Positions 1 to 64,000 of a DNA stretch of 64,000 bases are shown piece after piece (within the stretch, counting starts at the first letter, position 1; each line of letters begins with the position of its first letter). The position numbers and the translations under genes are program-made. Origin of the DNA: Acidobacteriota bacterium (GTDB taxonomy: Bacteria > Acidobacteriota > Terriglobia > Acidiferrales > UBA7541); the NCBI GenBank assembly GCA_003167215.1, contig PMTV01000015.1:331-64330 (forward strand), given 5' to 3'. The notes under the pieces were generated by a model that worked only from the letters and a program-made list of their open reading frames with translations, had not been told where the DNA came from and made no database searches.

Positions 1-959
1 TTCGCCGGCGTCACCGCAATCGACACTAACGTCGCAGATGTCACCGTGAGAATCGTTGAGCCACTGATGCCTGCGGACGTAGCCTCAATCTTGCTCGTTC
101 CTGCCGCCACTGCTGTGGCCAAGCCGCCTGCGGCGATCGTCGCCACCGTGGTAGTCACCGAACTCCAGGTAGCCGTGCTGGTCAAATTCTGCGTGGAACT
201 ATCCGAGAACGTTCCCGTCGCCGTGAACTGTTCCGTCTTGCCTTTCGCAATCGAAGGGTTCGCGGGCGTCACCGCAATCGACACCAGTGTAGGCGCAGTC
301 ACCGTGAGATTCGTCGACCCGTCGACGGCTCCCGAAGCAGCCTGTATCTGGCTCGCTCCTGTCGCCACTCCTGTGGCCAAGCCGCCCGCAGTGATGGTAA
401 CAACGCTGGTAGTCTGCGAAGTCCAAGTCACCGAGCCTGTCAAGTTCTGCGTGGAATTATCCGAAAAAGTCCCCGTCGCCGTGAATTGCTGCGTCGTGCC
501 CTTGGCAATCGAAGGACTTGCTGGCGTCACCGCTATCGATACCAGCGTTGCGGACGTCACCGTCAAAATCGTCGAGCCAATGACGCCTCCTGAAACAGCG
601 TTGGTAGCGGCTGCGCTGACGCCGGCGGATCCTGCGATTGTTGCCTCAATTTTGCTCGTTCCTGCCGCTACTGCTTTGGCCAACCCGCCCGCTGTAATCG
701 TTGCCACGTTCGGATTCTGAGAACTCCATATTACCGAGGCGGTGAGATTCTTCGTCGAGCCATCGGCATAGTTCCCGGTCGCCGTGAACTGTTCCGTCGT
801 TCCGGCCGCGATGGTTAGATTTGTTGATGTCACAGAGATAGAGCTAAGCGTCGGTGCAGCGAACGGCGGCATACCTGCGCAGCTTGACAACGCAACCAAA
901 GCGCAAACGGAAAATAAGACGGAAATCCATCGAACACTAGGATGCGGCAGACCCACCAT
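1..959 (-). CDS. Lipoprotein of tandem bacterial Ig-like (Big_2) repeats, partial
   Basis: The gene reads on the minus strand from ATG at 957-959 and leaves the window at position 1 with no stop. A GGGG-rich ribosome site lies about 9 bases upstream. The N-terminus is a lipoprotein signal ending in the lipobox LSSC (Cys about residue 27), so the product is probably lipid-anchored in the envelope. It then carries at least three and a half tandem repeats of roughly 85-95 residues. Each has the Ig-like pattern SIAVTPA...IAKGTTQQFTATG, then a segment ending VTW(T/S)S, then AGGLAT..A.G.S.I. These are Big_2-type beta-sandwich domains, usual in surface and adhesion proteins. Repeats start near 860, 564, 300 and 45. 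The repeats are very similar to each other, which suggests recent internal duplication. Ligand and full length cannot be seen. Confidence 0.85.
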   Translation of the reverse strand, partial: MVGLPHPSVRWISVLFSVCALVALSSCAGMPPFAAPTLSSISVTSTNLTIAAGTTEQFTATGNYADGSTKNLTASVIWSSQNPNVATITAGGLAKAVAAGTSKIEATIAGSAGVSAAATNAVSGGVIGSTILTVTSATLVSIAVTPASPSIAKGTTQQFTATGTFSDNSTQNLTGSVTWTSQTTSVVTITAGGLATGVATGASQIQAASGAVDGSTNLTVTAPTLVSIAVTPANPSIAKGKTEQFTATGTFSDSSTQNLTSTATWSSVTTTVATIAAGGLATAVAAGTSKIEATSAGISGSTILTVTSATLVSIAVTPA

Positions 960-1216
960 GATTGAAAACCCCCGAACGATTTGAACTTTCTGGCGCTCTG
1001 TGCCGCATCTGCGCGCTCGCACAGGTCTATCTCAGGCAAAACCGACACTACGGGTTGGTACAGGGAGGGACGGCCAACTCCGCAATTATAGCAATCCCTC
1101 AGTTTCAAATGAAAGACCCCAAAGTCGAATGTGTGGAAAGAGAAACGCCTCTTTGCTCCAGTTTCGCCCCACGGCTGATTTGTATCGAACTGTGTTTTAA
1201 GCGCCATCGAAGCCGT

Positions 1217-1222
1217 TATAAT
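1217..1222 (+). promoter_or_regulatory. TATAAT -10 element directly before the LMF-like gene
   Basis: A perfect TATAAT ends 6 bases before the ATG at 1229, so a transcript started from it would begin at or next to the start codon. No Shine-Dalgarno sequence is visible, which fits leaderless translation. The -35 region (near 1194-1199) is poor. Confidence 0.35.
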
Positions 1223-1228
1223 TCGCCA

Positions 1229-2863
1229 ATGGAATTGGACTTCCCGTCAGCCTTGGAATGGCTCCTGGGCCCTGAGCCCATAGACGCCACGCGTCCCGGC
1301 CATCTCTGGCCGCGCTGGATTTTCCTCCGCGTCCTGGGTTTGATTTACTTCTCCGCGTTCTATTCCCTGCTGTTTCAAATCAAGGGTTTGATCGGCCCCA
1401 ATGGAATCCTTCCCGCCACTGATTATCTGAAAGCTGTTGCCGCAGCATTGCCGGCACAAAAATTCTGGTTTGCACCCACCCTGTTCTGGTTCAGCGCCAC
1501 TGATCGCTCCTTGATGGCCGTCTGCTGGCTGGGAGTCGTCGCGTCTATCTTACTGGTGGCAAATCTCTGGCCTCGCGCCTCGCTCTTAGTCTGTTTCGCT
1601 TGCTTCCTGTCATTTGTCTGCGCCGCCCAGGATTTTTCCAACTACCAATCCGACGGCATGTTGCTCGAAGCCGGCTTCCTCGCCTTATTTTTCTCTCCTC
1701 CGGGATTTTTGCCCGGCCTTGGACGCGCAAATCCGCCGTCCCGCGCCAGCCTCTTTCTTCTTCAATGGGAATGGTTTCGCATCTATTTCGAATCCGGCGT
1801 GGCCAAAATCGCCAGCGGCGACGTTGCCTGGCGCAAGTTCACCGCCATGGACGACTACTACCAGAACGGCCCGCTCCCCACCTGGATTGGCTGGTACGTC
1901 CAGCAATTGCCGCACTGGTTTCACGCCTCCGCCGTCTTCTACACTCTTTCGACCGAACTCGTTTTCGTTTGGTTGCTTTTTCTCCCCAGGCGTTTCCGCA
2001 TTCTCTGCTTTTGTATCGTCACGCCTTTCGAAATTTCCATTATCCTCACCGCAAATTACGCTTTCCTGAATTATGTGGTTCTCCTGCTGGGCTTCCTCTT
2101 GCTTGACGACCGCGTGATCGAATGGATCGTCCCGAGCGCAATCCGCGACCGCATCGAAGCGATAACCTCGCTGAAATTTCACAAAGCGCCTGCGACGATC
2201 GAAGCGACCGAAAACGAAATCCCGCGCGTCACTTGGCGCGAACGCCTCACCCCTCTGCGCAGAACAATTGCCGCTGCCTGCCTCACCTTCATTTTTTATT
2301 GCGCCACCGCCCAGCTTGTCTGGATGCTGTTTCCCAGCGTGCCGCTCCCGCAATCGCCCTTGCGCGCGATCGAACCTTTTCGCATCGCCAATCGCTACGG
2401 CCTTTTCGCCGTCATGACTCACGGCCGCTACGAAATTGAATTTCAAGGTTCGCTTGATGGAAAAACCTGGACCCCGTATCCCTTCCGCTATAAGCCGCAG
2501 GACATTCACGAAGCTCCGGGAATTTACGCCCCCTATCAGCCGCGCTTCGATTGGAATTTGTGGTTTGCTTCGCTCGGCCCCTGGCGGGATTCCCGTTTCG
2601 TCGTTTGGACTGAAGAACGCCTGATTAAAAATGATGGTCCCGTGCTCGAACTTTTCGCCAAAAATCCTTTCGCCGGCGCGCCGCCGCGCCAGGTCCGCTC
2701 CGTAATTTACCAGTACTGGTTCACCGACCTGCGCACCAAGCGCGTAAACGGCGACTGGTGGCGCCGCGAACTCCTCGGCGAATACGCCCCCGCCCTCGAA
2801 CGTACTAGCGACGGAAAAATCGTCATCCTGGATCTCCCCATCACCGAACCCCCCGAACCCTAG
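1229..2863 (+). CDS. Lipase maturation factor (LMF1)-family membrane protein
   Basis: This 544-residue protein resembles the lipase maturation factor family. In animals these ER membrane proteins help fold dimeric lipases; bacterial members have no settled function. The sequence shows a short soluble N-terminus, then about eight hydrophobic segments between residues 28 and 310 with the family-like stretches YQSDGMLLEAGFLA, WFRIYFESGVAKIASGD and TAMDDYYQNGPLPTW. The remaining ~200 residues are a soluble C-terminal domain containing RYEIEFQGSLDGKTW. The reading frame is open further upstream to 962, but ATG 1229 is preferred because homology begins there (MELDFPSALEWLLG) and a TATAAT lies just before it. 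It is divergent from the Ig-repeat lipoprotein and convergent with the PEP-mutase-like gene. The family is well supported; the client in this bacterium is unknown. Confidence 0.82.
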   Translation: MELDFPSALEWLLGPEPIDATRPGHLWPRWIFLRVLGLIYFSAFYSLLFQIKGLIGPNGILPATDYLKAVAAALPAQKFWFAPTLFWFSATDRSLMAVCWLGVVASILLVANLWPRASLLVCFACFLSFVCAAQDFSNYQSDGMLLEAGFLALFFSPPGFLPGLGRANPPSRASLFLLQWEWFRIYFESGVAKIASGDVAWRKFTAMDDYYQNGPLPTWIGWYVQQLPHWFHASAVFYTLSTELVFVWLLFLPRRFRILCFCIVTPFEISIILTANYAFLNYVVLLLGFLLLDDRVIEWIVPSAIRDRIEAITSLKFHKAPATIEATENEIPRVTWRERLTPLRRTIAAACLTFIFYCATAQLVWMLFPSVPLPQSPLRAIEPFRIANRYGLFAVMTHGRYEIEFQGSLDGKTWTPYPFRYKPQDIHEAPGIYAPYQPRFDWNLWFASLGPWRDSRFVVWTEERLIKNDGPVLELFAKNPFAGAPPRQVRSVIYQYWFTDLRTKRVNGDWWRRELLGEYAPALERTSDGKIVILDLPITEPPEP

Positions 2864-2912
2864 CTAGGTGTTGCGCTCGAACTTTCTTGAAGTGCGGTAG
2901 GGATCAATGTAG

Positions 2913-2980
2913 CTCGGGTCTTCAGACCCGAGGACTTCGACCTGCGCTGTTGTCTTTCGTAGCGCCGGCGTCTCGCCGGC
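2913..2980. terminator. Two strong hairpins between convergent genes
   Basis: The sequence contains CTCGGGTCT-TC-AGACCCGAG (2913-2932) and GCCGGCG-TCT-CGCCGGC (2964-2980), both perfect stems. They lie between two convergent genes and may end transcription from both sides, although no clean T-tract follows. Such GC-rich palindromes look like a dispersed intergenic repeat family. Confidence 0.5.
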
Positions 2981-3034
2981 TCCTTTGATTTCCTTAACAT
3001 ACACGCCCAGTCCCCGATGGGTCACCTTCAATCT

Positions 3035-3871
3035 CTACCCTTCACTCATGAATTCCGTAAGCTCCGCAAACGATGCCGCGTCATCCCCAAACGTGAACGT
3101 GCCTTTCTCCATGATCTCGCGAGCCGCTCGCAAAAAGGCTCCGAACGCTGCGCGCGTCAAAGCCGATCCAACGCTGATCCGCCGCACTCCCGCCGCCGCA
3201 AGGTTCGCGACAGTCAACCCGCTCCCCTTCCCGCCCGCCAGCACGTTAACTGCGCGCGGCGCCACCGCCGAACAAACCGCGCGGATCGCGTCCAGATCGG
3301 GCAACCCGGGCGCGAAAAGCACGTCCGCTCCTGCTTCCGCATAAGCTTCCAATCGCCGTATCGTGTCTTTCAAGTCCGCGCGCCCGTGCAGAAAATTCTC
3401 CGCCCGCCCCACCACCACAAACGGAAACGGCAACGCTCGCGCCGCCGCCACCGCCGCCGCAACGCGCTCAACCGCCAGAACGTGATCGTAGATCGGACGA
3501 TTCGGATCTCCGCTCGCGTCCTCCACAGACCCGCCCACCAGTCCAACCGCCGCCGCTTTGCGTATCGTTTCCGCCACGATCTCCGGCTCGTCGCCAAAAC
3601 ATTTCTCCAGATCGGCAGACACCGGCAAATCGCTTGCCTCCACAATCTCTCGCGCATGCTCCAGCGTCTCTTCTCGGCTCACCAACCCCGCGCCATCCCG
3701 CCGTCCCAAAGAGAACGCCACACCCGCGCTCGTCGTAGCCAACGCCTTGAATCCGAGGGAGGTCAGTATTCTCGCCGTCCCCGCATTCGATGGATTCGGA
3801 ATCACAAACGTCCCCGGCCCGTCATGCAGCGCCCGAAACCGCTTCCCTTTCTCGGCTTGGCTTATCGACAT
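3035..3871 (-). CDS. Isocitrate lyase/PEP mutase superfamily enzyme
   Basis: This 278-residue TIM-barrel enzyme belongs to the isocitrate lyase/phosphoenolpyruvate mutase superfamily, whose members make or break C-C or P-C bonds next to an oxyacid using Mg2+. Visible family features are the N-terminal RFRALHDGPGTFVIPNPSNA, then DLEKCFGDEPE (metal/active-site loop about residue 85), GGSVEDASGD and VVGRAENFL. The ICL hallmark KKCGH is absent, so it is not a true isocitrate lyase; a 2-methylisocitrate-lyase-like or oxaloacetate/PEP-type hydrolase is more likely. Start 3871 is chosen over the longer frame to 3940 because GGAGGAAAGAG sits immediately upstream. It is divergent from the secreted OstA-like gene, with 138 bp between. 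The substrate cannot be told from sequence. Confidence 0.82.
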   Translation of the reverse strand: MSISQAEKGKRFRALHDGPGTFVIPNPSNAGTARILTSLGFKALATTSAGVAFSLGRRDGAGLVSREETLEHAREIVEASDLPVSADLEKCFGDEPEIVAETIRKAAAVGLVGGSVEDASGDPNRPIYDHVLAVERVAAAVAAARALPFPFVVVGRAENFLHGRADLKDTIRRLEAYAEAGADVLFAPGLPDLDAIRAVCSAVAPRAVNVLAGGKGSGLTVANLAAAGVRRISVGSALTRAAFGAFLRAAREIMEKGTFTFGDDAASFAELTEFMSEG

Positions 3872-4009
3872 CTCTTTCCTCCGTTTAGACCATTGTTTTT
3901 CTTCGCAGAGAATCTTAGATGTTGCCGGCAACTTCCGCACCGTTACATAGTTCGGAAAACGCTGCGCACAGTAGTCAATTATCTGTGTGGTATTATCCGC
4001 CCTGCGGTC

Positions 4010-5116
4010 ATGTCAATTGGCAAAATCATCGAGGTGAAAGGGTCGGTCGTCGCCGAGTTTACGTCCACAATTATCCTCGTGGCTTTGCTGGCCTGCGCTA
4101 CTTCGTTCGGGCAATCTGCGGCCCCTGTGACTGAGCTTCCGACTTTCCAGGTCCGCGGCACGATCCGCGCTTTCAACGATTCTGCCGTTCGTGGGGCCGG
4201 AGTAACTTTCGAAAGCCAGAAGATCAGCGTAACCGTGTCTAGCGATAAGAGTGGCTCCTATGAAGCGAACCTTCCGGTTGGTCTTTACACCATGACGGCA
4301 AAGCCTGTGGAGCGATACGTGGAAAGGTATCGACGCCCATTATTCCGCGTGGCGTCGCCAACAAGCCTCACTTTCAATATCACCCTTGGCCCAGCAGGTC
4401 CGTTCTGCGATTCCAAGAAACCGATGCTCGACCAACCACTGCAGGCCGCCGACGATGGCGTGAGGATCTGCGGCGGTGGGGACTCCTTCCCGGCTCCCTC
4501 GCAAGACCAAGACAAGGTTCCGTTTGATCTCTTCATTCAATATGAGACTCGAAGGCCAACAGACCGGGGATACACTTACAACACGGGCGAGCATTTACCC
4601 GGTTCCCAGAGCCTTGTTTTCGTGGCCTACAACCTCTTCACACTGCAAGCGGACCATATCGTCTACGATGTGCAGCGTTCAACGCTTGAGGCAATGGGCG
4701 ATGTTGTCGTGGAAAATGCCGATGGCACGACGCAGCGTGCCGACTCGATGACCTTCAAAATCGAAAACGGCGAAGCGACTCTGCTGCCTCCGCTCCAGAC
4801 GGACAAGAACACTTTGTCCACGAATGAGTGCTTCGCTAAAGGCGGCCTCGGTATCGTTAGTACGAATCTCTACATCGACTTAAAATCGGACAACAACGAG
4901 CTCCTTTTGAGTGCGGGAAATAGGTGGGTCGGTCAGGGCGCGACGACGCAGGAAGTCGCGATTTTTTTCGACAACAAAATCTGGCCTCCACAAGCTCTCC
5001 CCAATGGATTTGATCTTAGCAAGAGTGCTGTTATTTCCTTTGAAGGCGACAAAGTTCGGTTTTTTGATTTTGGCAAAATGTCTGGCGGGTATTACAAGAG
5101 ACCCAAACAGAACTAG
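4010..5116 (+). CDS. Secreted protein with carboxypeptidase-regulatory-like and OstA-like segments
   Basis: The predicted product has 368 residues. A hydrophobic signal segment spans about residues 17-34 and ends near ATSFGQSA, so export is likely. Residues about 40-130 look like a carboxypeptidase-regulatory (CarboxypepD_reg) beta-sandwich: FQVRGTIRAFNDSAVRGAGV, then SDKSGSYEANLPVGLYTMTA. Residues about 200-265 hold a pattern reminiscent of OstA/LptA beta-jellyroll repeats, with LQADHIVYDVQRSTLEAMGD followed by VVVENADGTTQRADSMTFK. OstA domains bind lipopolysaccharide, but here the match is only a short segment. The same frame is open back to 3017; that extension runs antisense through the PEP-mutase-like gene and is not coding. 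No operon partner. Function unknown; the domain calls are inference from pattern. Confidence 0.65.
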   Translation: MSIGKIIEVKGSVVAEFTSTIILVALLACATSFGQSAAPVTELPTFQVRGTIRAFNDSAVRGAGVTFESQKISVTVSSDKSGSYEANLPVGLYTMTAKPVERYVERYRRPLFRVASPTSLTFNITLGPAGPFCDSKKPMLDQPLQAADDGVRICGGGDSFPAPSQDQDKVPFDLFIQYETRRPTDRGYTYNTGEHLPGSQSLVFVAYNLFTLQADHIVYDVQRSTLEAMGDVVVENADGTTQRADSMTFKIENGEATLLPPLQTDKNTLSTNECFAKGGLGIVSTNLYIDLKSDNNELLLSAGNRWVGQGATTQEVAIFFDNKIWPPQALPNGFDLSKSAVISFEGDKVRFFDFGKMSGGYYKRPKQN

Positions 5117-5540
5117 ACGTTGCTCTCTTGAATCCCTTCGTTTCGACCTCCATCGCGTTTCCCGAAAATGGGAAAGAGCCGTTTCGCAGAGTTATGCTCA
5201 CAACGTTCACATCCTTGAATTTCGCCGAATCACGTGCTAGCGTCGGTCGTGATTAAAATAGAATATCGTCGAACGCTTCATCAAGACTCAGTTGGGACAC
5301 TCTGTCAGCCCTCAATCCCTAGCTTCCCAGCTGCAAAAGACGCCTTAGTTTCAAGCGTCCCGGCTGCATTTCTACCCGGTTCTGCCCAATATGTAGAAAT
5401 GGCTGTAACTTATTCAAAACAAACGATCGCGACGTTTCTACCCGGTTCTAGAATTGCACGTCGGCCGTTCAAATTGTCGCTGAATTTCAGCGCTCAGTCC
5501 TCTGCGCCTGCCGCCAAATCCGGCACCCGATCGAGACCTC
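5117..5540. other. Intergenic stretch before rnr with a 15-bp direct repeat
   Basis: No convincing gene is visible in these 424 bases. The 15-mer TTTCTACCCGGTTCT occurs twice, at 5369-5383 and 5435-5449. The first copy also forms an inverted repeat with GTAGAAAT (arms 5368-5375 and 5393-5400). This may be an operator or leader structure for the RNase R gene, but no promoter could be fixed. Confidence 0.4.
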
Positions 5541-8117
5541 ATGGGCGTTCCTAATCAGCGCCACCCCAACGATCCCCAGGAAGAATCGCGCCCGCCCGAA
5601 GTGAGCCCTGAGCTCGTTCTCGCCCACCTCGCCACGCTTTCCGAGCCGGCCAGCATCCGCCAGATCGCTCACGGCATGGAGCTGAAGCATCACGGGCGGC
5701 GCTTCCTCCCCCGCGTCCTCCATCGCCTTAAGAAAAGCGGCGATGTGGAAGAAACGCGCGGCAATCGCTACAAATTGCCCGGCGCAAAAGAGACGCAGAA
5801 AGCCGCCACAAAGAGGAAAGAGCGTGAGTCGGCTCCCGCGAAGACTGCCGCGCAGGGTCGCTCGCAAAATCAGCCGCTGACTTCCGCCGCGGCGTCAAAA
5901 CCTCGCCAGGATCCGAATCTCATCCCCGGCAGAATCGTCGCCCATCGCGAAGGCTACGCCTTCCTGGTTCCCGATTCTCCCATTCGCGGAATCGACGGCG
6001 ATCTTTTCATTGGGCGCGACAATTTGGGCGACGCGATGAACGGCGACCGCGTTCTGGGCCGCGTCGAACGCCGCCGCCCGGACGGCCGCGCCGAAGGCCG
6101 CGTGGTCCAAATCATCGAACGCCAGCACCCCACGCTCGTGGGTCTTTTCCGCTATGGCGCGCAAGGCAACGTCGTTCTCCCCTACGACACGCGCATCCTG
6201 CACGAGGTACTGATTCCTCCCGGCGACGAGCTGACCCGTGCCCTGCGCGAAAAACTGGGCCCTACCGCGGAAAATCAGCCTCTCGCGAATCGCCGCTTAC
6301 GTCTTCCCGAGCTTGACGGCGCGGTCGTAGACGTCGAAATCAGGCGCTATCCCAAAGGTGGCCTCGCGCCCGTCGGACGCGTCTTGGAAATTCTCGGTCG
6401 CCCAGGCGAAATCGGAGTGGACGTCGAAATCATAATTCGCAAGCATCACTTGCCTCACGTTTTCCCCGACGAAGTTTTGGCCGAAGCGCGAAACGAAAAA
6501 CAGGAAGTCGCAAAGTCCGAGCTCGCGGGACGCCGCGATTTCCGTGATCTCGCAATCGTCACTATTGATGGCGAAACAGCTCGCGACTTCGACGACGCCG
6601 TCCGCGTGGAACTGCTCCCGAACGGAAACTTCGAACTTCAAGTCCATATCGCCGACGTCGCACATTATGTTCCGCGCAACTCGGCGCTCGACCGCGAAGC
6701 CCATCTCCGCGGCACCTCCGTTTATTTCCCCAATCGCGCGGTGCCCATGCTCCCCGAAGAGCTATCCAACGGCATTTGCTCGCTGAATCCAAAAGTGGAC
6801 CGCCTGGTAATGAGCGTCGTGATGGAAATGGACGCGACCGGAAAAATGATTCAGTCGGAGTTCTTTTCGGGCGTGATTCGTTCCGCCGAGCGCATGACCT
6901 ACACCAACGTCAACAAAGTCATCGAAGGCGATCCGGAAATAACCGCGCGCTACGCCCCGCTGGTGCAGGATTTCCGCCGAATGAAAGAACTCGCGCTCTT
7001 ACTAAACCGCCGCCGCAACGCTCGCGGCTCGATTGATTTCGATCTTCCCGAGCCGGTCATCGAATTCGACAACGATGGACGCATGCTCAGCATCGTCCGC
7101 AGCGAGCGCAACATCGCGCACCGCCTGATCGAAGAATTCATGCTCGCGGCCAATGAAGCCGTCGCGCCATACCTGGAAAAGCGAGGAGTTGCTTCGCTCC
7201 ATCGCGTTCACGAAAAACCTGACCCGAAAAAAGTTCTCGAATTCGAGGAACTCGCCCAGGCTTTCGGCTATTCCCTGGGAGTCGAAGATCTCGCGCAGCG
7301 CCGCGTAGCCGTTCGCCACGGCGCGGTCCGCCAGGAGGCGCGAACCGGCCGGGGAAAGCGCGGCCGCATGCGCCCGATGACGGTCACATTGCCCGCCGCC
7401 GATGAAGTCGATATTCGTCCGCAGCACTATCAGCGCCTCACGCAGAAAATTGCCGGAAAACCGGAAGAGCGCATTCTTTCCTACCTGATGTTGCGCTCGC
7501 TCAAGCAAGCGCGCTACGCCGCCGACGTCCTGGGCCACTTCGCGCTCGCGACGAACGAGTACACTCATTTCACTTCGCCTATTCGCCGTTATCCCGACCT
7601 CATCGTTCATCGCGCCCTAAAATGGGCGCTGGAAAATCCTGATGTAAAGCCGATTCGAGCCGCGGTCGAAGACCCTCGCCCGGGCAGGCCTGAATCCGTC
7701 GCTATGCTCGGTCCTTATCGGCGCGTGGAACTCCAGGAAATCGCCGTGGAAAGCTCCGAAGCCGAGCGTCGCGCCGATTCAGCGGAGCGCGAGCTGATGG
7801 AATGGAAGACCGCGCAGTTTATGGAAAGCCACCTCGGCGAAGAGTACGATGCGCTGATTATTTCAGTGCAGAAATTCGGATTCTTCGTCGAGCTAGTGGA
7901 AATTTTCGTGGAAGGTCTCGTCAGCGTGGACCGCCTGGAGGAATTTACGGCCCAACGATGCGCTTATCGCGACCGCGATCATGCGATTGTTTGCGAATCG
8001 CATCGAGGATCGCGCGGCAAAAGCGCGCAGGTGATTTTCCACCTCGGTGACCGCATTCGTGTGCGCGCGGAGCGCATTGACCCGTTCCGCCATCGCGTCG
8101 AGTTTTCACCGGTTTGA
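5541..8117 (+). CDS. rnr: Ribonuclease R
   Basis: This 858-residue protein is RNase R, a processive 3'-5' exoribonuclease that degrades structured RNA and takes part in rRNA, tRNA and mRNA turnover in the cytoplasm. Domains in order are an N-terminal winged helix (about 22-80), a charged linker, two cold-shock/OB domains (about 125-300), the RNB catalytic domain (about 330-690) and a C-terminal S1 domain (about 765-845). The catalytic acidic cluster is visible as TIDGETARDFDDAV, and the late RNB motif as HFTSPIRRYPDL. Length is slightly above the E. coli enzyme (813). No lysine-rich tail follows the S1 domain. The start ATG at 5541 has only a weak ribosome site. A long intergenic region with direct repeats precedes it. 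Confidence 0.96.
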   Translation: MGVPNQRHPNDPQEESRPPEVSPELVLAHLATLSEPASIRQIAHGMELKHHGRRFLPRVLHRLKKSGDVEETRGNRYKLPGAKETQKAATKRKERESAPAKTAAQGRSQNQPLTSAAASKPRQDPNLIPGRIVAHREGYAFLVPDSPIRGIDGDLFIGRDNLGDAMNGDRVLGRVERRRPDGRAEGRVVQIIERQHPTLVGLFRYGAQGNVVLPYDTRILHEVLIPPGDELTRALREKLGPTAENQPLANRRLRLPELDGAVVDVEIRRYPKGGLAPVGRVLEILGRPGEIGVDVEIIIRKHHLPHVFPDEVLAEARNEKQEVAKSELAGRRDFRDLAIVTIDGETARDFDDAVRVELLPNGNFELQVHIADVAHYVPRNSALDREAHLRGTSVYFPNRAVPMLPEELSNGICSLNPKVDRLVMSVVMEMDATGKMIQSEFFSGVIRSAERMTYTNVNKVIEGDPEITARYAPLVQDFRRMKELALLLNRRRNARGSIDFDLPEPVIEFDNDGRMLSIVRSERNIAHRLIEEFMLAANEAVAPYLEKRGVASLHRVHEKPDPKKVLEFEELAQAFGYSLGVEDLAQRRVAVRHGAVRQEARTGRGKRGRMRPMTVTLPAADEVDIRPQHYQRLTQKIAGKPEERILSYLMLRSLKQARYAADVLGHFALATNEYTHFTSPIRRYPDLIVHRALKWALENPDVKPIRAAVEDPRPGRPESVAMLGPYRRVELQEIAVESSEAERRADSAERELMEWKTAQFMESHLGEEYDALIISVQKFGFFVELVEIFVEGLVSVDRLEEFTAQRCAYRDRDHAIVCESHRGSRGKSAQVIFHLGDRIRVRAERIDPFRHRVEFSPV

Positions 8118-8186
8118 GCCGTCGCGAGATCGGGCGTTATATTGTTGGATTGGAATGGAATTTAACTGAGTTTTTGGGAGGTGAGT

Positions 8187-8540
8187 ATGTCGGCGCGCCA
8201 GTGCCCGAATTGCTTCGCGTTTCTTCCGCCAGGACAAGTCGTCGCGTACTCCTATGACTTGGTCTGTCCCTCATGCCAGCATCCGCTGGAAATCTCCGCA
8301 CTCAGCCGAAACCTCCCGGCCTATGCCGGCCTCGTCGCTGGCGCAATAGTCTGGTGGCTCGCCAGCGCCCACTATTCCGGGCAGCCCGGCGCGCTCGGAT
8401 GGGTGCTGCCGTTGCTCTTGAGCTACCTCGCTTTCAGTATCGTAGCGCCGCTCGTTTTGATGTTCACCGCCGATCTGACGTTGAAACCTTTGGATTCGAT
8501 CGTCTTTCAGTATGAAGCTCCCCCATCTCACCATCCTTAG
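8187..8540 (+). CDS. Zinc-ribbon double-membrane-pass protein
   Basis: This small 117-residue protein begins with a CPNC...CPSC zinc ribbon (about residues 5-32). Two hydrophobic segments (about 46-63 and 73-97) follow, so the ribbon probably faces the cytoplasm from the inner membrane. GGGAGG at 8177-8182 is well placed for ATG 8187, which is preferred to the in-frame GTG at 8181 because the latter overlaps that site. It lies 69 bases downstream of rnr on the same strand and may be cotranscribed. No specific function is recognised. Confidence 0.7.
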   Translation: MSARQCPNCFAFLPPGQVVAYSYDLVCPSCQHPLEISALSRNLPAYAGLVAGAIVWWLASAHYSGQPGALGWVLPLLLSYLAFSIVAPLVLMFTADLTLKPLDSIVFQYEAPPSHHP

Positions 8541-8558
8541 CACTAGTTCTTTAGTAAT

Positions 8559-8589
8559 CTATTTAACCAAATAGTATACCTGGTGGTAT
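8559..8589. other. Adjacent small inverted repeats
   Basis: CTATTT-AACC-AAATAG (8559-8574) is followed directly by ATACC-TGGT-GGTAT (8576-8589). They lie in the 88-bp gap between two small genes and could be an operator or a weak hairpin. They are not followed by a T-tract. Confidence 0.3.
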
Positions 8590-8628
8590 CATTGACCGTT
8601 TTCTTCACGCATTTCAAACTGGTAAATT

Positions 8629-8889
8629 ATGGGACGCTACTCATCGCTGGTAGGCAAGCGCGTGGAAGCGCACTATCGCACGGCCGATATTCACCTCTCG
8701 GCGGTGGGCACACTCGTATCCGACTCGGGGAAGTCCATCTTTCTGGAGGACCGCTTTTCCCTGGGCGGCAGAGAAAAAACCATGCGCGTCGAAATTCCCT
8801 ATCAGTTCGTGATCCACGTCAGCGAAACGCACGCCGAGCCTTCCCGGCCCACGCCCATTCCGGCGCTCGCCTCTAAGAAAAAATCTTAG
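8629..8889 (+). CDS. Small conserved-looking protein of unknown function
   Basis: The predicted product has 86 residues, with no signal peptide or membrane segment. The first 65 residues (MGRYSSLVGKRVEAHYR, then GTLVSDSGKSIFLEDRF and MRVEIPYQFVIHV) look like a compact all-beta fold. A short Pro/Ser/Lys-rich tail follows. Codon use matches neighbouring genes and the frame is intact, which supports a real gene. The upstream ribosome site is weak. I do not recognise the family. It sits between the zinc-ribbon protein and a dehydrogenase on the same strand. Confidence 0.6.
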   Translation: MGRYSSLVGKRVEAHYRTADIHLSAVGTLVSDSGKSIFLEDRFSLGGREKTMRVEIPYQFVIHVSETHAEPSRPTPIPALASKKKS

Positions 8890-9000
8890 CTTCGAGCACA
8901 GCCCAAAAAATCGCACTCTTCGAACCGATTCCATCGCACTTTTCCAAAAGCATTCTTGCAGTCGGGCGCGTATATTCGATTCTTATTCCCGGAGGCGTGG

Positions 9001-9882
9001 ATGAAACCAACCGTCGGATTCATGGGGCTCGGGTTGATGGGCATGCCGATGTGCAGAAATCTGCTAAAGGCCGGATTTCCGCTAGTGCTATGGAATCGCA
9101 CGCGTGAAAAGGCAGACGAGTTAGCTCGCGAAAACGCGCAGTTCGATGTGAAAGTCGGAACAAATCCACGCGAGACGGCTGCAAAAGCTGACGTGCTAAT
9201 TACAATCGTCAGCGATCCGCCCGCGCTGGAAGAAGTTTTGTGGGGCCGCGACGGCGCGATGGAAGGTTTGCGGCGCGGCAGCACGTACATCGACTCCAGC
9301 ACAGTTTCTCCTGCGCTCGCCCGCAAAATAGCAGCTGCCTGCACGGAACGAGGAGTCGGCTTTCTCGACGCGCCGGTCACAGGCGGGACCTGGGGTGCCG
9401 AAAAGGGCGAGCTCGTTTTCATGGTCGGCGGGGAAAAAGAAGTTCTTGAGCGCGCCAAGCCTGCGCTTCAAACGATGGCGAAACACATTTTTCTTCTGGG
9501 ACCAAACGGAGCCGGTCAAACGGTGAAACTTGCCATGAATTTGATTCTGGCGTTGCAGGTCGACGCGCTGGCTGAGGCGCTCGCGCTCGTTACGACTGCC
9601 GGTGTTCCCGGCGAGCGTCTGATTGAAGTGCTGCAATCCAGCATGGCACGCGCGGGAGTTCTGGACGTCAAAGCACCCCTTATGCTGAAAAACGAATATC
9701 CGCCAAGTTTTCCTCTTCGCCTGATGCACAAAGATATTGGGCTCGCGCTCGATCTGGCCAAGCAGCACGCGATAACGCTTCCGGCCGCGGCCGCCGCTTA
9801 TTCCACCTATGACGCGGTGAAAAAATCCTCGACCGATGACCCGGACTTCGCCGCTGTCGCGCGCTTCTGGAAAAAATCTTAG
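9001..9882 (+). CDS. 3-hydroxyisobutyrate dehydrogenase-family oxidoreductase
   Basis: This 293-residue NAD(P)-dependent beta-hydroxyacid dehydrogenase acts in the cytoplasm. The family oxidises or reduces small 2- or 3-hydroxyacids such as 3-hydroxyisobutyrate, tartronate semialdehyde or succinic semialdehyde. A Rossmann start is clear (VGFMGLGLMGMPMCRNL, residues 4-20, then WNRTREK). The substrate motif DAPVTGG lies near residue 122, and the catalytic Lys is in GAGQTVKLAMN (about residue 172). A C-terminal helical domain completes the usual length. Start 9001 is preferred over the longer frame at 8956, because CCGGAGG lies 6 bases upstream and the family motif begins within a few residues. 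It converges with the next gene. Exact substrate is not determined. Confidence 0.9.
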   Translation: MKPTVGFMGLGLMGMPMCRNLLKAGFPLVLWNRTREKADELARENAQFDVKVGTNPRETAAKADVLITIVSDPPALEEVLWGRDGAMEGLRRGSTYIDSSTVSPALARKIAAACTERGVGFLDAPVTGGTWGAEKGELVFMVGGEKEVLERAKPALQTMAKHIFLLGPNGAGQTVKLAMNLILALQVDALAEALALVTTAGVPGERLIEVLQSSMARAGVLDVKAPLMLKNEYPPSFPLRLMHKDIGLALDLAKQHAITLPAAAAAYSTYDAVKKSSTDDPDFAAVARFWKKS

Positions 9883-9892
9883 CGAAGAACCC

Positions 9893-10903
9893 CTACTTGG
9901 CTGTCATGGACGGAGAAAAGCTAAAAGGGAGATCGCGCCCGGTTCGTAGGCCGGCCGGAGCGGCGAGGACTGCGGGAATTGCGTTGACGACGACGGCAGC
10001 GGTGGCGATGTCGCCATGTGTGCCTCCGGGAATGAGGAGCGAAAGATTCGGCTCGCCCTTCAATTCGATTGTGTCGGAGGGCTGCTTTGCGCCGACGTAC
10101 ATTTTCAGTTCCATAAAAATTCTCTCTTTACCTGCGGCAGTTCCGCGAGCGATCTGATGCACTCCAGCCACCTGCCCGCTCGCAACCTCCAGAAATTCTG
10201 TCTTCACCTCTTCTTCTGCAATCACTGGATTAATGGTCTCTGAAATATCATCCAAGGCGAAGCCCAGCCCATCGGCGACCATGGCAATCGATTCCGGCAA
10301 TCCGTGATGTTTGATCACGCCGGCGGCAACTTGCGTTCGAAATTCTTCGGGCGTCATGCCCGCGCCGATTTTCCTTTGCAATGGCAGGCGGCGCTTCGAG
10401 GCGTCCACGATGCGCACGGCGCTGGCCCAGTCCACTCGTTGCGAAACCGCGGAGAGCGTCAAAACCAGTTTGTCCATCACAAATCCGGGATTCACTCCGG
10501 TGCCAAGCAGTGCGACGCCTTCCTCCTTCGCGGCGGAGTCGAGTTGCTTTGATAGGTCCGGGTGTTTTCTCCACGGGTAGGCTAATTCTTCGCAGGTGGA
10601 CACGATGCAGCAGCCTGCCGCGAGACATTCCAGCAATTGATCCATTACGCTCGGAAGATAGGACGAAGTGGAGTGAACGACGATATCCACGGACTTTCCC
10701 AGCGAGGGCCGCGCATCGGCAGAAATGGCGATTCCCCAGGGCGCATCCGGCGCGCCAGTCACTTCACCGAGGTCGCGGCCAACCTTGACCGGGTCTTTAT
10801 CAATCGCTCCGACGATCTCCAGGGTTGCCTTCTGCCGCATCAAGCGAGCGATGGACGCGCCGATGGGCCCAACACCAAATTGCACCACTCGAATCTTCTT
10901 CAC
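9893..10903 (-). CDS. NAD(P)-dependent amine/diaminopentanoate dehydrogenase-like protein
   Basis: This 336-residue protein has an N-terminal Rossmann domain like dihydrodipicolinate reductase (IRVVQFGVGPIGASIARLM, then AIDKDPVKVGRD). The C-terminal domain resembles 2,4-diaminopentanoate dehydrogenase, with STCEELAYPW, GTGVNPGFVMDKLVL and the late GGTHGDIATAA. Characterised relatives oxidatively deaminate diamino acids in clostridial ornithine fermentation, but many homologues in soil bacteria have unknown substrates. The start is GTG at 10901-10903 with GGGGGAG just upstream. It is divergent from the Ser/Thr kinase and converges with the hydroxyacid dehydrogenase. The family call is good; the substrate is open. 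Confidence 0.8.
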   Translation of the reverse strand: MKKIRVVQFGVGPIGASIARLMRQKATLEIVGAIDKDPVKVGRDLGEVTGAPDAPWGIAISADARPSLGKSVDIVVHSTSSYLPSVMDQLLECLAAGCCIVSTCEELAYPWRKHPDLSKQLDSAAKEEGVALLGTGVNPGFVMDKLVLTLSAVSQRVDWASAVRIVDASKRRLPLQRKIGAGMTPEEFRTQVAAGVIKHHGLPESIAMVADGLGFALDDISETINPVIAEEEVKTEFLEVASGQVAGVHQIARGTAAGKERIFMELKMYVGAKQPSDTIELKGEPNLSLLIPGGTHGDIATAAVVVNAIPAVLAAPAGLRTGRDLPFSFSPSMTAK

Positions 10904-11060
10904 TCGCTCCCCCTGGACTGTTGAAGAGCCAATACCTTAAAGTTTTGTGTCAGCGACTGCAACCGGATTCGCGGCCCAGTATTGAGCCGGTTTCCGAGGC
11001 GCGTTGATCAGGCTCTGAGTCCATGGCGACGGTTGTCACTGCTTTTGGTTTCTGAGTCTG

Positions 11061-11066
11061 TATAAT
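11061..11066 (+). promoter_or_regulatory. TATAAT element 11 bases before the kinase start
   Basis: A perfect TATAAT is followed by only 11 bases before ATG 11078. The transcript would then carry a leader of about 5 bases and no Shine-Dalgarno site. TTGTCA at 11033-11038 is too distant (22-bp spacer) to be an ideal -35. Confidence 0.35.
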
Positions 11067-11077
11067 GCCGTCACACA

Positions 11078-13690
11078 ATGGCGCTTCCCAGCGGAACCAA
11101 GCTAGGTCCCTACGAGATCGTCGCACCTATCGGCGCGGGTGGAATGGGCGAGGTGTACCGCGCGAAGGACATGCGGTTGGGTCGCGACGTCGCGATCAAG
11201 GTCCTCCCCGAAGGGTTCGCGAGGGACGCAGATCGATTGCGGCGATTCGAGCAAGAGGCGCGCGCCGTCGCTGCGCTCAATCACCCTAACATCCTGGCGA
11301 TTCACGACATCGGTGAATTTAACGGCGCTCCCTTTCTCGTTTCGGAGCTTCTGGAAGGGCACTCACTGCGCGAGGAGTTGAACAGTGGCGCTCTTCCAAC
11401 GCGCCGCGCTGTGGAAGACGCTTCGCAGATCGCGCAAGGACTCGCCGCCGCGCACGACAAAGGCATCGTTCATCGCGACCTGAAACCGGAAAATGTTTTT
11501 GTCACGCAGGACGGCCGCCTGAAGATCCTCGATTTCGGGCTTGCGAAGCTGGCAAAACTGCAAGCTGCTGCGGACGAAAACGCAACGCTCGATGCAACGC
11601 CACAGGATACGTCCCCTGGCGTGGTTCTCGGCACGGTTGGATACATGTCACCCGAGCAGGTGAAGGGTGAAGCCGCCGACGCGCGCTCGGATATTTTTGC
11701 TCTAGGAACTATTTTATACGAAATGCTTTCGGGCCAGCGCGCTTTCCGCAGGGACACTTCGGCCGAGACCATGACGGCGATATTGAAAGAGGATCCGCCG
11801 GAAATAAGCACGGCGAGCAAGCCCATCGCGCCGGCAGTCGAGCGAATTGTGCGGCGTTGTCTGGAGAAAAAACCGCAGCAACGATTTCAATCGGCACGAG
11901 ATCTTGCGTTCAATCTCGAGGGTCTATCCGGAAATTCGGCGACGACCGGATCGACTGTGTCGGCGCAAGAGACAGTGAACGAAACACAGCCGCGCAAGTG
12001 GCTCGTGCCACTGGCTGCAGGTCTACTACTGCTCGTCGTTGGGGGAGCGGGAGGCTGGTTATTCCATCGCGGCGCTGGCTCCGCTTCACCGCCCTCGTAC
12101 CATCAACTTACATTTGAAAGCGGCTTGATCTACGCTGCGCGTTTCGCTTCCGACGGACGCTCGATTTACTACAGCGCGAGCTGGAACAGCCAGCCCGTCC
12201 AGCTGTATTCGACGGTCCCCGATAGCCCGGAATCGCGCCCGCTGAATCTGATCAATTCCACGCTGTTTGCGGCATCCCCCTCCGAATTGGCGATTTCACT
12301 CGGTTGCACAGATCGGTATATCGGAAACTGCCAGGGCACCTTGGCCACGGTGCCGGTGTCGGGCGGGTCGCCTCGTGAGATTGCGGCGGATACCCTTTCT
12401 GCTGACTGGACTACCGACGGCAGCGAGATGGCCGTCATCCGCCAGGTTGAGGGAAAGTATCGCGTGGAATTTCCGCGCGGGAAGGTGATTTACGAGAGCG
12501 TTCGCTCGTTGGGGTATTTGCGTATCTCGCCGCGTGGTAACGCGGTGGCATTTGCAGAATTTGTGAGCGTTGATGGCGATGCGGGATTGGTGGTTGCCCT
12601 GGACAGAAGCGGAAAGGAGCTCATTCGTACAGCGCCTTTCGTCAGCGTGGAAGGGGTGGCCTGGCCGCCATCAGGCGACGAAGTGTGGTACGCGGCGACC
12701 GTAACCGAGGGCTGGGCCGATGCAATTCATGCTCTCTCATTTAAGGGCAAAGAGCGGATTGTTCTTCGGCTCCCCGGGATGCTTCGGCTACATGATGTGT
12801 CGCATGACGGTCGTATGCTCATCTCGAGAGAATCGTGGCGCAGTGGGTTGCAATTTCGGGGACCCGGAGACACGAAGGAACGTGACCTCTCCTGGCTCGA
12901 TTATGCTCAACTGAGGGATCTTTCACCGGACGGCGCGCAGATCGCGTTTGACGATTGGGGATCAGCGGCTGGCGCTTCCGGTCTGGCCTACTTGCGACGA
13001 GCCGATGGGTCGCCGGCCGTAAAACTGGGCACATGGTCTGCACCTGTTCTCTCCCCAGACGGGACGCGGGTGTTGGCATCCGAAGCCGCAACAGTGGGCC
13101 AGATGCTGCATCTCGCTCTGCTGCCGACTGGAGTGGGGGAAACGCAGGTGCTGAACTCCAGCGGAATCCGACAAATTGCTCAGAAGGGTTGGATGCCCGA
13201 CGGCAAGACCATCTATTTCGCGAGCGATGACGGTCACGGATGGCGAATGTATGTTCAAGATCTTGTGGGCGGCGCGCCGCGTAATGTAACGCCTTTGATT
13301 TCCGTCGAGCCCGCGCACTTCGAGTCCCATGTGGTTTCACCCGACGGCAAATTCGCTTTCGCCCGAGATTTAAGCGGCAAGGGTCAGCTTTATCCGCTGG
13401 CAGGCGGAGAACCACAAAGCCTTCCGGGCTGGTTGCCGAAAGATATTTGGATCACCTGGTCGGCAGACGGTCGCTCGGCTTATGTCTACCACGATGAAAA
13501 AACCTCGGCGCCCGTGTACCGGCTCGACGTGGCAACCGGGAAGCGGGAGCTTGTGATGACCCTCGCCCCCACCGACTCTTCTGGAGTAACTGCGATTGTA
13601 AACGTTCGCATAACCCCGGACGGCAAGTCCTACGCGTATTCCTTTGATCGGGAACTGTCGGACCTTTTCCTGGTGGAGAACGTGCGCTGA
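11078..13690 (+). CDS. Membrane Ser/Thr protein kinase with C-terminal beta-propeller
   Basis: This 870-residue Hanks-type (PknB-like) kinase has the domain about residues 11-275. It shows the glycine loop IGAGGMGEVYRAKD, VAIKVL with the ATP lysine, the catalytic loop HRDLKPENV, DFGLAKL and the P+1 region GYMSPEQVKGE, so it should be active. A Thr/Ser-rich linker leads to one membrane segment (about 307-327). The extracytoplasmic half (about 340-870) is a TolB/PD40-like propeller with repeated SPDG.. strands (FASDGRSIYYSA, SPDGTRVLASE, TPDGKSYAYSF). This kinase-TM-propeller plan is common in acidobacteria and suggests that the propeller senses a periplasmic ligand or partner. It is divergent from the dehydrogenase. 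A decayed kinase start follows the stop codon. Targets unknown. Confidence 0.93.
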   Translation: MALPSGTKLGPYEIVAPIGAGGMGEVYRAKDMRLGRDVAIKVLPEGFARDADRLRRFEQEARAVAALNHPNILAIHDIGEFNGAPFLVSELLEGHSLREELNSGALPTRRAVEDASQIAQGLAAAHDKGIVHRDLKPENVFVTQDGRLKILDFGLAKLAKLQAAADENATLDATPQDTSPGVVLGTVGYMSPEQVKGEAADARSDIFALGTILYEMLSGQRAFRRDTSAETMTAILKEDPPEISTASKPIAPAVERIVRRCLEKKPQQRFQSARDLAFNLEGLSGNSATTGSTVSAQETVNETQPRKWLVPLAAGLLLLVVGGAGGWLFHRGAGSASPPSYHQLTFESGLIYAARFASDGRSIYYSASWNSQPVQLYSTVPDSPESRPLNLINSTLFAASPSELAISLGCTDRYIGNCQGTLATVPVSGGSPREIAADTLSADWTTDGSEMAVIRQVEGKYRVEFPRGKVIYESVRSLGYLRISPRGNAVAFAEFVSVDGDAGLVVALDRSGKELIRTAPFVSVEGVAWPPSGDEVWYAATVTEGWADAIHALSFKGKERIVLRLPGMLRLHDVSHDGRMLISRESWRSGLQFRGPGDTKERDLSWLDYAQLRDLSPDGAQIAFDDWGSAAGASGLAYLRRADGSPAVKLGTWSAPVLSPDGTRVLASEAATVGQMLHLALLPTGVGETQVLNSSGIRQIAQKGWMPDGKTIYFASDDGHGWRMYVQDLVGGAPRNVTPLISVEPAHFESHVVSPDGKFAFARDLSGKGQLYPLAGGEPQSLPGWLPKDIWITWSADGRSAYVYHDEKTSAPVYRLDVATGKRELVMTLAPTDSSGVTAIVNVRITPDGKSYAYSFDRELSDLFLVENVR

Positions 13691-13692
13691 GT

Positions 13693-13797
13693 TTGGCCCG
13701 CGGTGCGAAATTCGGGCCGTATGAAATCGTTGAAGCGAGTCACGGCGGCGGAATAATCGCGTCAATCGGTAACCGGTCTCTAGCACGGCACTTGTAG
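13693..13797 (+). pseudogene. Remnant of a second kinase N-terminus
   Basis: Beginning 2 bases after the kinase stop, the sequence reads LARGAKFGPYEIVEASHGGG and soon reaches TAG at 13795. It matches the kinase start in the same window (SGTKLGPYEIVAPIGAGGMG) at GxKxGPYEIV and partly at the glycine loop. The remainder has no kinase similarity. It is best read as the leftover of a tandem kinase gene rather than a functional 34-codon gene. Confidence 0.55.
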
Positions 13798-13820
13798 CGT
13801 GGAGCCGAGAGCCGCATAAT

Positions 13821-14828
13821 GTGCCGACGCCTCCCGTGACACTCCAGCCCGAAACGCGATCCCCTAAACGAAATTGGCCGCGCAAGACGCTGCAAGTAAT
13901 TTTGCAGTATGGGGGCAGCGCTCTCGTTCTGTACCTGCTTTTCCGCCTTCTGCCAGGCCGCCAGGTTTGGCAAGCCCTCGGACTTTTACCAGCGCGGCTG
14001 TGGATTCTGGTCCTGATTGGGTATCTCGCCGCACACTGCATTGGAGCCGCGAAATACCGGCTGGTCTTGAACTTGGGCGGCGCGGGCATCGGCGCTCGCC
14101 AAGCTGCGCGATGTTACTTCGCCGGGCTGTTCGGATCGTTGTTTCTGCCTTCGCTGATCGGCGGAGATATTCTGCGCGTGGCGATGGCACTGCGCGTGGC
14201 GAGAAGCAGGGCCGGCGTTCTGCTGGGAAGTTTGGTGGACAGGATTTCAGATTTTACGGCGCTCGTGCTGCTGGCCGCTGTCGGAGCGGCCTTGGTGCCC
14301 GGAACGCTTGATTCGCGGAGCCGAAAAATATTCGAGCTTGCGGGCGGGATCGCAATTGTCGGAATCGCTGCTGCCGCGAGCGCGATTGCAATGCTTCCTG
14401 TGAGGCGATTTTCCTATCGCATGAGGCGAAGGTTCGTCCGGTTGCGAGGCGCGGTTCATTCAACCGTAAAGCAGCCCGGAGCAATGGTGAGAGCGCTGAG
14501 CATGAGCGTCACTGTGCAACTGATTTTTATCGTTCTCAACGTTGTGCTAGCAAACGCGTGCGGTTTGCATCTTCGCTTCCGCATATGGCTGTTTGCGTGG
14601 CCCCTGGCAAAACTTTCAGCGGCTATTCCGATCACGCAAGCCGGCATCGGAGTGCGCGAAGCTGCGCTAGCGGCCTTGCTCGTTCCATTCGGCGCGACAG
14701 CGGTGCTGGCAGTTGCTTCGGGACTTGCCTGGGACGCAATCTCGATTGGTGGGGCAATAGCGGGAGGAATTTTTGCCCTACTCGCTGGGCATTTCCGGCC
14801 TGGGACGAAGAGCGGGAAGGGAGCTTAA
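13821..14828 (+). CDS. YbhN/AglD-type integral membrane protein (LPG synthase TM-like)
   Basis: This 335-residue polytopic membrane protein has about eight hydrophobic segments, the first near residues 30-48. It resembles the lysylphosphatidylglycerol-synthase transmembrane region family (UPF0104/YbhN). These proteins are thought to act as lipid or lipid-linked sugar flippases, often together with glycosyltransferases. Supporting motifs are LIGGDILRVAMALR (about residue 112) and PITQAGIGVREAALAALLVPFG (about residue 271), the latter typical of the family. The start is GTG at 13821; the overlapping ATG at 13819 is out of frame. It stands alone between the kinase remnant and a convergent small gene. 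The family is likely; the substrate is unknown. Confidence 0.8.
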   Translation: MPTPPVTLQPETRSPKRNWPRKTLQVILQYGGSALVLYLLFRLLPGRQVWQALGLLPARLWILVLIGYLAAHCIGAAKYRLVLNLGGAGIGARQAARCYFAGLFGSLFLPSLIGGDILRVAMALRVARSRAGVLLGSLVDRISDFTALVLLAAVGAALVPGTLDSRSRKIFELAGGIAIVGIAAAASAIAMLPVRRFSYRMRRRFVRLRGAVHSTVKQPGAMVRALSMSVTVQLIFIVLNVVLANACGLHLRFRIWLFAWPLAKLSAAIPITQAGIGVREAALAALLVPFGATAVLAVASGLAWDAISIGGAIAGGIFALLAGHFRPGTKSGKGA

Positions 14829-14880
14829 ACTCGGAGCAGGCGTCGCGGAAAACAAATATCGCTGCTACGCCTAGGGTATC

Positions 14881-15150
14881 TTAGAACCGTGAGCGGGTAG
14901 AGCGAATGAATTCGCGAAGCGCGGCGACGTTTGGCCCGTAAGATCCGACACGGCCGGCATCCACTGGCAAGCCCAAGAACTCAGCCTTCTCGATACTGAG
15001 GCCCGCATCGTCGAGTTCAGCCAGGCTATAGCCTTCCGTGGGCACCAAGCGATTGCGACGAGACAAGTCCACAGGGCGCGGCGGCCGGTGCGTGCTGCCT
15101 GGTTTTCTTACGATATTGAAGAAATCGTCCCAGTCTCGCCTATTCCACAT
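14881..15150 (-). CDS. Small protein with eL13 (ribosomal L13e)-like domain
   Basis: This 89-residue protein starts at ATG 15150, with GGGAGGAG 5-6 bases upstream; an in-frame extension to 15186 lacks such a site. The N-terminal 30 residues (MWNRRDWDDFFNIVRK...) are Trp/Arg-rich. The last 55 residues follow the pattern of ribosomal protein eL13: GYSLAELDDAGL, then KAEFLGLPVDAGRVGS, then N..ALREF. The eukaryotic protein reads GFSLEEL..AG(I)..K.A..IGI.VD.RR.(N)KS...N...LKE in the same order and spacing. eL13 belongs to the large ribosomal subunit of eukaryotes and some archaea and is not a standard bacterial ribosomal protein, so a ribosome or RNA-binding role here is only inference. Convergent with the YbhN-like gene. 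Confidence 0.7.
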   Translation of the reverse strand: MWNRRDWDDFFNIVRKPGSTHRPPRPVDLSRRNRLVPTEGYSLAELDDAGLSIEKAEFLGLPVDAGRVGSYGPNVAALREFIRSTRSRF

Positions 15151-15521
15151 AACTCCTCCCGTTGTCCGGGTAAAGCTTTGATGCACCGCAACAGCTTCAG
15201 GTCGCTTTCAAATTCGCACCCACAACAAGCCCGCTTGGACTGAGTGTTGCAGATAATAACCCCCGATGTAGTGGAAAGTCGCGTCTGAATTCGGGCTGTT
15301 TCCTTTGAGTTATCGCACGATTGGCCCCCCCCCGGCGTTGCGCCCCGTGTGTATCACAGGGACTGCGGCTTGTAAATTATTGCTTTGGCGCGCCCTCAGA
15401 TCTCGAACCGCGAACATTAGGAGCCGACGAACGCCGCCGATGGCGACGCCTACACAGCCGGCCCGGGTGGCTGTTATACTTTTAAGACGTTAAGGGACCA
15501 TGCAAGCCAAGTGAAATTCGT
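15151..15521. other. Intergenic stretch before thiI
   Basis: I see no gene here. It holds the ribosome site of the eL13-like gene at its left edge, a run of nine C residues (15325-15333) and a TATACT sequence (15475-15480) that could be a -10 for thiI, without a good -35. Confidence 0.3.
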
Positions 15522-16775
15522 ATGAGCAACCCAGTCATCGTCGTGCATTACCACGAAGCGTGGCTCAAGGGCCGCAACCGGCGTTTTTTTCTGCGCAAAC
15601 TTTCCACCGCGCTGCGGCAGTCGTTGCAGGGCATCTCCATAGATCGCATCGAGAAGCCGGGCGACCGATTCGTGGTCTCGCTCGGTGATGGCGCGTCGCA
15701 ACACGAAGCGATTGCTCGCGTGGAACAGGTTTTAGGAATTGCGTTTTACGCGCTCGCGCGCACCGTGGAACGCAACAGGGAAGCTATTTGTCGGGCGGCC
15801 TGGGAAGAAATCGAGCCTCTGAGTTTCACGAATTTTGCCGTTCGCGCAAAACGCAGCGACAAATCGTTTCCTGAAACGAGCCTGGAGGTGGAAGCGGCCG
15901 TGGGACGTCATCTTCTGGAAAAGCTTCGCGCGCAAGGACGCAACGTGAGCGTGCGTTTGAAAGATCCGGAACTGACCTGTTACGTCGAAATTACTTCCGG
16001 ACCCGCGCTGGTATATGCCAGGAAAATTCCCGGGGCTGGTGGGCTTCCTGCGAACACCGCGGGGCGGATGATGTGCCTGCTATCGGGGGGTTACGATTCA
16101 GCGGTGGCCGCGTACCACATGATGAAGCGCGGCGCGCATTTAAGCTTTGCGCATTTTTACGGGTCGGGCGCGATGCCCGGAGAATCTTCGCTGCACGTGG
16201 CTAGCGGGCTTGCGCGGCAGCTGGTGCCGTATCAATTTCACGCGAAACTTTACCGCATACCGTTCGAACCGATACAACGCGAGATCGTGCGGTACGCTCC
16301 TGAAAATTATCGCGTGCTGCTCTATCGCCGAATGATGCTGCGGATCGCTGAAGTGCTCGCAAAACGCGATCGCGCTCTGGCACTGGTTACCGGCGACAGC
16401 CTGGGCCAGGTAGCGTCACAAACTTTGCGGAATCTTGTGGCCGTGGATGCCGCGTCGCGCATGGTTGTGTTCAGGCCGCTTATCGGCACGGACAAAATAG
16501 AAATCATGGCCACGGCGCAGAAAATCGGGACGTACGATATTTCGTCCGAGCCGTTTCACGATTGCTGTCCCGTTTTTCTTCCGCGCACGCCGGCATTGTA
16601 CGCCTCCGCGGAAGACCTCGACGAGGCGGAATCGGGACTGGATGTACCCGGACTCATTACTCTGGGCTTGCGAAGCGCGACGCTGGAACAATTTCATTGC
16701 ACTGGCAGAGAGATTAAGAGCGAAATTTCGCATCCCGGAAAATTTTCCGGGAAGAAGAGCATCGCGACGGCGTGA
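15522..16775 (+). CDS. thiI: tRNA 4-thiouridine synthase ThiI
   Basis: ThiI adenylates U8 of tRNA and transfers sulfur to form 4-thiouridine; it can also donate sulfur for thiazole synthesis. The 417-residue product has the N-terminal ferredoxin-like region, a THUMP RNA-binding domain (about 60-165) and a PP-loop ATPase domain with LSGGYDSAVAAYHMM (about residue 188). The conserved cysteine region reads FHDCCPVFLP (about 346). The C-terminal rhodanese domain of the E. coli enzyme is absent, as in Bacillus-type ThiI, so an external persulfide carrier must act with the remaining cysteine. ATG 15522 lacks a strong ribosome site. It converges with the RRM gene. Confidence 0.94.
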   Translation: MSNPVIVVHYHEAWLKGRNRRFFLRKLSTALRQSLQGISIDRIEKPGDRFVVSLGDGASQHEAIARVEQVLGIAFYALARTVERNREAICRAAWEEIEPLSFTNFAVRAKRSDKSFPETSLEVEAAVGRHLLEKLRAQGRNVSVRLKDPELTCYVEITSGPALVYARKIPGAGGLPANTAGRMMCLLSGGYDSAVAAYHMMKRGAHLSFAHFYGSGAMPGESSLHVASGLARQLVPYQFHAKLYRIPFEPIQREIVRYAPENYRVLLYRRMMLRIAEVLAKRDRALALVTGDSLGQVASQTLRNLVAVDAASRMVVFRPLIGTDKIEIMATAQKIGTYDISSEPFHDCCPVFLPRTPALYASAEDLDEAESGLDVPGLITLGLRSATLEQFHCTGREIKSEISHPGKFSGKKSIATA

Positions 16776-16797
16776 GCAGAGCAATCAGAAAATAAAA

Positions 16798-16820
16798 GGG
16801 CGCTGAATCTCTCAGCGCCC
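16798..16820 (-). terminator. Intrinsic terminator of the RRM gene
   Basis: GGGCGCTGA-ATCTC-TCAGCGCCC is a perfect 9-bp stem. On the minus strand it is followed by TTTTATTTTC, a classic rho-independent terminator 39 bases after the RRM stop codon. On the plus strand no T-tract follows, so for thiI it is at best partial. Confidence 0.85.
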
Positions 16821-16858
16821 TGCTTGCAATTGCTCAATCATTCAAACAAAAGCTTTTG

Positions 16859-17278
16859 TTAGCGATCTCTTCCTCCACCGCCATATCCCCCGCGGTCGCC
16901 GCCACGACCTCCACCGCCTCGTCCGCCACCACCACCGCCGTGGCCGCCTCGTCCGCCACCTCCACCGCCCCCGTGACCGCCGCCGTGTCCACCGCGTGGA
17001 CCTCCACCACCACCGGAGCCGCCACCTTCGCGTTGGGGACGAGCTTCATTCACCACCAGTGCGCGTCCCAGAAAATCCTTGCCATTGAGAGCGGCGATTG
17101 CCTTTTCAGCTTCCGCATCATTGCCAATTTCCGCGAAGCCGAATCCCCGAGGTTGCCCTGTAAAGCGGTCGCGCAACAGCGTGAGTGAATCTGGCGTGAC
17201 ACTAATTTCGGCAAACAGCGCCGCCACCTGCTCTTCCGTAGCCTTGAACGACAGATTGCCCACGTACAATTTCTTCAC
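16859..17278 (-). CDS. Glycine-rich RRM RNA-binding protein
   Basis: This 139-residue protein has one RRM domain (residues 1-80). RNP2 is KKLYVGNLSF, and RNP1 is seen in RGFGFAEIG. The C-terminal tail of about 55 residues is almost only Gly, Arg and His (RGG-like). Such short RRM-Gly proteins occur in cyanobacteria and other bacteria, often cold-induced, and bind single-stranded RNA as chaperones. The start is GTG at 17276-17278, because AGGAG lies 7 bases before it; the upstream ATG at 17305 would place that site inside the gene. A 9-bp stem terminator follows. A leader with an imperfect hairpin (17292-17315) precedes it and might control translation. Confidence 0.92.
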   Translation of the reverse strand: MKKLYVGNLSFKATEEQVAALFAEISVTPDSLTLLRDRFTGQPRGFGFAEIGNDAEAEKAIAALNGKDFLGRALVVNEARPQREGGGSGGGGGPRGGHGGGHGGGGGGGRGGHGGGGGGRGGGGRGGDRGGYGGGGRDR

Positions 17279-17554
17279 GGTCGTTCTCCTTGCGCCCCTG
17301 ACCATCGCCAGGGCGCGTAATGCGAAGCTGAAGAGACAGGATCTCGGCGCGGGCGGCCAGGTCCAGCCACACCCGGCTGAAGCGAGCGCTCCAGCAACTC
17401 ACGAGCATCTTGCGGCAAGTGCTCGCGGCAGTCAACCACCGCGTCCGGAAAGTGGCGGCCCGCCTCGGGGTCCGGTGGAACCCGGAAAAGTGGTAGGATG
17501 CGGCCAGAATTCCTTCGGCCGAAATGTGCGACGGGAGCCAATGTGCGCGGCACG

Positions 17555-19159
17555 ATGATGGATTTTCCGCTGACGATTCAGCCGATCCTGGAGCGCGCCG
17601 GAAAATTATTCCCCGCCGTGGAAATTGTATCGCGCCAGCCGGACCGTTCGCTTAAATCCACTACATATGGAGAGATCTACCTGCGTTCACGGCGACTGGC
17701 CCGTGCGCTTGAACTCGCGGGAATGGCGCGTGGCGACCGGGTCGCCACGCTAATGTGGAACCACTCGGCACATCTCGAGGCTTATCTCGGCGTGCCGGTG
17801 TCCGGCGGCGTTTTGCACAGCTTGAATCTGCGGCTTCATCCCGACGAGCTTGCTTACATCGCAAATCACGCGCGTGACCGGTATCTGATCGTTGACGACG
17901 TCTTGCTGCCCGTTTACGAATCCTTCCGCGCGAACGCGAATTTCGAACGCGTTTTCGTGGTGCCGTTCAGCGGCGGGAAGATTCCGCGTGCACACGAAAA
18001 CTACGAGGATTTTCTTTCCGCTGCGGACGATGAATTCGTTTATCCGCTGTTGGAAGAAAACGAAGCGGCGGCTATGTGTTTTACCTCTGGCACTACGGGA
18101 AAGGCCAAAGGCGTGGTCTATTCTCATCGAGCGCTGGTGCTGCACAGCTTGACTCAAAGTCTCACGGACTGCTTTGGCATCAGCCACAACGACGTTTTGC
18201 TGCCGGCATCGTCCATGTTTCACGCGAATGGCTGGGGCTTGCCTTTCACGGCAACCATGGTTGGCGCAAAGTTGGTTTTACCCGGGCCGCACGTGGACGC
18301 GGAAAGTTTGCTTGATCTGATAGAAGGGGAAAAGGTCACGCTGGCTTGCGCCGTGCCGACAGTTTGGTTTGGTGTGCTCGCCGCTCTTGAGAAGTATCCT
18401 GGACGGTGGAAAATAGCAAACCCTGTGCGAATTATCTGCGGCGGCTCCGCCGTTCCCGAATCGCTTTTGAGGGGCCTCGACCGCTTCGGTTTTCACATCA
18501 CCCATCTTTGGGGCATGACCGAAACTGCCCCGCTGGCCACCACCGGGCTTATCAAGTCCACACTGGCCCATTGCACGGAGGACGACAAATATAAAATCCG
18601 CGCGAAGCAGGGGGTTCCTGCGCCGTTCGTCGAACTGCGAGTGATGGGCGCGCAAGGCGAAGCGCCGTGGGACGGCGCCACGTCCGGGGAGCTGGAAGTT
18701 CGCGGCCCCTGGATCGCCGCAACTTATTTTGAAGCGCCGGAAACCGCCGATCGCTGGACTGCCGACGGATGGTTTCGCACCGGCGATGTAGCCACCATCG
18801 ATAATGAGGGTTACGTTAAAATTCTTGACCGCAGCAAAGACCTCATCAAATCCGGCGGCGAATGGATTAGCTCTGTTGATCTTGAAAACGCGCTGATGTG
18901 CCATCCCGGCGTGCGTGAAGCTGCTGTGATAGGAGTGGCGCACCCGAAATGGCAAGAGCGCCCTTTGGCTGTGATCGTCGCGAAAGAAGGGGTCTCCGTG
19001 CAGCCGGAAGAGTTGCGTGAATTTCTGGCCACAAAGTTCGCGAAGTGGCAATTGCCCGATGCATTTGTTTTCGCTACGGAAATTCCACGGACGTCCGTAG
19101 GCAAATTCCTCAAGACGAAATTGCGCGAACAGTACGCGAATTGGAACTGGGGTCGATAG
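17555..19159 (+). CDS. Fatty-acid CoA ligase (AMP-forming)
   Basis: This 534-residue ANL-superfamily enzyme activates a carboxylic acid, probably a medium- or long-chain fatty acid, to its acyl-AMP and then acyl-CoA. Motifs visible are the P-loop-like MCFTSGTTGKAKGVVYSHRA (about 173-192), the A5 motif HLWGMTETAPLAT, GWFRTGDVATID (A7), KILDRSKDLIKSGGEWIS (A8 hinge) and the catalytic lysine in PRTSVGKFLKTKLR near the C-terminus. The reading frame extends upstream to 17498, but homology begins at MMDFPLTIQPILERAG, so ATG 17555 is preferred; GTG 17543 is an alternative. It converges with the arginine operon. Exact chain length preference is unknown. Confidence 0.9.
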   Translation: MMDFPLTIQPILERAGKLFPAVEIVSRQPDRSLKSTTYGEIYLRSRRLARALELAGMARGDRVATLMWNHSAHLEAYLGVPVSGGVLHSLNLRLHPDELAYIANHARDRYLIVDDVLLPVYESFRANANFERVFVVPFSGGKIPRAHENYEDFLSAADDEFVYPLLEENEAAAMCFTSGTTGKAKGVVYSHRALVLHSLTQSLTDCFGISHNDVLLPASSMFHANGWGLPFTATMVGAKLVLPGPHVDAESLLDLIEGEKVTLACAVPTVWFGVLAALEKYPGRWKIANPVRIICGGSAVPESLLRGLDRFGFHITHLWGMTETAPLATTGLIKSTLAHCTEDDKYKIRAKQGVPAPFVELRVMGAQGEAPWDGATSGELEVRGPWIAATYFEAPETADRWTADGWFRTGDVATIDNEGYVKILDRSKDLIKSGGEWISSVDLENALMCHPGVREAAVIGVAHPKWQERPLAVIVAKEGVSVQPEELREFLATKFAKWQLPDAFVFATEIPRTSVGKFLKTKLREQYANWNWGR

Positions 19160-19189
19160 CGGGCAAAAAACAACACAGTACGCGAAGTC

Positions 19190-19219
19190 CCCTCCAAGAA
19201 TAGATCTCGGGAGGGTTTT
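19190..19219 (+). terminator. Terminator of the acyl-CoA ligase gene
   Basis: CCCTCC (19190-19195) pairs with GGAGGG (19210-19215) across a 14-base loop, followed by TTTT. It lies 30 bases after the ligase stop, and its 3' end touches the last codon of argJ on the other strand. Confidence 0.55.
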
Positions 19220-20429
19220 ACGTGCGGTAGCTGGCGTTGATGCGAACGTATTCCGCGGTGAAATCGCAGGTCCACACGCGGGCCGCGCGGTTGCCGGCGC
19301 GCAAATTCATGATAACCGGTACATATTTCGCGAGCATTTTGCGGTGGGCCACGCGCTCATCGAAGGCGTGTTCGAGGCCTCGGCGGCACACTCGAATGCC
19401 CGCGAGATGTATATCGACTCTGCCGGGCTCAAATGAAATACCCGAGCGGCCTGCTGCAGCAAGGATGCGGCCCCAATTGGGATCGGCGCCCGCGAAGGCA
19501 GTCTTTACTAGCGGTGAATTCGCGATTGTGCGAGCGATTTTATCTGCGGCGTAATCCGAGGCAGCTCCGCGCACTTCGACTTCGATCACGCGTTGAGCGC
19601 CTTCCCCGTCCGCAACGATAGAGAGCGCCAGGCATCTGCACACTTTTTCAAGCGCCGCGCAGAACTTGCGGTAATCGCCTGTTTCACTGGTAATTCTTCT
19701 CGCGCCGCTCGCACCATTCGCGAGCAGCGTCACGGTATCGTTCGTTGAAGTGTCTCCATCCACTGTGATCGCGTTGAAGGTGCGTGCCACGACAGTCCTG
19801 AGCGCTTTCGAAAGCAGTACCGGCGAAATGGCTGCGTCCGTTGCAAGAAACCCCAGCATGGTGGCCATCTTCGGCTCGATCATTCCCGAGCCTTTTGCGC
19901 AGCCTAGAATGCGAACCTGCTTTCCACGAATGCTACATTTTGCCGCAGCCCACTTCGGTCGCGTGTCCGTGGTCATGATCGCCCGTGTGAATCGCTCGAA
20001 AGCTAGCACGTGTGGGTTGAGGTTTCGCGCAAGCTGCGGAATCGCATTGAGAATTTTCTCCACGCGCAAAGGGACACCGATTACTCCCGTGGAGCATACG
20101 AGTATTTCCTCCGGTCGGCAGCCGAGGGTGCGCGAGACCTTCGCGGCTGTTTTGCGTGAAGCTGCGATTCCTTGCACGCCCGTGCAGCAGTTTGCGTTTC
20201 CGGAGTTGACAATCACGCCGCGGATTTTATGACCTGACTTCTTCAAGGATTCGCGAGAAAGACGGACTGGCGCGGCCTGCACGCGATTCGTGGTGAAGAC
20301 GGCCGCGGCAGCCGCAGCGGTATCGCTTGTAAGCAAGGCCAGATCGAGGCCGGCCTTCTTGAGGCCGCAAGCAGTAGCCGCAAAAGCAAAGCCGCGAGGA
20401 ATATCAGCACGAGAAGGATGTGACTTCAT
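19218..20429 (-). CDS. argJ: Glutamate N-acetyltransferase / amino-acid acetyltransferase ArgJ
   Basis: ArgJ moves the acetyl group from N-acetylornithine to glutamate, recycling acetyl in the arginine pathway; bifunctional forms can also use acetyl-CoA. The 403-residue product is a self-cleaving Ntn hydrolase. The cleavage region is GMIEPKMATMLGFL, where the Thr of AT-ML becomes the nucleophile. Other family stretches are VIVNSGNANCCTG, CSTGVIGVPL, TVDGDTSTNDT and GADPNWGRILAA. Start 20429 (MKSHPSRADIPRGF) overlaps the preceding gene's stop by 4 bases (ATGA); the open frame to 20540 is not used. It is the last gene of the arg operon. Confidence 0.95.
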   Translation of the reverse strand: MKSHPSRADIPRGFAFAATACGLKKAGLDLALLTSDTAAAAAAVFTTNRVQAAPVRLSRESLKKSGHKIRGVIVNSGNANCCTGVQGIAASRKTAAKVSRTLGCRPEEILVCSTGVIGVPLRVEKILNAIPQLARNLNPHVLAFERFTRAIMTTDTRPKWAAAKCSIRGKQVRILGCAKGSGMIEPKMATMLGFLATDAAISPVLLSKALRTVVARTFNAITVDGDTSTNDTVTLLANGASGARRITSETGDYRKFCAALEKVCRCLALSIVADGEGAQRVIEVEVRGAASDYAADKIARTIANSPLVKTAFAGADPNWGRILAAAGRSGISFEPGRVDIHLAGIRVCRRGLEHAFDERVAHRKMLAKYVPVIMNLRAGNRAARVWTCDFTAEYVRINASYRT

Positions 20430-20935
20430 GCGGACATGGGAGTTGCGGACTCGCCGAGGATCGGCAACATGATGCGCTCGGGCAACACGGTCGCAATCAC
20501 AGCGACCAGTTTGCACGACCGACGTTTTGAACACGTACAACAGTCGCGCTCGATTTTCTCACTGAGCGCTTTTCTCGACGAAGCGACGAATCCTTGTCGC
20601 TCGAAGAATTGCGGCGCGTGTGTGACGGCAAAGACGCGTGCGATTCCGATCTGGCGTGCTTCCTCTAAGGCAAACGCAATCAGGTTTGCGCCAATCCCAG
20701 ACCCGCGAGCTTCCGGTTCCACAGCCACAGACCGAATCTCCGCGAGCTCCGCACCATATTTTTCAAGCGACAGGCAGCCGACAACCCGGCGGGAGTCTGC
20801 CTGAACGAGAAAATGGCCGATGTTCCTGCGGATTTCTTCCTCAGTGCGAGCCAGCAGCAATCCCTGGTCGGAGTAGTGCGCTATCAGCCCGTGAATGGAA
20901 GCAGCATCGGACATTCTCGCGCGCCGCGCTCTCAT
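20426..20935 (-). CDS. GNAT acetyltransferase, probable short N-acetylglutamate synthase
   Basis: This 169-residue single-domain GNAT protein starts with RRARMSDAASIHGLIAHYSD and contains AEIRSVAVEPEARGSGIG (acetyl-CoA binding, about 67-85) and FFERQGF. These features match the GNAT half of ArgA and the stand-alone short N-acetylglutamate synthases. It sits between argH and argJ with 4-base ATGA overlaps on both sides, which supports acetylation of glutamate as the first step of arginine synthesis. The C-terminal part (after residue 130, CCTCSKRRSCKL) has a Cys/Arg cluster. Since ArgJ can recycle acetyl, this enzyme would top up the pool. Another acyl acceptor is possible. Confidence 0.82.
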   Translation of the reverse strand: MRARRARMSDAASIHGLIAHYSDQGLLLARTEEEIRRNIGHFLVQADSRRVVGCLSLEKYGAELAEIRSVAVEPEARGSGIGANLIAFALEEARQIGIARVFAVTHAPQFFERQGFVASSRKALSEKIERDCCTCSKRRSCKLVAVIATVLPERIMLPILGESATPMSA

Positions 20936-22344
20936 AACTCCGTCTCCAGCTTTGCGAGGCGGGCCTTGAATTCTTGCAGCGCGGCTCGAACCGCTCCGGG
21001 AGCTGTTCCGCCGGGCAACGAGCGGCGTGCGAGAGCCGACTCCAGAGTCAGCGCCGTGACCAAATTACCGTCGAAGACCGGCGAGAACTCTTTCAGCCGC
21101 GCGACCGGCATTTCGCGGATTGATTTTCCCTCTTTTTCCGCCGCTTGAAATACTTTGCCTGCTATTTCGTGCGCTTCGCGGAAGGGAACGCCGAAGGTCA
21201 CAAGATAGTCGGCGACTTCGGTTGCAACGAGCGCCGGATCCTGTGCCGCCGCGCGCAAACGATCTTCACGAAACTGCGTGGCTGCCAGTGTAGCCGCCGC
21301 AATTCGCACCACGGCGAGAGCTTGGTCGTGCGCTTGGAAGAGATTTTCTTTGTCTTCCTGCAAGTCGCGCTGATAGCTGGACGGCAAACCCTTCATGGTG
21401 GTTAAAAGGGCGAACAGGCCGCCATAAATCCGGCCGGTCTTGCCGCGAATTAGTTCCCAGGCATCGGGATTTTTCTTTTGCGGCATCAGGCTGCTGCCGG
21501 TGGAAAATTCATCCGGCAACTCGACAAATCCAAATTCGGGAGAAGCGAACAAAACAAAATCTTCCGCGAGCCGCGAAAGATGCATCGCGAGAGTGGCCAG
21601 AGCAAAGAGATATTCAAGCGCGAAATCGCGGTCGCTAACCGCGTCCAGGCTGTTGGCGGAAATACTTGAAAAACCAAGATCCTGAGCGAGCGCCTTCCGA
21701 TCGAGTGGAAACGCGCAACCAGCCAGAGCGCCCGAGCCGAGCGGGCAGACATCCGCGCGCGCGGCGGAAGCCGCGACTCGTTCCGCGTCGCGATGAAACG
21801 CCTCGCCGTGCGCGAGAAGCCAGTGCGAAAGTAGCAGGGGCTGTGCGTGCTGCATGTGCGTGTTACCCGGCATGGGCACTTTCAGATTGCGCTCAGCCTG
21901 CGCTGCTATTGCTGTTTCCAGTGATGCAATGGCGCACCGGATTTCGCGTGCCGCGTCTTTCACATACATCCGGAATTCGGTGGCAACCATGTCGTTGCGG
22001 CTGCGGCCGGTGTGCAGCTTGGCTCCCAGTGGGCCAAGTTTTTCAAGCAGCGCGGTTTCAACGAAGTGATGGACATCCTCAGCTTTTGAATCGTCTAGCC
22101 ACGCGGCATCGGATTTCGCACGCGTCTCGAGAGTATCGAGCGCGGAAATCAACTGCTCGCCCTCTTCCTTCGTGACAATTCCCGCGCGGGTGATGGCACG
22201 CGCCCACGCCCGATCGAGCGCGAATTCCTGCGGCAGCAGACGCCGATCAAATTTCCAGGAGCGCTCGAATTCGTAGAACGACGCATCGGGACCGCGTTCG
22301 AAGCGGCCTCCCCACATTTTCCGCTGGCTGGCGGCATCACTCAT
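20932..22344 (-). CDS. argH: Argininosuccinate lyase
   Basis: ArgH splits argininosuccinate into arginine and fumarate, the last step of arginine synthesis, as a cytoplasmic homotetramer. The 470-residue product carries the fumarase-superfamily signature [13 protein letters not shown] with the catalytic serine, [16 protein letters not shown] and [15 protein letters not shown]. The start at 22344 ([19 protein letters not shown]) overlaps the argG stop by 4 bases; the open frame continues to 22542 inside argG and is not used. The start of the following GNAT gene likewise overlaps its stop, so translation of the three is probably coupled. Confidence 0.97.
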
Positions 22345-23570
22345 CGAGCTTTGGCCTCGTGATGCGCGGCTTGCGCCTTGGGTTGAGTCTCTTCCTGCGG
22401 CACGGTGATGGGCAGCGCGAAAAGATTGATGAAGCCTTCCGCATCTTTCGGGTTGTAGCCGGTCATGGTGAAGCTGGCGAGATTCGTCCGATAAAGCGAG
22501 TACGGCGAGTGGCGGGATGTTACGGACACGTTGCCCCTGCAAAGAGCCAGCGATACCGAGCCGGTGACGCGCCGCTGCGAGCTAGTGAAAAATGCGTCGA
22601 GCGCTTCGCGCAACGGCGTGAACCACATGCCGTAGTAGACCATCTCCGCGTAGCGCAGAGAGAGAATCTGCTGATAGTGTGCGGTTTCACGGTCGAGAGC
22701 GAGTGATTCGAGTTCGCGGTGCGCCGCAACGAGCAGCGTTCCGCCCGGCGTTTCGTACGCGCCGCGCGATTTAATCCCAACCAGCCGGTTTTCGACGATG
22801 TCCATGCGCCCCACGCCATTTGCCGCCGCGATTTCGTTCAAGAGCGTGAGCAACGGGATGGAGTCGAGCTTCTTGCCATTCACCGAAACCGGAGTCCCAC
22901 CGTCAAATCCGATTTCAACCGTGGTGGGTTTCTCGGGCGCAACCGCGGGCGATATTACCCATTGCCACATGCTCTCATCCGGTGCATTCGCGGGATCTTC
23001 CAAAACTCCGCCTTCATGGCTCAAGTGCCAGATGTTGCGGTCCCGGCTATAGATATTTTTGGTCGTCTGCTCGACGGGGACGTTATGCGCTCGGGCGTAT
23101 GCAATGGCTTCTTCCCGCGAAACTATATTCCATTCTCGCCATGGCGCGATGATTTGCAGTTCGGGTGCGAGCGCTTTAGCGGCCAGTTCAAAGCGCACCT
23201 GATCGTTACCCTTGCCGGTGCAGCCATGCGCCACGGCATCGGCACCCAGTTTCTTGGCAATTTCCACCTGGCGCTTGGCAAGCAGTGGCCGCGCGAAAGA
23301 AGTGCCCAGGAGATATTTATGCTCGTAAACCGCGCCGGCGCGCAATGTCGGCCAAATGTAGCCGGTGATGAATTCCTCCCGCAGATCTTCGACATAAGCA
23401 GCGCTCGCGCCGGTGGAAAGCGCTTTCTTTCGTGCTGCTTCCAGATCATCTTGCTGGCCGAGATCGCCAATCATGGCAATCACTTCGCAGCCGTAATTTT
23501 CCTTGAGCCAGGGAATGATGATGGAGGTGTCCAAACCTCCGGAGTACGCAAGTACAACTTTCTTCGGCAA
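22341..23570 (-). CDS. argG: Argininosuccinate synthase
   Basis: ArgG joins citrulline and aspartate using ATP. The 409-residue product begins with the PP-loop [18 protein letters not shown] (residues 5-22). It has [32 protein letters not shown] and [19 protein letters not shown], all typical of the enzyme. The C-terminal 20 residues are a Gln/Ala/Lys/His-rich extension ([18 protein letters not shown]). It lies 19 bases after argF with the ribosome site AAGGAG, and overlaps argH by 4 bases. Length is normal for the family. Confidence 0.97.
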
Positions 23571-23589
23571 TTCGTTCTCCTTGTTTTAA

Positions 23590-24531
23590 TTAATTCAGCA
23601 GCGTGAGCAGAATCGCTTTCTGCATATGCAGGCGATTTTCCGCCTGATCGAACACGATCGAAGACGGTGAATCGATCACGTCTGCGCTGACTTCCGATCC
23701 GCGATGGGCTGGAAGGCAATGCATGAAAACGGCGTCAGGAGCAGCCTGCGCAAAGAGCGCCGCATTCACCTGGTAACCTGCGAATGCTGCTTCGCGTGCG
23801 GCCAATTCTTCTTCCTGACCCATGCTGGTCCACACGTCCGTATAAATCGCCTGCGCGCCCGCCACCGCTTCCTGAGGCGAATTACAAATTTCAACCTTGC
23901 CCCGTGTTTCGCGCGCAGTGCGCTTCGCTTCCGATACCACAGCAGGATCAGAATCGTAACCTGGGGGCGTGGCGATGCGAAGGTGCGCGCCGGCGCGTGC
24001 CCCAATGCTCAGGAGTGAATGGCAGACATTATTCCCGTCGCCAACGTAGGCGACCTTCAGCCCACGCAGGCCGCCAAACCGCTCCTCGAGAGTGAAGAAA
24101 TCGGATAGCGCCTGGCAGGGATGGTAGCGGTCAGAGAGCGCGTTAATCACCGGGACGCATGCGTTTTCAGCGAGAGCATCAATAGATTCCTGCGTGAAGG
24201 TACGCGCGACGATTCCTTGAACCCAGCGCTCGAGATTTTTCGCCACGTCGGGAATGGATTCGCGCTGGCCCAGTTTTGATTCCGTGTGGTCGAGAAAAAC
24301 CGAAGCGCCACCGAGACTGGAGATTCCGACTTCGAAGGTGACGCGCGTGCGCAGCGACGGCTTTTCGAAAATCAGCGCGAGGAATCGCCCGGCCAGCGCC
24401 CCGCGATAACGGTCGGGATGCGCTTTCACGTCCGCAGCGAGATGGAGAAGTTCGCGTACCTGCGCGGGATTCCATTCCATTCCGGTTAGAAGATCTTTCG
24501 TTAGTGTCAAAGGAGCCACGGCAGCGTTCAT
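23590..24531 (-). CDS. argF: Ornithine carbamoyltransferase
   Basis: This 313-residue transcarbamylase makes citrulline from ornithine and carbamoyl phosphate. The carbamoyl-phosphate site reads FEKPSLRTRVTFE (about 54-66), a common variant of the STRT motif with S-L-R-T. HPCQALSDFF and the late HCLPAHRGSEV (ornithine/catalytic Cys loop) are present. The HCLPAHRG form and the absence of a proline-rich succinyl-ornithine loop favour ornithine over acetylornithine, though this is inference. Its ATG overlaps the argD stop by 4 bases. Confidence 0.95.
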   Translation of the reverse strand: MNAAVAPLTLTKDLLTGMEWNPAQVRELLHLAADVKAHPDRYRGALAGRFLALIFEKPSLRTRVTFEVGISSLGGASVFLDHTESKLGQRESIPDVAKNLERWVQGIVARTFTQESIDALAENACVPVINALSDRYHPCQALSDFFTLEERFGGLRGLKVAYVGDGNNVCHSLLSIGARAGAHLRIATPPGYDSDPAVVSEAKRTARETRGKVEICNSPQEAVAGAQAIYTDVWTSMGQEEELAAREAAFAGYQVNAALFAQAAPDAVFMHCLPAHRGSEVSADVIDSPSSIVFDQAENRLHMQKAILLTLLN

Positions 24532-25865
24532 AGTTGCCTCGAAGCAGCCATGACCTTCGGCTGCGTTTGAATTGTTGCTTTTAACTTGATTGCTTTAGCG
24601 GATTCAGCGACGGCCATTTTTGAAGTTGCGACCAGCACAGCTTCACACTTGGCGAGAAATTCAGCGATGTCGCGCTTGCGGATGATGAACGGCGGAAGCA
24701 GACGCAAAATGTGGTCATGCGTGCAGTTGATAATTAAACCACGGCGCAGCGCTTCTTGGACGATGGGCGCTCCGTCGCATGTCAGATCGACGCCTAGCAT
24801 CAGACCTTGGCCGCGCACCTCGCGGATAAAATCAAACCGCGCGGCGAGTTTTTTCAGACCGGCGCTCAATTCAGCACCGCGCTCTCGCACCTGCGCAAGT
24901 AGGTTTTCCTCTTCGACGATGGCGAGAAATTCGAGTGCGGTGGCGCAGACGAGCGGCCCGCCGCCGAACGTGGTTCCGTGCGCACCGGGTGTGAACGCGG
25001 AAGCAAATTTCTCGCTTGCGATAATCGCGCCAAGCGGAAGACCTGCCGCAAGCGGTTTCGCGACGACAGTAATGTCCGGCAGAGAATCAAATTGCTGATA
25101 CGCGAAATAGCGGCCCGTGCGGCCCAGACCGCACTGTATCTCGTCGGCAACCAGTGCAGCGTCACGTTGAGTAGCAAGCTCGCGCGCACGATTCCAGAAG
25201 CGCTGATCCACGGCGAAAATGCCGCCCTCGCCTTGGATTGTTTCCAACACCAATGCGCAAACGGAGTCGTCAAATTTGGCTTCGAGGTCCGCCACATCGT
25301 TGAAGCGTACGAATTCGACGCCGGGAACCAGCGGCTCGAACGGGTCGCGATACTTCGCCGTGTGGGTAATGGACACGGCGCCAAATGTCCTGCCGTGAAA
25401 CGAATTGTCCAGCGCAAGGATTCGAGTTTTCTTCCCGGCGGATTCGGAGTCACCGCCCTTCTGTTTCGCATGCGCGTAGGCGCGCGCGAGCTTCAGCGCT
25501 CCATCGATGGCTTCCGTGCCGCTGTTGGTGAAAAAAACACGATCGAGGCCGGACCATTCCGCGAGTTTTCGCGCGAGAGGTCCTTGATATGCATTGTGGA
25601 AAAGATTTGAGAGATGAATGGCACGGCCCGCTTCCCGCCGGATCACGCGCACCAGTCGCGGATGCGCATGTCCCAGCGCATTGACCGCGATGCCGCCAAG
25701 AAAATCGAGATACTCGCGCCCATCCGCATCGTACATTCGGCATCCGCGCCCGCGCGTGAATACAATCGGCGGACGCTTGTACGTATTCATCAAATGCCGC
25801 GCTTCGTTCACCCGAATCCGGGCGGCAGAGACAGCTTTCCTTCCCGCGATTTTTCTTTTTGTCAT
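24528..25865 (-). CDS. argD: Acetylornithine aminotransferase
   Basis: ArgD is a class-III PLP aminotransferase that converts N-acetylglutamate semialdehyde to N-acetylornithine. The 445-residue product shows GIAVNALGHAHPRLVRVI, FFTNSGTEAIDGALKLAR, FHGRTFGAVSITH, ETIQGEGGIF and ADEIQCGLGRTG. The PLP lysine is in VVAKPLAAGLPLGAI, a slightly unusual form of the common AKGLGGG. It has a 25-residue basic N-terminal and a ~35-residue C-terminal extension compared with E. coli ArgD (406). It begins 2 bases after the argB stop. It could also serve as succinyldiaminopimelate aminotransferase, as ArgD does elsewhere. Confidence 0.95.
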   Translation of the reverse strand: MTKRKIAGRKAVSAARIRVNEARHLMNTYKRPPIVFTRGRGCRMYDADGREYLDFLGGIAVNALGHAHPRLVRVIRREAGRAIHLSNLFHNAYQGPLARKLAEWSGLDRVFFTNSGTEAIDGALKLARAYAHAKQKGGDSESAGKKTRILALDNSFHGRTFGAVSITHTAKYRDPFEPLVPGVEFVRFNDVADLEAKFDDSVCALVLETIQGEGGIFAVDQRFWNRARELATQRDAALVADEIQCGLGRTGRYFAYQQFDSLPDITVVAKPLAAGLPLGAIIASEKFASAFTPGAHGTTFGGGPLVCATALEFLAIVEEENLLAQVRERGAELSAGLKKLAARFDFIREVRGQGLMLGVDLTCDGAPIVQEALRRGLIINCTHDHILRLLPPFIIRKRDIAEFLAKCEAVLVATSKMAVAESAKAIKLKATIQTQPKVMAASRQL

Positions 25866-25867
25866 TT

Positions 25868-26695
25868 CTAGCGCGCTGCTCCCTGAGCTATGCGGGTAGT
25901 GGCATGAACGGTAGGAAGCACGCGTGTTCCGAAGCGGCGCGAGCCGTTTGCCGCGGTAAACAAAGAACGAGGGAGCGTTCCACCCACGATGTGAACTTCG
26001 CTGACGCCTCCGGCCAGCGCGCGCTTCGCAGCTTCAAGTTTCAAAACCATGCCGCCAGATACTTTATTCCGTCGGATAAGATCTTCGATTTCCGCGCCGC
26101 GCACCGCGCGCAACACTTTTTGGCCGTCGAGCACGCCCGCTACATCGGTGAGAAAAATCAAACGATCGGCTTGGACGAATTCCGCAGCCGCAGCCGCCAT
26201 GTGATCGGCGTTAATGTTGTAAAGCTCGCCGTCAGAGCCCAGCCCCAGGCAAGAAGCGACCGGAACGATCCCCGAGTTCCAAAGCGAGCGCAGAAATTCA
26301 ACGTTCACTTCTGTAAGGTAGCCGACGTATCCAAGGCTGCCTTCGCTTTCACCAACTTGCATCGGCTCGGCCAGAAAACATGCCGCGTCGGAGGCGCTGA
26401 TGCCCACAGCCGGTTGGCCTGCCAGCGAAATCGCGCCCGCGAGACGTTTGTTCAGCAAGCCGGCAAAAACCATCACGGCCGCATCCCGCGTTTCGCGATC
26501 GGTGACGCGTAGCCCGTTTACAAAGCGGCTGGAGATTCCCATGCGCTCGAGCGTGCTGGTGAAGATTTTCCCGCCGCCGTGAATTACAAGCAGCTCGTGC
26601 CCGCCGCGCGCGAGCTCGCTCACCTGCCGCGCGATCGTCTGCACCGTTTCCTTGCGCTCCAGGAGCGCGCCCGCAACTTTTATTACCAGTCTCAT
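25868..26695 (-). CDS. argB: Acetylglutamate kinase
   Basis: ArgB phosphorylates N-acetylglutamate and is often the arginine feedback point. The 275-residue product begins MRLVIKVAGALLE and has the nucleotide and substrate stretches VIHGGGKIFT, NKRLAGAISLAGQPAVGIS, YNINADHMAAAAAEFVQADR and GGMVLKLEAAKRAL, all amino-acid-kinase family features. It lacks the long N-terminal helix found in arginine-inhibited hexameric forms, so feedback inhibition is uncertain. Its ATG overlaps the argC stop (ATGA). The open frame continues to 26785 but runs inside argC. Confidence 0.95.
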   Translation of the reverse strand: MRLVIKVAGALLERKETVQTIARQVSELARGGHELLVIHGGGKIFTSTLERMGISSRFVNGLRVTDRETRDAAVMVFAGLLNKRLAGAISLAGQPAVGISASDAACFLAEPMQVGESEGSLGYVGYLTEVNVEFLRSLWNSGIVPVASCLGLGSDGELYNINADHMAAAAAEFVQADRLIFLTDVAGVLDGQKVLRAVRGAEIEDLIRRNKVSGGMVLKLEAAKRALAGGVSEVHIVGGTLPRSLFTAANGSRRFGTRVLPTVHATTRIAQGAAR

Positions 26696-27732
26696 AGCAA
26701 CCCCGAAGTTTCCTGATAACCGAACATCTCGTTCATGTTTTGAACCGCCTGTCCCGCCGCGCCTTTGCCCAGATTGTCGAGGCACGAAACGATTACCAGC
26801 CGCTCGCCCGAAGGATCCAACGCGAATCCGATGTCGCAGAAATTCGTGTGCGTTACGTGCTGCAATCCCGGCAAACGGCCGCCGGGCAAAATGCGGACCA
26901 TGCGCCGCTCAGCGTAAAAACGGCGATAGAGACTCTCGATCTCGTCCGCCCGGCGCGGTTGCGCCAGCCACACGTTCAGCGTTGAAAGAATTCCGCGCTC
27001 CACGGGCAGCAAGTGAGTGGTGAAAATAAAATCGTCAAAGGCGATCCCCGCATGCTCCGCGATTTCCGGCGTGTGCCGATGCGTGAACAGGCCATAGGCG
27101 CGACAATTCTCGTTCACCTCAACGAAATGTGTTTCGCGCTTCGGTTCTTTGCCCGCGCCGCTTACGCCGGACTTGCAGTCACACACCACGCCGCGCGATA
27201 AGTTAATCCAGCCCGCTTCCACCAGTGGCCGCAACCCAAGAATGACGGAGGTTGCATAGCAACCTGGATTCGCGACCAACCGCGCTTGCGGCAAGGCATT
27301 CGCGTAGAGTTCGGGCAAGCCATAGACCGCCTCTGAGAGCGTTTCTCGGCTAGCGGGTGCAAGCTTGTACCAATCGGCGAACGTTTGTGGTTCGCGGAAG
27401 CGGAGCGCCCCGCTCAAATCGACAATGCGCAGCCTGGGATTCTCGGCGAGAAGCTCCGGCACGATTTCGAGAGAAGCCTCGTGAGGCGTGGACAGAAAAA
27501 CCACGTTCGCGCCACTCTTCGCAATCGCTTCGACCGAGAGCGGGACGCAGCGCGCTTCGCCCCATCCGCGAAGCTGCGGAAAAATCTCCGTCAGGCAGCG
27601 AACGTTCGCGTGCTCGCCGCGCACGAAGAAGACTGGTTTCTCGATGTGCGGATGCCGCAGAAGCAGCCGGGCGAGTTCGAATCCCGCATAGCCTGTGGCC
27701 CCCACCACAGCGACTGTTGTCTGATCGCTCAT
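26692..27732 (-). CDS. argC: N-acetyl-gamma-glutamyl-phosphate reductase
   Basis: ArgC reduces N-acetylglutamyl phosphate to the semialdehyde with NADPH. The 346-residue product has the Rossmann start VAVVGATGYAGFELARLLLRHP and the catalytic cysteine motif ARLVANPGCYATSVIL (about 146). It also has SGVSGAGKEPK, HRHTPEIAEH and the C-terminal DNLGKGAAGQAVQNMN. Length and motifs are normal. Its ATG overlaps the argR stop by 4 bases, placing it second in the operon. Confidence 0.96.
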   Translation of the reverse strand: MSDQTTVAVVGATGYAGFELARLLLRHPHIEKPVFFVRGEHANVRCLTEIFPQLRGWGEARCVPLSVEAIAKSGANVVFLSTPHEASLEIVPELLAENPRLRIVDLSGALRFREPQTFADWYKLAPASRETLSEAVYGLPELYANALPQARLVANPGCYATSVILGLRPLVEAGWINLSRGVVCDCKSGVSGAGKEPKRETHFVEVNENCRAYGLFTHRHTPEIAEHAGIAFDDFIFTTHLLPVERGILSTLNVWLAQPRRADEIESLYRRFYAERRMVRILPGGRLPGLQHVTHTNFCDIGFALDPSGERLVIVSCLDNLGKGAAGQAVQNMNEMFGYQETSGLL

Positions 27733-28181
27733 CCGAGCATTTCCTCGATTCGTTTCTGGACCGCCGCGCGTGCCGTACGTGAAGACGCGATGATCAGAAC
27801 TGTGTCGTCGCCAGCCAGCGTTCCGGCCACTTCTTTCCAGCGCTCAGCGTCGAGAGCCGCTGCAATCGGCTGAGCTCCGCCGGGCGGAGTCTTCAACACG
27901 AGCATGTTCTGCGCCGGCCGCACATCGAGCAAAAACTCTTTCAAGGCGCGAGCGAGCGCGGGAACTGACGACGCTTCTTCTGCTGCCGCAGCGGAAAGCG
28001 GCCGATAGCCCTCGGCGGTTTTCACCAGGCGCAGTTCGCGAAGATCGCGCGAGAGCGTGGCTTGCGTAACGCGTACGCCCAGATGCACGAGCTGCCGGCG
28101 CAACTCGTCCTGGCTGCCGACCGGAGGCCCCGCCAGCACCTTCAAAATTTGCCCTTGCCTGAATCTTTTGTGCGCGCCCAT
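27729..28181 (-). CDS. argR: Arginine repressor ArgR
   Basis: This 150-residue ArgR/AhrC regulator has an N-terminal winged helix (about 1-70, with [16 protein letters not shown]) and a C-terminal arginine-binding/oligomerisation domain (about 80-150, with [11 protein letters not shown]). Hexamers bound to arginine recognise 18-bp ARG boxes. As the first gene of the operon, with two such boxes over its own promoter, it should repress itself and all arg genes behind it when arginine is plentiful. Start ATG 28181 is preceded by AAGG at a reasonable distance. Confidence 0.95.
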
Positions 28182-28190
28182 GTAACCTTA

Positions 28191-28224
28191 TGCGTGAATA
28201 TTCATCTCTCTGCATAATAATACA
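28191..28224. promoter_or_regulatory. Tandem ARG boxes (ArgR operator)
   Basis: The ARG-box core is TGAATWWWWATTCA. TGCATAATAATACA (28211-28224) matches it with one symmetric change per half. TGCGTGAATATTCA (28191-28204) has a perfect right half. The centres are 20 bp apart, the usual arrangement for an ArgR hexamer. The upstream box fully covers the -10 element. Confidence 0.8.
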
Positions 28225-28244
28225 TTATGGATCCGTTGTGTCAA
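28217..28244 (-). promoter_or_regulatory. Sigma70 promoter of the arginine operon
   Basis: On the minus strand, TTGACA (28239-28244) is followed after 16 bp by TATTAT (28217-28222), giving a start near 28210 and a leader of about 30 bases before argR. The -10 lies inside an ARG box, a direct repression geometry. Confidence 0.75.
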
Positions 28245-28417
28245 CAGTGCAGACCAAGAAATTGCGGAAGCAGGTGTCTCCGGAATTCACGAGTTGGCAC
28301 CGGGGTGCACGGGGAAAAAACACAGAGATAATTCCGACGGCGGGGATACAATCCCCGTCGAAAAGATACTTCACGGAAACAATTGGCATGCCTGTGAAAA
28401 TCTTAGGGAGGCTTCAG

Positions 28418-29719
28418 ATGAAGCGTCTGGGATTGTTGTCCTTCTTGTGCTCCGTTTTAATCAGTGTGTGCGGCGCTCAGACGCCGAAGGCCTCCGCGCC
28501 TGCTGAAATTGCTGTCCATGCAGGAAAAGTACTGGATGTTCGCACGGGAAATTATCTTACGGATCAGATCATCTGGATTGAGGGCGACCGGATCAAAGCC
28601 ATCGGGAAAGCGGCGGAGATTTCAAGCCAGCTTCCGGCAGGCGCCAAGGTGATCGATCTCTCGAACGCGACGGTGCTTCCTGGTTTGATTGATTGCCACA
28701 CCCATCTCACCTACACGCCCTACATGTCGGGTCCGGCGGGGTTGCACGTTTCCTATCCGCGGCAGGCGCTGATCGGCGCACGCAACGCTCGTGTCACTCT
28801 CGAAGCAGGTTTCACAACGGTTCGCAATGTGGGGGCGAATGGATACTCAGACATTGCACTGCGCGACGCCATTAAGGCCGGGGATGTTCCGGGTCCGCGA
28901 ATACTCGCTTCCGGCCCGGCGCTCAGCATCACCGGAGGGCACGCCGACGAGAATTTCCTCGCGCCTCAATACAATTTTTCAAGCGATGGAGTGGCTGACG
29001 GCGTTACTGGCGTGACCGCGAAAGTGAGAGAAAACATTAAATACGGTGCTGACGTGATTAAATTCATGGCCACCGGCGGCGTGCTCTCCGAAGGCGATAA
29101 CCCGGCGCTGGAACAATATAGTCCCGAAGAAATGAAGGCGATCATCGACACGGCGCACGGGCTGGGCCGCAAAGTTGCGGCGCACGCTCACGGCGCGCTG
29201 GGAATCAAGAACGCGGTGCTCGCAGGCGTGGATTCAATCGAGCATGGCAGCTATATGAACGAGGAAGACATTCAGTTGATGAAACAGCACGGCACATATT
29301 TGGTTCCTACGCTTTATCTGGGTGACTGGTTGATGGAGAACATGTCAACACTCGGCCTCACACCCAACATGATCGAAAAGGCCAAGATCGTGCTCCCCAT
29401 CGCGCGCCAGAATATCGCGGTCGCCTTCAAAGAAGGCGTGAAAGTGGCGTTTGGCACGGACGCCGCCGTCTATCCTCATGGCCTGAATGCACGTGAATTT
29501 GCGGTCATGGTGAAGCTGGGTCTTTCGCCGTTGCAGTCGATTCAGGCTGCTACCGTGAATGCAGCCGATTTGCTCGGCTGGACGGACCGCGTTGGCACGC
29601 TAGAGCCGGGTAAGTTTGCGGATATTATCGCTATCGACGGCGATCCTCTCGCAGACGTGCATGTGTTGGAAAATGTCCGCTTCGTGATGAAGGGCGGTGA
29701 AGTGATCAAGAATCAGTAG
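28418..29719 (+). CDS. Secreted metal-dependent amidohydrolase
   Basis: This 433-residue protein begins with a signal peptide ([21 protein letters not shown]). It belongs to the amidohydrolase superfamily, in the imidazolonepropionase/prolidase-like group often found exported in soil bacteria. Metal-site motifs are [10 protein letters not shown] (about 85-94), [13 protein letters not shown] with a possible bridging ligand region, HAHGALG, SIEHGSY and the late [10 protein letters not shown]. The C-terminus closes the composite beta-sandwich with [22 protein letters not shown] 28418 is chosen because GGGAGG is 6 bases upstream; the open frame starts at 28190 but runs through the argR promoter. 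It probably cleaves a dipeptide or cyclic amide in the periplasm, which is inference. Confidence 0.88.
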
Positions 29720-29795
29720 AAGGCTTTCATGTTCCAGGCGTAGGAGCTGAATGCACCGTTTGGTTCAATTAGCTCTACACGGAACGCGACAGGAA

Positions 29796-29872
29796 TGGTA
29801 GGCCCGTGCGGGCTCGAACCGCAGACCTCCACCGTGTCAAGGTGGCGCTCTAGCCAACTGAGCTACGGGCCT
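29796..29872 (-). tRNA. tRNA-Val (GAC)
   Basis: This 77-base tRNA on the minus strand has the acceptor stem AGGCCCG pairing with CGGGCCT, discriminator A and an encoded CCA. The D-arm starts TAGCTCAGTTGG. The anticodon arm CCACC-TTGACAC-GGTGG gives anticodon GAC (Val codons GUC/GUU), and the T-arm contains GGTTCGAGC. It stands alone, not in an rRNA operon. Confidence 0.96.
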
Positions 29873-29930
29873 AATGACTTATTTGCATTCTAGCACAGCG
29901 TTCGACGGCATCGAGGGCGCGATAGCTCGT

Positions 29931-30782
29931 TCAATTTGATGTAGGCCGAACTGAAAACCCCATGAGCAGTAGGGATCGCTGGGAGAATGGCAGATAGAGG
30001 AGTGCGGCGGTCGCCGCCAGGGCCAAGCCGAATCCGATTTGATGAACAAGCAAGAATGGAGCAAGGGCCCACAGTCCGTCGAGCGGAAGTAGAAATGGGA
30101 AAAGCTTCTTGAATTTCGTGCCCAGCCCGCGATAGTTGAAGCTCGCTGCCGAAAGCAGATAAAGCCGAATCGGTATCCCGATGGCCGCCGTAACGATTAG
30201 GACGACTAATATCAAAAGACTAGGGTTTCTCGATTCTGTCAGGATCGCCTCCACCCGGGACAACCGCATCAACGAAATCGTGTAAAAGACCAGGTACATC
30301 AGCTGAATCAACGAAAAGAGAATCCGCACTATCCGTCGCGAAACGAAGGGTAATTCCTGCGGGTCGCTCAAAACCAATGAGCGAGTTGGTCGCGATGCGG
30401 GTTCGTCAAGTTCTTCTGGTCCAAGGACGCCGTTCTGCGAGCCGGCCTCTACCGGTGCAATGAAGCGATATCCGCGGCGAGGCAGCGTCTGGATAAACCG
30501 GGGATTCGCTGCTGAATCACCCAGTGCGCTTCGTAGTTGATTAATCGCGGTATTCAGTCCGTGATCAAAATCCACGAACGTGTCCGCCGGCCATAGGCCA
30601 TTGCGGAGTTCCTCTCGAGTGACCACTTCTCGCGGCCGCTCCAAAAGCATCCGGAGTATTTGAAGCGCTTGGTCGCGAAGTCGAGGCTGCACCTTGCCTT
30701 CCCTGCTCAGTTCGCCGCTCGCAGTATCGAATTCGAATACACCGAAGCGAAAATTTCGTCTCTCGCGCTTTGGCTCCGTCAA
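29931..30782 (-). CDS. CadC-like winged-helix membrane protein
   Basis: This 283-residue protein has an OmpR/PhoB-type winged helix at the N-terminus (about 10-105, FRFGVFEFDTASGELSREGK to FIQTLPRRGYRFIAP). The recognition region contains DHGLNTAINQLRSALGD. There is no receiver domain. Instead three or four hydrophobic segments follow (about 150-170, 190-210, 245-275). It is therefore probably a membrane-bound transcription regulator of the ToxR/CadC kind, an abundant class in acidobacteria, usually with a large sensor domain that is missing here. No promoter target could be assigned. Confidence 0.82.
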   Translation of the reverse strand: MTEPKRERRNFRFGVFEFDTASGELSREGKVQPRLRDQALQILRMLLERPREVVTREELRNGLWPADTFVDFDHGLNTAINQLRSALGDSAANPRFIQTLPRRGYRFIAPVEAGSQNGVLGPEELDEPASRPTRSLVLSDPQELPFVSRRIVRILFSLIQLMYLVFYTISLMRLSRVEAILTESRNPSLLILVVLIVTAAIGIPIRLYLLSAASFNYRGLGTKFKKLFPFLLPLDGLWALAPFLLVHQIGFGLALAATAALLYLPFSQRSLLLMGFSVRPTSN

Positions 30783-30974
30783 GACATGTCTCCGAACTGG
30801 CCTAATTCTAACGGAGAACGTTGATTAACCGCCTGGTTTTAAGCCCCTTATGAAATGAGGGGGTTCTTGTCTGAAATGACCTGCAAATCATTGAAATCGT
30901 GGGCGTCACGAACGCATAGTCGGCGCATGCCGCACAAGGGGAATGTGGCATTCAATTCAGGGAGGAACCACAAG

Positions 30975-31745
30975 ATGAGCCTAAAACCATCAGCGGTGGA
31001 ATCCACACCTGCCCGCGAAAATCGCGGCAAGCAATTGGAAATTTCTCCAGCGCAAGGAAGTGCGCAGGCTTTTCGGAACGCAACTCGTATTCAAGAAAGC
31101 CTCACATCCGCACGGGAGCGCAGATTGCTACTTTGGTTGGCCGCGCGTATGCCCTGTTGGGTTACCTCTGATCAGCTGACGCTTCTTGGATTCGTGGCCA
31201 TGCTTCTGGCCGGCGCCAGTTATTTATTGGCGCGCTGGCATCCCGTGGGGCTGCTGCTTGCAACAGCGTGTCTAGCGCTGAACTGGTTTGGAGATAGCCT
31301 CGATGGGACGCTGGCACGTGTGAGAAACATGCAGCGTCCTCGCTACGGATTTTACGTTGACCACATGGTTGACTCGTTCGGAGCGCTCTTTCTCATGGGC
31401 GGCCTCGGGGCTTCCACCTACGTGGATTGGCGGATCGCGATGGGCATGCTCATCGCTTTCCTACTGATCTCCATTGAAAGTTACCTGGCGTCTTACACGT
31501 TGGGAATTTTCAGGCTATCTTTCGCGAAGTTCGGACCCACGGAAATCCGAATTCTTTTGTCGGTGGGAAATGTTGTCTTGTGGTTTCATCCGGTCAAAGT
31601 CCACGGACTGCCCGATCGTCTGTTTGACTTCGGCGGTTTGGTAGCGGTGACTGCCATGGGCGTCATGGTTGTCGTCGCCGCGGTGTGGCACACCAGGGAG
31701 CTGTATCGGCAGGAGACGTTGCCACCAAGAGTGCCAACAAAGTGA
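30975..31745 (+). CDS. CDP-alcohol phosphatidyltransferase
   Basis: This 256-residue integral membrane enzyme belongs to the family that joins a CDP-linked lipid or alcohol with a second alcohol, making phospholipids. The defining motif DG..AR........G...D...D is present: LDGTLARVRN, then the Gly in RYGFYVDHMVD (about residues 113-137). About six hydrophobic segments are seen. ATG 30975 follows GGGAGG after a 10-base spacer; the upstream in-frame ATGs at 30855 and 30927 lack sites. The product (phosphatidylinositol-, glycerol- or ether-lipid-type) cannot be read from sequence. Divergent from the winged-helix regulator, which may control it. Confidence 0.85.
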   Translation: MSLKPSAVESTPARENRGKQLEISPAQGSAQAFRNATRIQESLTSARERRLLLWLAARMPCWVTSDQLTLLGFVAMLLAGASYLLARWHPVGLLLATACLALNWFGDSLDGTLARVRNMQRPRYGFYVDHMVDSFGALFLMGGLGASTYVDWRIAMGMLIAFLLISIESYLASYTLGIFRLSFAKFGPTEIRILLSVGNVVLWFHPVKVHGLPDRLFDFGGLVAVTAMGVMVVVAAVWHTRELYRQETLPPRVPTK

Positions 31746-31762
31746 GTGGCTCGTATCGATGA

Positions 31763-32527
31763 TTACTTGGCTTCGTACTTCAGAGTCTTCTTGAGGAAGG
31801 CAACTGTGCGCGCCCAGGCATCCGCGGCGTCTTCGGGACGGTATCCCTTCTCATTGTTCGGATTTTCAAACGCATGGCCGGCGCCATCATAAATCTTAAT
31901 GTCCACATAGCGGCCCAGGCCCGTCAGGGTCTTTTGGAAGGCTTTCACGTCCGCGGGGGTAATTCCGTGATCTTCCGCGCCGAAATTTCCAAGCAGCGGC
32001 GCTGCTATCTGTTGAATGTCGTTGGGATCGGTCGGCAGCGCTCCGTAGTTCACCACACAAGCTGACAGGTGCGGTTGGTGTATCGCCAGTTGCAACGCAT
32101 AGCCGCCCCCCATGCACCAGCCCAGTGCTGCAATGCGTCCGTTCACGTCTTGCCGCGTGGCCAGATAATCGTATCCGGCCTGTAAGTCGCGCACGGCGCG
32201 GTCCTGCGCTAATGCTCGCATCAACTCGTGGGCTTCATCCGGAGTCGTCGCGGATTTGCCCCGGTAAAGGTCCACAGCCAACGCCACGTAGCCTTGCTCG
32301 GCGATTTTCTGGGTCTGTTCCTTTACCCAGTCGTTCAGCCCCCACCATTCGTGGATCACAATCACTGCGGGGTAACGTCCGGGCTTCTCCGGAACTGCCA
32401 GATACCCTTCGATCGTTTCCTTTCCGCTGGGAAATTTGACCATCTCCGTCTTGGGCCCGTCCGCGTGCACGCTCACAATCGTCGCGAATAGCCCAACTAG
32501 GAGAATGGCCGAAAGGACCCGGTACAT
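31763..32527 (-). CDS. Exported dienelactone hydrolase-family protein
   Basis: This 254-residue alpha/beta hydrolase has a signal peptide (MYRVLSAILLVGLFATIVSVHADG). The DLH family hydrolyses dienelactones or related esters using a Cys/His/Asp triad. Here the nucleophile elbow is LGWCMGGGYAL (about 143), the acid is likely in NFGAEDHGITP, and the histidine is in YDGAGHAFENP (about 225). HEWWGLNDW near residue 58 is a family hallmark. ATG 32527 is chosen because GAGGAAG lies just upstream and starts the signal peptide; the longer frame to 32647 has none. Convergent with the phosphatidyltransferase. Confidence 0.9.
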   Translation of the reverse strand: MYRVLSAILLVGLFATIVSVHADGPKTEMVKFPSGKETIEGYLAVPEKPGRYPAVIVIHEWWGLNDWVKEQTQKIAEQGYVALAVDLYRGKSATTPDEAHELMRALAQDRAVRDLQAGYDYLATRQDVNGRIAALGWCMGGGYALQLAIHQPHLSACVVNYGALPTDPNDIQQIAAPLLGNFGAEDHGITPADVKAFQKTLTGLGRYVDIKIYDGAGHAFENPNNEKGYRPEDAADAWARTVAFLKKTLKYEAK

Positions 32528-32647
32528 ATGCTTCCTCAATGGTGCCTCCCCAACGTACGTGTGCATTATATATGTTGCGCGACTTCGCGGCGTGCGGGCA
32601 TTGTAACCCCGCTTGCGTTGTTTTATCCGCGCAATGTGTTGGTTCAA

Positions 32648-32729
32648 AGTTCTCGATTAGAAAGGTTCGCTGGTGTTTGTTTTCAACGAGTTGAGGTGTG
32701 TTCTAATTCCAAGAGTTCTCGATTAGAAA
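32648..32729. repeat. 16-bp direct repeat
   Basis: AGTTCTCGATTAGAAA occurs at 32648-32663 and 32714-32729, exactly 66 bp apart. One copy encodes residues near the end of the small 47-codon gene, the other lies just beyond its stop. Part of an inverted relative (TTCTAAT, 32701-32707) lies between. Confidence 0.6.
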
Positions 32730-32826
32730 TGGGGGTAACAAGGGGCGAATGGCGGGGGGATTGAACGGTTTCGGGTTTACGGCGAGCTCTTCGACTACGA
32801 CCTCGACTACTAGTGGCCTCAGCCAT
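32683..32826 (-). CDS. Very small basic protein with strong expression signals
   Basis: The gene has 47 codons, starting at ATG 32824-32826 with GGGAGGAGG 4-5 bases upstream, one of the best ribosome sites in the window. A TTGACT-17-TATCAT promoter lies about 40 bases further upstream. The product (MAEATSSRGRSRRARRKPET...ISNRELLELEHTSTR) is Arg-rich in the first third, with a short acidic helix near the C-terminus. It has no membrane segment. I do not recognise it. The combined promoter, hairpin leader and ribosome site argue for a real gene, or for a regulatory leader peptide. No obvious partner lies directly downstream except the dienelactone hydrolase at 32527. Confidence 0.55.
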   Translation of the reverse strand: MAEATSSRGRSRRARRKPETVQSPRHSPLVTPISNRELLELEHTSTR

Positions 32827-32841
32827 AAACCTCCTCCCTAA

Positions 32842-32856
32842 GGCGTCTATGACGCC
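32842..32856 (-). promoter_or_regulatory. Hairpin at the 5' end of the small-gene transcript
   Basis: GGCGTC-TAT-GACGCC is a perfect 6-bp stem. It lies between the predicted transcription start (about 32857) and the ribosome site (32831-32838), so it would cap the 5' end of the mRNA. Stabilisation or translational control is inference. Confidence 0.5.
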
Positions 32857-32863
32857 ACATTTG

Positions 32864-32892
32864 ATGATAACATAGTAGTAAACATAAGTCAA
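32864..32892 (-). promoter_or_regulatory. Sigma70 promoter of the 47-codon gene
   Basis: On the minus strand, TTGACT (32887-32892), a 17-bp spacer and TATCAT (32864-32869) lie in an AT-rich island of otherwise GC-rich DNA. Confidence 0.65.
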
Positions 32893-32943
32893 GAGTAATA
32901 ATTACACGGCTGTAAGTCGAGTGAAGACAAGGGGTAAATATAT

Positions 32944-33375
32944 TTAAGCTCGCGCTGAGCGGCGGTTTGCCCATCGTTGCCGGACTCCGGTCAGGAACTT
33001 CTGCTTGTCGGCACGCATTTGGCGCACGAGCGCTTGATTTTCGGTGTCTTCGTGAGCGGCGGCCCAGAGCACCATTTCCGTGAGGACCGGCGCCAGGGCT
33101 ATTCCTTTCGCGGTCAGTAAGTAGATCAGTTTGCGTCCGTCGGACGGGTCTTTTTCCGTAGTGATAATTCCGTAGGCGACCAGCTTTCGCAGACGGTCCG
33201 CGAGAATGTTCGTGGCGATGCCTTCGTAACAATCCAGGAATTGCTTGTAGCTCCGCGCGCCAGCCAACATCATGTCGCGGATGATGAGGAGCGACCAGCG
33301 ATCGCCCAACATTTCCACGGAAGCATTTAAGGGACACCCCGACCGTCGCTTTGGCCCTGCCTTCCCGCGCCTCAT
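32944..33375 (-). CDS. HxlR-family transcription regulator
   Basis: This 143-residue regulator has the HxlR-type winged helix (about 14-105). The N-terminal cysteine lies in RRSGCPLNASVEMLGDRWS; in several family members it senses oxidants or electrophiles. Other features are LLIIRDMMLAGARSYKQF, the recognition region NILADRLRKLVAYGIITTEK and the wing DGRKLIYLLTAKG. The C-terminal 35 residues are charged. It is divergent from a secreted protein gene, and a perfect inverted repeat lies 18-39 bases before its start. It therefore probably regulates itself and its neighbour. Confidence 0.9.
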   Translation of the reverse strand: MRRGKAGPKRRSGCPLNASVEMLGDRWSLLIIRDMMLAGARSYKQFLDCYEGIATNILADRLRKLVAYGIITTEKDPSDGRKLIYLLTAKGIALAPVLTEMVLWAAAHEDTENQALVRQMRADKQKFLTGVRQRWANRRSARA

Positions 33376-33393
33376 GTTTCCATCCTAAAATAA

Positions 33394-33414
33394 TCACTTG
33401 CATATCACAAGTGA
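33394..33414. promoter_or_regulatory. Probable HxlR operator
   Basis: TCACTTG-N7-CAAGTGA is a perfect inverted repeat in the divergent promoter region, centred about 29 bases before the regulator's ATG. Dimeric winged-helix regulators of this family bind such sites. Confidence 0.6.
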
Positions 33415-33519
33415 CCTTTGCCACACTTTCCGCCACGCTTGACGGCGTAAACAAATGGCCGGCGCGACGGTCATACCCCATCTTGATGGGAGCGGGCTTC
33501 CACTCCTCAGGAGAATTAG

Positions 33520-34236
33520 ATGAAGCGAAAAATGATCAGGACGATTGCGTTGGGAAGTTTCGCGCTAGTTGTGGTGCTGGGCGTGGCATTGCAAGCGCAC
33601 GCACAGGACGCCAAAACACCGTATCCCGCTATGGCGCCGGTTGACCAATACTTGATGGCGGATCGGGATGCCGAGATAGCCCTGGCGCGGAGCGCGGCTC
33701 CGGAATCCATCTCACACGATGCAGAGGTTATGGTCCTCGGGCGGCATGGGTACGAAACCGTGGTGAAAGGCACGAACGGTTTTGTGTGCATGGTTGAAAG
33801 GTCATGGACCGCTCCAATTGACGATCCGAATTTTTGGAATCCCAAGCTGCGTGGTCCCATCTGCTTCAATGCGGCGGCCGCACGAACCTACCTTCCGTTC
33901 ACAATCAAGAAGACCGAGTGGATATTGGCCGGCCAATCCAAAGCTCAAATGTTCGACAGTGTCAAAGCCGCTCTCGACAAGAAAGAATTGCCGATGCAGG
34001 AGCCGGGCGCGATGTGCTACATGCTGTCAAAGCAACAATATTTAGGCGATAGCGCCACCCACTGGCACCCCCACCTGATGTTCTTCGTGCCGCGAACGGA
34101 AGCCGCAACCTGGGGAGCTGATGTGCCGGGGTCCCCGATTCTTTCAGGCGACGACCCTGAGGACCGACTGATGATATTCATGGTCCCCGTCGCCAAGTGG
34201 TCGGACGGTACGGCTGATTCCACAGATAAGCACTGA
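33520..34236 (+). CDS. Exported protein of unknown function, HxlR neighbour
   Basis: The product has 238 residues with a signal peptide (MKRKMIRTIALGSFALVVVLG, cleavage near AHA-QD). The mature part has four cysteines in GFVCMVE, GPICFNA and GAMCYML (and none elsewhere obvious), a His cluster THWHPHLMFF and an acidic C-terminus. There are no membrane segments. GGAGAATTAG precedes the ATG. I do not recognise a named domain. The divergent HxlR gene with a shared operator suggests induction by the same signal. A metal- or redox-linked periplasmic role would fit the His/Cys content but is speculation. Confidence 0.7.
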   Translation: MKRKMIRTIALGSFALVVVLGVALQAHAQDAKTPYPAMAPVDQYLMADRDAEIALARSAAPESISHDAEVMVLGRHGYETVVKGTNGFVCMVERSWTAPIDDPNFWNPKLRGPICFNAAAARTYLPFTIKKTEWILAGQSKAQMFDSVKAALDKKELPMQEPGAMCYMLSKQQYLGDSATHWHPHLMFFVPRTEAATWGADVPGSPILSGDDPEDRLMIFMVPVAKWSDGTADSTDKH

Positions 34237-34765
34237 CGCTGCGTCGCGTGTAAATCGGATACGGCAAGTTCAGTTGCCACGCGCGAGGCTGACAAGGGCG
34301 CGGCGGATTGCGCCGCGAAGGTGGCAGTCGGCGATTCGCCGACTGCACTTGAGGTCAAACTTACAGCGCGGAAGTTTTTGGGGCTGACGCCAATGGGCAC
34401 CGCACAAAGCGCGGTGATGGTGGCAGCCTGAGAACCGGCTGCACGCGAAGCGTGAGACGATGATTCTTCGTTCCCTCAGAATCAGGCGCCAGCGCGGGAT
34501 GCGCGGCGAAGGTAGCTGACGACGAAGCATCGGCTGCAAGTGGAAGAAGCTCTTGTCGGAGCCCTTCGTTGCGCTCAGGATAAACTAAAGGCTCCGACCC
34601 CCAGAAAACCTCGACTCCTTCCGCAACCACGGCGAACGCGGGGAATTTTTTGGTGCTCTCGCCGATGGGCACCGCATAAAGCGCGGTGATGGTAGCAGCC
34701 TACAACCGGCTGCATGCGAAACAACAAACAAAGGTCCCAGGCTGCTCTGGCGCATCCTGACGGCG
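34237..34765. repeat. Hairpin-rich intergenic mosaic with an 80-bp direct repeat
   Basis: This gene-free stretch carries a chain of GC-rich palindromes: CGCGGCG-N5-CGCCGCG (34299-34317) and a perfect 23-base one starting GCAGTCGGCGA (34324-34346). It also has two diverged copies of an ~80-bp unit (34367-34449 and 34641-34720). Each copy contains CACCGC..GCGCGGTG and GCAGCC..GGCTGC stems. Short minus-strand frames through the units repeat peptide pieces (MPIG.S.K.F), but codon use and hairpins argue against coding. Confidence 0.65.
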
Positions 34766-35113
34766 CTAGGCGGCGCGTTCGACTTGGACCGCGGTGCCGT
34801 AGACCAGGACTTCGGTGACGCCTTGCATCAACTCGTTTGAATCGTAGCGCACGCCGATGACGGCATTCGCGCCGTGAGAGCTGGCGTGTTGCATCATCAA
34901 TTCCAGCGCTTGCTCTCGCGTGGTCTCGCACATTTCCTCGAAGAGAGTAATGTTGCCGCCCACGAGCGTTTCCAGCGAAGCGCCGATGGTCCCGAGTATG
35001 CTGCGCGAGCGCACGGTGATTCCGCGCACCAGACCTATGTTCCGCACCACGCGGTATCCCGGCAGCTCAAACGCCGTGGTAACCATGTTTTCGTTCACGC
35101 TTACGTCCATCAT
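34766..35113 (-). CDS. YbjQ/UPF0145-family small protein
   Basis: This 115-residue protein belongs to the YbjQ (DUF74, heavy-metal-binding-like) family, whose structures form ring-shaped pentamers of unknown function. Family features are PGYRVVRNIGLVRGITVRSR (about 18-37), the central LVGGNITLFEEMCETTREQA, then MQHASSHGANAVIGVRYDSN and a final EVLVYGTAVQV. The start is ATG 35113 or the adjacent ATG 35110, both next to AAAGGGGG; the open frame to 35179 is not needed for homology. It is divergent from the helicase gene. Confidence 0.88.
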   Translation of the reverse strand: MMDVSVNENMVTTAFELPGYRVVRNIGLVRGITVRSRSILGTIGASLETLVGGNITLFEEMCETTREQALELMMQHASSHGANAVIGVRYDSNELMQGVTEVLVYGTAVQVERAA

Positions 35114-35193
35114 TCCCCCTTTGTCCTTCGCGTCCTTAGCAGCTCGCAGAATCTTACCCGCGCATCCCGTGCTATCCAATCATCGTTCATCGA

Positions 35194-35215
35194 AGGTTAC
35201 GCGTTTGTGTAACCT
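35194..35215. other. Inverted repeat upstream of the helicase
   Basis: AGGTTAC-N8-GTAACCT is a perfect 7-bp-arm inverted repeat in the divergent region between the YbjQ-like gene and the helicase. It could bind a dimeric regulator. Confidence 0.4.
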
Positions 35216-35276
35216 CCCGATAAGCTCATGGTTTCCCACCCGAATTGCTGAGGACATTTTCGCGGCAGTAACTATA

Positions 35277-35305
35277 TTGACGGTTTTGCAAGCTAAAAGG
35301 ATAAT
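35277..35305 (+). promoter_or_regulatory. Sigma70 promoter of the helicase-nuclease gene
   Basis: TTGACG (35277-35282), a 17-bp spacer and GATAAT (35300-35305) match the consensus at five of six positions each. Transcription would begin near 35312, after the first in-frame ATG (35304), which favours ATG 35334 as start. Confidence 0.6.
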
Positions 35306-35333
35306 GCGAATCTTACTTGATAACGCGTTACTA

Positions 35334-38300
35334 ATGACTAGCTTAAGACCCAACGGCAGTCCTGAACCTCAAGCCCCTGAGGCTTCACCACAACCAAGAA
35401 TCAAAGAGGGTCTCGTCGAGGCACTGACAAGCGCGTATGCGACGTTAATCAAAAGGCAACGCAGTGCCTCTAGCGCATTCGTTCGCTGGTCATCGCAGCA
35501 TGGGCGCGCGCACGAGTTCACGTGGATTGAAGAATCCTCGGAAACTCTAATGTTTGCGGGCCGTGATATTCGCTTTGCTCCCACTAGCCCCTGCCACGAA
35601 TCCATAAACAAAATGATGGCGACGATTGAACTTAACCCATATGAACGCGAACTGCTTTATGGCTATCCGTACATTGTCGGGCAGGTTGATGGAATTCCAA
35701 TTAGGGCTCCGTTGCTTACCATTCCGATCACAATCGCCGCTGACGGTGGAACGCTTTTGGTCCACCCCAACGAAGACATAGTTCGATTCAACTCGTTGCC
35801 CTTCCGCTCAGAGTTTGACACGGCCGCACAGGAGCTAGCCCTTGCCCGCTTGATCGAGGGCACGCCGAATTGTCCATTAACAGCTTCGGCGCTTCGCACG
35901 TTTTGTGAAAGTGTTGCCCGTGAGATGAAAGTGGGTGTAAACGGAAAGCTCGACGGTACCATTGCGTCTCCTCCAACTTTTCCCCGGGCTAATGCGCCTC
36001 TTGGAATTGTTGATAACGCGGCGTGCTTCGTAGCGCCCAAAACGAGCTATTTTCTTTCAAGCGACCTTCAACACATAGGTTCCAACGGCGCCAGTGGAGT
36101 GCAAGAAACTGCGCTTGGATGGCTCATCGGAACTCGGCCCGAGGAGCCGACTGCCGAGACTTTTGCGGACAGTAAAAGGGTCTTTTTCCCCTTCTCTTCC
36201 AATCCGAGCCAACGGCGTGTAGCGCTTCTGGCCAACGACCGGAAAAACAGAATAATAGTGGTGCAAGGACCTCCTGGCACGGGGAAATCCCTCACCATTG
36301 CAAACGTCGCCTGTCACTTAATCGCTTCCGGAAAGCGGGTTCTTATCACTTCCCAGAAGGACAAAGCTCTGGACGTAGTGGATAGTATTCTTCGAAATCT
36401 GAATTTACCTCAGCTTCCACTGACGCTGCTCAAGCAAGACCGTGATTCCAAAAGAGAATTGAAGGAGCGTCTCGAAGAGATTAAGAAAACTGAAGCCGCC
36501 GCAGAAACTCGACGCCAAGTGGAAGACCAGGCAACGGTGTGCAAGAACCTTGATGACGACGTCGAAACCTCGGAGCTATCTCTTGCCAACGCTCTAGTTG
36601 CGGAACATCTCGTCGCACATGCGGATCAAGAATTGACGTCCGCGAAAACGTTCCTTAAGCGTCTTAAAGCTAAGTGGAATTGCGCTCGCTCTAAGCGCTT
36701 GGCCCGGAAGCGTTCGTTACGTCTGTCCGATGACATTGGCGCGGAAACAACCAAGAAGCGTCTTGACCAACTCAGTGCTGCGCTTGCTCTAATTGGTATT
36801 GCAGCAAAGCATCGAACCGGAGAAGCAACGAAGAATGCGAGAAACCAATTGCGCGAATTCTCAAAGCTATTGGGACGTGACCGGGCAAATTACAAAAACT
36901 TCAGAGTGTTCGATCGAATGAAGAGCGAACCCGACCGTTGCCAAATGCTGCTCGGGATTCTGCCGTGTTGGATAATGTCACCAGATGACGTGGCCCGGCT
37001 GTTCCCCTGTCAAGCTGCATTATTTGACACGGTCATAGTTGACGAAGCGTCACAATGTGATCTGCCTTCAATGACGCCAGTTCTTTACCGAGCGAAACAG
37101 GCCATAATTGTTGGGGACGCGAAACAAATGCAGGCGCAACGCTTTGCATTTACCTCAAGTCAAGTCGCAGCGCAGGCTTGGCGGGAACAAGGATTGGATC
37201 ACCTAGATCCGGATGGTTGGTTAGACCCTACCAAGATTGACCTTTTGCAGCTCGCCTCGATTCGAATGGACGAGGAAGCGTTTCTCGACGAACATTACCG
37301 ATCTCTACCACCCATTATCGAATTTTCTAATTCTCGGTGGTACTCAGGAAGATTGCGCATCATGCGTGATCACAATGATAGAAGGTTCGGCGATCCGGGG
37401 GCGGCGACGGTTTCTCTACATAGAATCTCAGCAGGACAGGTTTCGCCCGGAACACAGGAAAATGAGAACGAGGCCATCGCTTTAGTGGATGCTCTCAGAG
37501 CTCAATTGCAACATCCGGGATATTTCGACGCGAGTTTTGGAGTGATTTGTTTATTCGAACAGCAAATGCGCTTGGTAAACGACCTAGTTGCCGAGAGGAT
37601 TCCCGAAGAACTCCGAACCTTCCACGACCTAGTAGTCGTAAATCCTGATGGGTTCCAAGGCGACGAGAGAGATGTGATTTATTACTCTCTGTCATTCGAT
37701 GCCGACGGAATGGATCAGTCGGCATTGTCTGCTCGTCAGGCTGATCGCGCACACATCCAGGGGATGCTAAACGTCGCGTTCACCCGCGCTCGCGACGAAG
37801 TTCATATTTTCCACACTGCAGCGATTGATAAGTTCGGCATGGCCTCGGGTAGCGGCGCAATTCGAGATTGGCTAGAACACTGCGATCACACCACCAAGAA
37901 CTCCACACCGACTAAAAACCCAGTCGAGCAAGCCCAATCGGAGTTCGAAGCGCAAGTCATTCGACAGCTCTCGAGGTGTGGTGTCAAGACCACATCACAA
38001 TACCCAAGCTGCGGATACTTTATCGACATCGTTGCAGAATTAAACGGTGAGCGAATTGCCATTGAATGCGATGGAGAGGTTTGGCACCTAGATGAGCACG
38101 GCAACCTGAAGATCGAGGACCTTCAGCGACAAGAGATTCTGGAGCGAGCTGGCTGGACGGTACTTCGGATACCGTATCGGGGATGGATGGCAAGCCAGGG
38201 TCTGCAACTCGACCGCGTATTTCGGGCCCTGATTCCGCTCAATGAAGAGCCCATATCGGAGCCAGAATCTGAGGTTCTTATAGTTGGGCTCTCGCACACG

Positions 38301-38606
38301 GTAACATCCTACGAAGCGGCTATCATTAAGGCTCTAAAGGACGGCCTGAAGGAACGACAGGCCATCCTCAAGTCCGCCTCAGAACATATGGGCCGCGCCA
38401 GATTAGGCCCCCAGCTCCGTAGGCTTTTAGATGAGGCAGTGTCAAAGCTAGAGATCCGCAAGCTGGTGCTCAATGAGGATAACGAACTGTTCTTAGCCGA
38501 AGACGCGCGGACCGCTACATTCTTGACCCATGATCCTCCATCTCAGTTTCGAAACTGCCAGCAAGGTCGCCGAAGGAGGCGTTACCGCGGTTATCGCCGA
38601 TGGTAG
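35334..38606 (+). CDS. Superfamily 1 helicase fused to a PD-(D/E)XK-like nuclease
   Basis: The product has about 1090 residues. The N-terminal ~290 residues are a family-specific region. The SF1 (DNA2/NAM7, COG1112-like) motor follows. Motif I is VVQGPPGTGKSLT (about 310), motif II is VIVDEASQC, motif III is IIVGDAKQMQ, and later motifs are DGFQGDERDVIYYSLS and LNVAFTRARDEVH. A ~190-residue charged helical insertion (KRELKERLEEIKK...) sits between motifs I and II. Residues about 860-970 resemble the DUF559/MTES_1575 endonuclease: SEFEAQVIRQL, GYFIDIVAEL, AIECDGEVWH, RQEILERAGWTVLRIPY. A winged-helix-like segment and an Arg-rich tail end the protein. Lower-GC codons than neighbours suggest transfer. 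This architecture fits an antiphage or DNA-processing role, which is inference. ATG 35304 is an alternative start. Confidence 0.85.
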   Translation: MTSLRPNGSPEPQAPEASPQPRIKEGLVEALTSAYATLIKRQRSASSAFVRWSSQHGRAHEFTWIEESSETLMFAGRDIRFAPTSPCHESINKMMATIELNPYERELLYGYPYIVGQVDGIPIRAPLLTIPITIAADGGTLLVHPNEDIVRFNSLPFRSEFDTAAQELALARLIEGTPNCPLTASALRTFCESVAREMKVGVNGKLDGTIASPPTFPRANAPLGIVDNAACFVAPKTSYFLSSDLQHIGSNGASGVQETALGWLIGTRPEEPTAETFADSKRVFFPFSSNPSQRRVALLANDRKNRIIVVQGPPGTGKSLTIANVACHLIASGKRVLITSQKDKALDVVDSILRNLNLPQLPLTLLKQDRDSKRELKERLEEIKKTEAAAETRRQVEDQATVCKNLDDDVETSELSLANALVAEHLVAHADQELTSAKTFLKRLKAKWNCARSKRLARKRSLRLSDDIGAETTKKRLDQLSAALALIGIAAKHRTGEATKNARNQLREFSKLLGRDRANYKNFRVFDRMKSEPDRCQMLLGILPCWIMSPDDVARLFPCQAALFDTVIVDEASQCDLPSMTPVLYRAKQAIIVGDAKQMQAQRFAFTSSQVAAQAWREQGLDHLDPDGWLDPTKIDLLQLASIRMDEEAFLDEHYRSLPPIIEFSNSRWYSGRLRIMRDHNDRRFGDPGAATVSLHRISAGQVSPGTQENENEAIALVDALRAQLQHPGYFDASFGVICLFEQQMRLVNDLVAERIPEELRTFHDLVVVNPDGFQGDERDVIYYSLSFDADGMDQSALSARQADRAHIQGMLNVAFTRARDEVHIFHTAAIDKFGMASGSGAIRDWLEHCDHTTKNSTPTKNPVEQAQSEFEAQVIRQLSRCGVKTTSQYPSCGYFIDIVAELNGERIAIECDGEVWHLDEHGNLKIEDLQRQEILERAGWTVLRIPYRGWMASQGLQLDRVFRALIPLNEEPISEPESEVLIVGLSHTVTSYEAAIIKALKDGLKERQAILKSASEHMGRARLGPQLRRLLDEAVSKLEIRKLVLNEDNELFLAEDARTATFLTHDPPSQFRNCQQGRRRRRYRGYRRW

Positions 38607-38658
38607 CGCCAAATCGCGTATTTCAGCTAGCCGCGCGGCGGGTCTACACCCGGGGTAC

Positions 38659-38983
38659 TGTCCTAATTTCCACGGCTAGCAACTTCAACCGAAGCGTGCC
38701 TAGAACTTTCTGCGCTTTGATTCCGGGCGGCCACCTTGCAATGCGGGAACAGAAGTGGGCAGTTCCTTTCTCGACTTCTTGAGGATTTTGTCCGCGCGTG
38801 CGTCAATCAGCTTGCAGAGCATCGCTTTCGCTTCTATAAGTTCCTTGCGTATTGCTTTCCGATCTTCGTCCGTATCCCCTGCTAGGCGCGGTTTCATACA
38901 ATTTTTTTCCGCCGACAACTCTAGCATGAAATAAATGTCAAGGACAGACTTCGATGCAAAGGGGCTAGAGCGAAATTAGGACA
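38659..38983. mobile_element. MITE-like element with perfect 12-bp terminal inverted repeats
   Basis: TGTCCTAATTTC (38659-38670) and its exact complement GAAATTAGGACA (38972-38983) bound a 325-bp segment. Similarity continues inward with small gaps (both ends soon reach CTAGC). No transposase is present; one short minus-strand reading frame lies inside. No clear target duplication is seen at the flanks. It is best read as a small non-autonomous element or a deleted insertion sequence. Confidence 0.5.
38700..38897 (-). CDS. Possible small helical protein inside the inverted-repeat element
   Basis: The frame has 65 codons from ATG 38897 (an alternative ATG is at 38927), preceded by GGCGGA about 10 bases upstream. 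The product is strongly charged and probably helical (DRKAIRKELIEAKAMLCKL, then DARADKILKKSRKE) with a basic tail. No family is recognised. It lies wholly between the 12-bp inverted repeats, so it may be a passenger or a remnant of a transposition gene. Confidence 0.35.
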   Translation of the reverse strand: MKPRLAGDTDEDRKAIRKELIEAKAMLCKLIDARADKILKKSRKELPTSVPALQGGRPESKRRKF

Positions 38984-39139
38984 CGTCCAGACCCGGAAAA
39001 CGGGGCGGAATTTGTTGCTCCATGCTAAAATAAACAAGCGTTCGTTGCTCCTGAAACCTCTCGCAATTCTATCGGGGTTGCAAGATCGCGTTTGCAGCCC
39101 TGTTCGTCTGGCCGCATCGACATAACGAATCGACATAAA

Positions 39140-40975
39140 ATGAACTCAAAACTACGCAATATAGCGATTATCGCGCACGTGGACCACGGCAAGACGACGC
39201 TCGTCGATGCCATGCTGCGGCAAAGCGGAATTTTCAGCACGCACGCTCATCTGGTGGAACGTGTGATGGACTCCAACGACCTGGAGCGCGAGCGCGGGAT
39301 CACGATTCTGGCGAAAAACACCGCGGTGACGTATCACGACACGAAAATTAATATCGTGGACACGCCGGGGCACAGCGATTTCGGCGGAGAAGTGGAACGC
39401 GCGTTGCGCATGGTGGACGGAGTGCTGCTGCTGGTGGACGCGAGCGAAGGGCCGCTGCCGCAGACGCGTTACGTGCTGCAGAAGGCGCTGGCGGCGAAGC
39501 TGCCTCCGATTATCGTGCTGAATAAAATCGATCGGGCGGACGCGCGGCCGGCGGCCGTGTTGGATGAGATTTACGACCTCTTCATCGACCTGGACGCGAC
39601 GGAAGACCAACTCGATTTTCCGGTGCTGTACACCAACGCGAAGACGGGCGTGGCGCATCGCGTGGTGGGCGACTCGTCCACAAACCTGCAGGCGCTGTTT
39701 GAGACTATTGTGGCTTCGACTCCTCCGCCTTCGGGGGATGCCGCGGCGGTGCTGCAAATTCAGGTGACGAATCTAGACTACAGCGACTATCTTGGGCGGC
39801 TGGCGATTGCGCGCGTGTTTTCAGGAACGCTGAAGCGCGGCACGGAAGTGGGCATCGCGAAACTTTCAGGCGTGATTCAGCCGACGAAGATCACGAAATT
39901 GTTTACGTTCCGCGGACTCGAACGCGACGAAGCGGAAGAAGTGGCGGCGGGAGACATCTGCGCCATCGCGGGCGTGGAAGGAATTCAAATCGGCGAAAGC
40001 ATTACGGACCTGGCGAATCCGGCGCCGCTTGAGCCGCTTTTGATCGACGAGCCGACGTTGACCATGGTGTTTACGGTGAATACTTCGCCGTTTGCGGGAC
40101 GCGAAGGGCAATACGTGACTTCGCGCGACCTGCGCGCACGGCTCGACCGCGAATTGCTGACCAACGTTTCGCTGCGCATCGAAGATATGGGCGCGACGGA
40201 TTCGTTTCGCGTGCTGGCTCGCGGAGAACTTCAGCTCGCCATTTTGATTGAGACCATGCGGCGCGAAGGCTACGAGCTGATGGTCGGCAAGCCGGAAATC
40301 GTGGTGCGCACAGAAAACGGAAAGCGCGTGGAGCCGCTGGAAGTGTTGATCGTGGATTGTCCGGAAACTTTTATCGGCATCGTGATGGAAACGCTGGGAA
40401 CGCGGCGCGGCGAAATGGTGAAGATGGTGAACCATCATTCGGGGCGCGTGCGCATGGAGTTTCGCATTCCTTCGCGCGGGCTGATCGGGTTGCGCGGGCA
40501 ATTGCTGACGGATACGCGCGGGACGTCGCTGATTCACTCGATGCTGGACGGCTGGACGGATTACGCGGGGGACATGGCTTCGCGATTGACGGGCGCGCTG
40601 GTGAGCGACCGCACGGGCGTTTCGACGGCGTACGCGGTTTGGGGGATTCAGGAGCGCGGCGAAATGTTTGTGGGGCCGAGCCTGGAAGTGTATGAAGGAA
40701 TGATCGTCGGAGAGAATGCGCGCGAAGACGACATGAACGTCAACATCACGAAAGAAAAGAAGCAGACGAATATGCGGTCGTCGAGCGCGGACGAAGCCAT
40801 ACGGCTGATCCCGCCGCGCGAGTTAACGCTGGAAAAAGCCATCGAATTTATTTCGGACGACGAGTTTGTGGAAGTGACGCCGAAATCCATCCGCCTGCGG
40901 AAGAAAGTTCTGGACGCAAAGAAACGCCCGAAACGCTGGCAGGAGATCAAAGCCAGCGCCGAATCTGCCTCCTGA
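39140..40975 (+). CDS. typA: Ribosome-associated GTPase TypA/BipA
   Basis: This 611-residue translational GTPase related to EF-G acts on the 70S ribosome, in large-subunit assembly and stress or cold adaptation. The G domain shows [17 protein letters not shown] (G1), the switch region [29 protein letters not shown] (G3) and [11 protein letters not shown] (G4). Domains II, III and V and the TypA-specific C-terminal domain follow ([19 protein letters not shown] near residue 535). ATG 39140 is used because homology begins there ([10 protein letters not shown]); the frame is open to 39092. An intrinsic terminator follows. Confidence 0.97.
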
Positions 40976-40990
40976 AGCGGCGTTGATGAT

Positions 40991-41010
40991 GGGCCAAGCG
41001 GCCCGTTTTT
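40991..41010 (+). terminator. Intrinsic terminator of typA
   Basis: GGGCC-AAGC-GGCCC followed by GTTTTT, 16 bases after the typA stop codon. Confidence 0.8.
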
Positions 41011-41183
41011 CGCTATTTCGCTACTGTGGAAGTGTTCGTTAGCGGGATGGGGGATTCCCACGAGCGGGCAAACGGTCCCTTTCCAAGCTTGCAAATTACC
41101 TCTAATTGAAACATTATAAGGCACTTATCATCGCGGTGAGACCGGAATTCAATTTGCGATGTATATAGCCGAGGTTGGTCGCT

Positions 41184-42437
41184 TTGGACATCGCGCGCCC
41201 AGAAGTCAAAAGGCAAAAAAAGATCCGCCGGACGATTTATATAGCGATCGCGGTGGTTCTGATTCCGCTGGTGACCTACGCGCTTTCGCGATTGAAGCCG
41301 GCGGCGCCCAGTGTGGACAGCGCTACGGTGTGGACGGACACGGTGAAACGCGGGCCGATGCTGCGCGATGTCCGCGGACTGGGTACCCTGGTGCCGGAAA
41401 CCATTCGTTTGATTCCAGCAGCGACCGACGGACAAATTGTGCAGCGCAATCTGCTTGCTGGGACTCCGCTGAAAGCTGACACGATCATTTTGGAGTTGAG
41501 CAATCCTGAATTGCAGCAGGCGGCGCTGGATGCGGAGTATCAGATGAAAGGCGCCGAAGCAAATCTGGAACAGACCAAAGCGCTGCTTCAGAATCAGCTG
41601 ATGGACAAACGCACGCAAGCTGCAGCGCTGAGTTCCGCGTATCACACGGCGGTGCTGGATCGAGACACAAACAAGCAGCTCGCCGACAACGGCCTGGTGT
41701 CGGACTTGATTTACAAGAAATCGCAAGTAGTGGCGGAGGAGCTCGCCAAGCAGGATGACTTGGCTCAAAAAGAAGTGGAGACATTTTCGAATTCCATCGC
41801 TTCGCAAGTGGCCGTACAGCAGGCGAGCTTGGATGAAAAGCGCGCAATGTACGCGCTGAAAAAATCGCAATTGGATCAGCTAAAAGTTCGTCCCGGTATT
41901 GATGGGGTGTTGCAAGAGCTGGACGTGGAAGTGGGGCAAAAAGTGACGCAGGGAACCGTGCTGGCGCGCGTGGCGCAGCCGACGCATTTGAAGGCGCAAC
42001 TTAAGATTGCCGAGACGCAGGCGAAAGACATCACCATCGGGCAAAAGGCTTCCGTGGATACGCACAATGGCGTGATCGCCGGCCACGTGATGCGGATCGA
42101 TCCGGCGGTGGTAAACGGAACGGTGACAGTGGATGTTGCGCTGGATGGCGAACTGCCGCAAGGCGCCCGGCCGGACCTGAGCGTCGAAGGCACGGTTGAA
42201 ATCGAGCGGCTGGCGGACGTGCTGTATGTCGGCCGGCCGGTGCATGGCGAGGCGAATAGCACGGTGGGCTTATTCAAAGTGGTGGACGACGGAGCCGCGG
42301 CTACGCGCGTGCAGGTGCAGCTGGGGCGCACGTCGGTGAACACGGTGGAAATCGTGAAAGGGCTGCAAATCGGGGACAAAGTAATCTTGTCCGACATGTC
42401 GGCCTGGGACAATTACGATCGCGTGCAATTGAAGTAG
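41184..42437 (+). CDS. Periplasmic adaptor (membrane-fusion) protein of a MacAB-type exporter
   Basis: This 417-residue HlyD/MacA-family protein has an N-terminal membrane anchor (about residues 18-36). A first beta-barrel/lipoyl half-motif follows (VPETIRLIPAATDGQIV, about 70-86), then a long alpha-hairpin coiled coil (about 110-230) and the second lipoyl half (KVRPGIDGVLQELDVEVGQKV). The beta-barrel and membrane-proximal domains make up the rest. It would bridge an inner-membrane ABC transporter to an outer-membrane channel; no TolC gene lies here. The start is TTG at 41184 (MDIARPEVKRQKK) with GAGG 9 bases upstream; TTG 41175 overlaps that site. It heads the plus-strand ATPase-permease block. 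Confidence 0.9.
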   Translation: MDIARPEVKRQKKIRRTIYIAIAVVLIPLVTYALSRLKPAAPSVDSATVWTDTVKRGPMLRDVRGLGTLVPETIRLIPAATDGQIVQRNLLAGTPLKADTIILELSNPELQQAALDAEYQMKGAEANLEQTKALLQNQLMDKRTQAAALSSAYHTAVLDRDTNKQLADNGLVSDLIYKKSQVVAEELAKQDDLAQKEVETFSNSIASQVAVQQASLDEKRAMYALKKSQLDQLKVRPGIDGVLQELDVEVGQKVTQGTVLARVAQPTHLKAQLKIAETQAKDITIGQKASVDTHNGVIAGHVMRIDPAVVNGTVTVDVALDGELPQGARPDLSVEGTVEIERLADVLYVGRPVHGEANSTVGLFKVVDDGAAATRVQVQLGRTSVNTVEIVKGLQIGDKVILSDMSAWDNYDRVQLK

Positions 42438-42513
42438 TTAACGGAACTTTTGCAGGCCCTGGGAACGTACCTCTCTTGGCGAGAAACGCGATAGCATAGG
42501 CGGAGGAGCAAGC

Positions 42514-43227
42514 ATGGACACGACGGCAAAATCAATGATTCGACTGGAAGGCGTGACGAAAGTTTTTTACACCGATGAGGTCGAAACGCACGCGCTCGGC
42601 GGTGTGCATCTGGATATCAAGAACGGCGAATTTCTTTCCATCGCGGGGCCTTCCGGATGCGGCAAATCGACGCTGCTCTCGATTCTCGGGTTGCTCGACT
42701 CGCCGACGGATGGAAACTACTGGATCAATACGCAGCCGGTGGCGAACCTTTCTCTTTCCGATCGCACGCGCATACGCAATCGGGAGATCGGCTTCATCTT
42801 CCAGGCGTTCAATTTGATAGGCGACCTGACGGTTTTCGAGAACGTGGAGTTGCCGCTCACCTATCGCAGCATGGCTTCGGCTGAGCGCAAGAAGCGCGTG
42901 CAGGAAGTGCTCGAGCGCGTGGGAATGGCGCACCGCATGAAACATTACCCTTCCCAACTTTCAGGCGGCCAGCAGCAGCGCGTAGCCGTAGCGCGAGCGC
43001 TGGTAGGTTCGCCTTCGATACTGCTGGCGGACGAGCCGACCGGAAATTTGGACTCCAAAAACAGCGAAGCGGTCGTGGATTTGCTCCGGCAACTGCACCG
43101 CGAGGGCGCGACCATCTGCATGGTCACGCACGACCCGCGCTACGCTAGCGTCGCCGACCGCACGATTCATCTTTTTGACGGCCGCATCGTCGAGGAAACA
43201 GTGGGCACGCACAGCGTGTCCGTGTAA
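42514..43227 (+). CDS. ABC transporter ATPase, MacB/LolD type
   Basis: This 237-residue nucleotide-binding protein has Walker A GPSGCGKSTLL (about 46-56), Q-loop IFQAFNLIGDLT, signature LSGGQQQRVAVARAL, Walker B ILLADEPTGNLDS and the H-loop CMVTHDPR. All key residues are canonical. It should power one or more of the FtsX-fold permeases encoded next. A strong ribosome site (GGAGGAG) precedes ATG 42514. It lies 76 bases after the adaptor gene and 134 bases before the first permease. Confidence 0.94.
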   Translation: MDTTAKSMIRLEGVTKVFYTDEVETHALGGVHLDIKNGEFLSIAGPSGCGKSTLLSILGLLDSPTDGNYWINTQPVANLSLSDRTRIRNREIGFIFQAFNLIGDLTVFENVELPLTYRSMASAERKKRVQEVLERVGMAHRMKHYPSQLSGGQQQRVAVARALVGSPSILLADEPTGNLDSKNSEAVVDLLRQLHREGATICMVTHDPRYASVADRTIHLFDGRIVEETVGTHSVSV

Positions 43228-43270
43228 GCCAGTTCAATCTCGCATTATAAAAATTTGGAAAGTGAAGCGG

Positions 43271-43286
43271 CCGAAAAGCATTTCGG
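43271..43286. other. Short perfect hairpin before the first permease
   Basis: CCGAAA-AGCA-TTTCGG lies in the ATPase-permease gap. There is no T-tract, so it is more likely an mRNA processing or stability element than a terminator. Confidence 0.35.
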
Positions 43287-43361
43287 AAGCATTGGCACGG
43301 GTGTGTACGAATGAGTGCTAGCGAGTAATTCGCATCGCTTGTTGTTTGCGCGGAGAGAAAA

Positions 43362-45920
43362 ATGGGGACACTGCTGCAAGACATTCGCTACGGAATCCGG
43401 ATGCTGATCAAGAATCCAGGATTCACCGCGATTGCGGTGCTTACTTTGGCGCTCGGTATTGGCGCGAACACTGCAATCTTCAGCGTGCTGGATTCAGTCT
43501 TGCTGCGCAAGTTGCCGGTGATTCATTCCGAGCAGTTGGTAATACTGACGGACCCTGACTCGCACGGACAATCGTTAGGCAGCGAGGGAGGAGATCGTTC
43601 CCTTCTGGCTTACTCGGAATTTGAATACCTGCGTGACCACAACGAAGTGTTTTCCGGAATCTTCGCTGCCGACAGCAGCCTGCCGGAGGTGCCAGCATCG
43701 TTCAGCGATTCCTCCGCTGGTATAGCTAGCCAGGAAGAATCCCTTCGCGTCCGCCTGGTCAGTGGAGATTATTTTTCCACGCTGGGAGTAACTCCTGCGG
43801 CTGGGCGGATGTTCACCTCTGAAGTGGATCGAGCGCGGGGCGCTTCGCCGTTCGCTGTTGTCAGTTACGCGTGGTGGAAACAGCGTTTTGGCCTGAGTCC
43901 TTCCGTCCTCGGGAAAAGGATCCAAGTTCATCAGACATCATTCGAGATCATCGGCGTCGCGCCGCCGGGGTTTTTCGGTGAAACCGTGGGAGACGCTCCC
44001 GACGCGTGGGTTCCGGCCATGATGCAGGATGCAATCTATCCGGGAAGCGATCTTTTGAGCCCGTCGCAGGGTGAGGTAAACAAACACATATGGCTGCAAG
44101 TAATCGCGCGACTCAAACCGGGCATTACGCCGGAGCAAGCCAAGGCGAGCATCAATGTGGTCCTCCAGCAGATGATTGAATCCAACCTAGGTTCAACGGT
44201 TAGTACGGAAGAGCGCAAAGAATTTTTGGATCAGCGTATCAACCTGCAAACAGGTGCGCGCGGCTCTTCCACGCTGCACGAAGCTTATGGGGAACCACTC
44301 AAGGTTCTGATGGGCTTGGTAGGATTTGTATTACTCATTGCCTGCGCCAACGTGGCGAACCTGCTTCTCGCAAGGGGCACGGCTCGACAAAAAGAATTTG
44401 CGGTGAGGCTCGCCATCGGCGCGGGACGGGGCCGTCTGGTTCGCCAACTTCTGTCGGAAAGCCTTTTGCTGGCGCTCGCGGGCGCAGCCGCGGGACTTCT
44501 GTTGGCGCAATGGGCGGACACGCTTCTTCTACAAATGGTTTCGCGAGCCTCCACCGGGGGTGACGCAGTGCAGGTTAACTTGCGGCCCGACGCTCGCATG
44601 CTGGCATTCACTCTGGGGATTGCCATGCTAAGCGCGATACTTTTCGGGCTTATTCCGGCTCTGCGTGCGACGCGTCTCGATCTGTCGCCAATTCTGAAAT
44701 CAACGGCAGGCGGGACGACGGGCGAAAACGCAGGTCGCCGTCTTCCCGCAACGAAAGTACTGGTAATTGCTCAGGCGGCGATCTCGCTGATCCTGCTTGT
44801 TGCTGCCGGACTGTTCGTTCACAGTCTTTCAAAACTTAGCGAGGTGAACTTAGGTTACAAGCCTGAAAACCTGCTTTTGTTTCGGGTGGATGGCGCTGCG
44901 GGCGGTTATAAAGAGGCTGCAAATCTCCGCTTTCAGCAGGAACTTCTGGAAAAATTCTCGGCTATTCCCGGTGTACGTGCTGCAACGCTTTCGAGCGATG
45001 GGTTGTTTAGCCATTCAGAGTCGGCCGATCCCATCTCCGTGGAAGGCTACACGGCGAAGCCGGGTGAGGAAATCCATTCTCGAATGGATCATGTCGGACC
45101 CGGATATTTCTCAACCGTGGGGATTCCGGTGCTGATCGGACGGGAAATCGCTCGCCAGGACAGCGGCAACGGGCCGCGCGTCGCGGTCATAAACAAGACA
45201 TTCGCGGAACGCTTCTTCGGCAAAACGAATCCGCTGGGCAAAAAAGTGCGCGACACCTATCCAGGAAACCCATCAGAAATGGAAATCGTGGGTGTCGTTG
45301 CTGACGCGAAGTACAACAACTTGCGCGAGAAAACTCCCACGCGGATATACGCGCCATATTTCAATCCCATGCGGGAGCACTCCTACGCCGTTTATGAAGT
45401 CCGCACGTCGGCGAATCCTGCGGACGTGAGCGCGGCGCTGCGGAACGTAGTGAAGGAGACGAACTCGTCTATCCCACCAATTAGAATTAATACGATGCAA
45501 GTACTGGTGGACGATTCGCTCCATACCGACCGGTTTATCGCGAAGCTTGCGGGAGTGTTCGGCTTGCTCGCTATGCTGCTTGCCAGCATCGGACTGTACG
45601 GCATCATGGCGTATACCGTGGCGCGCCGCACCCGAGACATCGGAATTCGCATGGCGCTGGGCGCGCGGCCTGGCAGCGTTCTCTGGCTGATCCTGCGCGA
45701 AACATTGCTTCTGGTTCTTATCGGAGTCGTGGTGGGTTTGCCTTTAGCGTTCGTCGGAACTCATTTGATTAAGAGCATGTTGTTCGGGCTGGGGATGGTG
45801 GACCCTCTCGCAATGATAGTCCCGGCGATGACGCTTGCCGCGGTTGCCGCGTTAGCGGGATTCCTGCCGGCGCGGCGGGCGATGCGCGTGGACCCGATCA
45901 TAGCGCTGCGTTACGAGTAA
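43362..45920 (+). CDS. ADOP-type ABC permease 1 (duplicated MacB/FtsX)
   Basis: This 852-residue protein has two MacB-like modules in tandem, the plan of the acidobacterial duplicated orphan permease family (TIGR03434). Each module has one membrane helix, a periplasmic core domain and three FtsX helices. The first helix is PGFTAIAVLTLALGIGANTA. The first FtsX unit lies about 315-440 (LLIACANVANLLLARGTA), and the second about 735-852, ending with the family tail RRAMRVDPIIALRYE. MacB-like proteins are mechanotransmitters that push substrates from periplasm outward. GGAGAG precedes the ATG. Compared with the other four copies, its first periplasmic domain is slightly longer. Substrate unknown. 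Confidence 0.93.
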   Translation: MGTLLQDIRYGIRMLIKNPGFTAIAVLTLALGIGANTAIFSVLDSVLLRKLPVIHSEQLVILTDPDSHGQSLGSEGGDRSLLAYSEFEYLRDHNEVFSGIFAADSSLPEVPASFSDSSAGIASQEESLRVRLVSGDYFSTLGVTPAAGRMFTSEVDRARGASPFAVVSYAWWKQRFGLSPSVLGKRIQVHQTSFEIIGVAPPGFFGETVGDAPDAWVPAMMQDAIYPGSDLLSPSQGEVNKHIWLQVIARLKPGITPEQAKASINVVLQQMIESNLGSTVSTEERKEFLDQRINLQTGARGSSTLHEAYGEPLKVLMGLVGFVLLIACANVANLLLARGTARQKEFAVRLAIGAGRGRLVRQLLSESLLLALAGAAAGLLLAQWADTLLLQMVSRASTGGDAVQVNLRPDARMLAFTLGIAMLSAILFGLIPALRATRLDLSPILKSTAGGTTGENAGRRLPATKVLVIAQAAISLILLVAAGLFVHSLSKLSEVNLGYKPENLLLFRVDGAAGGYKEAANLRFQQELLEKFSAIPGVRAATLSSDGLFSHSESADPISVEGYTAKPGEEIHSRMDHVGPGYFSTVGIPVLIGREIARQDSGNGPRVAVINKTFAERFFGKTNPLGKKVRDTYPGNPSEMEIVGVVADAKYNNLREKTPTRIYAPYFNPMREHSYAVYEVRTSANPADVSAALRNVVKETNSSIPPIRINTMQVLVDDSLHTDRFIAKLAGVFGLLAMLLASIGLYGIMAYTVARRTRDIGIRMALGARPGSVLWLILRETLLLVLIGVVVGLPLAFVGTHLIKSMLFGLGMVDPLAMIVPAMTLAAVAALAGFLPARRAMRVDPIIALRYE

Positions 45921-45932
45921 CGAGGAGAGAAA

Positions 45933-48380
45933 ATGGGAACACTACTGCAGGACATGCGATACGGAATCCGGGTGCTGATGAAGAATCCGGGATTCACGAT
46001 TATTGCGGTGCTCACGCTGGCGTTGGGGATCGGAGCGAACACGGCGATCTTCTCGGTGGTGAATGCGGAATTGCTGCGGCCGCTGCCTTTCCGCGATTCG
46101 GGAAGGATTGTCAGCGTTGCGACCGGCAATTCGCGCATGCACACCTCGAATGGTTCGACGTCGTATCCCGATTTCGTGGATTGGCGGTCTCAGAATCAGG
46201 TCTTCGAGAAAATGGCGGCTTATACAGGCGCGACTTTCACGCTAACCGGCCAAGAACATCCGGCGCATTTGGAAGGCGCGAGCGTCTCCGCGGAAACGTT
46301 CGATTTACTGGGAGTTTCGCCGGAGCTTGGACGAAACTTTCAGTCGGGAGATGACGGGCCGAATCATCACGTGGTCATCATCAGCGACCAGCTTTGGAAG
46401 CAACAATTCAAAGGCGATCCTGGAATTATCGGCCGCACGATTACGCTCGAGAACGAGGGATATACGGTAGTCGGCGTGATGCCGGCGAATTTCCAGTACC
46501 CGCTGCAGAGAGAACCGGAAGCAATTTGGTCAACGCTTTCGCCGCTGAATGAGACTTCCGACAACTCACCGCCGATGGTGCAGCATCGTGGGGCCCATTT
46601 TCTGACCTGCATAGCGCGGCTAAAACCGGGAGTCACTCTGGCGCAAGCGCAAGCAGCCATGGACGTGATCGCGAGTTCGCTGAGCAAGCAGTACCCCGAC
46701 ACCAACAAATATATGAGCGTGCATTTGAGTTCGGAGGAGGAACGCCTGACAGGGGCGATCCGCCCGGCTTTGCTGGTGATGATGATTGCAGTGGGACTGG
46801 TATTGCTGATCGCCTGCGTGAATGTGGCGAATCTTTTGCTGGCGCGAGCCACAACACGCGGGCGTGAGATTGCGATTCGCACAGCGATGGGCGCCGGGCG
46901 GGTTCGCGTGGTGCGGCAGCTTCTGACCGAAAGTTTATTGCTGGCGATCTTTGCAGGCGTGCTGGGAACGGCGCTTGCGGTTTGGGGAAGCGATGTTCTG
47001 GTCCGCTTGAGTCCCGAGAACCTTCCACGAGTCGGAGAGATTCATATAGATGGTTGGGCGCTGGCGTTCACGGCCAGTCTGTCGCTGCTGACGGGAATTC
47101 TTTTCGGCCTGGCGCCGGCGCTACAGTCAACGCACTCCAATATCGTGGAGGCGCTGAAGGAAGGCTCGTTGAGCACGACCGCGGGACGCAGCCGGCACGG
47201 CTTGCGCAGTTCGCTTGTAATTGTGGAAATGGCGCTGGCGCTAATTCTGCTGGTTAGCGCAGGGCTTTTGATTCGCAGCCTCATCCGGCTGCAAAACGTG
47301 AATCCGGGATTCGATGCACACAACGTTATGACCGCCAGCCTCGATCTTCCGGACGCAAAGTATTCAGATCCGAAGAAGGCGGAATTTTTCCGCGAACTCA
47401 CTCCGCTTTTGAATGCCCTGCCTGGCGTGCAGTCGGCCGCCGCAGTTTTCCCTTTGCCTATGAGTGGAGATGAGATTCGCACGAGTTTCCAGATAGAAGG
47501 GCGGCCGGTAGCGAAGAGCGACGAGCCGCTTACTTCCATTCGCGGGGTTACACCCAATTACTTTGGCACCATGCGAATTCCTTTGTTGCAAGGAAGAGAT
47601 TTCACCGAGCGCGACGAGGCCAAGGCGACACCTGTACTGATTGTGAATCAGGCTTTCGCGCAGCAATTCTTTCCGGGCGAAAACCCGGTCGGCAAGCACA
47701 TTCAGCCGGGGATCTCCAATGGCGGGCCCGGGACGGCGCCGATGCGCGAAATTGTGGGCGTGGTGGGAAACGTAAAGTTTGAAGATCTAACCACGGAGTT
47801 TAGTCCGGAATCCTACATTCCCTTCGGGCAACTTCAGTTCGGGTCGGTAACGATTGTGGCGCGGTCGGCGAAAGATCCACTGGGACTGGCGAAACCGATT
47901 GCGTCGGTGGTGCAGTCACTCGACAAAGATTTGCCCACGTATGCTCCGAAGACGCTCGAACAATATTTGAATGGGACCATCGCGATCCCGCGCTTCAATA
48001 CGTTTCTACTGGCTGTATTTGCGGCGCTGGCGATGATCCTGACCGCGGTGGGCCTCTACGGCGTGATTTCCTATACGGTGGCGCAGCGCACGCATGAGAT
48101 TGGCATACGGATGGCGCTGGGAGCACACCCGGGCGACATGCTGCGATTGGTGGTGCGCCAAGGAATGCGGCTCGCGGCATTTGGGGTAGGGCTTGGTTTG
48201 GTTGCGGCATTCGGATTAACTCGGTTCCTTTCGAGTCTTCTTTTCGGCGTGAGTTCAACGGACCCGGTTTCATTCGCTGCGGTGGTGGTGATGCTTTTCG
48301 TTGTGGTATTGCTGGCTTGTTACCTCCCGGCGCGGCGAGCGATGCGCGTGGATCCGATGGTGGCGCTGAGGTACGAGTAA
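45933..48380 (+). CDS. ADOP-type ABC permease 2
   Basis: This 815-residue paralogue starts 12 bases after permease 1, with GAGGAGAG upstream. The N-terminal 30 residues are nearly the same as in permease 1. The periplasmic domain differs (TSYPDFVDWRSQNQVFEKMA, then HLEGASVSAETFDLLGVSPE), so substrate contacts may differ. The FtsX halves are about 275-400 (CVNVANLLLARATTRGREIA) and 700-815, and the tail is RRAMRVDPMVALRYE. It is translated closely with permease 1. Confidence 0.93.
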   Translation: MGTLLQDMRYGIRVLMKNPGFTIIAVLTLALGIGANTAIFSVVNAELLRPLPFRDSGRIVSVATGNSRMHTSNGSTSYPDFVDWRSQNQVFEKMAAYTGATFTLTGQEHPAHLEGASVSAETFDLLGVSPELGRNFQSGDDGPNHHVVIISDQLWKQQFKGDPGIIGRTITLENEGYTVVGVMPANFQYPLQREPEAIWSTLSPLNETSDNSPPMVQHRGAHFLTCIARLKPGVTLAQAQAAMDVIASSLSKQYPDTNKYMSVHLSSEEERLTGAIRPALLVMMIAVGLVLLIACVNVANLLLARATTRGREIAIRTAMGAGRVRVVRQLLTESLLLAIFAGVLGTALAVWGSDVLVRLSPENLPRVGEIHIDGWALAFTASLSLLTGILFGLAPALQSTHSNIVEALKEGSLSTTAGRSRHGLRSSLVIVEMALALILLVSAGLLIRSLIRLQNVNPGFDAHNVMTASLDLPDAKYSDPKKAEFFRELTPLLNALPGVQSAAAVFPLPMSGDEIRTSFQIEGRPVAKSDEPLTSIRGVTPNYFGTMRIPLLQGRDFTERDEAKATPVLIVNQAFAQQFFPGENPVGKHIQPGISNGGPGTAPMREIVGVVGNVKFEDLTTEFSPESYIPFGQLQFGSVTIVARSAKDPLGLAKPIASVVQSLDKDLPTYAPKTLEQYLNGTIAIPRFNTFLLAVFAALAMILTAVGLYGVISYTVAQRTHEIGIRMALGAHPGDMLRLVVRQGMRLAAFGVGLGLVAAFGLTRFLSSLLFGVSSTDPVSFAAVVVMLFVVVLLACYLPARRAMRVDPMVALRYE

Positions 48381-48401
48381 GGCTGAGACGAGGAGAGATC
48401 G

Positions 48402-50906
48402 ATGGGAGTTTTGCTGCAAGACGCTCGATACGCATTCCGGATGCTGGCGAAGAGCCCGGGGTTCACGCTGGTCGCGATTCTGACACTGGCGTTGGGCATC
48501 GGCGCAAATGCGGCGATATTTTCCGTCACGGATCAGGTTCTTCTGCGGCTATTGCCGGTGCAGAAGCCGGAAGAACTCGTCGTGCTGCGCTCGCCTGGAC
48601 CCAATCCGGGGAGAAACTGGAGCGACGGCGATGTGGGGGTAGCATTTTCATATCCCATGTACAAGGACTTGCGCGATCACAACCCAGTTTTCTCCGGCCT
48701 GCTAGCGCGATTTGCAATTCAGGCAAGCGTCTCCGGCCAGGGCCAAACCGAACTGGCCAATGGCGAACTCGTCAGCGGAAATTATTTTGAGGTTCTTGGC
48801 GTGCGGCCGGCGCTCGGACGCGTTCTCACTTCACGGGATGAAACGGCCGCCGGCGCGAACCCGGAGACGGTGTTGAGTTATGGCTATTGGGAGCGGCATT
48901 TCGGCCGTGATCCCGGGATATTAAACAAACAACTGGTTGTGAACGGCGTTTCCATGACCGTTGTGGGTGTGGTGGCTCCCGGATTTTTTGGAGTGCAGGT
49001 GGGACAGACGCCGGACATTTTCATTCCGGTGACAATGAAGGCGCAGATGACGCCGAACTGGGACGGACTTGCAGACCGAAAAGATCATTGGCTGGCAATG
49101 TTGGGAAGATTGAAACCCGGCATGAGCCTCGCGAAAGCGGAAGCTGGAATCGCGCGGGAATATAGCGCCATCCTGCAGTCGGAAGCCTCGGAGTTGAAAC
49201 TATCGCGGGAAAGAAACAAGCAATTCTTGGACAAGAAAATCCTGCTGGATACGGGATCGCACGGGCGCCCAATCCTGCAGCACGATGCGGGCAAACCGAT
49301 ATGGATTCTGATGTCGATGGTGGGATTGGTGCTGCTGATTGCCTGCGCGAACCTGGCCAGCCTTCTGGTGGCGCGCGGTGAAGCAAGGCAGAGAGAGATC
49401 GCGGTACGCATGGCGATGGGAGCTGGGCGGTGGCGGTTGATACGGCAGCTTCTGACAGAGAGTTTGCTGATTTCGCTGGCAGGAGGAGCCGCAGGGTTGC
49501 TGGTGGGATCGTGGACACTGGGAGCGCTGGTTGGTTCCATACCGGAGAGCCTTGGCGCTTCGGGGTTGCAAGAGAAGTTCGACTATCGAGTGCTTGTGTT
49601 CGCACTGGGGATTTCCATTCTGACCGGACTGCTATTCGGGTTGATACCGGCGCTGCGCTCAACTCACGCGGACTTGCAAAGCACGCTGAGAGAGCAGGGA
49701 GCGAATGTCTTCGGCGGGAAATCGAATGTGCGATTGCGGAAGGCGCTGCTGGTGTCGCAAGTGGCGCTGACGGTGGTGTTGCTGGCGGCTGCGGGATTTT
49801 TTGCGCAAAGCCTGATGAACTTGAAGCGGCAGGACCTTGGCGTGAAGACAGATCACGTAATCCAATTTGCGGTGGCACCGGAACTGAATCGTTATACTCC
49901 GGAACAAACAGTCGCGCTGGCCGACCGCTTGAGAGAAAACATCGCAGGCTTGCCGGGTGTGCGATCGGTGAGCGTGGCGGAAATGACGCTACTCTCGGAG
50001 AGCGACTCGTACGCCAACATCACGGCGGAGGGCTACACCGTGTCGGAAGACACCAATACGGACGTTCAACAAAACTGGATTGGACCAAATTTCTTTGCGA
50101 CTCTGGGAATTCCGCTGTTGTCCGGGCGCGAGTTCGACAATCGCGACACCTCCACTGCGCCTAAAGTCGCAATTGTCAGCGAAAAAATGGCGCAGACGTA
50201 CTTTCGCGGCCAGAACCCGATTGGGCGCCACTTCGCGTTCGGCTCCGGCAATGACGTGCACCCCGACATTGAAATCGTCGGCGTGGTGAAAGACAGCAAG
50301 AATACGGACCTACGGCAAGAAATTCGGCCGCTTGTCTATATTCCTTACAGTCAGGACAAGAATTTCGGAAACGCGACGTTCTACGTGCGCACCAACCTGG
50401 AGCCGACGGCGTTGGGCTCGACACTGCGGAAAACAGTGCAAAGCGCCGATGCAAACCTGCCAGTATTCGAAATGAAGACGCTGGACCGGCAAGTGGACGA
50501 AATTGCGTTTGCTGAACGGCTCCTGACGTTTTTCTCATTGTGTCTGGGACTGCTGGCGGCACTGCTCGCGGCGATTGGGCTGTACGGTGTGATGGCGTAT
50601 ATGGTGGCGCAGCGAACGCGCGAGATCGGAATTCGCATGGCGCTGGGCGCTTCGCAAAAGAACGTGGCGTGGCTGGTGTTGCGCGAAATCGTGCGCATTT
50701 CGATTGCCGGCCTTGGAATCGGGCTGGTGGCAGCATTTGCGATCGGAAAACTGATTGAATCGCAGTTGTTCGGCGTGAAAGCCAGCAATCCGCTGGTGTT
50801 TTTGACGTCAGCGGTGCTGCTCTCAGCGGTTGCGTTACTTGCCGGATGGCTGCCTGCGCGAAAAGCTGCGAGCGTGGATCCCATGGTCGCGCTTCGATAC
50901 GAATGA
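48402..50906 (+). CDS. ADOP-type ABC permease 3
   Basis: This 834-residue paralogue starts 21 bases after permease 2, with GAGGAGAG upstream. It has the usual start (PGFTLVAILTLALGIGANAA) and a first FtsX unit with CANLASLLVARGEARQREIA. Its end is altered to ARKAASVDPMVALRYE rather than RRAMRVDP. The periplasmic domain closest to its N-terminus resembles that of permease 1 (LRDHNPVFSGLLARF versus LRDHNEVFSGIFAAD), suggesting these two are sister copies. A 131-bp gap follows. Confidence 0.93.
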   Translation: MGVLLQDARYAFRMLAKSPGFTLVAILTLALGIGANAAIFSVTDQVLLRLLPVQKPEELVVLRSPGPNPGRNWSDGDVGVAFSYPMYKDLRDHNPVFSGLLARFAIQASVSGQGQTELANGELVSGNYFEVLGVRPALGRVLTSRDETAAGANPETVLSYGYWERHFGRDPGILNKQLVVNGVSMTVVGVVAPGFFGVQVGQTPDIFIPVTMKAQMTPNWDGLADRKDHWLAMLGRLKPGMSLAKAEAGIAREYSAILQSEASELKLSRERNKQFLDKKILLDTGSHGRPILQHDAGKPIWILMSMVGLVLLIACANLASLLVARGEARQREIAVRMAMGAGRWRLIRQLLTESLLISLAGGAAGLLVGSWTLGALVGSIPESLGASGLQEKFDYRVLVFALGISILTGLLFGLIPALRSTHADLQSTLREQGANVFGGKSNVRLRKALLVSQVALTVVLLAAAGFFAQSLMNLKRQDLGVKTDHVIQFAVAPELNRYTPEQTVALADRLRENIAGLPGVRSVSVAEMTLLSESDSYANITAEGYTVSEDTNTDVQQNWIGPNFFATLGIPLLSGREFDNRDTSTAPKVAIVSEKMAQTYFRGQNPIGRHFAFGSGNDVHPDIEIVGVVKDSKNTDLRQEIRPLVYIPYSQDKNFGNATFYVRTNLEPTALGSTLRKTVQSADANLPVFEMKTLDRQVDEIAFAERLLTFFSLCLGLLAALLAAIGLYGVMAYMVAQRTREIGIRMALGASQKNVAWLVLREIVRISIAGLGIGLVAAFAIGKLIESQLFGVKASNPLVFLTSAVLLSAVALLAGWLPARKAASVDPMVALRYE

Positions 50907-51037
50907 TCGAAACCCGACACTGATTCTAGGATCGATCGAGGAACATACGCGGGCGGAATCGCGTATCACAGGACGAAGAGACATCGCATAGAAAAAGTTT
51001 TGCAGGGCTCTGAGACACGAATAACGAGGAGCGGAAC

Positions 51038-53497
51038 ATGGAAACATTGATGCAGGATATTCGCTACGGCGTCCGAATGCTGATGAGGAATCCGGGATTC
51101 ATGATCATTGCCATCATCACCCTGGCGCTCGGTATCGGCGCGAATACTGCCATCTTCAGCATGGTGGATGGAATTTTGCTGCGGCCTCTGCCGGTGCAGG
51201 ATCCCGCCCAGATCACCGTCCTCGCGTTCCAACAGCAGAAAGGAAACATACAGACACAGTTTTCCGTGGCCGACTTTCGCGACATTCGCAGCCAATCCAG
51301 CGAAGTATTCTCCGATGTGTTCGCCTACCAGCTTGGCTTGGACGGTCTGAGCGTGGATGGTAAAGCCGATCGCATCGTGACCAGCTACGTCTCCGGAAAT
51401 TTTTTCCCTGCGCTGGGAATCAAGCCGGAACTCGGTCGATTTATCCTGCCCTCGGAAGGCGAGACCCTGGGAGCCGATCCTGTAATGGTCCTCAGCTACT
51501 CCTACTGGAAGACGCGGTTCGGAGGAGATCCTGCCATCGTAGGCCGCAAAGTTTCGGTGGATGGCCATCCCATCACGATCGTCGGTGTAGCGCCGCGAGG
51601 ATTCGTCGGAATCTTTCCCTTCCTGAGCATTCAGGGGTATTTGCCGCTCGGCATGCTGGAAATTGGAGGCCAGCCGGACGATTTCATGACCAATCGTCAA
51701 CTTCGCAATCTGCCCGTGCTCGGCCGCTTGCGTCCGGGCACCGGACTCCAGGAGGCGCAGGCTTCTCTGTCGGTGATAGGCCGGCGTTTGTCGCAGCAAT
51801 ATCCGGAGGCTGACAAGGATTTGAGCCTTCAGGTCTACCCGGAACTGCGCGCGCGGCCGCAACCCGATCCGGACAATACTTTACTTGTGATCTCGGGGCT
51901 TTTCTTGAGCTTGACGGCGCTTGTGTTGCTGCTCGCCTGTGTAAACGTGGCCAACATTCTGCTCGTGCGTGCTACCGTGCGCGAACGCGAGATGGCCATT
52001 CGCGCCGCCTTGGGTGCCGCGCGATTTCGCCTCGTCCGGCAATTGCTGACCGAAAGTATTCTGCTGGCACTGCTAGGTGGAATCGCGGGAATTTTTCTCG
52101 GCTACTGGGGCAGTTCCGCACTGGCTTCCCTCAATTTTCAGACCGATCTTCCCGTGCATCTCGATTTCGGCTTTGACTGGCGCGTATTTGGCTATGCCAC
52201 GGCGGCCGCGCTGTTGACCGGAATCATCGTCGGCCTGGTGCCCGCAATTCGCGCCTCGCGGGGAAATCTGGCCGCCATCCTGCACGAAGGCGGGCGTGGG
52301 GTTGTGGGCGGCAAAAACCGCTTGCGCACCGGGCTGGTGGTGGCGCAGGTGGCAGGCTCGCTCGTGCTTCTAATCATTGCAGGGCTTTTTACTCGGAGCC
52401 TCGGAAAAGCCCAGAACACGAACCTTGGCTTCGATCCCGACCATGTTCTGAATCTCACCATGGATCCGGTGGAAATCGGATTCAACCAGCAGCAGACGCG
52501 CGATTTTTACAAGAACGTTCTAACCCGCGTTAGTTCCCTTCCCGGAGTGGTGTCAGCGAGCACTGCAACCGCGACGCCCATGGGCTATTACAACAACAAC
52601 GACACGCTGACGATCGAAGGCTATCAGCCGCCCGCCGGCCAGCCGCTTCCGTCTGCCATGTACAACACCATTTCCATAGACTACTTCCGCACCATGCAAA
52701 TCCCCATCCTGCGCGGCAGAGCTTTCACCGACGCTGACAGTGAGAACTCACAGTACGTCGCGATCCTCAGCGAATCTATGGCAAAGAAGTTCTGGCCCGA
52801 CGCAGATCCCATCGGACGGCAATTTCAGATGAGTACCGACGCAAAACATTCGATGGTCGTCGTCGGCGTGGTGAAGGACGTGCGGTACCAGGGTGTCACC
52901 GGTGTGATCCCGCCGGTTTTTTATGCTCCGTTTGTGCAACATCAGTCGGGCAACTCCTTGCAATTTCTTCAGGTGCGTACGACAGCGGCGCCCGAAACAA
53001 TGATCCCGGAAATCGAGCGCACCATCCAATCGCTCGCGCCACAGCTTCCGGTCTTCGACGTAGAAACGATGAGGCAAGCCCTGTACACCCTCAACGGGCT
53101 GCTGATTTATCGGATAGGCGCAGGGCTGGCGGCTGTTCTTGGCGCCTTAGGATTGATTCTCGCAATCGTCGGGGTTTATGGCGTGGTCTCCTATGCCGCC
53201 AGCCAGAAGACGCACGAAATCGGGGTTCGGATGGCGCTGGGAGCGCAGCCCACGGACATCCTGAAGATGGTTTTCGGCGAGGGACTACTCATCGTGGCAA
53301 TGGGTTTGGGTGTGGGAATTGCATTGGCCCTAGCCGCGGCGCAGGTGGTTGGAAAATTCCTGACTGTAAGCGCGATGGACCCGGCGACGTATGTCGCCGT
53401 TTCGGCAATTCTCACAACTGTGGCCCTTGCGGCCTGCTACATTCCGGCGCGGAGGGCTATGCGCGTGGATCCCATGGTGGCGTTGCGCTACGAATAA
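51038..53497 (+). CDS. ADOP-type ABC permease 4
   Basis: This 819-residue paralogue follows a 131-bp gap and has GAGGAGCGG before ATG 51038. The first helix is PGFMIIAIITLALGIGANTA. The periplasmic domain starts VADFRDIRSQSSEVFSDVF. The two FtsX units (about 280-405 and 705-819) are typical and the tail is RRAMRVDPMVALRYE. Codon choice at third positions is richer in C than in permeases 2 and 3, which may reflect a different age or origin of this copy. Confidence 0.93.
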   Translation: METLMQDIRYGVRMLMRNPGFMIIAIITLALGIGANTAIFSMVDGILLRPLPVQDPAQITVLAFQQQKGNIQTQFSVADFRDIRSQSSEVFSDVFAYQLGLDGLSVDGKADRIVTSYVSGNFFPALGIKPELGRFILPSEGETLGADPVMVLSYSYWKTRFGGDPAIVGRKVSVDGHPITIVGVAPRGFVGIFPFLSIQGYLPLGMLEIGGQPDDFMTNRQLRNLPVLGRLRPGTGLQEAQASLSVIGRRLSQQYPEADKDLSLQVYPELRARPQPDPDNTLLVISGLFLSLTALVLLLACVNVANILLVRATVREREMAIRAALGAARFRLVRQLLTESILLALLGGIAGIFLGYWGSSALASLNFQTDLPVHLDFGFDWRVFGYATAAALLTGIIVGLVPAIRASRGNLAAILHEGGRGVVGGKNRLRTGLVVAQVAGSLVLLIIAGLFTRSLGKAQNTNLGFDPDHVLNLTMDPVEIGFNQQQTRDFYKNVLTRVSSLPGVVSASTATATPMGYYNNNDTLTIEGYQPPAGQPLPSAMYNTISIDYFRTMQIPILRGRAFTDADSENSQYVAILSESMAKKFWPDADPIGRQFQMSTDAKHSMVVVGVVKDVRYQGVTGVIPPVFYAPFVQHQSGNSLQFLQVRTTAAPETMIPEIERTIQSLAPQLPVFDVETMRQALYTLNGLLIYRIGAGLAAVLGALGLILAIVGVYGVVSYAASQKTHEIGVRMALGAQPTDILKMVFGEGLLIVAMGLGVGIALALAAAQVVGKFLTVSAMDPATYVAVSAILTTVALAACYIPARRAMRVDPMVALRYE

Positions 53498-53612
53498 GGC
53501 CCTCCGCTTGCTGTCCGGAATCGCGACAAACAATCCCGCAACTGGTCACGCGCGCTAATCTATAGGCCGCAACGCGCATCTAAAGTACTATCAGCTATGG
53601 ACTTAGAATGAA

Positions 53613-53680
53613 GCCCCTCTGGAATCCCAACTGCCCATATTTGGGAGTCCCCACTTATCGCTCGCAGTCCGGAGAGGGGC
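53613..53680 (+). promoter_or_regulatory. Nested stem-loop covering the ribosome site of the phosphatase gene
   Basis: GCCCCTCT (53613-53620) pairs exactly with AGAGGGGC (53673-53680), and TCCCAA (53625-53630) pairs with TTGGGA (53641-53646) inside. The 3' arm contains most of the ribosome site GGAGAGG (53671-53677), 8 bases before ATG 53688. Folding would block translation. Confidence 0.5.
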
Positions 53681-53687
53681 ACTACAA

Positions 53688-54905
53688 ATGCCACCGATGG
53701 CGGTTGAACTCATGAACGAAACAGGTCCCACCCAGGCGAGCATCCTTATCGCGGATGACCAGCCAGATGTCCTCGAAGCTCTGCGCCTACTCCTAAAAGG
53801 ACATGGGTACGTGACCGAAGCGGTGACCTCGCCCGCAGCACTGATCGACGCCATTGCACGGCGAGAGTTCGATCTGGTCTTGATGGACTTGAATTACGCG
53901 CGCGATACGACGTCCGGGCGGGAAGGTTTGGACGTCCTTTCAAAATTGAAAGCTTCTGAAACCGCCCCTCCGATTGTGGTAATGACCGGATGGGCCACGG
54001 TGGGCCTGGCTGTGGAAGCCATGCAGCGAGGCGTCGGTGACTTCGTCGAAAAGCCGTGGGTGAACGCGCGTCTTCTGGAGATTCTGCAAAAACAAGTCGA
54101 CATTGGGCGCGAGCGGCGCACAGCGCGCCGCAGCGCAATGGAGCGCGATCGAACGCAGAGCGAAATTGCCTCCCGACTCGACCGGCAGGGGCGTGAAATT
54201 GAAGAAGCGCGCGCGATCCAACTCGGATTCCTACCCAAGGAAATTCCGCAGATTGCGGGTTACGAAATCGCGGGAGCCTGGCAGCCGGCGCGCATTGTAG
54301 GCGGGGATTACTACGATGTTTTTTCGTTTGAAGGAGATACGCTCGGGTTGTGCATCGCGGACGTGGCCGGAAAGGGAATGCCGGCGGCGCTGCTGATGTC
54401 GAACTTGCAGGCGGCGGTTCGCGGGCTTGCTTCACCTTCTTTATCTCCGGAAGTTCTGTGCGAGCGATTGAACTCGCTGATTTGCCGGAGTATCGCCAGC
54501 GACCGCTTCATCACTTTTTTCTACGCGCATCTCGACGGCGGGTCCAGGCAGTTGTGCTACGCGAATGCCGGGCACAATGCTCCCATCATCGCGCATCGTG
54601 ACGGTACACACGACCGTTTGGACGAAGGCGGCGGCGTGCTGGGTATTTTTCAGTCTCAGAGTTACGCCAAGGGCACCTACACGCTCTCGCCGGGGGACCT
54701 GGTACTGCTGTTCACTGATGGAGTGACGGAAGCTAGCAGCCCCGATGGCGAGGAATTCGGCGACGCACGCCTGATTCGGCTGCTCGAAGAAAACCGTGAA
54801 GCAACTGCGGAACAATTGCAGAAGAAGATTCTAGATACGGTGGGGTCATTCTGCGGTGGCAATTGGCAGGATGATGCAACTTTAATTGCAATTGCCGTGG
54901 AATAA
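53688..54905 (+). CDS. Response regulator with PP2C (RsbU/SpoIIE-type) phosphatase output
   Basis: This 405-residue protein has an N-terminal receiver domain (about 17-140): acidic pair in LIADDQPD, phospho-acceptor in LVLMDLNYARDTTSG, lysine in DFVEKPW. A helical linker (about 145-175) leads to a PP2C-type Ser/Thr phosphatase domain (about 190-405) with ARIVGGDYYDVF, IADVAGKGMPAALLMS, YANAGHNAP, FTDGVTEA and a final DDATLIAIAVE. Such proteins dephosphorylate anti-anti-sigma factors in partner-switching systems. Phosphorylation probably comes from the histidine kinase at the end of the block, since its receiver is close in sequence to the NtrC-type regulator's. Its ATG follows a ribosome site that may be hidden in a hairpin. 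No anti-sigma partner lies nearby. Confidence 0.92.
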   Translation: MPPMAVELMNETGPTQASILIADDQPDVLEALRLLLKGHGYVTEAVTSPAALIDAIARREFDLVLMDLNYARDTTSGREGLDVLSKLKASETAPPIVVMTGWATVGLAVEAMQRGVGDFVEKPWVNARLLEILQKQVDIGRERRTARRSAMERDRTQSEIASRLDRQGREIEEARAIQLGFLPKEIPQIAGYEIAGAWQPARIVGGDYYDVFSFEGDTLGLCIADVAGKGMPAALLMSNLQAAVRGLASPSLSPEVLCERLNSLICRSIASDRFITFFYAHLDGGSRQLCYANAGHNAPIIAHRDGTHDRLDEGGGVLGIFQSQSYAKGTYTLSPGDLVLLFTDGVTEASSPDGEEFGDARLIRLLEENREATAEQLQKKILDTVGSFCGGNWQDDATLIAIAVE

Positions 54906-54927
54906 CACTGCTGGGAGAAGAGCGCAG

Positions 54928-57366
54928 ATGGAAACTTTGCTCCAGGACCTGCGATACAGCTTCCGGGTATTGAGGAAATCGCCTAGCTTCGCGGCGATTG
55001 CGGTCCTCACGCTCGCACTTGGAATTGGCGCGAACAGCACAATTTTCAGCTGGATCAATTCTACCCTGCTCAATCCCATACCGGGAGTGCGGCACACATC
55101 TGATTTCGTTGTCATGACGGAGGGCGGGACCGCCAGAAGTCCTATTCCTTTCTCCTATCTCGACTACATGGATTTGCGCAACCGAACTCGCAGCTTTACC
55201 GGATTGATCGCTTACGACATCAACCCTATGAATCTCACCGGTACCGGGAAACCAGAGCGCGTTTGGGGCACGCTGGCTTCGGCGAATTACTTTGATGTGC
55301 TGGGCATCCATCCGATTTTAGGGCGTGGCTTTCTTCCGGTAGAGGACCAGAAGCCAGGAGGCGCGCCGGTAGTGGTGATCAGTTATCGGCTCTGGCAAAT
55401 TCGCTTCGGCGGGGATCCTTCCGTCATCGGCCGCACGTTGCGGATTGATCAGCATCCATTCACGATCATCGGCGTCGCGCCGGCTGTTTTTCAAGGAACA
55501 CAGACTGGCATGCGAACGGAACTTTGGGTTCCGTTGATGATGCAGCAGCAGATTGTTTCCGGCACTGACCGCCTTGCACTACGCAGCGAGACTTGGCTGA
55601 TGCTGCTGGGCCAGCTGGCGCCTGGTGTGACGCGCGGGCAGGCACAAGCGGAAATGGATCTGCTGATGAATCAGATCGTGGAGCAATTCCCCGATTCCCA
55701 TTTGGGCAACAATGCGGTGACGTTGTACCCGCTTTGGCGTGCTCCGTTCAGCGCGAATACTTATATGTATGTTCTCCTTCCGGTACTGATGGCTATCGCC
55801 GGCGTCGTGCTGCTGCTCGCCTGCGCAAATGTGGCGAATCTAATGCTGGTGCGGTCGGTTTCGCGACGGCGCGAGATTGCCATACGCCTTTCGATTGGCG
55901 CCAGCCGATGGCGGCTGGTCCGGCAGTTGCTCATCGAAAGTGTAGTTCTGTCTTCGGCTGGGGGCATCCTGGCGATGTTTATCACCGCCTGGACCACTGG
56001 AATGCTGGGACAATTCATTCCGCCTACCAATATTCCGATAGCGCTCGACTTTCAGGTGGACCGCGCTGTTTTTTTCGTTACGTTTGCGATCTCGATTCTT
56101 AGCGGTGTGATTTTCGGCATCCTGCCGGCTTTGCGCGCGTCGGACATGTCGCCGATAACGGTGCTGAAAGAAGACGCGGGAAGCGCTTCGGGCGGACTTC
56201 ATAGGGCGCGCTTATCCAGCGCCCTGGTCGTGACGCAGATTTCTCTTTCACTTTTCCTGCTGGTGAGCGCCGGACTTTTCATTCGGAGTTTCCGGCAAGC
56301 GCAGCGATTCAACGCGGGCTTCAACCCGGACCACGTGCTGCTCGCGTCCTACAGCTTGTTTCCCGCAGGATACACCGAGGCTCGCGGCTTGGAATTTCAT
56401 CGCCAGCTCTTGGCCAAGCTCGAAACATTGCCGGGCGTGCAATCGGTGGCCCTGGCCAGTTGGGTGCCGCTAGGGTACGTATCCAACTCGTTGCCGGCTT
56501 CTCCCGAGGGATATGTGCCGCAGCCGCACGAATCCATGGAAATCGCCGAAGCCACGGTGGGGCCAAATTATCTTCGGACGATGCAGATTCCGTTGATTGC
56601 CGGACGCGAGTTTACGGGGAACGATACGGGCACATCGCAGCCGGTCGCGATCGTCAATCAGAAGTTCGCGGATCGGTACTGGCCGCACCAGGAGCCGTTG
56701 GGCAAGCGGATATACGCATATGGCGTGTGGTTCACGGTGGTCGGTATCGCACACAATTCCAACTACTATTCCTTGAGCGAAATCCCGCAACCGTTTCTGT
56801 ATCTTCCGATTTTTCAGGATTACTACTCAACGACAATCATCCACGCGCGGGTTTTGGGCGACCCGCTGGCCTATACGGCGGCGGTGGAAAAGACGATTCA
56901 TACCCTGGACGCGGATCTGCCGGTCTACGATGAGTCCACTTTAAAGTTGCGCGTGCAGGTGGCGAGCACGGGGCAGCGGATCGCCGGCACTTTCGTGGGA
57001 GCTTTTGGTTTGCTCGCGCTGATTCTGGCGGCGGTAGGTATCTACGGAGTGATTGCCTATACCACGCGCCAGCGGTCGCATGAAATTGGGATACGCATGG
57101 CGCTGGGAGCGCAGCAAAGCGATGTTTTCCGGCTTGTGCTGGGTCAAGGCCTGCGAATGATCCTCGCCGGACTTGCGATTGGGCTCGCGCTGTCATTCGC
57201 GCTGACACGTTTTCTGCGCAACATTCTTTTCGGTGTAGGTGCGACCGATGCCCTCACGTTTGTAGGCGTCGCGATCCTGCTATGTGTGGTGGCGCTACTT
57301 GCGTGCTACATCCCCGCGCGGCGGGCCATGCGCGTGGATCCCATGGTGGCGTTGCGCTATGAATAA
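54928..57366 (+). CDS. ADOP-type ABC permease 5
   Basis: This 812-residue paralogue is separated from permeases 1-4 by the phosphatase gene and starts 22 bases after it, with GGGAGAAGAG upstream. The open frame begins at 54886, but the family start METLLQDLRYSFRVLRK is at 54928. The first helix contains SFAAIAVLTLALGIGANST. The periplasmic domain begins FSYLDYMDLRNRTRSFTGLI. FtsX units are at about 275-400 and 695-812, ending RRAMRVDPMVALRYE. The last ~39 bases of the gene differ from permease 4 by a single base, which suggests recent conversion between copies. It is followed after 21 bases by its own ATPase gene and is its likely partner. Confidence 0.93.
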   Translation: METLLQDLRYSFRVLRKSPSFAAIAVLTLALGIGANSTIFSWINSTLLNPIPGVRHTSDFVVMTEGGTARSPIPFSYLDYMDLRNRTRSFTGLIAYDINPMNLTGTGKPERVWGTLASANYFDVLGIHPILGRGFLPVEDQKPGGAPVVVISYRLWQIRFGGDPSVIGRTLRIDQHPFTIIGVAPAVFQGTQTGMRTELWVPLMMQQQIVSGTDRLALRSETWLMLLGQLAPGVTRGQAQAEMDLLMNQIVEQFPDSHLGNNAVTLYPLWRAPFSANTYMYVLLPVLMAIAGVVLLLACANVANLMLVRSVSRRREIAIRLSIGASRWRLVRQLLIESVVLSSAGGILAMFITAWTTGMLGQFIPPTNIPIALDFQVDRAVFFVTFAISILSGVIFGILPALRASDMSPITVLKEDAGSASGGLHRARLSSALVVTQISLSLFLLVSAGLFIRSFRQAQRFNAGFNPDHVLLASYSLFPAGYTEARGLEFHRQLLAKLETLPGVQSVALASWVPLGYVSNSLPASPEGYVPQPHESMEIAEATVGPNYLRTMQIPLIAGREFTGNDTGTSQPVAIVNQKFADRYWPHQEPLGKRIYAYGVWFTVVGIAHNSNYYSLSEIPQPFLYLPIFQDYYSTTIIHARVLGDPLAYTAAVEKTIHTLDADLPVYDESTLKLRVQVASTGQRIAGTFVGAFGLLALILAAVGIYGVIAYTTRQRSHEIGIRMALGAQQSDVFRLVLGQGLRMILAGLAIGLALSFALTRFLRNILFGVGATDALTFVGVAILLCVVALLACYIPARRAMRVDPMVALRYE

Positions 57367-57387
57367 CCTCACAAGGAGTGAGCAATA

Positions 57388-58074
57388 GTGATCAAACTCA
57401 GAGACGTCGAAAAGGTTTACGAATCGGGCGCCGGAAAAACCTGGGTGCTGCGCCGGATCAATTTGGACATCGCCGACGGCGATTTCATTACCATCATGGG
57501 CCCTTCGGGCGCGGGAAAGTCCACGCTGATGGGAATTATCGGGATGCTAGACGGCGCATGGAAGGGCGAGTATCACCTGCTCGAAAATGCCGTGCATAAG
57601 CTCGATAACCGACGCCGCGTGGAGCTGCACAAGAAATATATCGGGTTTGTATTTCAGCAATATCACCTGCTCGATAACCTTACCGTGGCCGAGAATCTCG
57701 ACTTGCCGCTCTCCTATCGCGATATCAAGAAAACGGAGCGCGAAGGAATGGTGGCGGACATCCTCGACCGGTTCCAGATCGTGGGCAAGAAAGCTCTCTT
57801 TCCGAACCAATTGTCTGGTGGCCAGCAACAGCTTGTGGCTGTAGCGCGCGCCGTAATCGGCAAGCCGAAATTGATCCTGGCGGACGAGCCCACCGGCAGC
57901 CTGCATTCGAGCCAGGGAAAAATGATCATGGATTTGCTGAAGAAGCTAAATCAAGACGGCACCACGATCATCCAGGTGACGCATAACGATGCCTGGGCGG
58001 CGTACGGCAACCGCATCATTCAATTGGCCGACGGCTGGATCGTGGATGGCGCATCAAAAGCCGGCGGGGTGTGA
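57388..58074 (+). CDS. ABC transporter ATPase with altered D-loop
   Basis: This 228-residue MacB/LolD-type ATPase has Walker [13 protein letters not shown]-loop [12 protein letters not shown] and Walker [13 protein letters not shown]. The H-loop histidine is present ([12 protein letters not shown]). Two positions depart from the norm. The D-loop aspartate of the usual GNLDS is His here (GSLHSS), and the signature reads [14 protein letters not shown] with Leu in place of the usual Arg. The D-loop Asp couples the two ATP sites, so hydrolysis may be slow or asymmetric. It starts at GTG 57388 after AAGGAG, 21 bases behind permease 5. Confidence 0.92.
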
Positions 58075-58173
58075 TTCGAATGAGGGAAATTACGAGAAAG
58101 CGAAAGTGAACTATCAGCTGGATCCGGACGGAACGAAGAGAACGTCAAAATTCAGGGAGATAGCGTTCGCAAA

Positions 58174-59544
58174 ATGATGCCCCCACATACAGCGCGCACA
58201 CGAATACTTGTTGCCGACGATCAGCCCGACATTCGCGAAGCGCTGCGCTTATTATTGAAAGGCCAGGGATTCGAGACGGAAACGGTGGCATCGCCCGCGG
58301 CGGTGTTAGCAGCGCTCGAAGCGCGCGAGTTTAACGCGCTCTTGATGGATCTGAACTACGCGCGCGATACCACCTCCGGCCAGGAAGGACTCGATCTGCT
58401 ATCGAATATTCGCGCAAAAGACAGCACGCTGCCCATCATCGTAATGACAGCGTGGGGAAGCCTGGAACTTGCGGTGGAAGCCATGCGCCGCGGCGCGAAG
58501 GACTTCATACAGAAACCGTGGGAAAACGCGCGGCTGCTTGCAATCCTGAAGACCCAGATCGAGCTTTCGCAGGCGCTGCGCAAGAGCCAACGGCTGGAAG
58601 CCGAGAACCGGTTGTTGCGTGCCGATGGGCGCCCTGTGATGATCGCTGAATCAGCTGCCATGCGTCCGGTGATGGATTTAATCGCGCGCGTCGGCCCGTC
58701 AGACGCAAACGTGCTGATCACCGGCGACCACGGGACCGGCAAGGAAGTGGTTGCGCGCACTCTGTACGCTCTTTCTCCGCGGTCGGGCCGGCCGCTCGTA
58801 ACCGTGAACGCCGGGGGATTGCCGGAAGGGGTTTTCGAGAGCGAGCTGTTCGGCCATGTGAAAGGCGCGTTTACGGACGCGAAATCGGATCGCGTGGGAC
58901 GGTTCGAGCTGGCCGATGGGGGCACGCTTTTCCTGGATGAAATTGCGAACGTGCCGATGAACTTGCAGGCCAAGCTTTTGCGCGCTCTTGAAACTGGCGA
59001 GCTCGAACGTGTAGGATCTTCGACCACACGGCGCGTGGACGTGCGGATTATTTCAGCTACGAATGCCGACGTGCAGACCGAGGTTTCCGGCGGCCGATTC
59101 CGCGAAGATTTGCTCTTTCGCCTGAACACGATTGAAATTCATCTGCCTCCGTTGCACGAGCGCAAAGAGGACATTTCAATTCTTGCGCACCATTTCCTGC
59201 GGCAGTCGGCGCAACGCTATCGCAAACAACTCGAAGGCTTCGAGCCCGTGGCGCTGCAGGTTCTGCTCGACCACCCGTGGCCGGGAAATATTCGCGAACT
59301 GGATCACTCCATCGAGCGCGCTGTCCTGCTAGCGGAAGGTCCGCAGGTTCGCGCGGGAGATTTGGGGCTTCGCCCCGCGCGCGAGGCATCTTTGCGGCTG
59401 GATGAAATGAGCATCGAGGATGTCGAGCGCGTTTTGATCCAAAAAGCTCTGGCGCGGTTTGGCGGCAATGTAAGCCACGCGAGCAAAGCGCTCGGACTAA
59501 GCCGCAGCGCGCTTTACCGGCGCCTGCAAAAATACAGCCTGTGA
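58174..59544 (+). CDS. NtrC-type sigma54-dependent response regulator
   Basis: This 456-residue protein has a receiver domain (about 8-130; LVADDQPD, LLMDLNYARDTTSG, DFIQKPW), an AAA+ sigma54-activation domain (about 155-385) and a C-terminal Fis-type helix-turn-helix (about 415-456, NVSHASKALGLSRSALYRRL). The AAA+ part has Walker A ITGDHGTGKEVV (His replaces the usual Ser of GESGTGKE), the sigma54-contact loop GAFTDA instead of GAFTGA, and Walker B GTLFLDEIANVP. It should activate sigma54 promoters upon phosphorylation. The stop overlaps the histidine kinase start. It probably controls the exporter genes before it, but no clear -24/-12 element was found there. Confidence 0.94.
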   Translation: MMPPHTARTRILVADDQPDIREALRLLLKGQGFETETVASPAAVLAALEAREFNALLMDLNYARDTTSGQEGLDLLSNIRAKDSTLPIIVMTAWGSLELAVEAMRRGAKDFIQKPWENARLLAILKTQIELSQALRKSQRLEAENRLLRADGRPVMIAESAAMRPVMDLIARVGPSDANVLITGDHGTGKEVVARTLYALSPRSGRPLVTVNAGGLPEGVFESELFGHVKGAFTDAKSDRVGRFELADGGTLFLDEIANVPMNLQAKLLRALETGELERVGSSTTRRVDVRIISATNADVQTEVSGGRFREDLLFRLNTIEIHLPPLHERKEDISILAHHFLRQSAQRYRKQLEGFEPVALQVLLDHPWPGNIRELDHSIERAVLLAEGPQVRAGDLGLRPAREASLRLDEMSIEDVERVLIQKALARFGGNVSHASKALGLSRSALYRRLQKYSL

Positions 59545-60869
59545 AACCGCTGCTCTATGAACGCCGAATTTTGCTTCTGGCCTTGGCCGCCGGACTCGGA
59601 AGCACAATCGCTGCGTTAATCCTGCTTTGGATCGGACCCTACTCTTCAAAGCTCCAGTGGACACTCACCGTAATCATGGTAATTGCGTGGCTGAGCTTCG
59701 CATTCTCGGCCCAAAGTCGCGTGGTCTTTCCGCTGCGCACGCTTTCGAATCTCCTGGCCGCTCTTCGCGAAGGTGATTTCTCCATACGAGCGCGCGGCGC
59801 CAACCGCGAAGATGCATTGGGCGAGGTTTTGCGCGAGGTAAATGCCTTGGGGGAGACTCTGCGGCAGCAGAGACTGGGCGCTTTGGAAGCTACTACGCTC
59901 CTTCGCAAGGTAATGGAAGAAATTGATGTCGCGGTTTTTGCATTCGATGGAGCCGGCCGCCTCCGTCTCGTAAATCGCGCCGGCGAGCGAATCTTGAATC
60001 AAGCGCAGGCACGCCTTCTTGGACTGACTGCAGCAGAACTCGGTCTTTTGGAATGTCTGGAGGGAGAAACACCGAAAATATCGCAGATCGCGTTTCCCGG
60101 AAAATCGGGGCGCTGGGAGATTCATCGCGGCAATTTTCGCGAAGCGGGGCTGGCTCATCAATTGCTCGTGATCACGGATTTGAGCCGCGCTTTGCGCGAA
60201 GAAGAACGTCAAGCATGGCAGCGATTGATTCGTGTGTTAGGACACGAACTGAATAATTCACTGGCTCCCATCAAATCAGTGGCTGAAAATTTGGGAAGCA
60301 TGCTTCATCGCAAGGAGCGCGCGCCGGACTGGCAGGAAGACATGCGCAGCGGCCTGAATATAATTGCCGCGCGCACCGACGGTCTTGCGCGGTTCATGAG
60401 TGCTTATGCGCGACTCGCCAAGTTGCCGCCCCCGGTCTTACAGCCCGTGGATGTAGGCGTGTGGATCCGGCGGGTAGTGGGGCTGGAACCGCGGCTTTCC
60501 GTGCAGATCGAGGCCGGCCCGCAGACCAGCATTCAGGCGGACCCGGACCAATTGGAGCAATTACTTATCAATCTTCTGCACAATGCCGTGGATGCAGCTC
60601 TGGAAACCGGTGGCGGCGTAAAGGTCGGCTGGGAACGTGAGAATGGATCGGTAAAAGTTTGGGTTCAGGACGATGGCCCAGGCATTCCAAACCCCGCAAA
60701 TCTTTTCGTCCCGTTTTTTACCACCAAGCAAGGCGGTTCGGGAATTGGTCTGGTGCTAAGCCGGCAGATCGCGGAAGCGCACGGCGGATCGCTCACACTT
60801 GAAAATCGCGAAGCGCGCCGGGGCTGCGAAGCGCGGCTGCAACTGCCTCTCAATAATGAGCTGCTTTGA
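59541..60869 (+). CDS. NtrY-like sensor histidine kinase
   Basis: This 442-residue inner-membrane kinase has two N-terminal membrane helices (about 8-32 and 37-56) with almost no periplasmic loop. A HAMP-like segment (about 62-110), a PAS-like region (about 125-215) and the catalytic core follow. The H-box is RVLGHELNNSLAPIKS (His about 236), the N-box is NLLHNAVDAAL, and the G-boxes are DDGPGIPN and GSGIGLVLSRQ, with PFFTTK between. The small loop implies sensing within the membrane or cytoplasm, for example via an exporter subunit. The start is GTG overlapping the regulator's TGA (GTGA), so the pair is coupled. It probably phosphorylates both receivers in the block. Confidence 0.93.
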   Translation: MKPLLYERRILLLALAAGLGSTIAALILLWIGPYSSKLQWTLTVIMVIAWLSFAFSAQSRVVFPLRTLSNLLAALREGDFSIRARGANREDALGEVLREVNALGETLRQQRLGALEATTLLRKVMEEIDVAVFAFDGAGRLRLVNRAGERILNQAQARLLGLTAAELGLLECLEGETPKISQIAFPGKSGRWEIHRGNFREAGLAHQLLVITDLSRALREEERQAWQRLIRVLGHELNNSLAPIKSVAENLGSMLHRKERAPDWQEDMRSGLNIIAARTDGLARFMSAYARLAKLPPPVLQPVDVGVWIRRVVGLEPRLSVQIEAGPQTSIQADPDQLEQLLINLLHNAVDAALETGGGVKVGWERENGSVKVWVQDDGPGIPNPANLFVPFFTTKQGGSGIGLVLSRQIAEAHGGSLTLENREARRGCEARLQLPLNNELL

Positions 60870-60954
60870 ATTCGGTGCTTTTCCGCGCGCCATCTCCTCG
60901 AACACTTTTATCCCGCTAAAGGTAACAGGCGGAGTCTCGGGGCGGACGCAAAAA

Positions 60955-60987
60955 AAAACGGCGACTGGGTGTACCAGCCGCCGTTTT
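60955..60987. terminator. Bidirectional intrinsic terminator
   Basis: AAAACGGCG(A)CTGG pairs with CCAG(C)CGCCGTTTT around a 5-base loop. Flanking A and T runs serve both the histidine kinase gene (plus) and the pseudo-M48 gene (minus), which converge here. Confidence 0.8.
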
Positions 60988-61004
60988 GATCAAAAGCAAT
61001 AAAA

Positions 61005-62750
61005 TTATTGTTGTTGCGGCTGTTGTTGTGGTTGTTGCATGTCTTTTTTAGCTAAATCGGCCTTCGTAGGTTCCGCGGATATCCCGCTGCCCGGTCTTTG
61101 ATAGCGCGTCAGGTAAGGCATGAATGGCGTGATTTCAAAAGGCATTTTTTCGCGGGCCGAAAGCAGTGGCAACGCTTTTGCTTTGAGTAACTCCACGTGA
61201 TCGCTCCACGGATCGAGCTTCAGGCGCGCGCCGATCGGCAGAGCAGCGATCTGGTCGAGTTTCGCGGGTTCCAGGTTCGGCGCCGAACTGATCAATTGAT
61301 CCGCGAGATAGATGCGGTTCCCCAGGTGCGGATTGATCAGAACCGGAAGCGTCTTGGAATCGGCATCGAGCTGCTTGAGAAAGAGTCCAGCGCTTGCCAG
61401 TTTATCTTTGTACGGCGAATTCTTTAGAAGCTCCACAGCCTTCTGGCTGTCCTGTTGAATTTGCGCCGGACTGTCCTTGAAACTGAAATGTCCCAACGCT
61501 TCGGTAGCCGTCACGGTAGTTGTGTCGTTGAAGCCCCACTGGTCGGTGGATGGTTTGGTCAAGATGATGTCGGCCAATTCCTGCGCCAGCATGGTGGCCA
61601 GGCTGGCCTCATCAGGCAAAACGTCGATCAATCCGCGGCTCAGAACGATGGTGTGGCCGATCGAAAACATCTCCAGCGTGCCGGTGAGCATTACGCGGCA
61701 ACGAACGTCAGGCTGAATGTCCAGGTTGTTCGTCACTTCGATATTATTGACCACGGTTTCGAGAACTTTATCCACTTCACCTGGAGGCGCTACCAAACCG
61801 GTTCGTTGCAGCCGGTCCACCACATTGATTTCAGCCTGATGCTGCCATTCGCGCTGCGCTTCAATGGGGGAACGATCCGTGGAGGCGGCCTGGTCCTGAA
61901 TCGCATTTGGCGATTCAATAGTCAGCTCACTGAATTCTTCCTGGCGGCCCACGTTTTTCAAGTTGTAGCCCCACAGGCGGGTCTGCGACTTGAAGCGAAC
62001 GTGATTGCCCATAAAATCTTTAAGGTCCGACTCCTGGCTGAAGATGTAAGCGGGCAGCCAGAGCCCCGGTTGCACGTTCAATCGCCAGCTATCGAAGTGA
62101 AGATTAAATCCGTTAATTCCCGCCACCGGCGTGTATACGCCGTTAAATCGCACGATTGCGTAGCCCTGATCTTCCGCCCAGATACGCCCCTTGAAACGCC
62201 CCTTTCCGGACTTGGGCAGCGGCGTGACGTCGAAGACTACGCAACGAACTTCGCCCAGAAACTCGCGGTGAACGTAATCGAACTGGTAGTGCTGGCGGTC
62301 GAATCCGTTCGTATCGATGTAAATCATCTGCAGAAACCCGTCGGGAATGTAGGAAGAACTGAACATGTCGCCGAGATGAGCAATCGGATTAAAGGCCTGG
62401 AGTTTGCCCTTCTTGCCATTCAGCATCGAGTTATCCACGACGCCCTTCGAAAGGTCGGCCTGTCCCAGGAAATAGTGGTCTTTCACCGGAACCGCGCCCA
62501 TGTCCTTGTCAGGTTTCATGTCCTGAATATAGGTTTCAATTACGGGATTGAAACGCCGGATGGTTGCGATCTCTTCATGCTCCCGCGCGATTACGCGATC
62601 GATCGCCTGATCGACGGTAGTCGCGGGCCCGGCCGTGGCCCCGGCCTGCGGCTGGGTTTGATCGGCTGTCTGCGGCGCCTGTGCCGATGCCACGCCGGTC
62701 AGGCCGGCAGCCAGCAATACGGTAAGACAGAAACTTTTCCACGTCTCCAT
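61005..62750 (-). CDS. Exported protein with degenerate M48-type peptidase domain
   Basis: This 581-residue protein has a signal peptide (METWKSFCLTVLLAAGLTGVASA). An N-terminal domain (about 60-270) resembles lipoprotein-sorting LolA-like folds, with FDVTPLPKSGKGRFKGRIWA, DQGYAIVRFNG and NVQPGLWLPAYIF. Residues about 325-440 follow the pattern of M48 zinc peptidases: IGHTIVLSRGLIDVLPDEAS leads into LATMLAQELADIIL. The HExxH motif is replaced by QELAD, and the downstream acidic ligand is also not evident, so it should not bind zinc or cleave. The C-terminus is Gln/Pro-rich. The start is ATG 62750 (GGGGGAACGGCT upstream), 14 bases after the TonB-like gene, so they form an operon. A binding or scaffold role is inference. 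Confidence 0.75.
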   Translation of the reverse strand: METWKSFCLTVLLAAGLTGVASAQAPQTADQTQPQAGATAGPATTVDQAIDRVIAREHEEIATIRRFNPVIETYIQDMKPDKDMGAVPVKDHYFLGQADLSKGVVDNSMLNGKKGKLQAFNPIAHLGDMFSSSYIPDGFLQMIYIDTNGFDRQHYQFDYVHREFLGEVRCVVFDVTPLPKSGKGRFKGRIWAEDQGYAIVRFNGVYTPVAGINGFNLHFDSWRLNVQPGLWLPAYIFSQESDLKDFMGNHVRFKSQTRLWGYNLKNVGRQEEFSELTIESPNAIQDQAASTDRSPIEAQREWQHQAEINVVDRLQRTGLVAPPGEVDKVLETVVNNIEVTNNLDIQPDVRCRVMLTGTLEMFSIGHTIVLSRGLIDVLPDEASLATMLAQELADIILTKPSTDQWGFNDTTTVTATEALGHFSFKDSPAQIQQDSQKAVELLKNSPYKDKLASAGLFLKQLDADSKTLPVLINPHLGNRIYLADQLISSAPNLEPAKLDQIAALPIGARLKLDPWSDHVELLKAKALPLLSAREKMPFEITPFMPYLTRYQRPGSGISAEPTKADLAKKDMQQPQQQPQQQ

Positions 62751-62764
62751 AGCCGTTCCCCCTA

Positions 62765-63805
62765 TCAATATGCCAATTCGAATACGATGTGGACGATGGC
62801 GGTTGAGTCCACTGGTTGGCCGTCCTGTTGGGCCGGGCGAAAGCGTATCTGGCGTGCAGCGGCCTGCGCGGAATCATCCAAACCGTACCCCAGTCCTTGC
62901 ACCACACGCTGAACTTTCACTTCTCCCGAAGCTGTGAAAACAACTTGCAGCGACACTTCTCCTTCGATTTTCTTGGTGCGAGCTTCATCGGTATAAGCCG
63001 GTTTCGGCTTAGAAATAATTTCAACGGGCGTGGTTTTCGACACAACGGAGGCTTGTTTTACTTTCGGCCCCGCTGCCACTGCATGTTCATCCGCAAACCC
63101 ACCTTGTTGCACGCTTCTCTGTCCGCTGCCACCAGGACTGCCAGTAGCAACACCATTGCCAAAGCCTGTGCTGGCAATCACTCCCTTCGCTCCTTTGGAT
63201 CCGCCGGTGCCATTGCCGGTACCGGGGCCGGGAGGAAGATCGAAACTGCCTTTCACCGCAATATTTGCCGCACGATTCGTTTTACCGTTAGCGGCCACTC
63301 CGTCCGGATCGCCGAACCCGCCGGTCTGAACGTCTTCCCGTGGCTTCCGGAGAGTCGGGATGGCCGAACTCCCCATTGAGACGGGAGGGTTCTGATCTGG
63401 GAATGCCTTAGCGACTATCGGCACATCGGGAGTCGGCGTGTTCTTCCGGGCCGTGGCAGGCTTCGCCACCGGCGCCGTAGCCACCGGCGTGTAAATCTTC
63501 GGCTTTGGTACCTCAACCACTACCGGCTTTGGAGGCTCAACAACCTTCGCAACCTCACGCTTGATCGGAATTGGCTTTACCGGTTGGACTGGTTGTGGTT
63601 TCCAGGCAACTACCGGAGGCGCCTCGATCGGCATGGTCCAGTAGCGCTGAACCATGCTCATCTTCTGGGGCATCAGCATTGGGATTATCACCAATGCCGC
63701 TACCGCAAGGCATTGCAATCCAAACCCGGCACTGAACAAATCCCAGCGAGGCTGCGCCTCGGGGAGCAACGATTCATTGAAGACAGCCCGTCTAATCCGC
63801 GCCAT
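62765..63805 (-). CDS. TonB-family protein
   Basis: This 346-residue protein has one N-terminal membrane helix (about 31-48) preceded by a short cytoplasmic stretch. A Pro/Lys/Val-rich periplasmic spacer follows (about 65-145), then a Gly-rich region. The C-terminal TonB domain (about 258-346) has SKPKPAYTDEARTKKIEGEV, then VVQGLGYGLDDSA and IRFRPAQQDGQPVD. TonB links the proton-driven ExbB/ExbD motor to outer-membrane receptors; exbBD are not here, so it may be an orphan or serve another system. ATG 63805 is favoured by a GGGTGA site; GTG 63814 is an alternative. It is the first gene of a two-gene operon with the pseudo-M48 protein. Confidence 0.9.
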   Translation of the reverse strand: MARIRRAVFNESLLPEAQPRWDLFSAGFGLQCLAVAALVIIPMLMPQKMSMVQRYWTMPIEAPPVVAWKPQPVQPVKPIPIKREVAKVVEPPKPVVVEVPKPKIYTPVATAPVAKPATARKNTPTPDVPIVAKAFPDQNPPVSMGSSAIPTLRKPREDVQTGGFGDPDGVAANGKTNRAANIAVKGSFDLPPGPGTGNGTGGSKGAKGVIASTGFGNGVATGSPGGSGQRSVQQGGFADEHAVAAGPKVKQASVVSKTTPVEIISKPKPAYTDEARTKKIEGEVSLQVVFTASGEVKVQRVVQGLGYGLDDSAQAAARQIRFRPAQQDGQPVDSTAIVHIVFELAY

Positions 63806-64000
63806 AGCTTTCACCCAATATCCCTGTTTCCTATTTGTGCCGCGTCGACACAGAAGTACAGCTGACAGTATTTAGTACTAGGCCGGGGAGTTGTCGTGAA
63901 TAGGACTCAAGTACTATTCTATCCCGAGTCGTGTTGAAAGCGATAACCCAGTGCATCTCGGTTGCCAGAAGGTAAGCTACTGCTTGTGGCGAACCCAAGA
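63806..64000. other. Upstream region of the TonB-family operon
   Basis: No gene is seen to the right edge. The stretch must hold the promoter of the TonB-family operon on the minus strand. A spaced AGTAC/GTACT inverted pair (near 63852-63880) is present, but no confident -35/-10 could be chosen. Confidence 0.25.

Follow-up and report, generated by a model that had tools for sequence, protein, structure and literature searches.

The locus and its gene

The window, i.e. the whole stretch of 64,000 nucleotides that was analysed, carries a helicase-nuclease gene in the interval between ybjQ and typA (window positions 35180-39137). The gene is one intact ORF of 1090 amino acids plus stop, and is present as a single copy in the host genome. 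The features of the gene and its surroundings are listed here, with residue numbers (aa) referring to the protein.

35277-35305, plus strand: weak promoter-like TTGACG-17-GATAAT directly before the ORF, matching 10 of 12 consensus positions
35334-38606, plus strand: single helicase-nuclease ORF, 1090 aa; intact reading frame, C-terminal part of the orthologue under purifying selection
35532-36200, plus strand: pre-motor N-terminal domain, aa ~67-289, with beta strands at 105-145; from the AF2 model, common to compact COG1112 relatives
36198-37808, plus strand: SF1B motor (UPF1/Sen1/IGHMBP2/Dna2-like), aa 289-825; from Pfam AAA_11/AAA_12, Foldseek and motifs
36441-36953, plus strand: enlarged helical insert in RecA1, aa 370-540; AF2 helices
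37944-38231, plus strand: MTES_1575/Vsr-like PD-(D/E)XK nuclease, aa 871-966; from Pfam, motif alignment and fold match
38307-38507, plus strand: C-terminal winged helix (wHTH) of the DUF3320-tail type, aa ~992-1058; from AF2 (HHH-EE) and hhalign
38535-38603, plus strand: Arg-rich tail QFRNCQQGRRRRRYRGYRRW, disordered (pLDDT <50) and kept in the orthologue
38700-38927, minus strand: 75-aa ORF inside a mini-element, with inverted ends on both sides

An in-frame ATG 30 bases upstream, at 35304, is a possible alternative start. We favour 35334 because the promoter-like sequence ends at 35305, with the caveat that sites as good as this one are only slightly above chance in the region (four found, 2.6 expected). 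An Rfam search of window positions 33000-40000 gave no match. The GC content at third codon positions (GC3) of the ORF is 0.525, compared with 0.658 ± 0.042 in the 28 other window genes, making it the lowest of the 29 tested and placing it 3 s.d. below its neighbours.

Three congeners (L089, L090 and L093) keep ybjQ and typA, with different cargo of 2.5-3.5 kb between them (by eye, an alpha/beta-hydrolase-like ORF, ABC transporter genes and a DinB-like ORF). A mini-element of ~330 bp (38653-38986) abuts the 3' side of the helicase-nuclease gene, and its inverted ends (GTCCTAATTTC / GAAATTAGGAC) occur in only two copies genome-wide. The 75-aa ORF that it encloses recurs in genomes G462 and G073 at 72-76% identity, and weakly (38%) in G600, without this helicase beside it in the stretches read from these three genomes; one of the element ends, GGTACTGTCCTAATTT, also recurs in G073 (L116). 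We therefore rejected this ORF as a partner gene, since in these stretches it travels with the mini-element and not with the helicase. A 64-nt direct repeat downstream of the ybjQ frame (34366-34429 and 34638-34701, 88% identical, 272 bases apart) was rejected as a mobile-element end, as the genome has it nowhere else. Further along the window, positions 43362-57366 hold a run of several ORFs of ~815-852 aa that, judging from one of them, appear to be tandem MacB/FtsX-type ABC permeases.

Domain architecture

Pfam searches with the ORF identified AAA_11 (289-601), AAA_12 (646-825), MTES_1575 (871-966, E 7e-18) and DUF559 (874-947, E 4e-6). The full-length AF2 model, built from a 45-sequence alignment, has a mean pLDDT of 74.5 and a pTM of 0.75. 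The domain that precedes the motor has no Pfam match when aa 1-289 are searched alone. Its identification as DUF4011 is unsupported, there being no Pfam DUF4011 match at E<=1 for the full protein or for aa 1-289, and the same is true of hhalign. It does have relatives: a BLAST alignment to the compact protein L033 covers aa 108-947 (E 1e-36), and hhalign matches aa 69-295 to the L033 group (E 0.002).

The motor motifs (Walker A GPPGTGKS with K318, DEASQCD, GDAKQ, HYR, FQGDE and NVAFTRAR) are invariant across the 45 homologues. We assign the motor to SF1B because Foldseek matches it to SETX, UPF1, Sen1, IGHMBP2 and Dna2, with E values of 1e-14 to 1e-20; the nearest solved structures are mostly RNA helicases. 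By analogy with these families, its polarity is probably 5' to 3'. The insert is made up of predicted helices at 370-389, 393-429 and 440-517 (the last split into 440-500 and 503-517), and lies between the Walker A lysine and motif II (DEAS, 570-573), which we take to be the position of domain 1C in UPF1.

The core acidic motif of the nuclease is intact, with D898, E911, D913, H918 and R932 all present in the motif alignment, and the domain retains the DUF559/MTES_1575 motif E-C-D-G...H. By fold, it comes closest to NGO0050 (3hrl) and I-Bth0305I (3r3p) at E 0.006-0.02 and probability 1.00, which is support at fold level only. When residues 856-1090 are modelled alone, the nuclease is mostly at pLDDT >90 and is followed by the HHH-EE winged helix at pLDDT ~84-94. 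The winged helix matches a profile of homologue C-terminal tails (hhalign E 2e-6), with an hmmsearch score above all 2000 shuffles; two of the tails used for this profile have a Pfam DUF3320 call, and the tail under study has none. The final 20 residues are rich in arginine, and the tail of the orthologue in genome G399, RFRNQRHRRSRRYNYPRRF, retains the pattern F-R-N...Q...RR-RR-Y...RR. Such an ending was not seen in the other homologue tails compared.

The initial annotation had described a COG1112-like motor with a large helical insert, a DUF559/MTES_1575-like nuclease, a winged-helix-like segment and an Arg-rich tail fused in one chain. Each of these parts is recovered here, and the single ORF carries helicase, nuclease, winged helix and tail together.

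Distribution and selection

Searching with the C-terminal part of the protein returned hits in two of 399 genomes of the class, and none in the 19 other genomes of the genus, several of which are incomplete assemblies. The second genome, G399, belongs to another family and carries a partial orthologue in a different gene context, 62% identical over aa 747-1089. The homology ends ~50 bases from a contig end, and a stop codon precedes the homologous part by ~15 codons; this copy would thus be either cut by the assembly or truncated. Over the 338 codons shared with G399, dN is 0.32 and dS is saturated, so the C-terminal third of the protein (the last 343 residues) has been kept by purifying selection.

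No orthologue was found in 346 genomes of another phylum or in 149 genomes of another class, and a scan of the whole genome collection with patterns made from the query alone yielded only a nuclease-level relative. Viral contigs scanned with two alignments held no orthologue; they returned larger relatives and one compact sister (L098). Related motor-nucleases are encoded in 354 plasmid records, none of which covers 80% of the protein.

Taken together, the sporadic distribution, low GC3, orthologue in another family and variable ybjQ-typA interval point to a horizontal acquisition into that interval. The hint of transfer in the initial annotation, given on the grounds of lower-GC coding and flanking repeats, holds, as do the GC3 outlier and the mini-element at the 3' side, while the 64-nt repeat proved to be merely local.

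Relationship to known systems

In a phylogenetic tree of 45 motor sequences, the query and its G399 orthologue form a long branch of their own (support 100/99). The other clades are a group of nine compact proteins (98/94), one of 22 mostly large sequences, and one of 12 that includes forms with a DUF3320 tail. The profile matches of the query and the tail content suggest that the large clades are of the ProA/PDC-S37 and Hhe types. The nine compact COG1112 proteins (L028-L033, L059, L064 and L098) resemble the query in being ~930-1200 aa long and in having a pre-motor domain, motor and nuclease (in some, a degenerate or split nuclease). They differ in forming a separate clade and lacking both the C-terminal wHTH and the Arg-rich tail; unlike the query, some have a wHTH-like or Cys-rich N-terminal segment.

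The best PADLOC match is the candidate system PDC-S37 (245 bits), with Hhe at 133 bits. The corresponding NCBIfam scores are 275 bits for ProA (NF058533) and 189 bits for Hhe (NF042953), far under the cut-offs of 1500 and 2000 bits (equivalog), respectively. ProA and Hhe share the motor and MTES_1575 nuclease module with the query, and in Hhe the succession of SF1 motor and MTES_1575/Vsr-like nuclease aligns from aa 536-981 to profile positions 1254-1698. However, the query lacks DUF4011, and has 1090 aa compared with 1903 and 1797 model positions. For PDC-S37 (1550 positions), the motor half and nuclease align (aa 475-967 to profile 855-1339), but this best stretch is about one third of the profile, and the query branches apart from the large forms. 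Given these scores and this coverage, the protein, which is ~30-45% shorter than Hhe, ProA and PDC-S37, is on sequence grounds related to all three but a member of none. Our literature search found no account of PDC-S37 and no open paper detailing Hhe.

The initial annotation had supposed that the domain order might be undescribed. This was not borne out: the order of motor, MTES_1575/Vsr-like nuclease and wHTH (DUF3320) was published in 2013 for giant HEPN and transglutaminase proteins, proposed to act by modification-independent restriction on DNA that invades the cell, with no modification partner (Anantharaman et al. 2013, PMC3710099), and the motor-nuclease module is also present in Hhe, ProA and PDC-S37. 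The query differs from the giant proteins in having no Pfam match to HEPN or transglutaminase, one wHTH rather than two, and the additional Arg-rich tail. Mokosh type II, previously offered as a comparison, is a poor one. MkoA and MkoC share the COG1112-like SF1 motor (62-104 bits), but the known nuclease of type II is of the PLD type, whereas the query has no PLD match in Pfam and an MTES_1575 nuclease; membership of Mokosh was rejected, the match being confined to the motor. What is unusual in the query, as judged from these comparisons, is its compact form, separate lineage and Arg-rich tail, and it is best described as a small and divergent relative of the antiphage helicase-nucleases already known.

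Gene neighbourhoods

PADLOC found no match among the ten neighbours of the query, and so no defence gene at the locus. The visible flank of the G399 orthologue also holds no defence genes (by eye, it encodes a TonB-type protein, a GMC-type oxidoreductase and a small subunit-like ORF). Among loci that were picked by hand, without a background rate, L031 of the sister compact clade adjoins HsdS and HsdR of type I restriction, L064 is near AbiEi and PemK, and L098 adjoins a Fic protein matching SoFic, and the relative in L111 is near a PsyrT-like phosphoribosyltransferase. In the same hand-picked set, the compact relatives L028, L030, L032 and L033 have ordinary-looking neighbours.

Proposed function and alternatives

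We consider the gene to encode a stand-alone, horizontally acquired defence enzyme, in which a single protein would use its helicase to power the cutting of foreign or aberrant DNA, independently of modification (probability roughly 0.55). The wHTH and Arg-rich tail would anchor the protein on nucleic acid, and the SF1B motor would load onto single-stranded or damaged/replicating DNA, probably moving 5' to 3'. ATP-driven translocation or remodelling may then license the attached Vsr-like nuclease to nick or cut the foreign or aberrant DNA. This reading is suggested by the best profile matches, all to defence or candidate-defence proteins (PDC-S37, Hhe and ProA), and, by analogy, by the HsdS/HsdR, AbiEi and PemK, and Fic neighbours of the sister compact proteins and the restriction proposed for the same module (PMC3710099). 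It is also in agreement with the intact nuclease motif, the rarity of the gene (2/399), the selection on an orthologue in another family and the outlying GC3. Against it stand the lack of defence genes at the query locus and the G399 flank, the ordinary neighbours of four compact relatives, and the predominance of RNA helicases among the nearest solved relatives of the motor. A narrower proposal is tentative: that the query and its orthologue form a separate lineage of minimal, single-chain helicase-nucleases for defence (~1090 aa sensor-motor-nuclease), with the conserved Arg-rich tail and one wHTH in place of the large N-terminal sensor modules of the Hhe/ProA type.

Restriction by a single protein has two main rivals, a repair helicase-nuclease and an RNA-directed enzyme, each of which we regard as unlikely. 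In the former, the protein would be a Dna2-like or RecD2-like accessory in DNA repair, recombination or at the replication fork, not dedicated to defence. The presence of Dna2 among the structural neighbours, the Dna2-like joining of an SF1B motor and a nuclease in one chain and the absence of defence genes nearby are consistent with this, but core repair genes are not limited to one of 20 congeners, and the profiles matched best belong to antiphage or candidate families. Moreover, the Dna2 nuclease differs in group and position, being Cas4/RecB-like and N-terminal to the motor. In the latter, a UPF1-like RNA translocase with a PD-(D/E)XK domain and Arg-rich tail would act on RNA or ribosomes in defence or stress. 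The top structural matches UPF1, Sen1 and SETX, a weak match of the nuclease region to the RNA-linked domain RAP (E 9e-4, under the Pfam curated cut-off) and the resemblance of the tail sequence to RNA-binding Arg-rich segments all argue for it. On the other hand, DNA endonucleases or endonuclease-like proteins (3hrl and 3r3p) are the nearest structural matches to the nuclease, which has kept the E-C-D-G...H motif, and a wHTH is usually a dsDNA binder.

Somewhat less probable again is that the gene is selfish or mobile-element-linked cargo, or acts against plasmids or other elements rather than phages. The low GC3, patchy distribution, abutting mini-element and 354 plasmid records would fit; yet other genomes carry the mini-element without this gene, neither an integrase nor a transposase was noticed next to the ORF, and no plasmid match covers 80% of the protein. 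That it is a decaying or non-functional acquisition is very improbable: the sole orthologue is truncated at a contig end and has a stop codon before its homologous part, but the query has an intact ORF with all motor motifs and the nuclease acidic motif, and purifying selection between the two copies is strong.

Hhe/ProA-type proteins are very large, and a natural relative of 1090 aa that unites motor, nuclease and DNA-binding domain in a single chain would be tractable for studying how a Vsr-like nuclease is gated by an SF1B motor when no DNA modification is involved. No solved structure combining a motor with an MTES_1575-type nuclease is among the best PDB matches. The query also shows that selection maintains the module even where the HEPN, transglutaminase or DUF4011 parts found in the larger forms are missing.

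Variation among compact and larger relatives

By eye, the N-termini of L031, L032 and L098 look winged-helix-like, and those of L033 and L064 Cys-rich and zinc-ribbon-like; these may be alternative front ends on the same motor. Three compact relatives from one family (L028:10577-10915, L029:330-671 and L030:8832-9161) carry a degraded nuclease motif, with E911 replaced by D, D913 by V or I and H918 by P, and intact motor motifs, which suggests a nuclease-dead, motor-only version. In L032:7483-10868 (genome G155), the two halves of the fusion are matched by a 1038-aa helicase and by a distinct 112-aa ORF that overlaps it, which would represent either a nuclease encoded as its own gene or a frameshift. 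In a 1752-aa relative, L034:5017-10272, the nuclease is followed by a zinc finger of the DksA/TraR type (PF01258, 43 bits) at the end of the protein.
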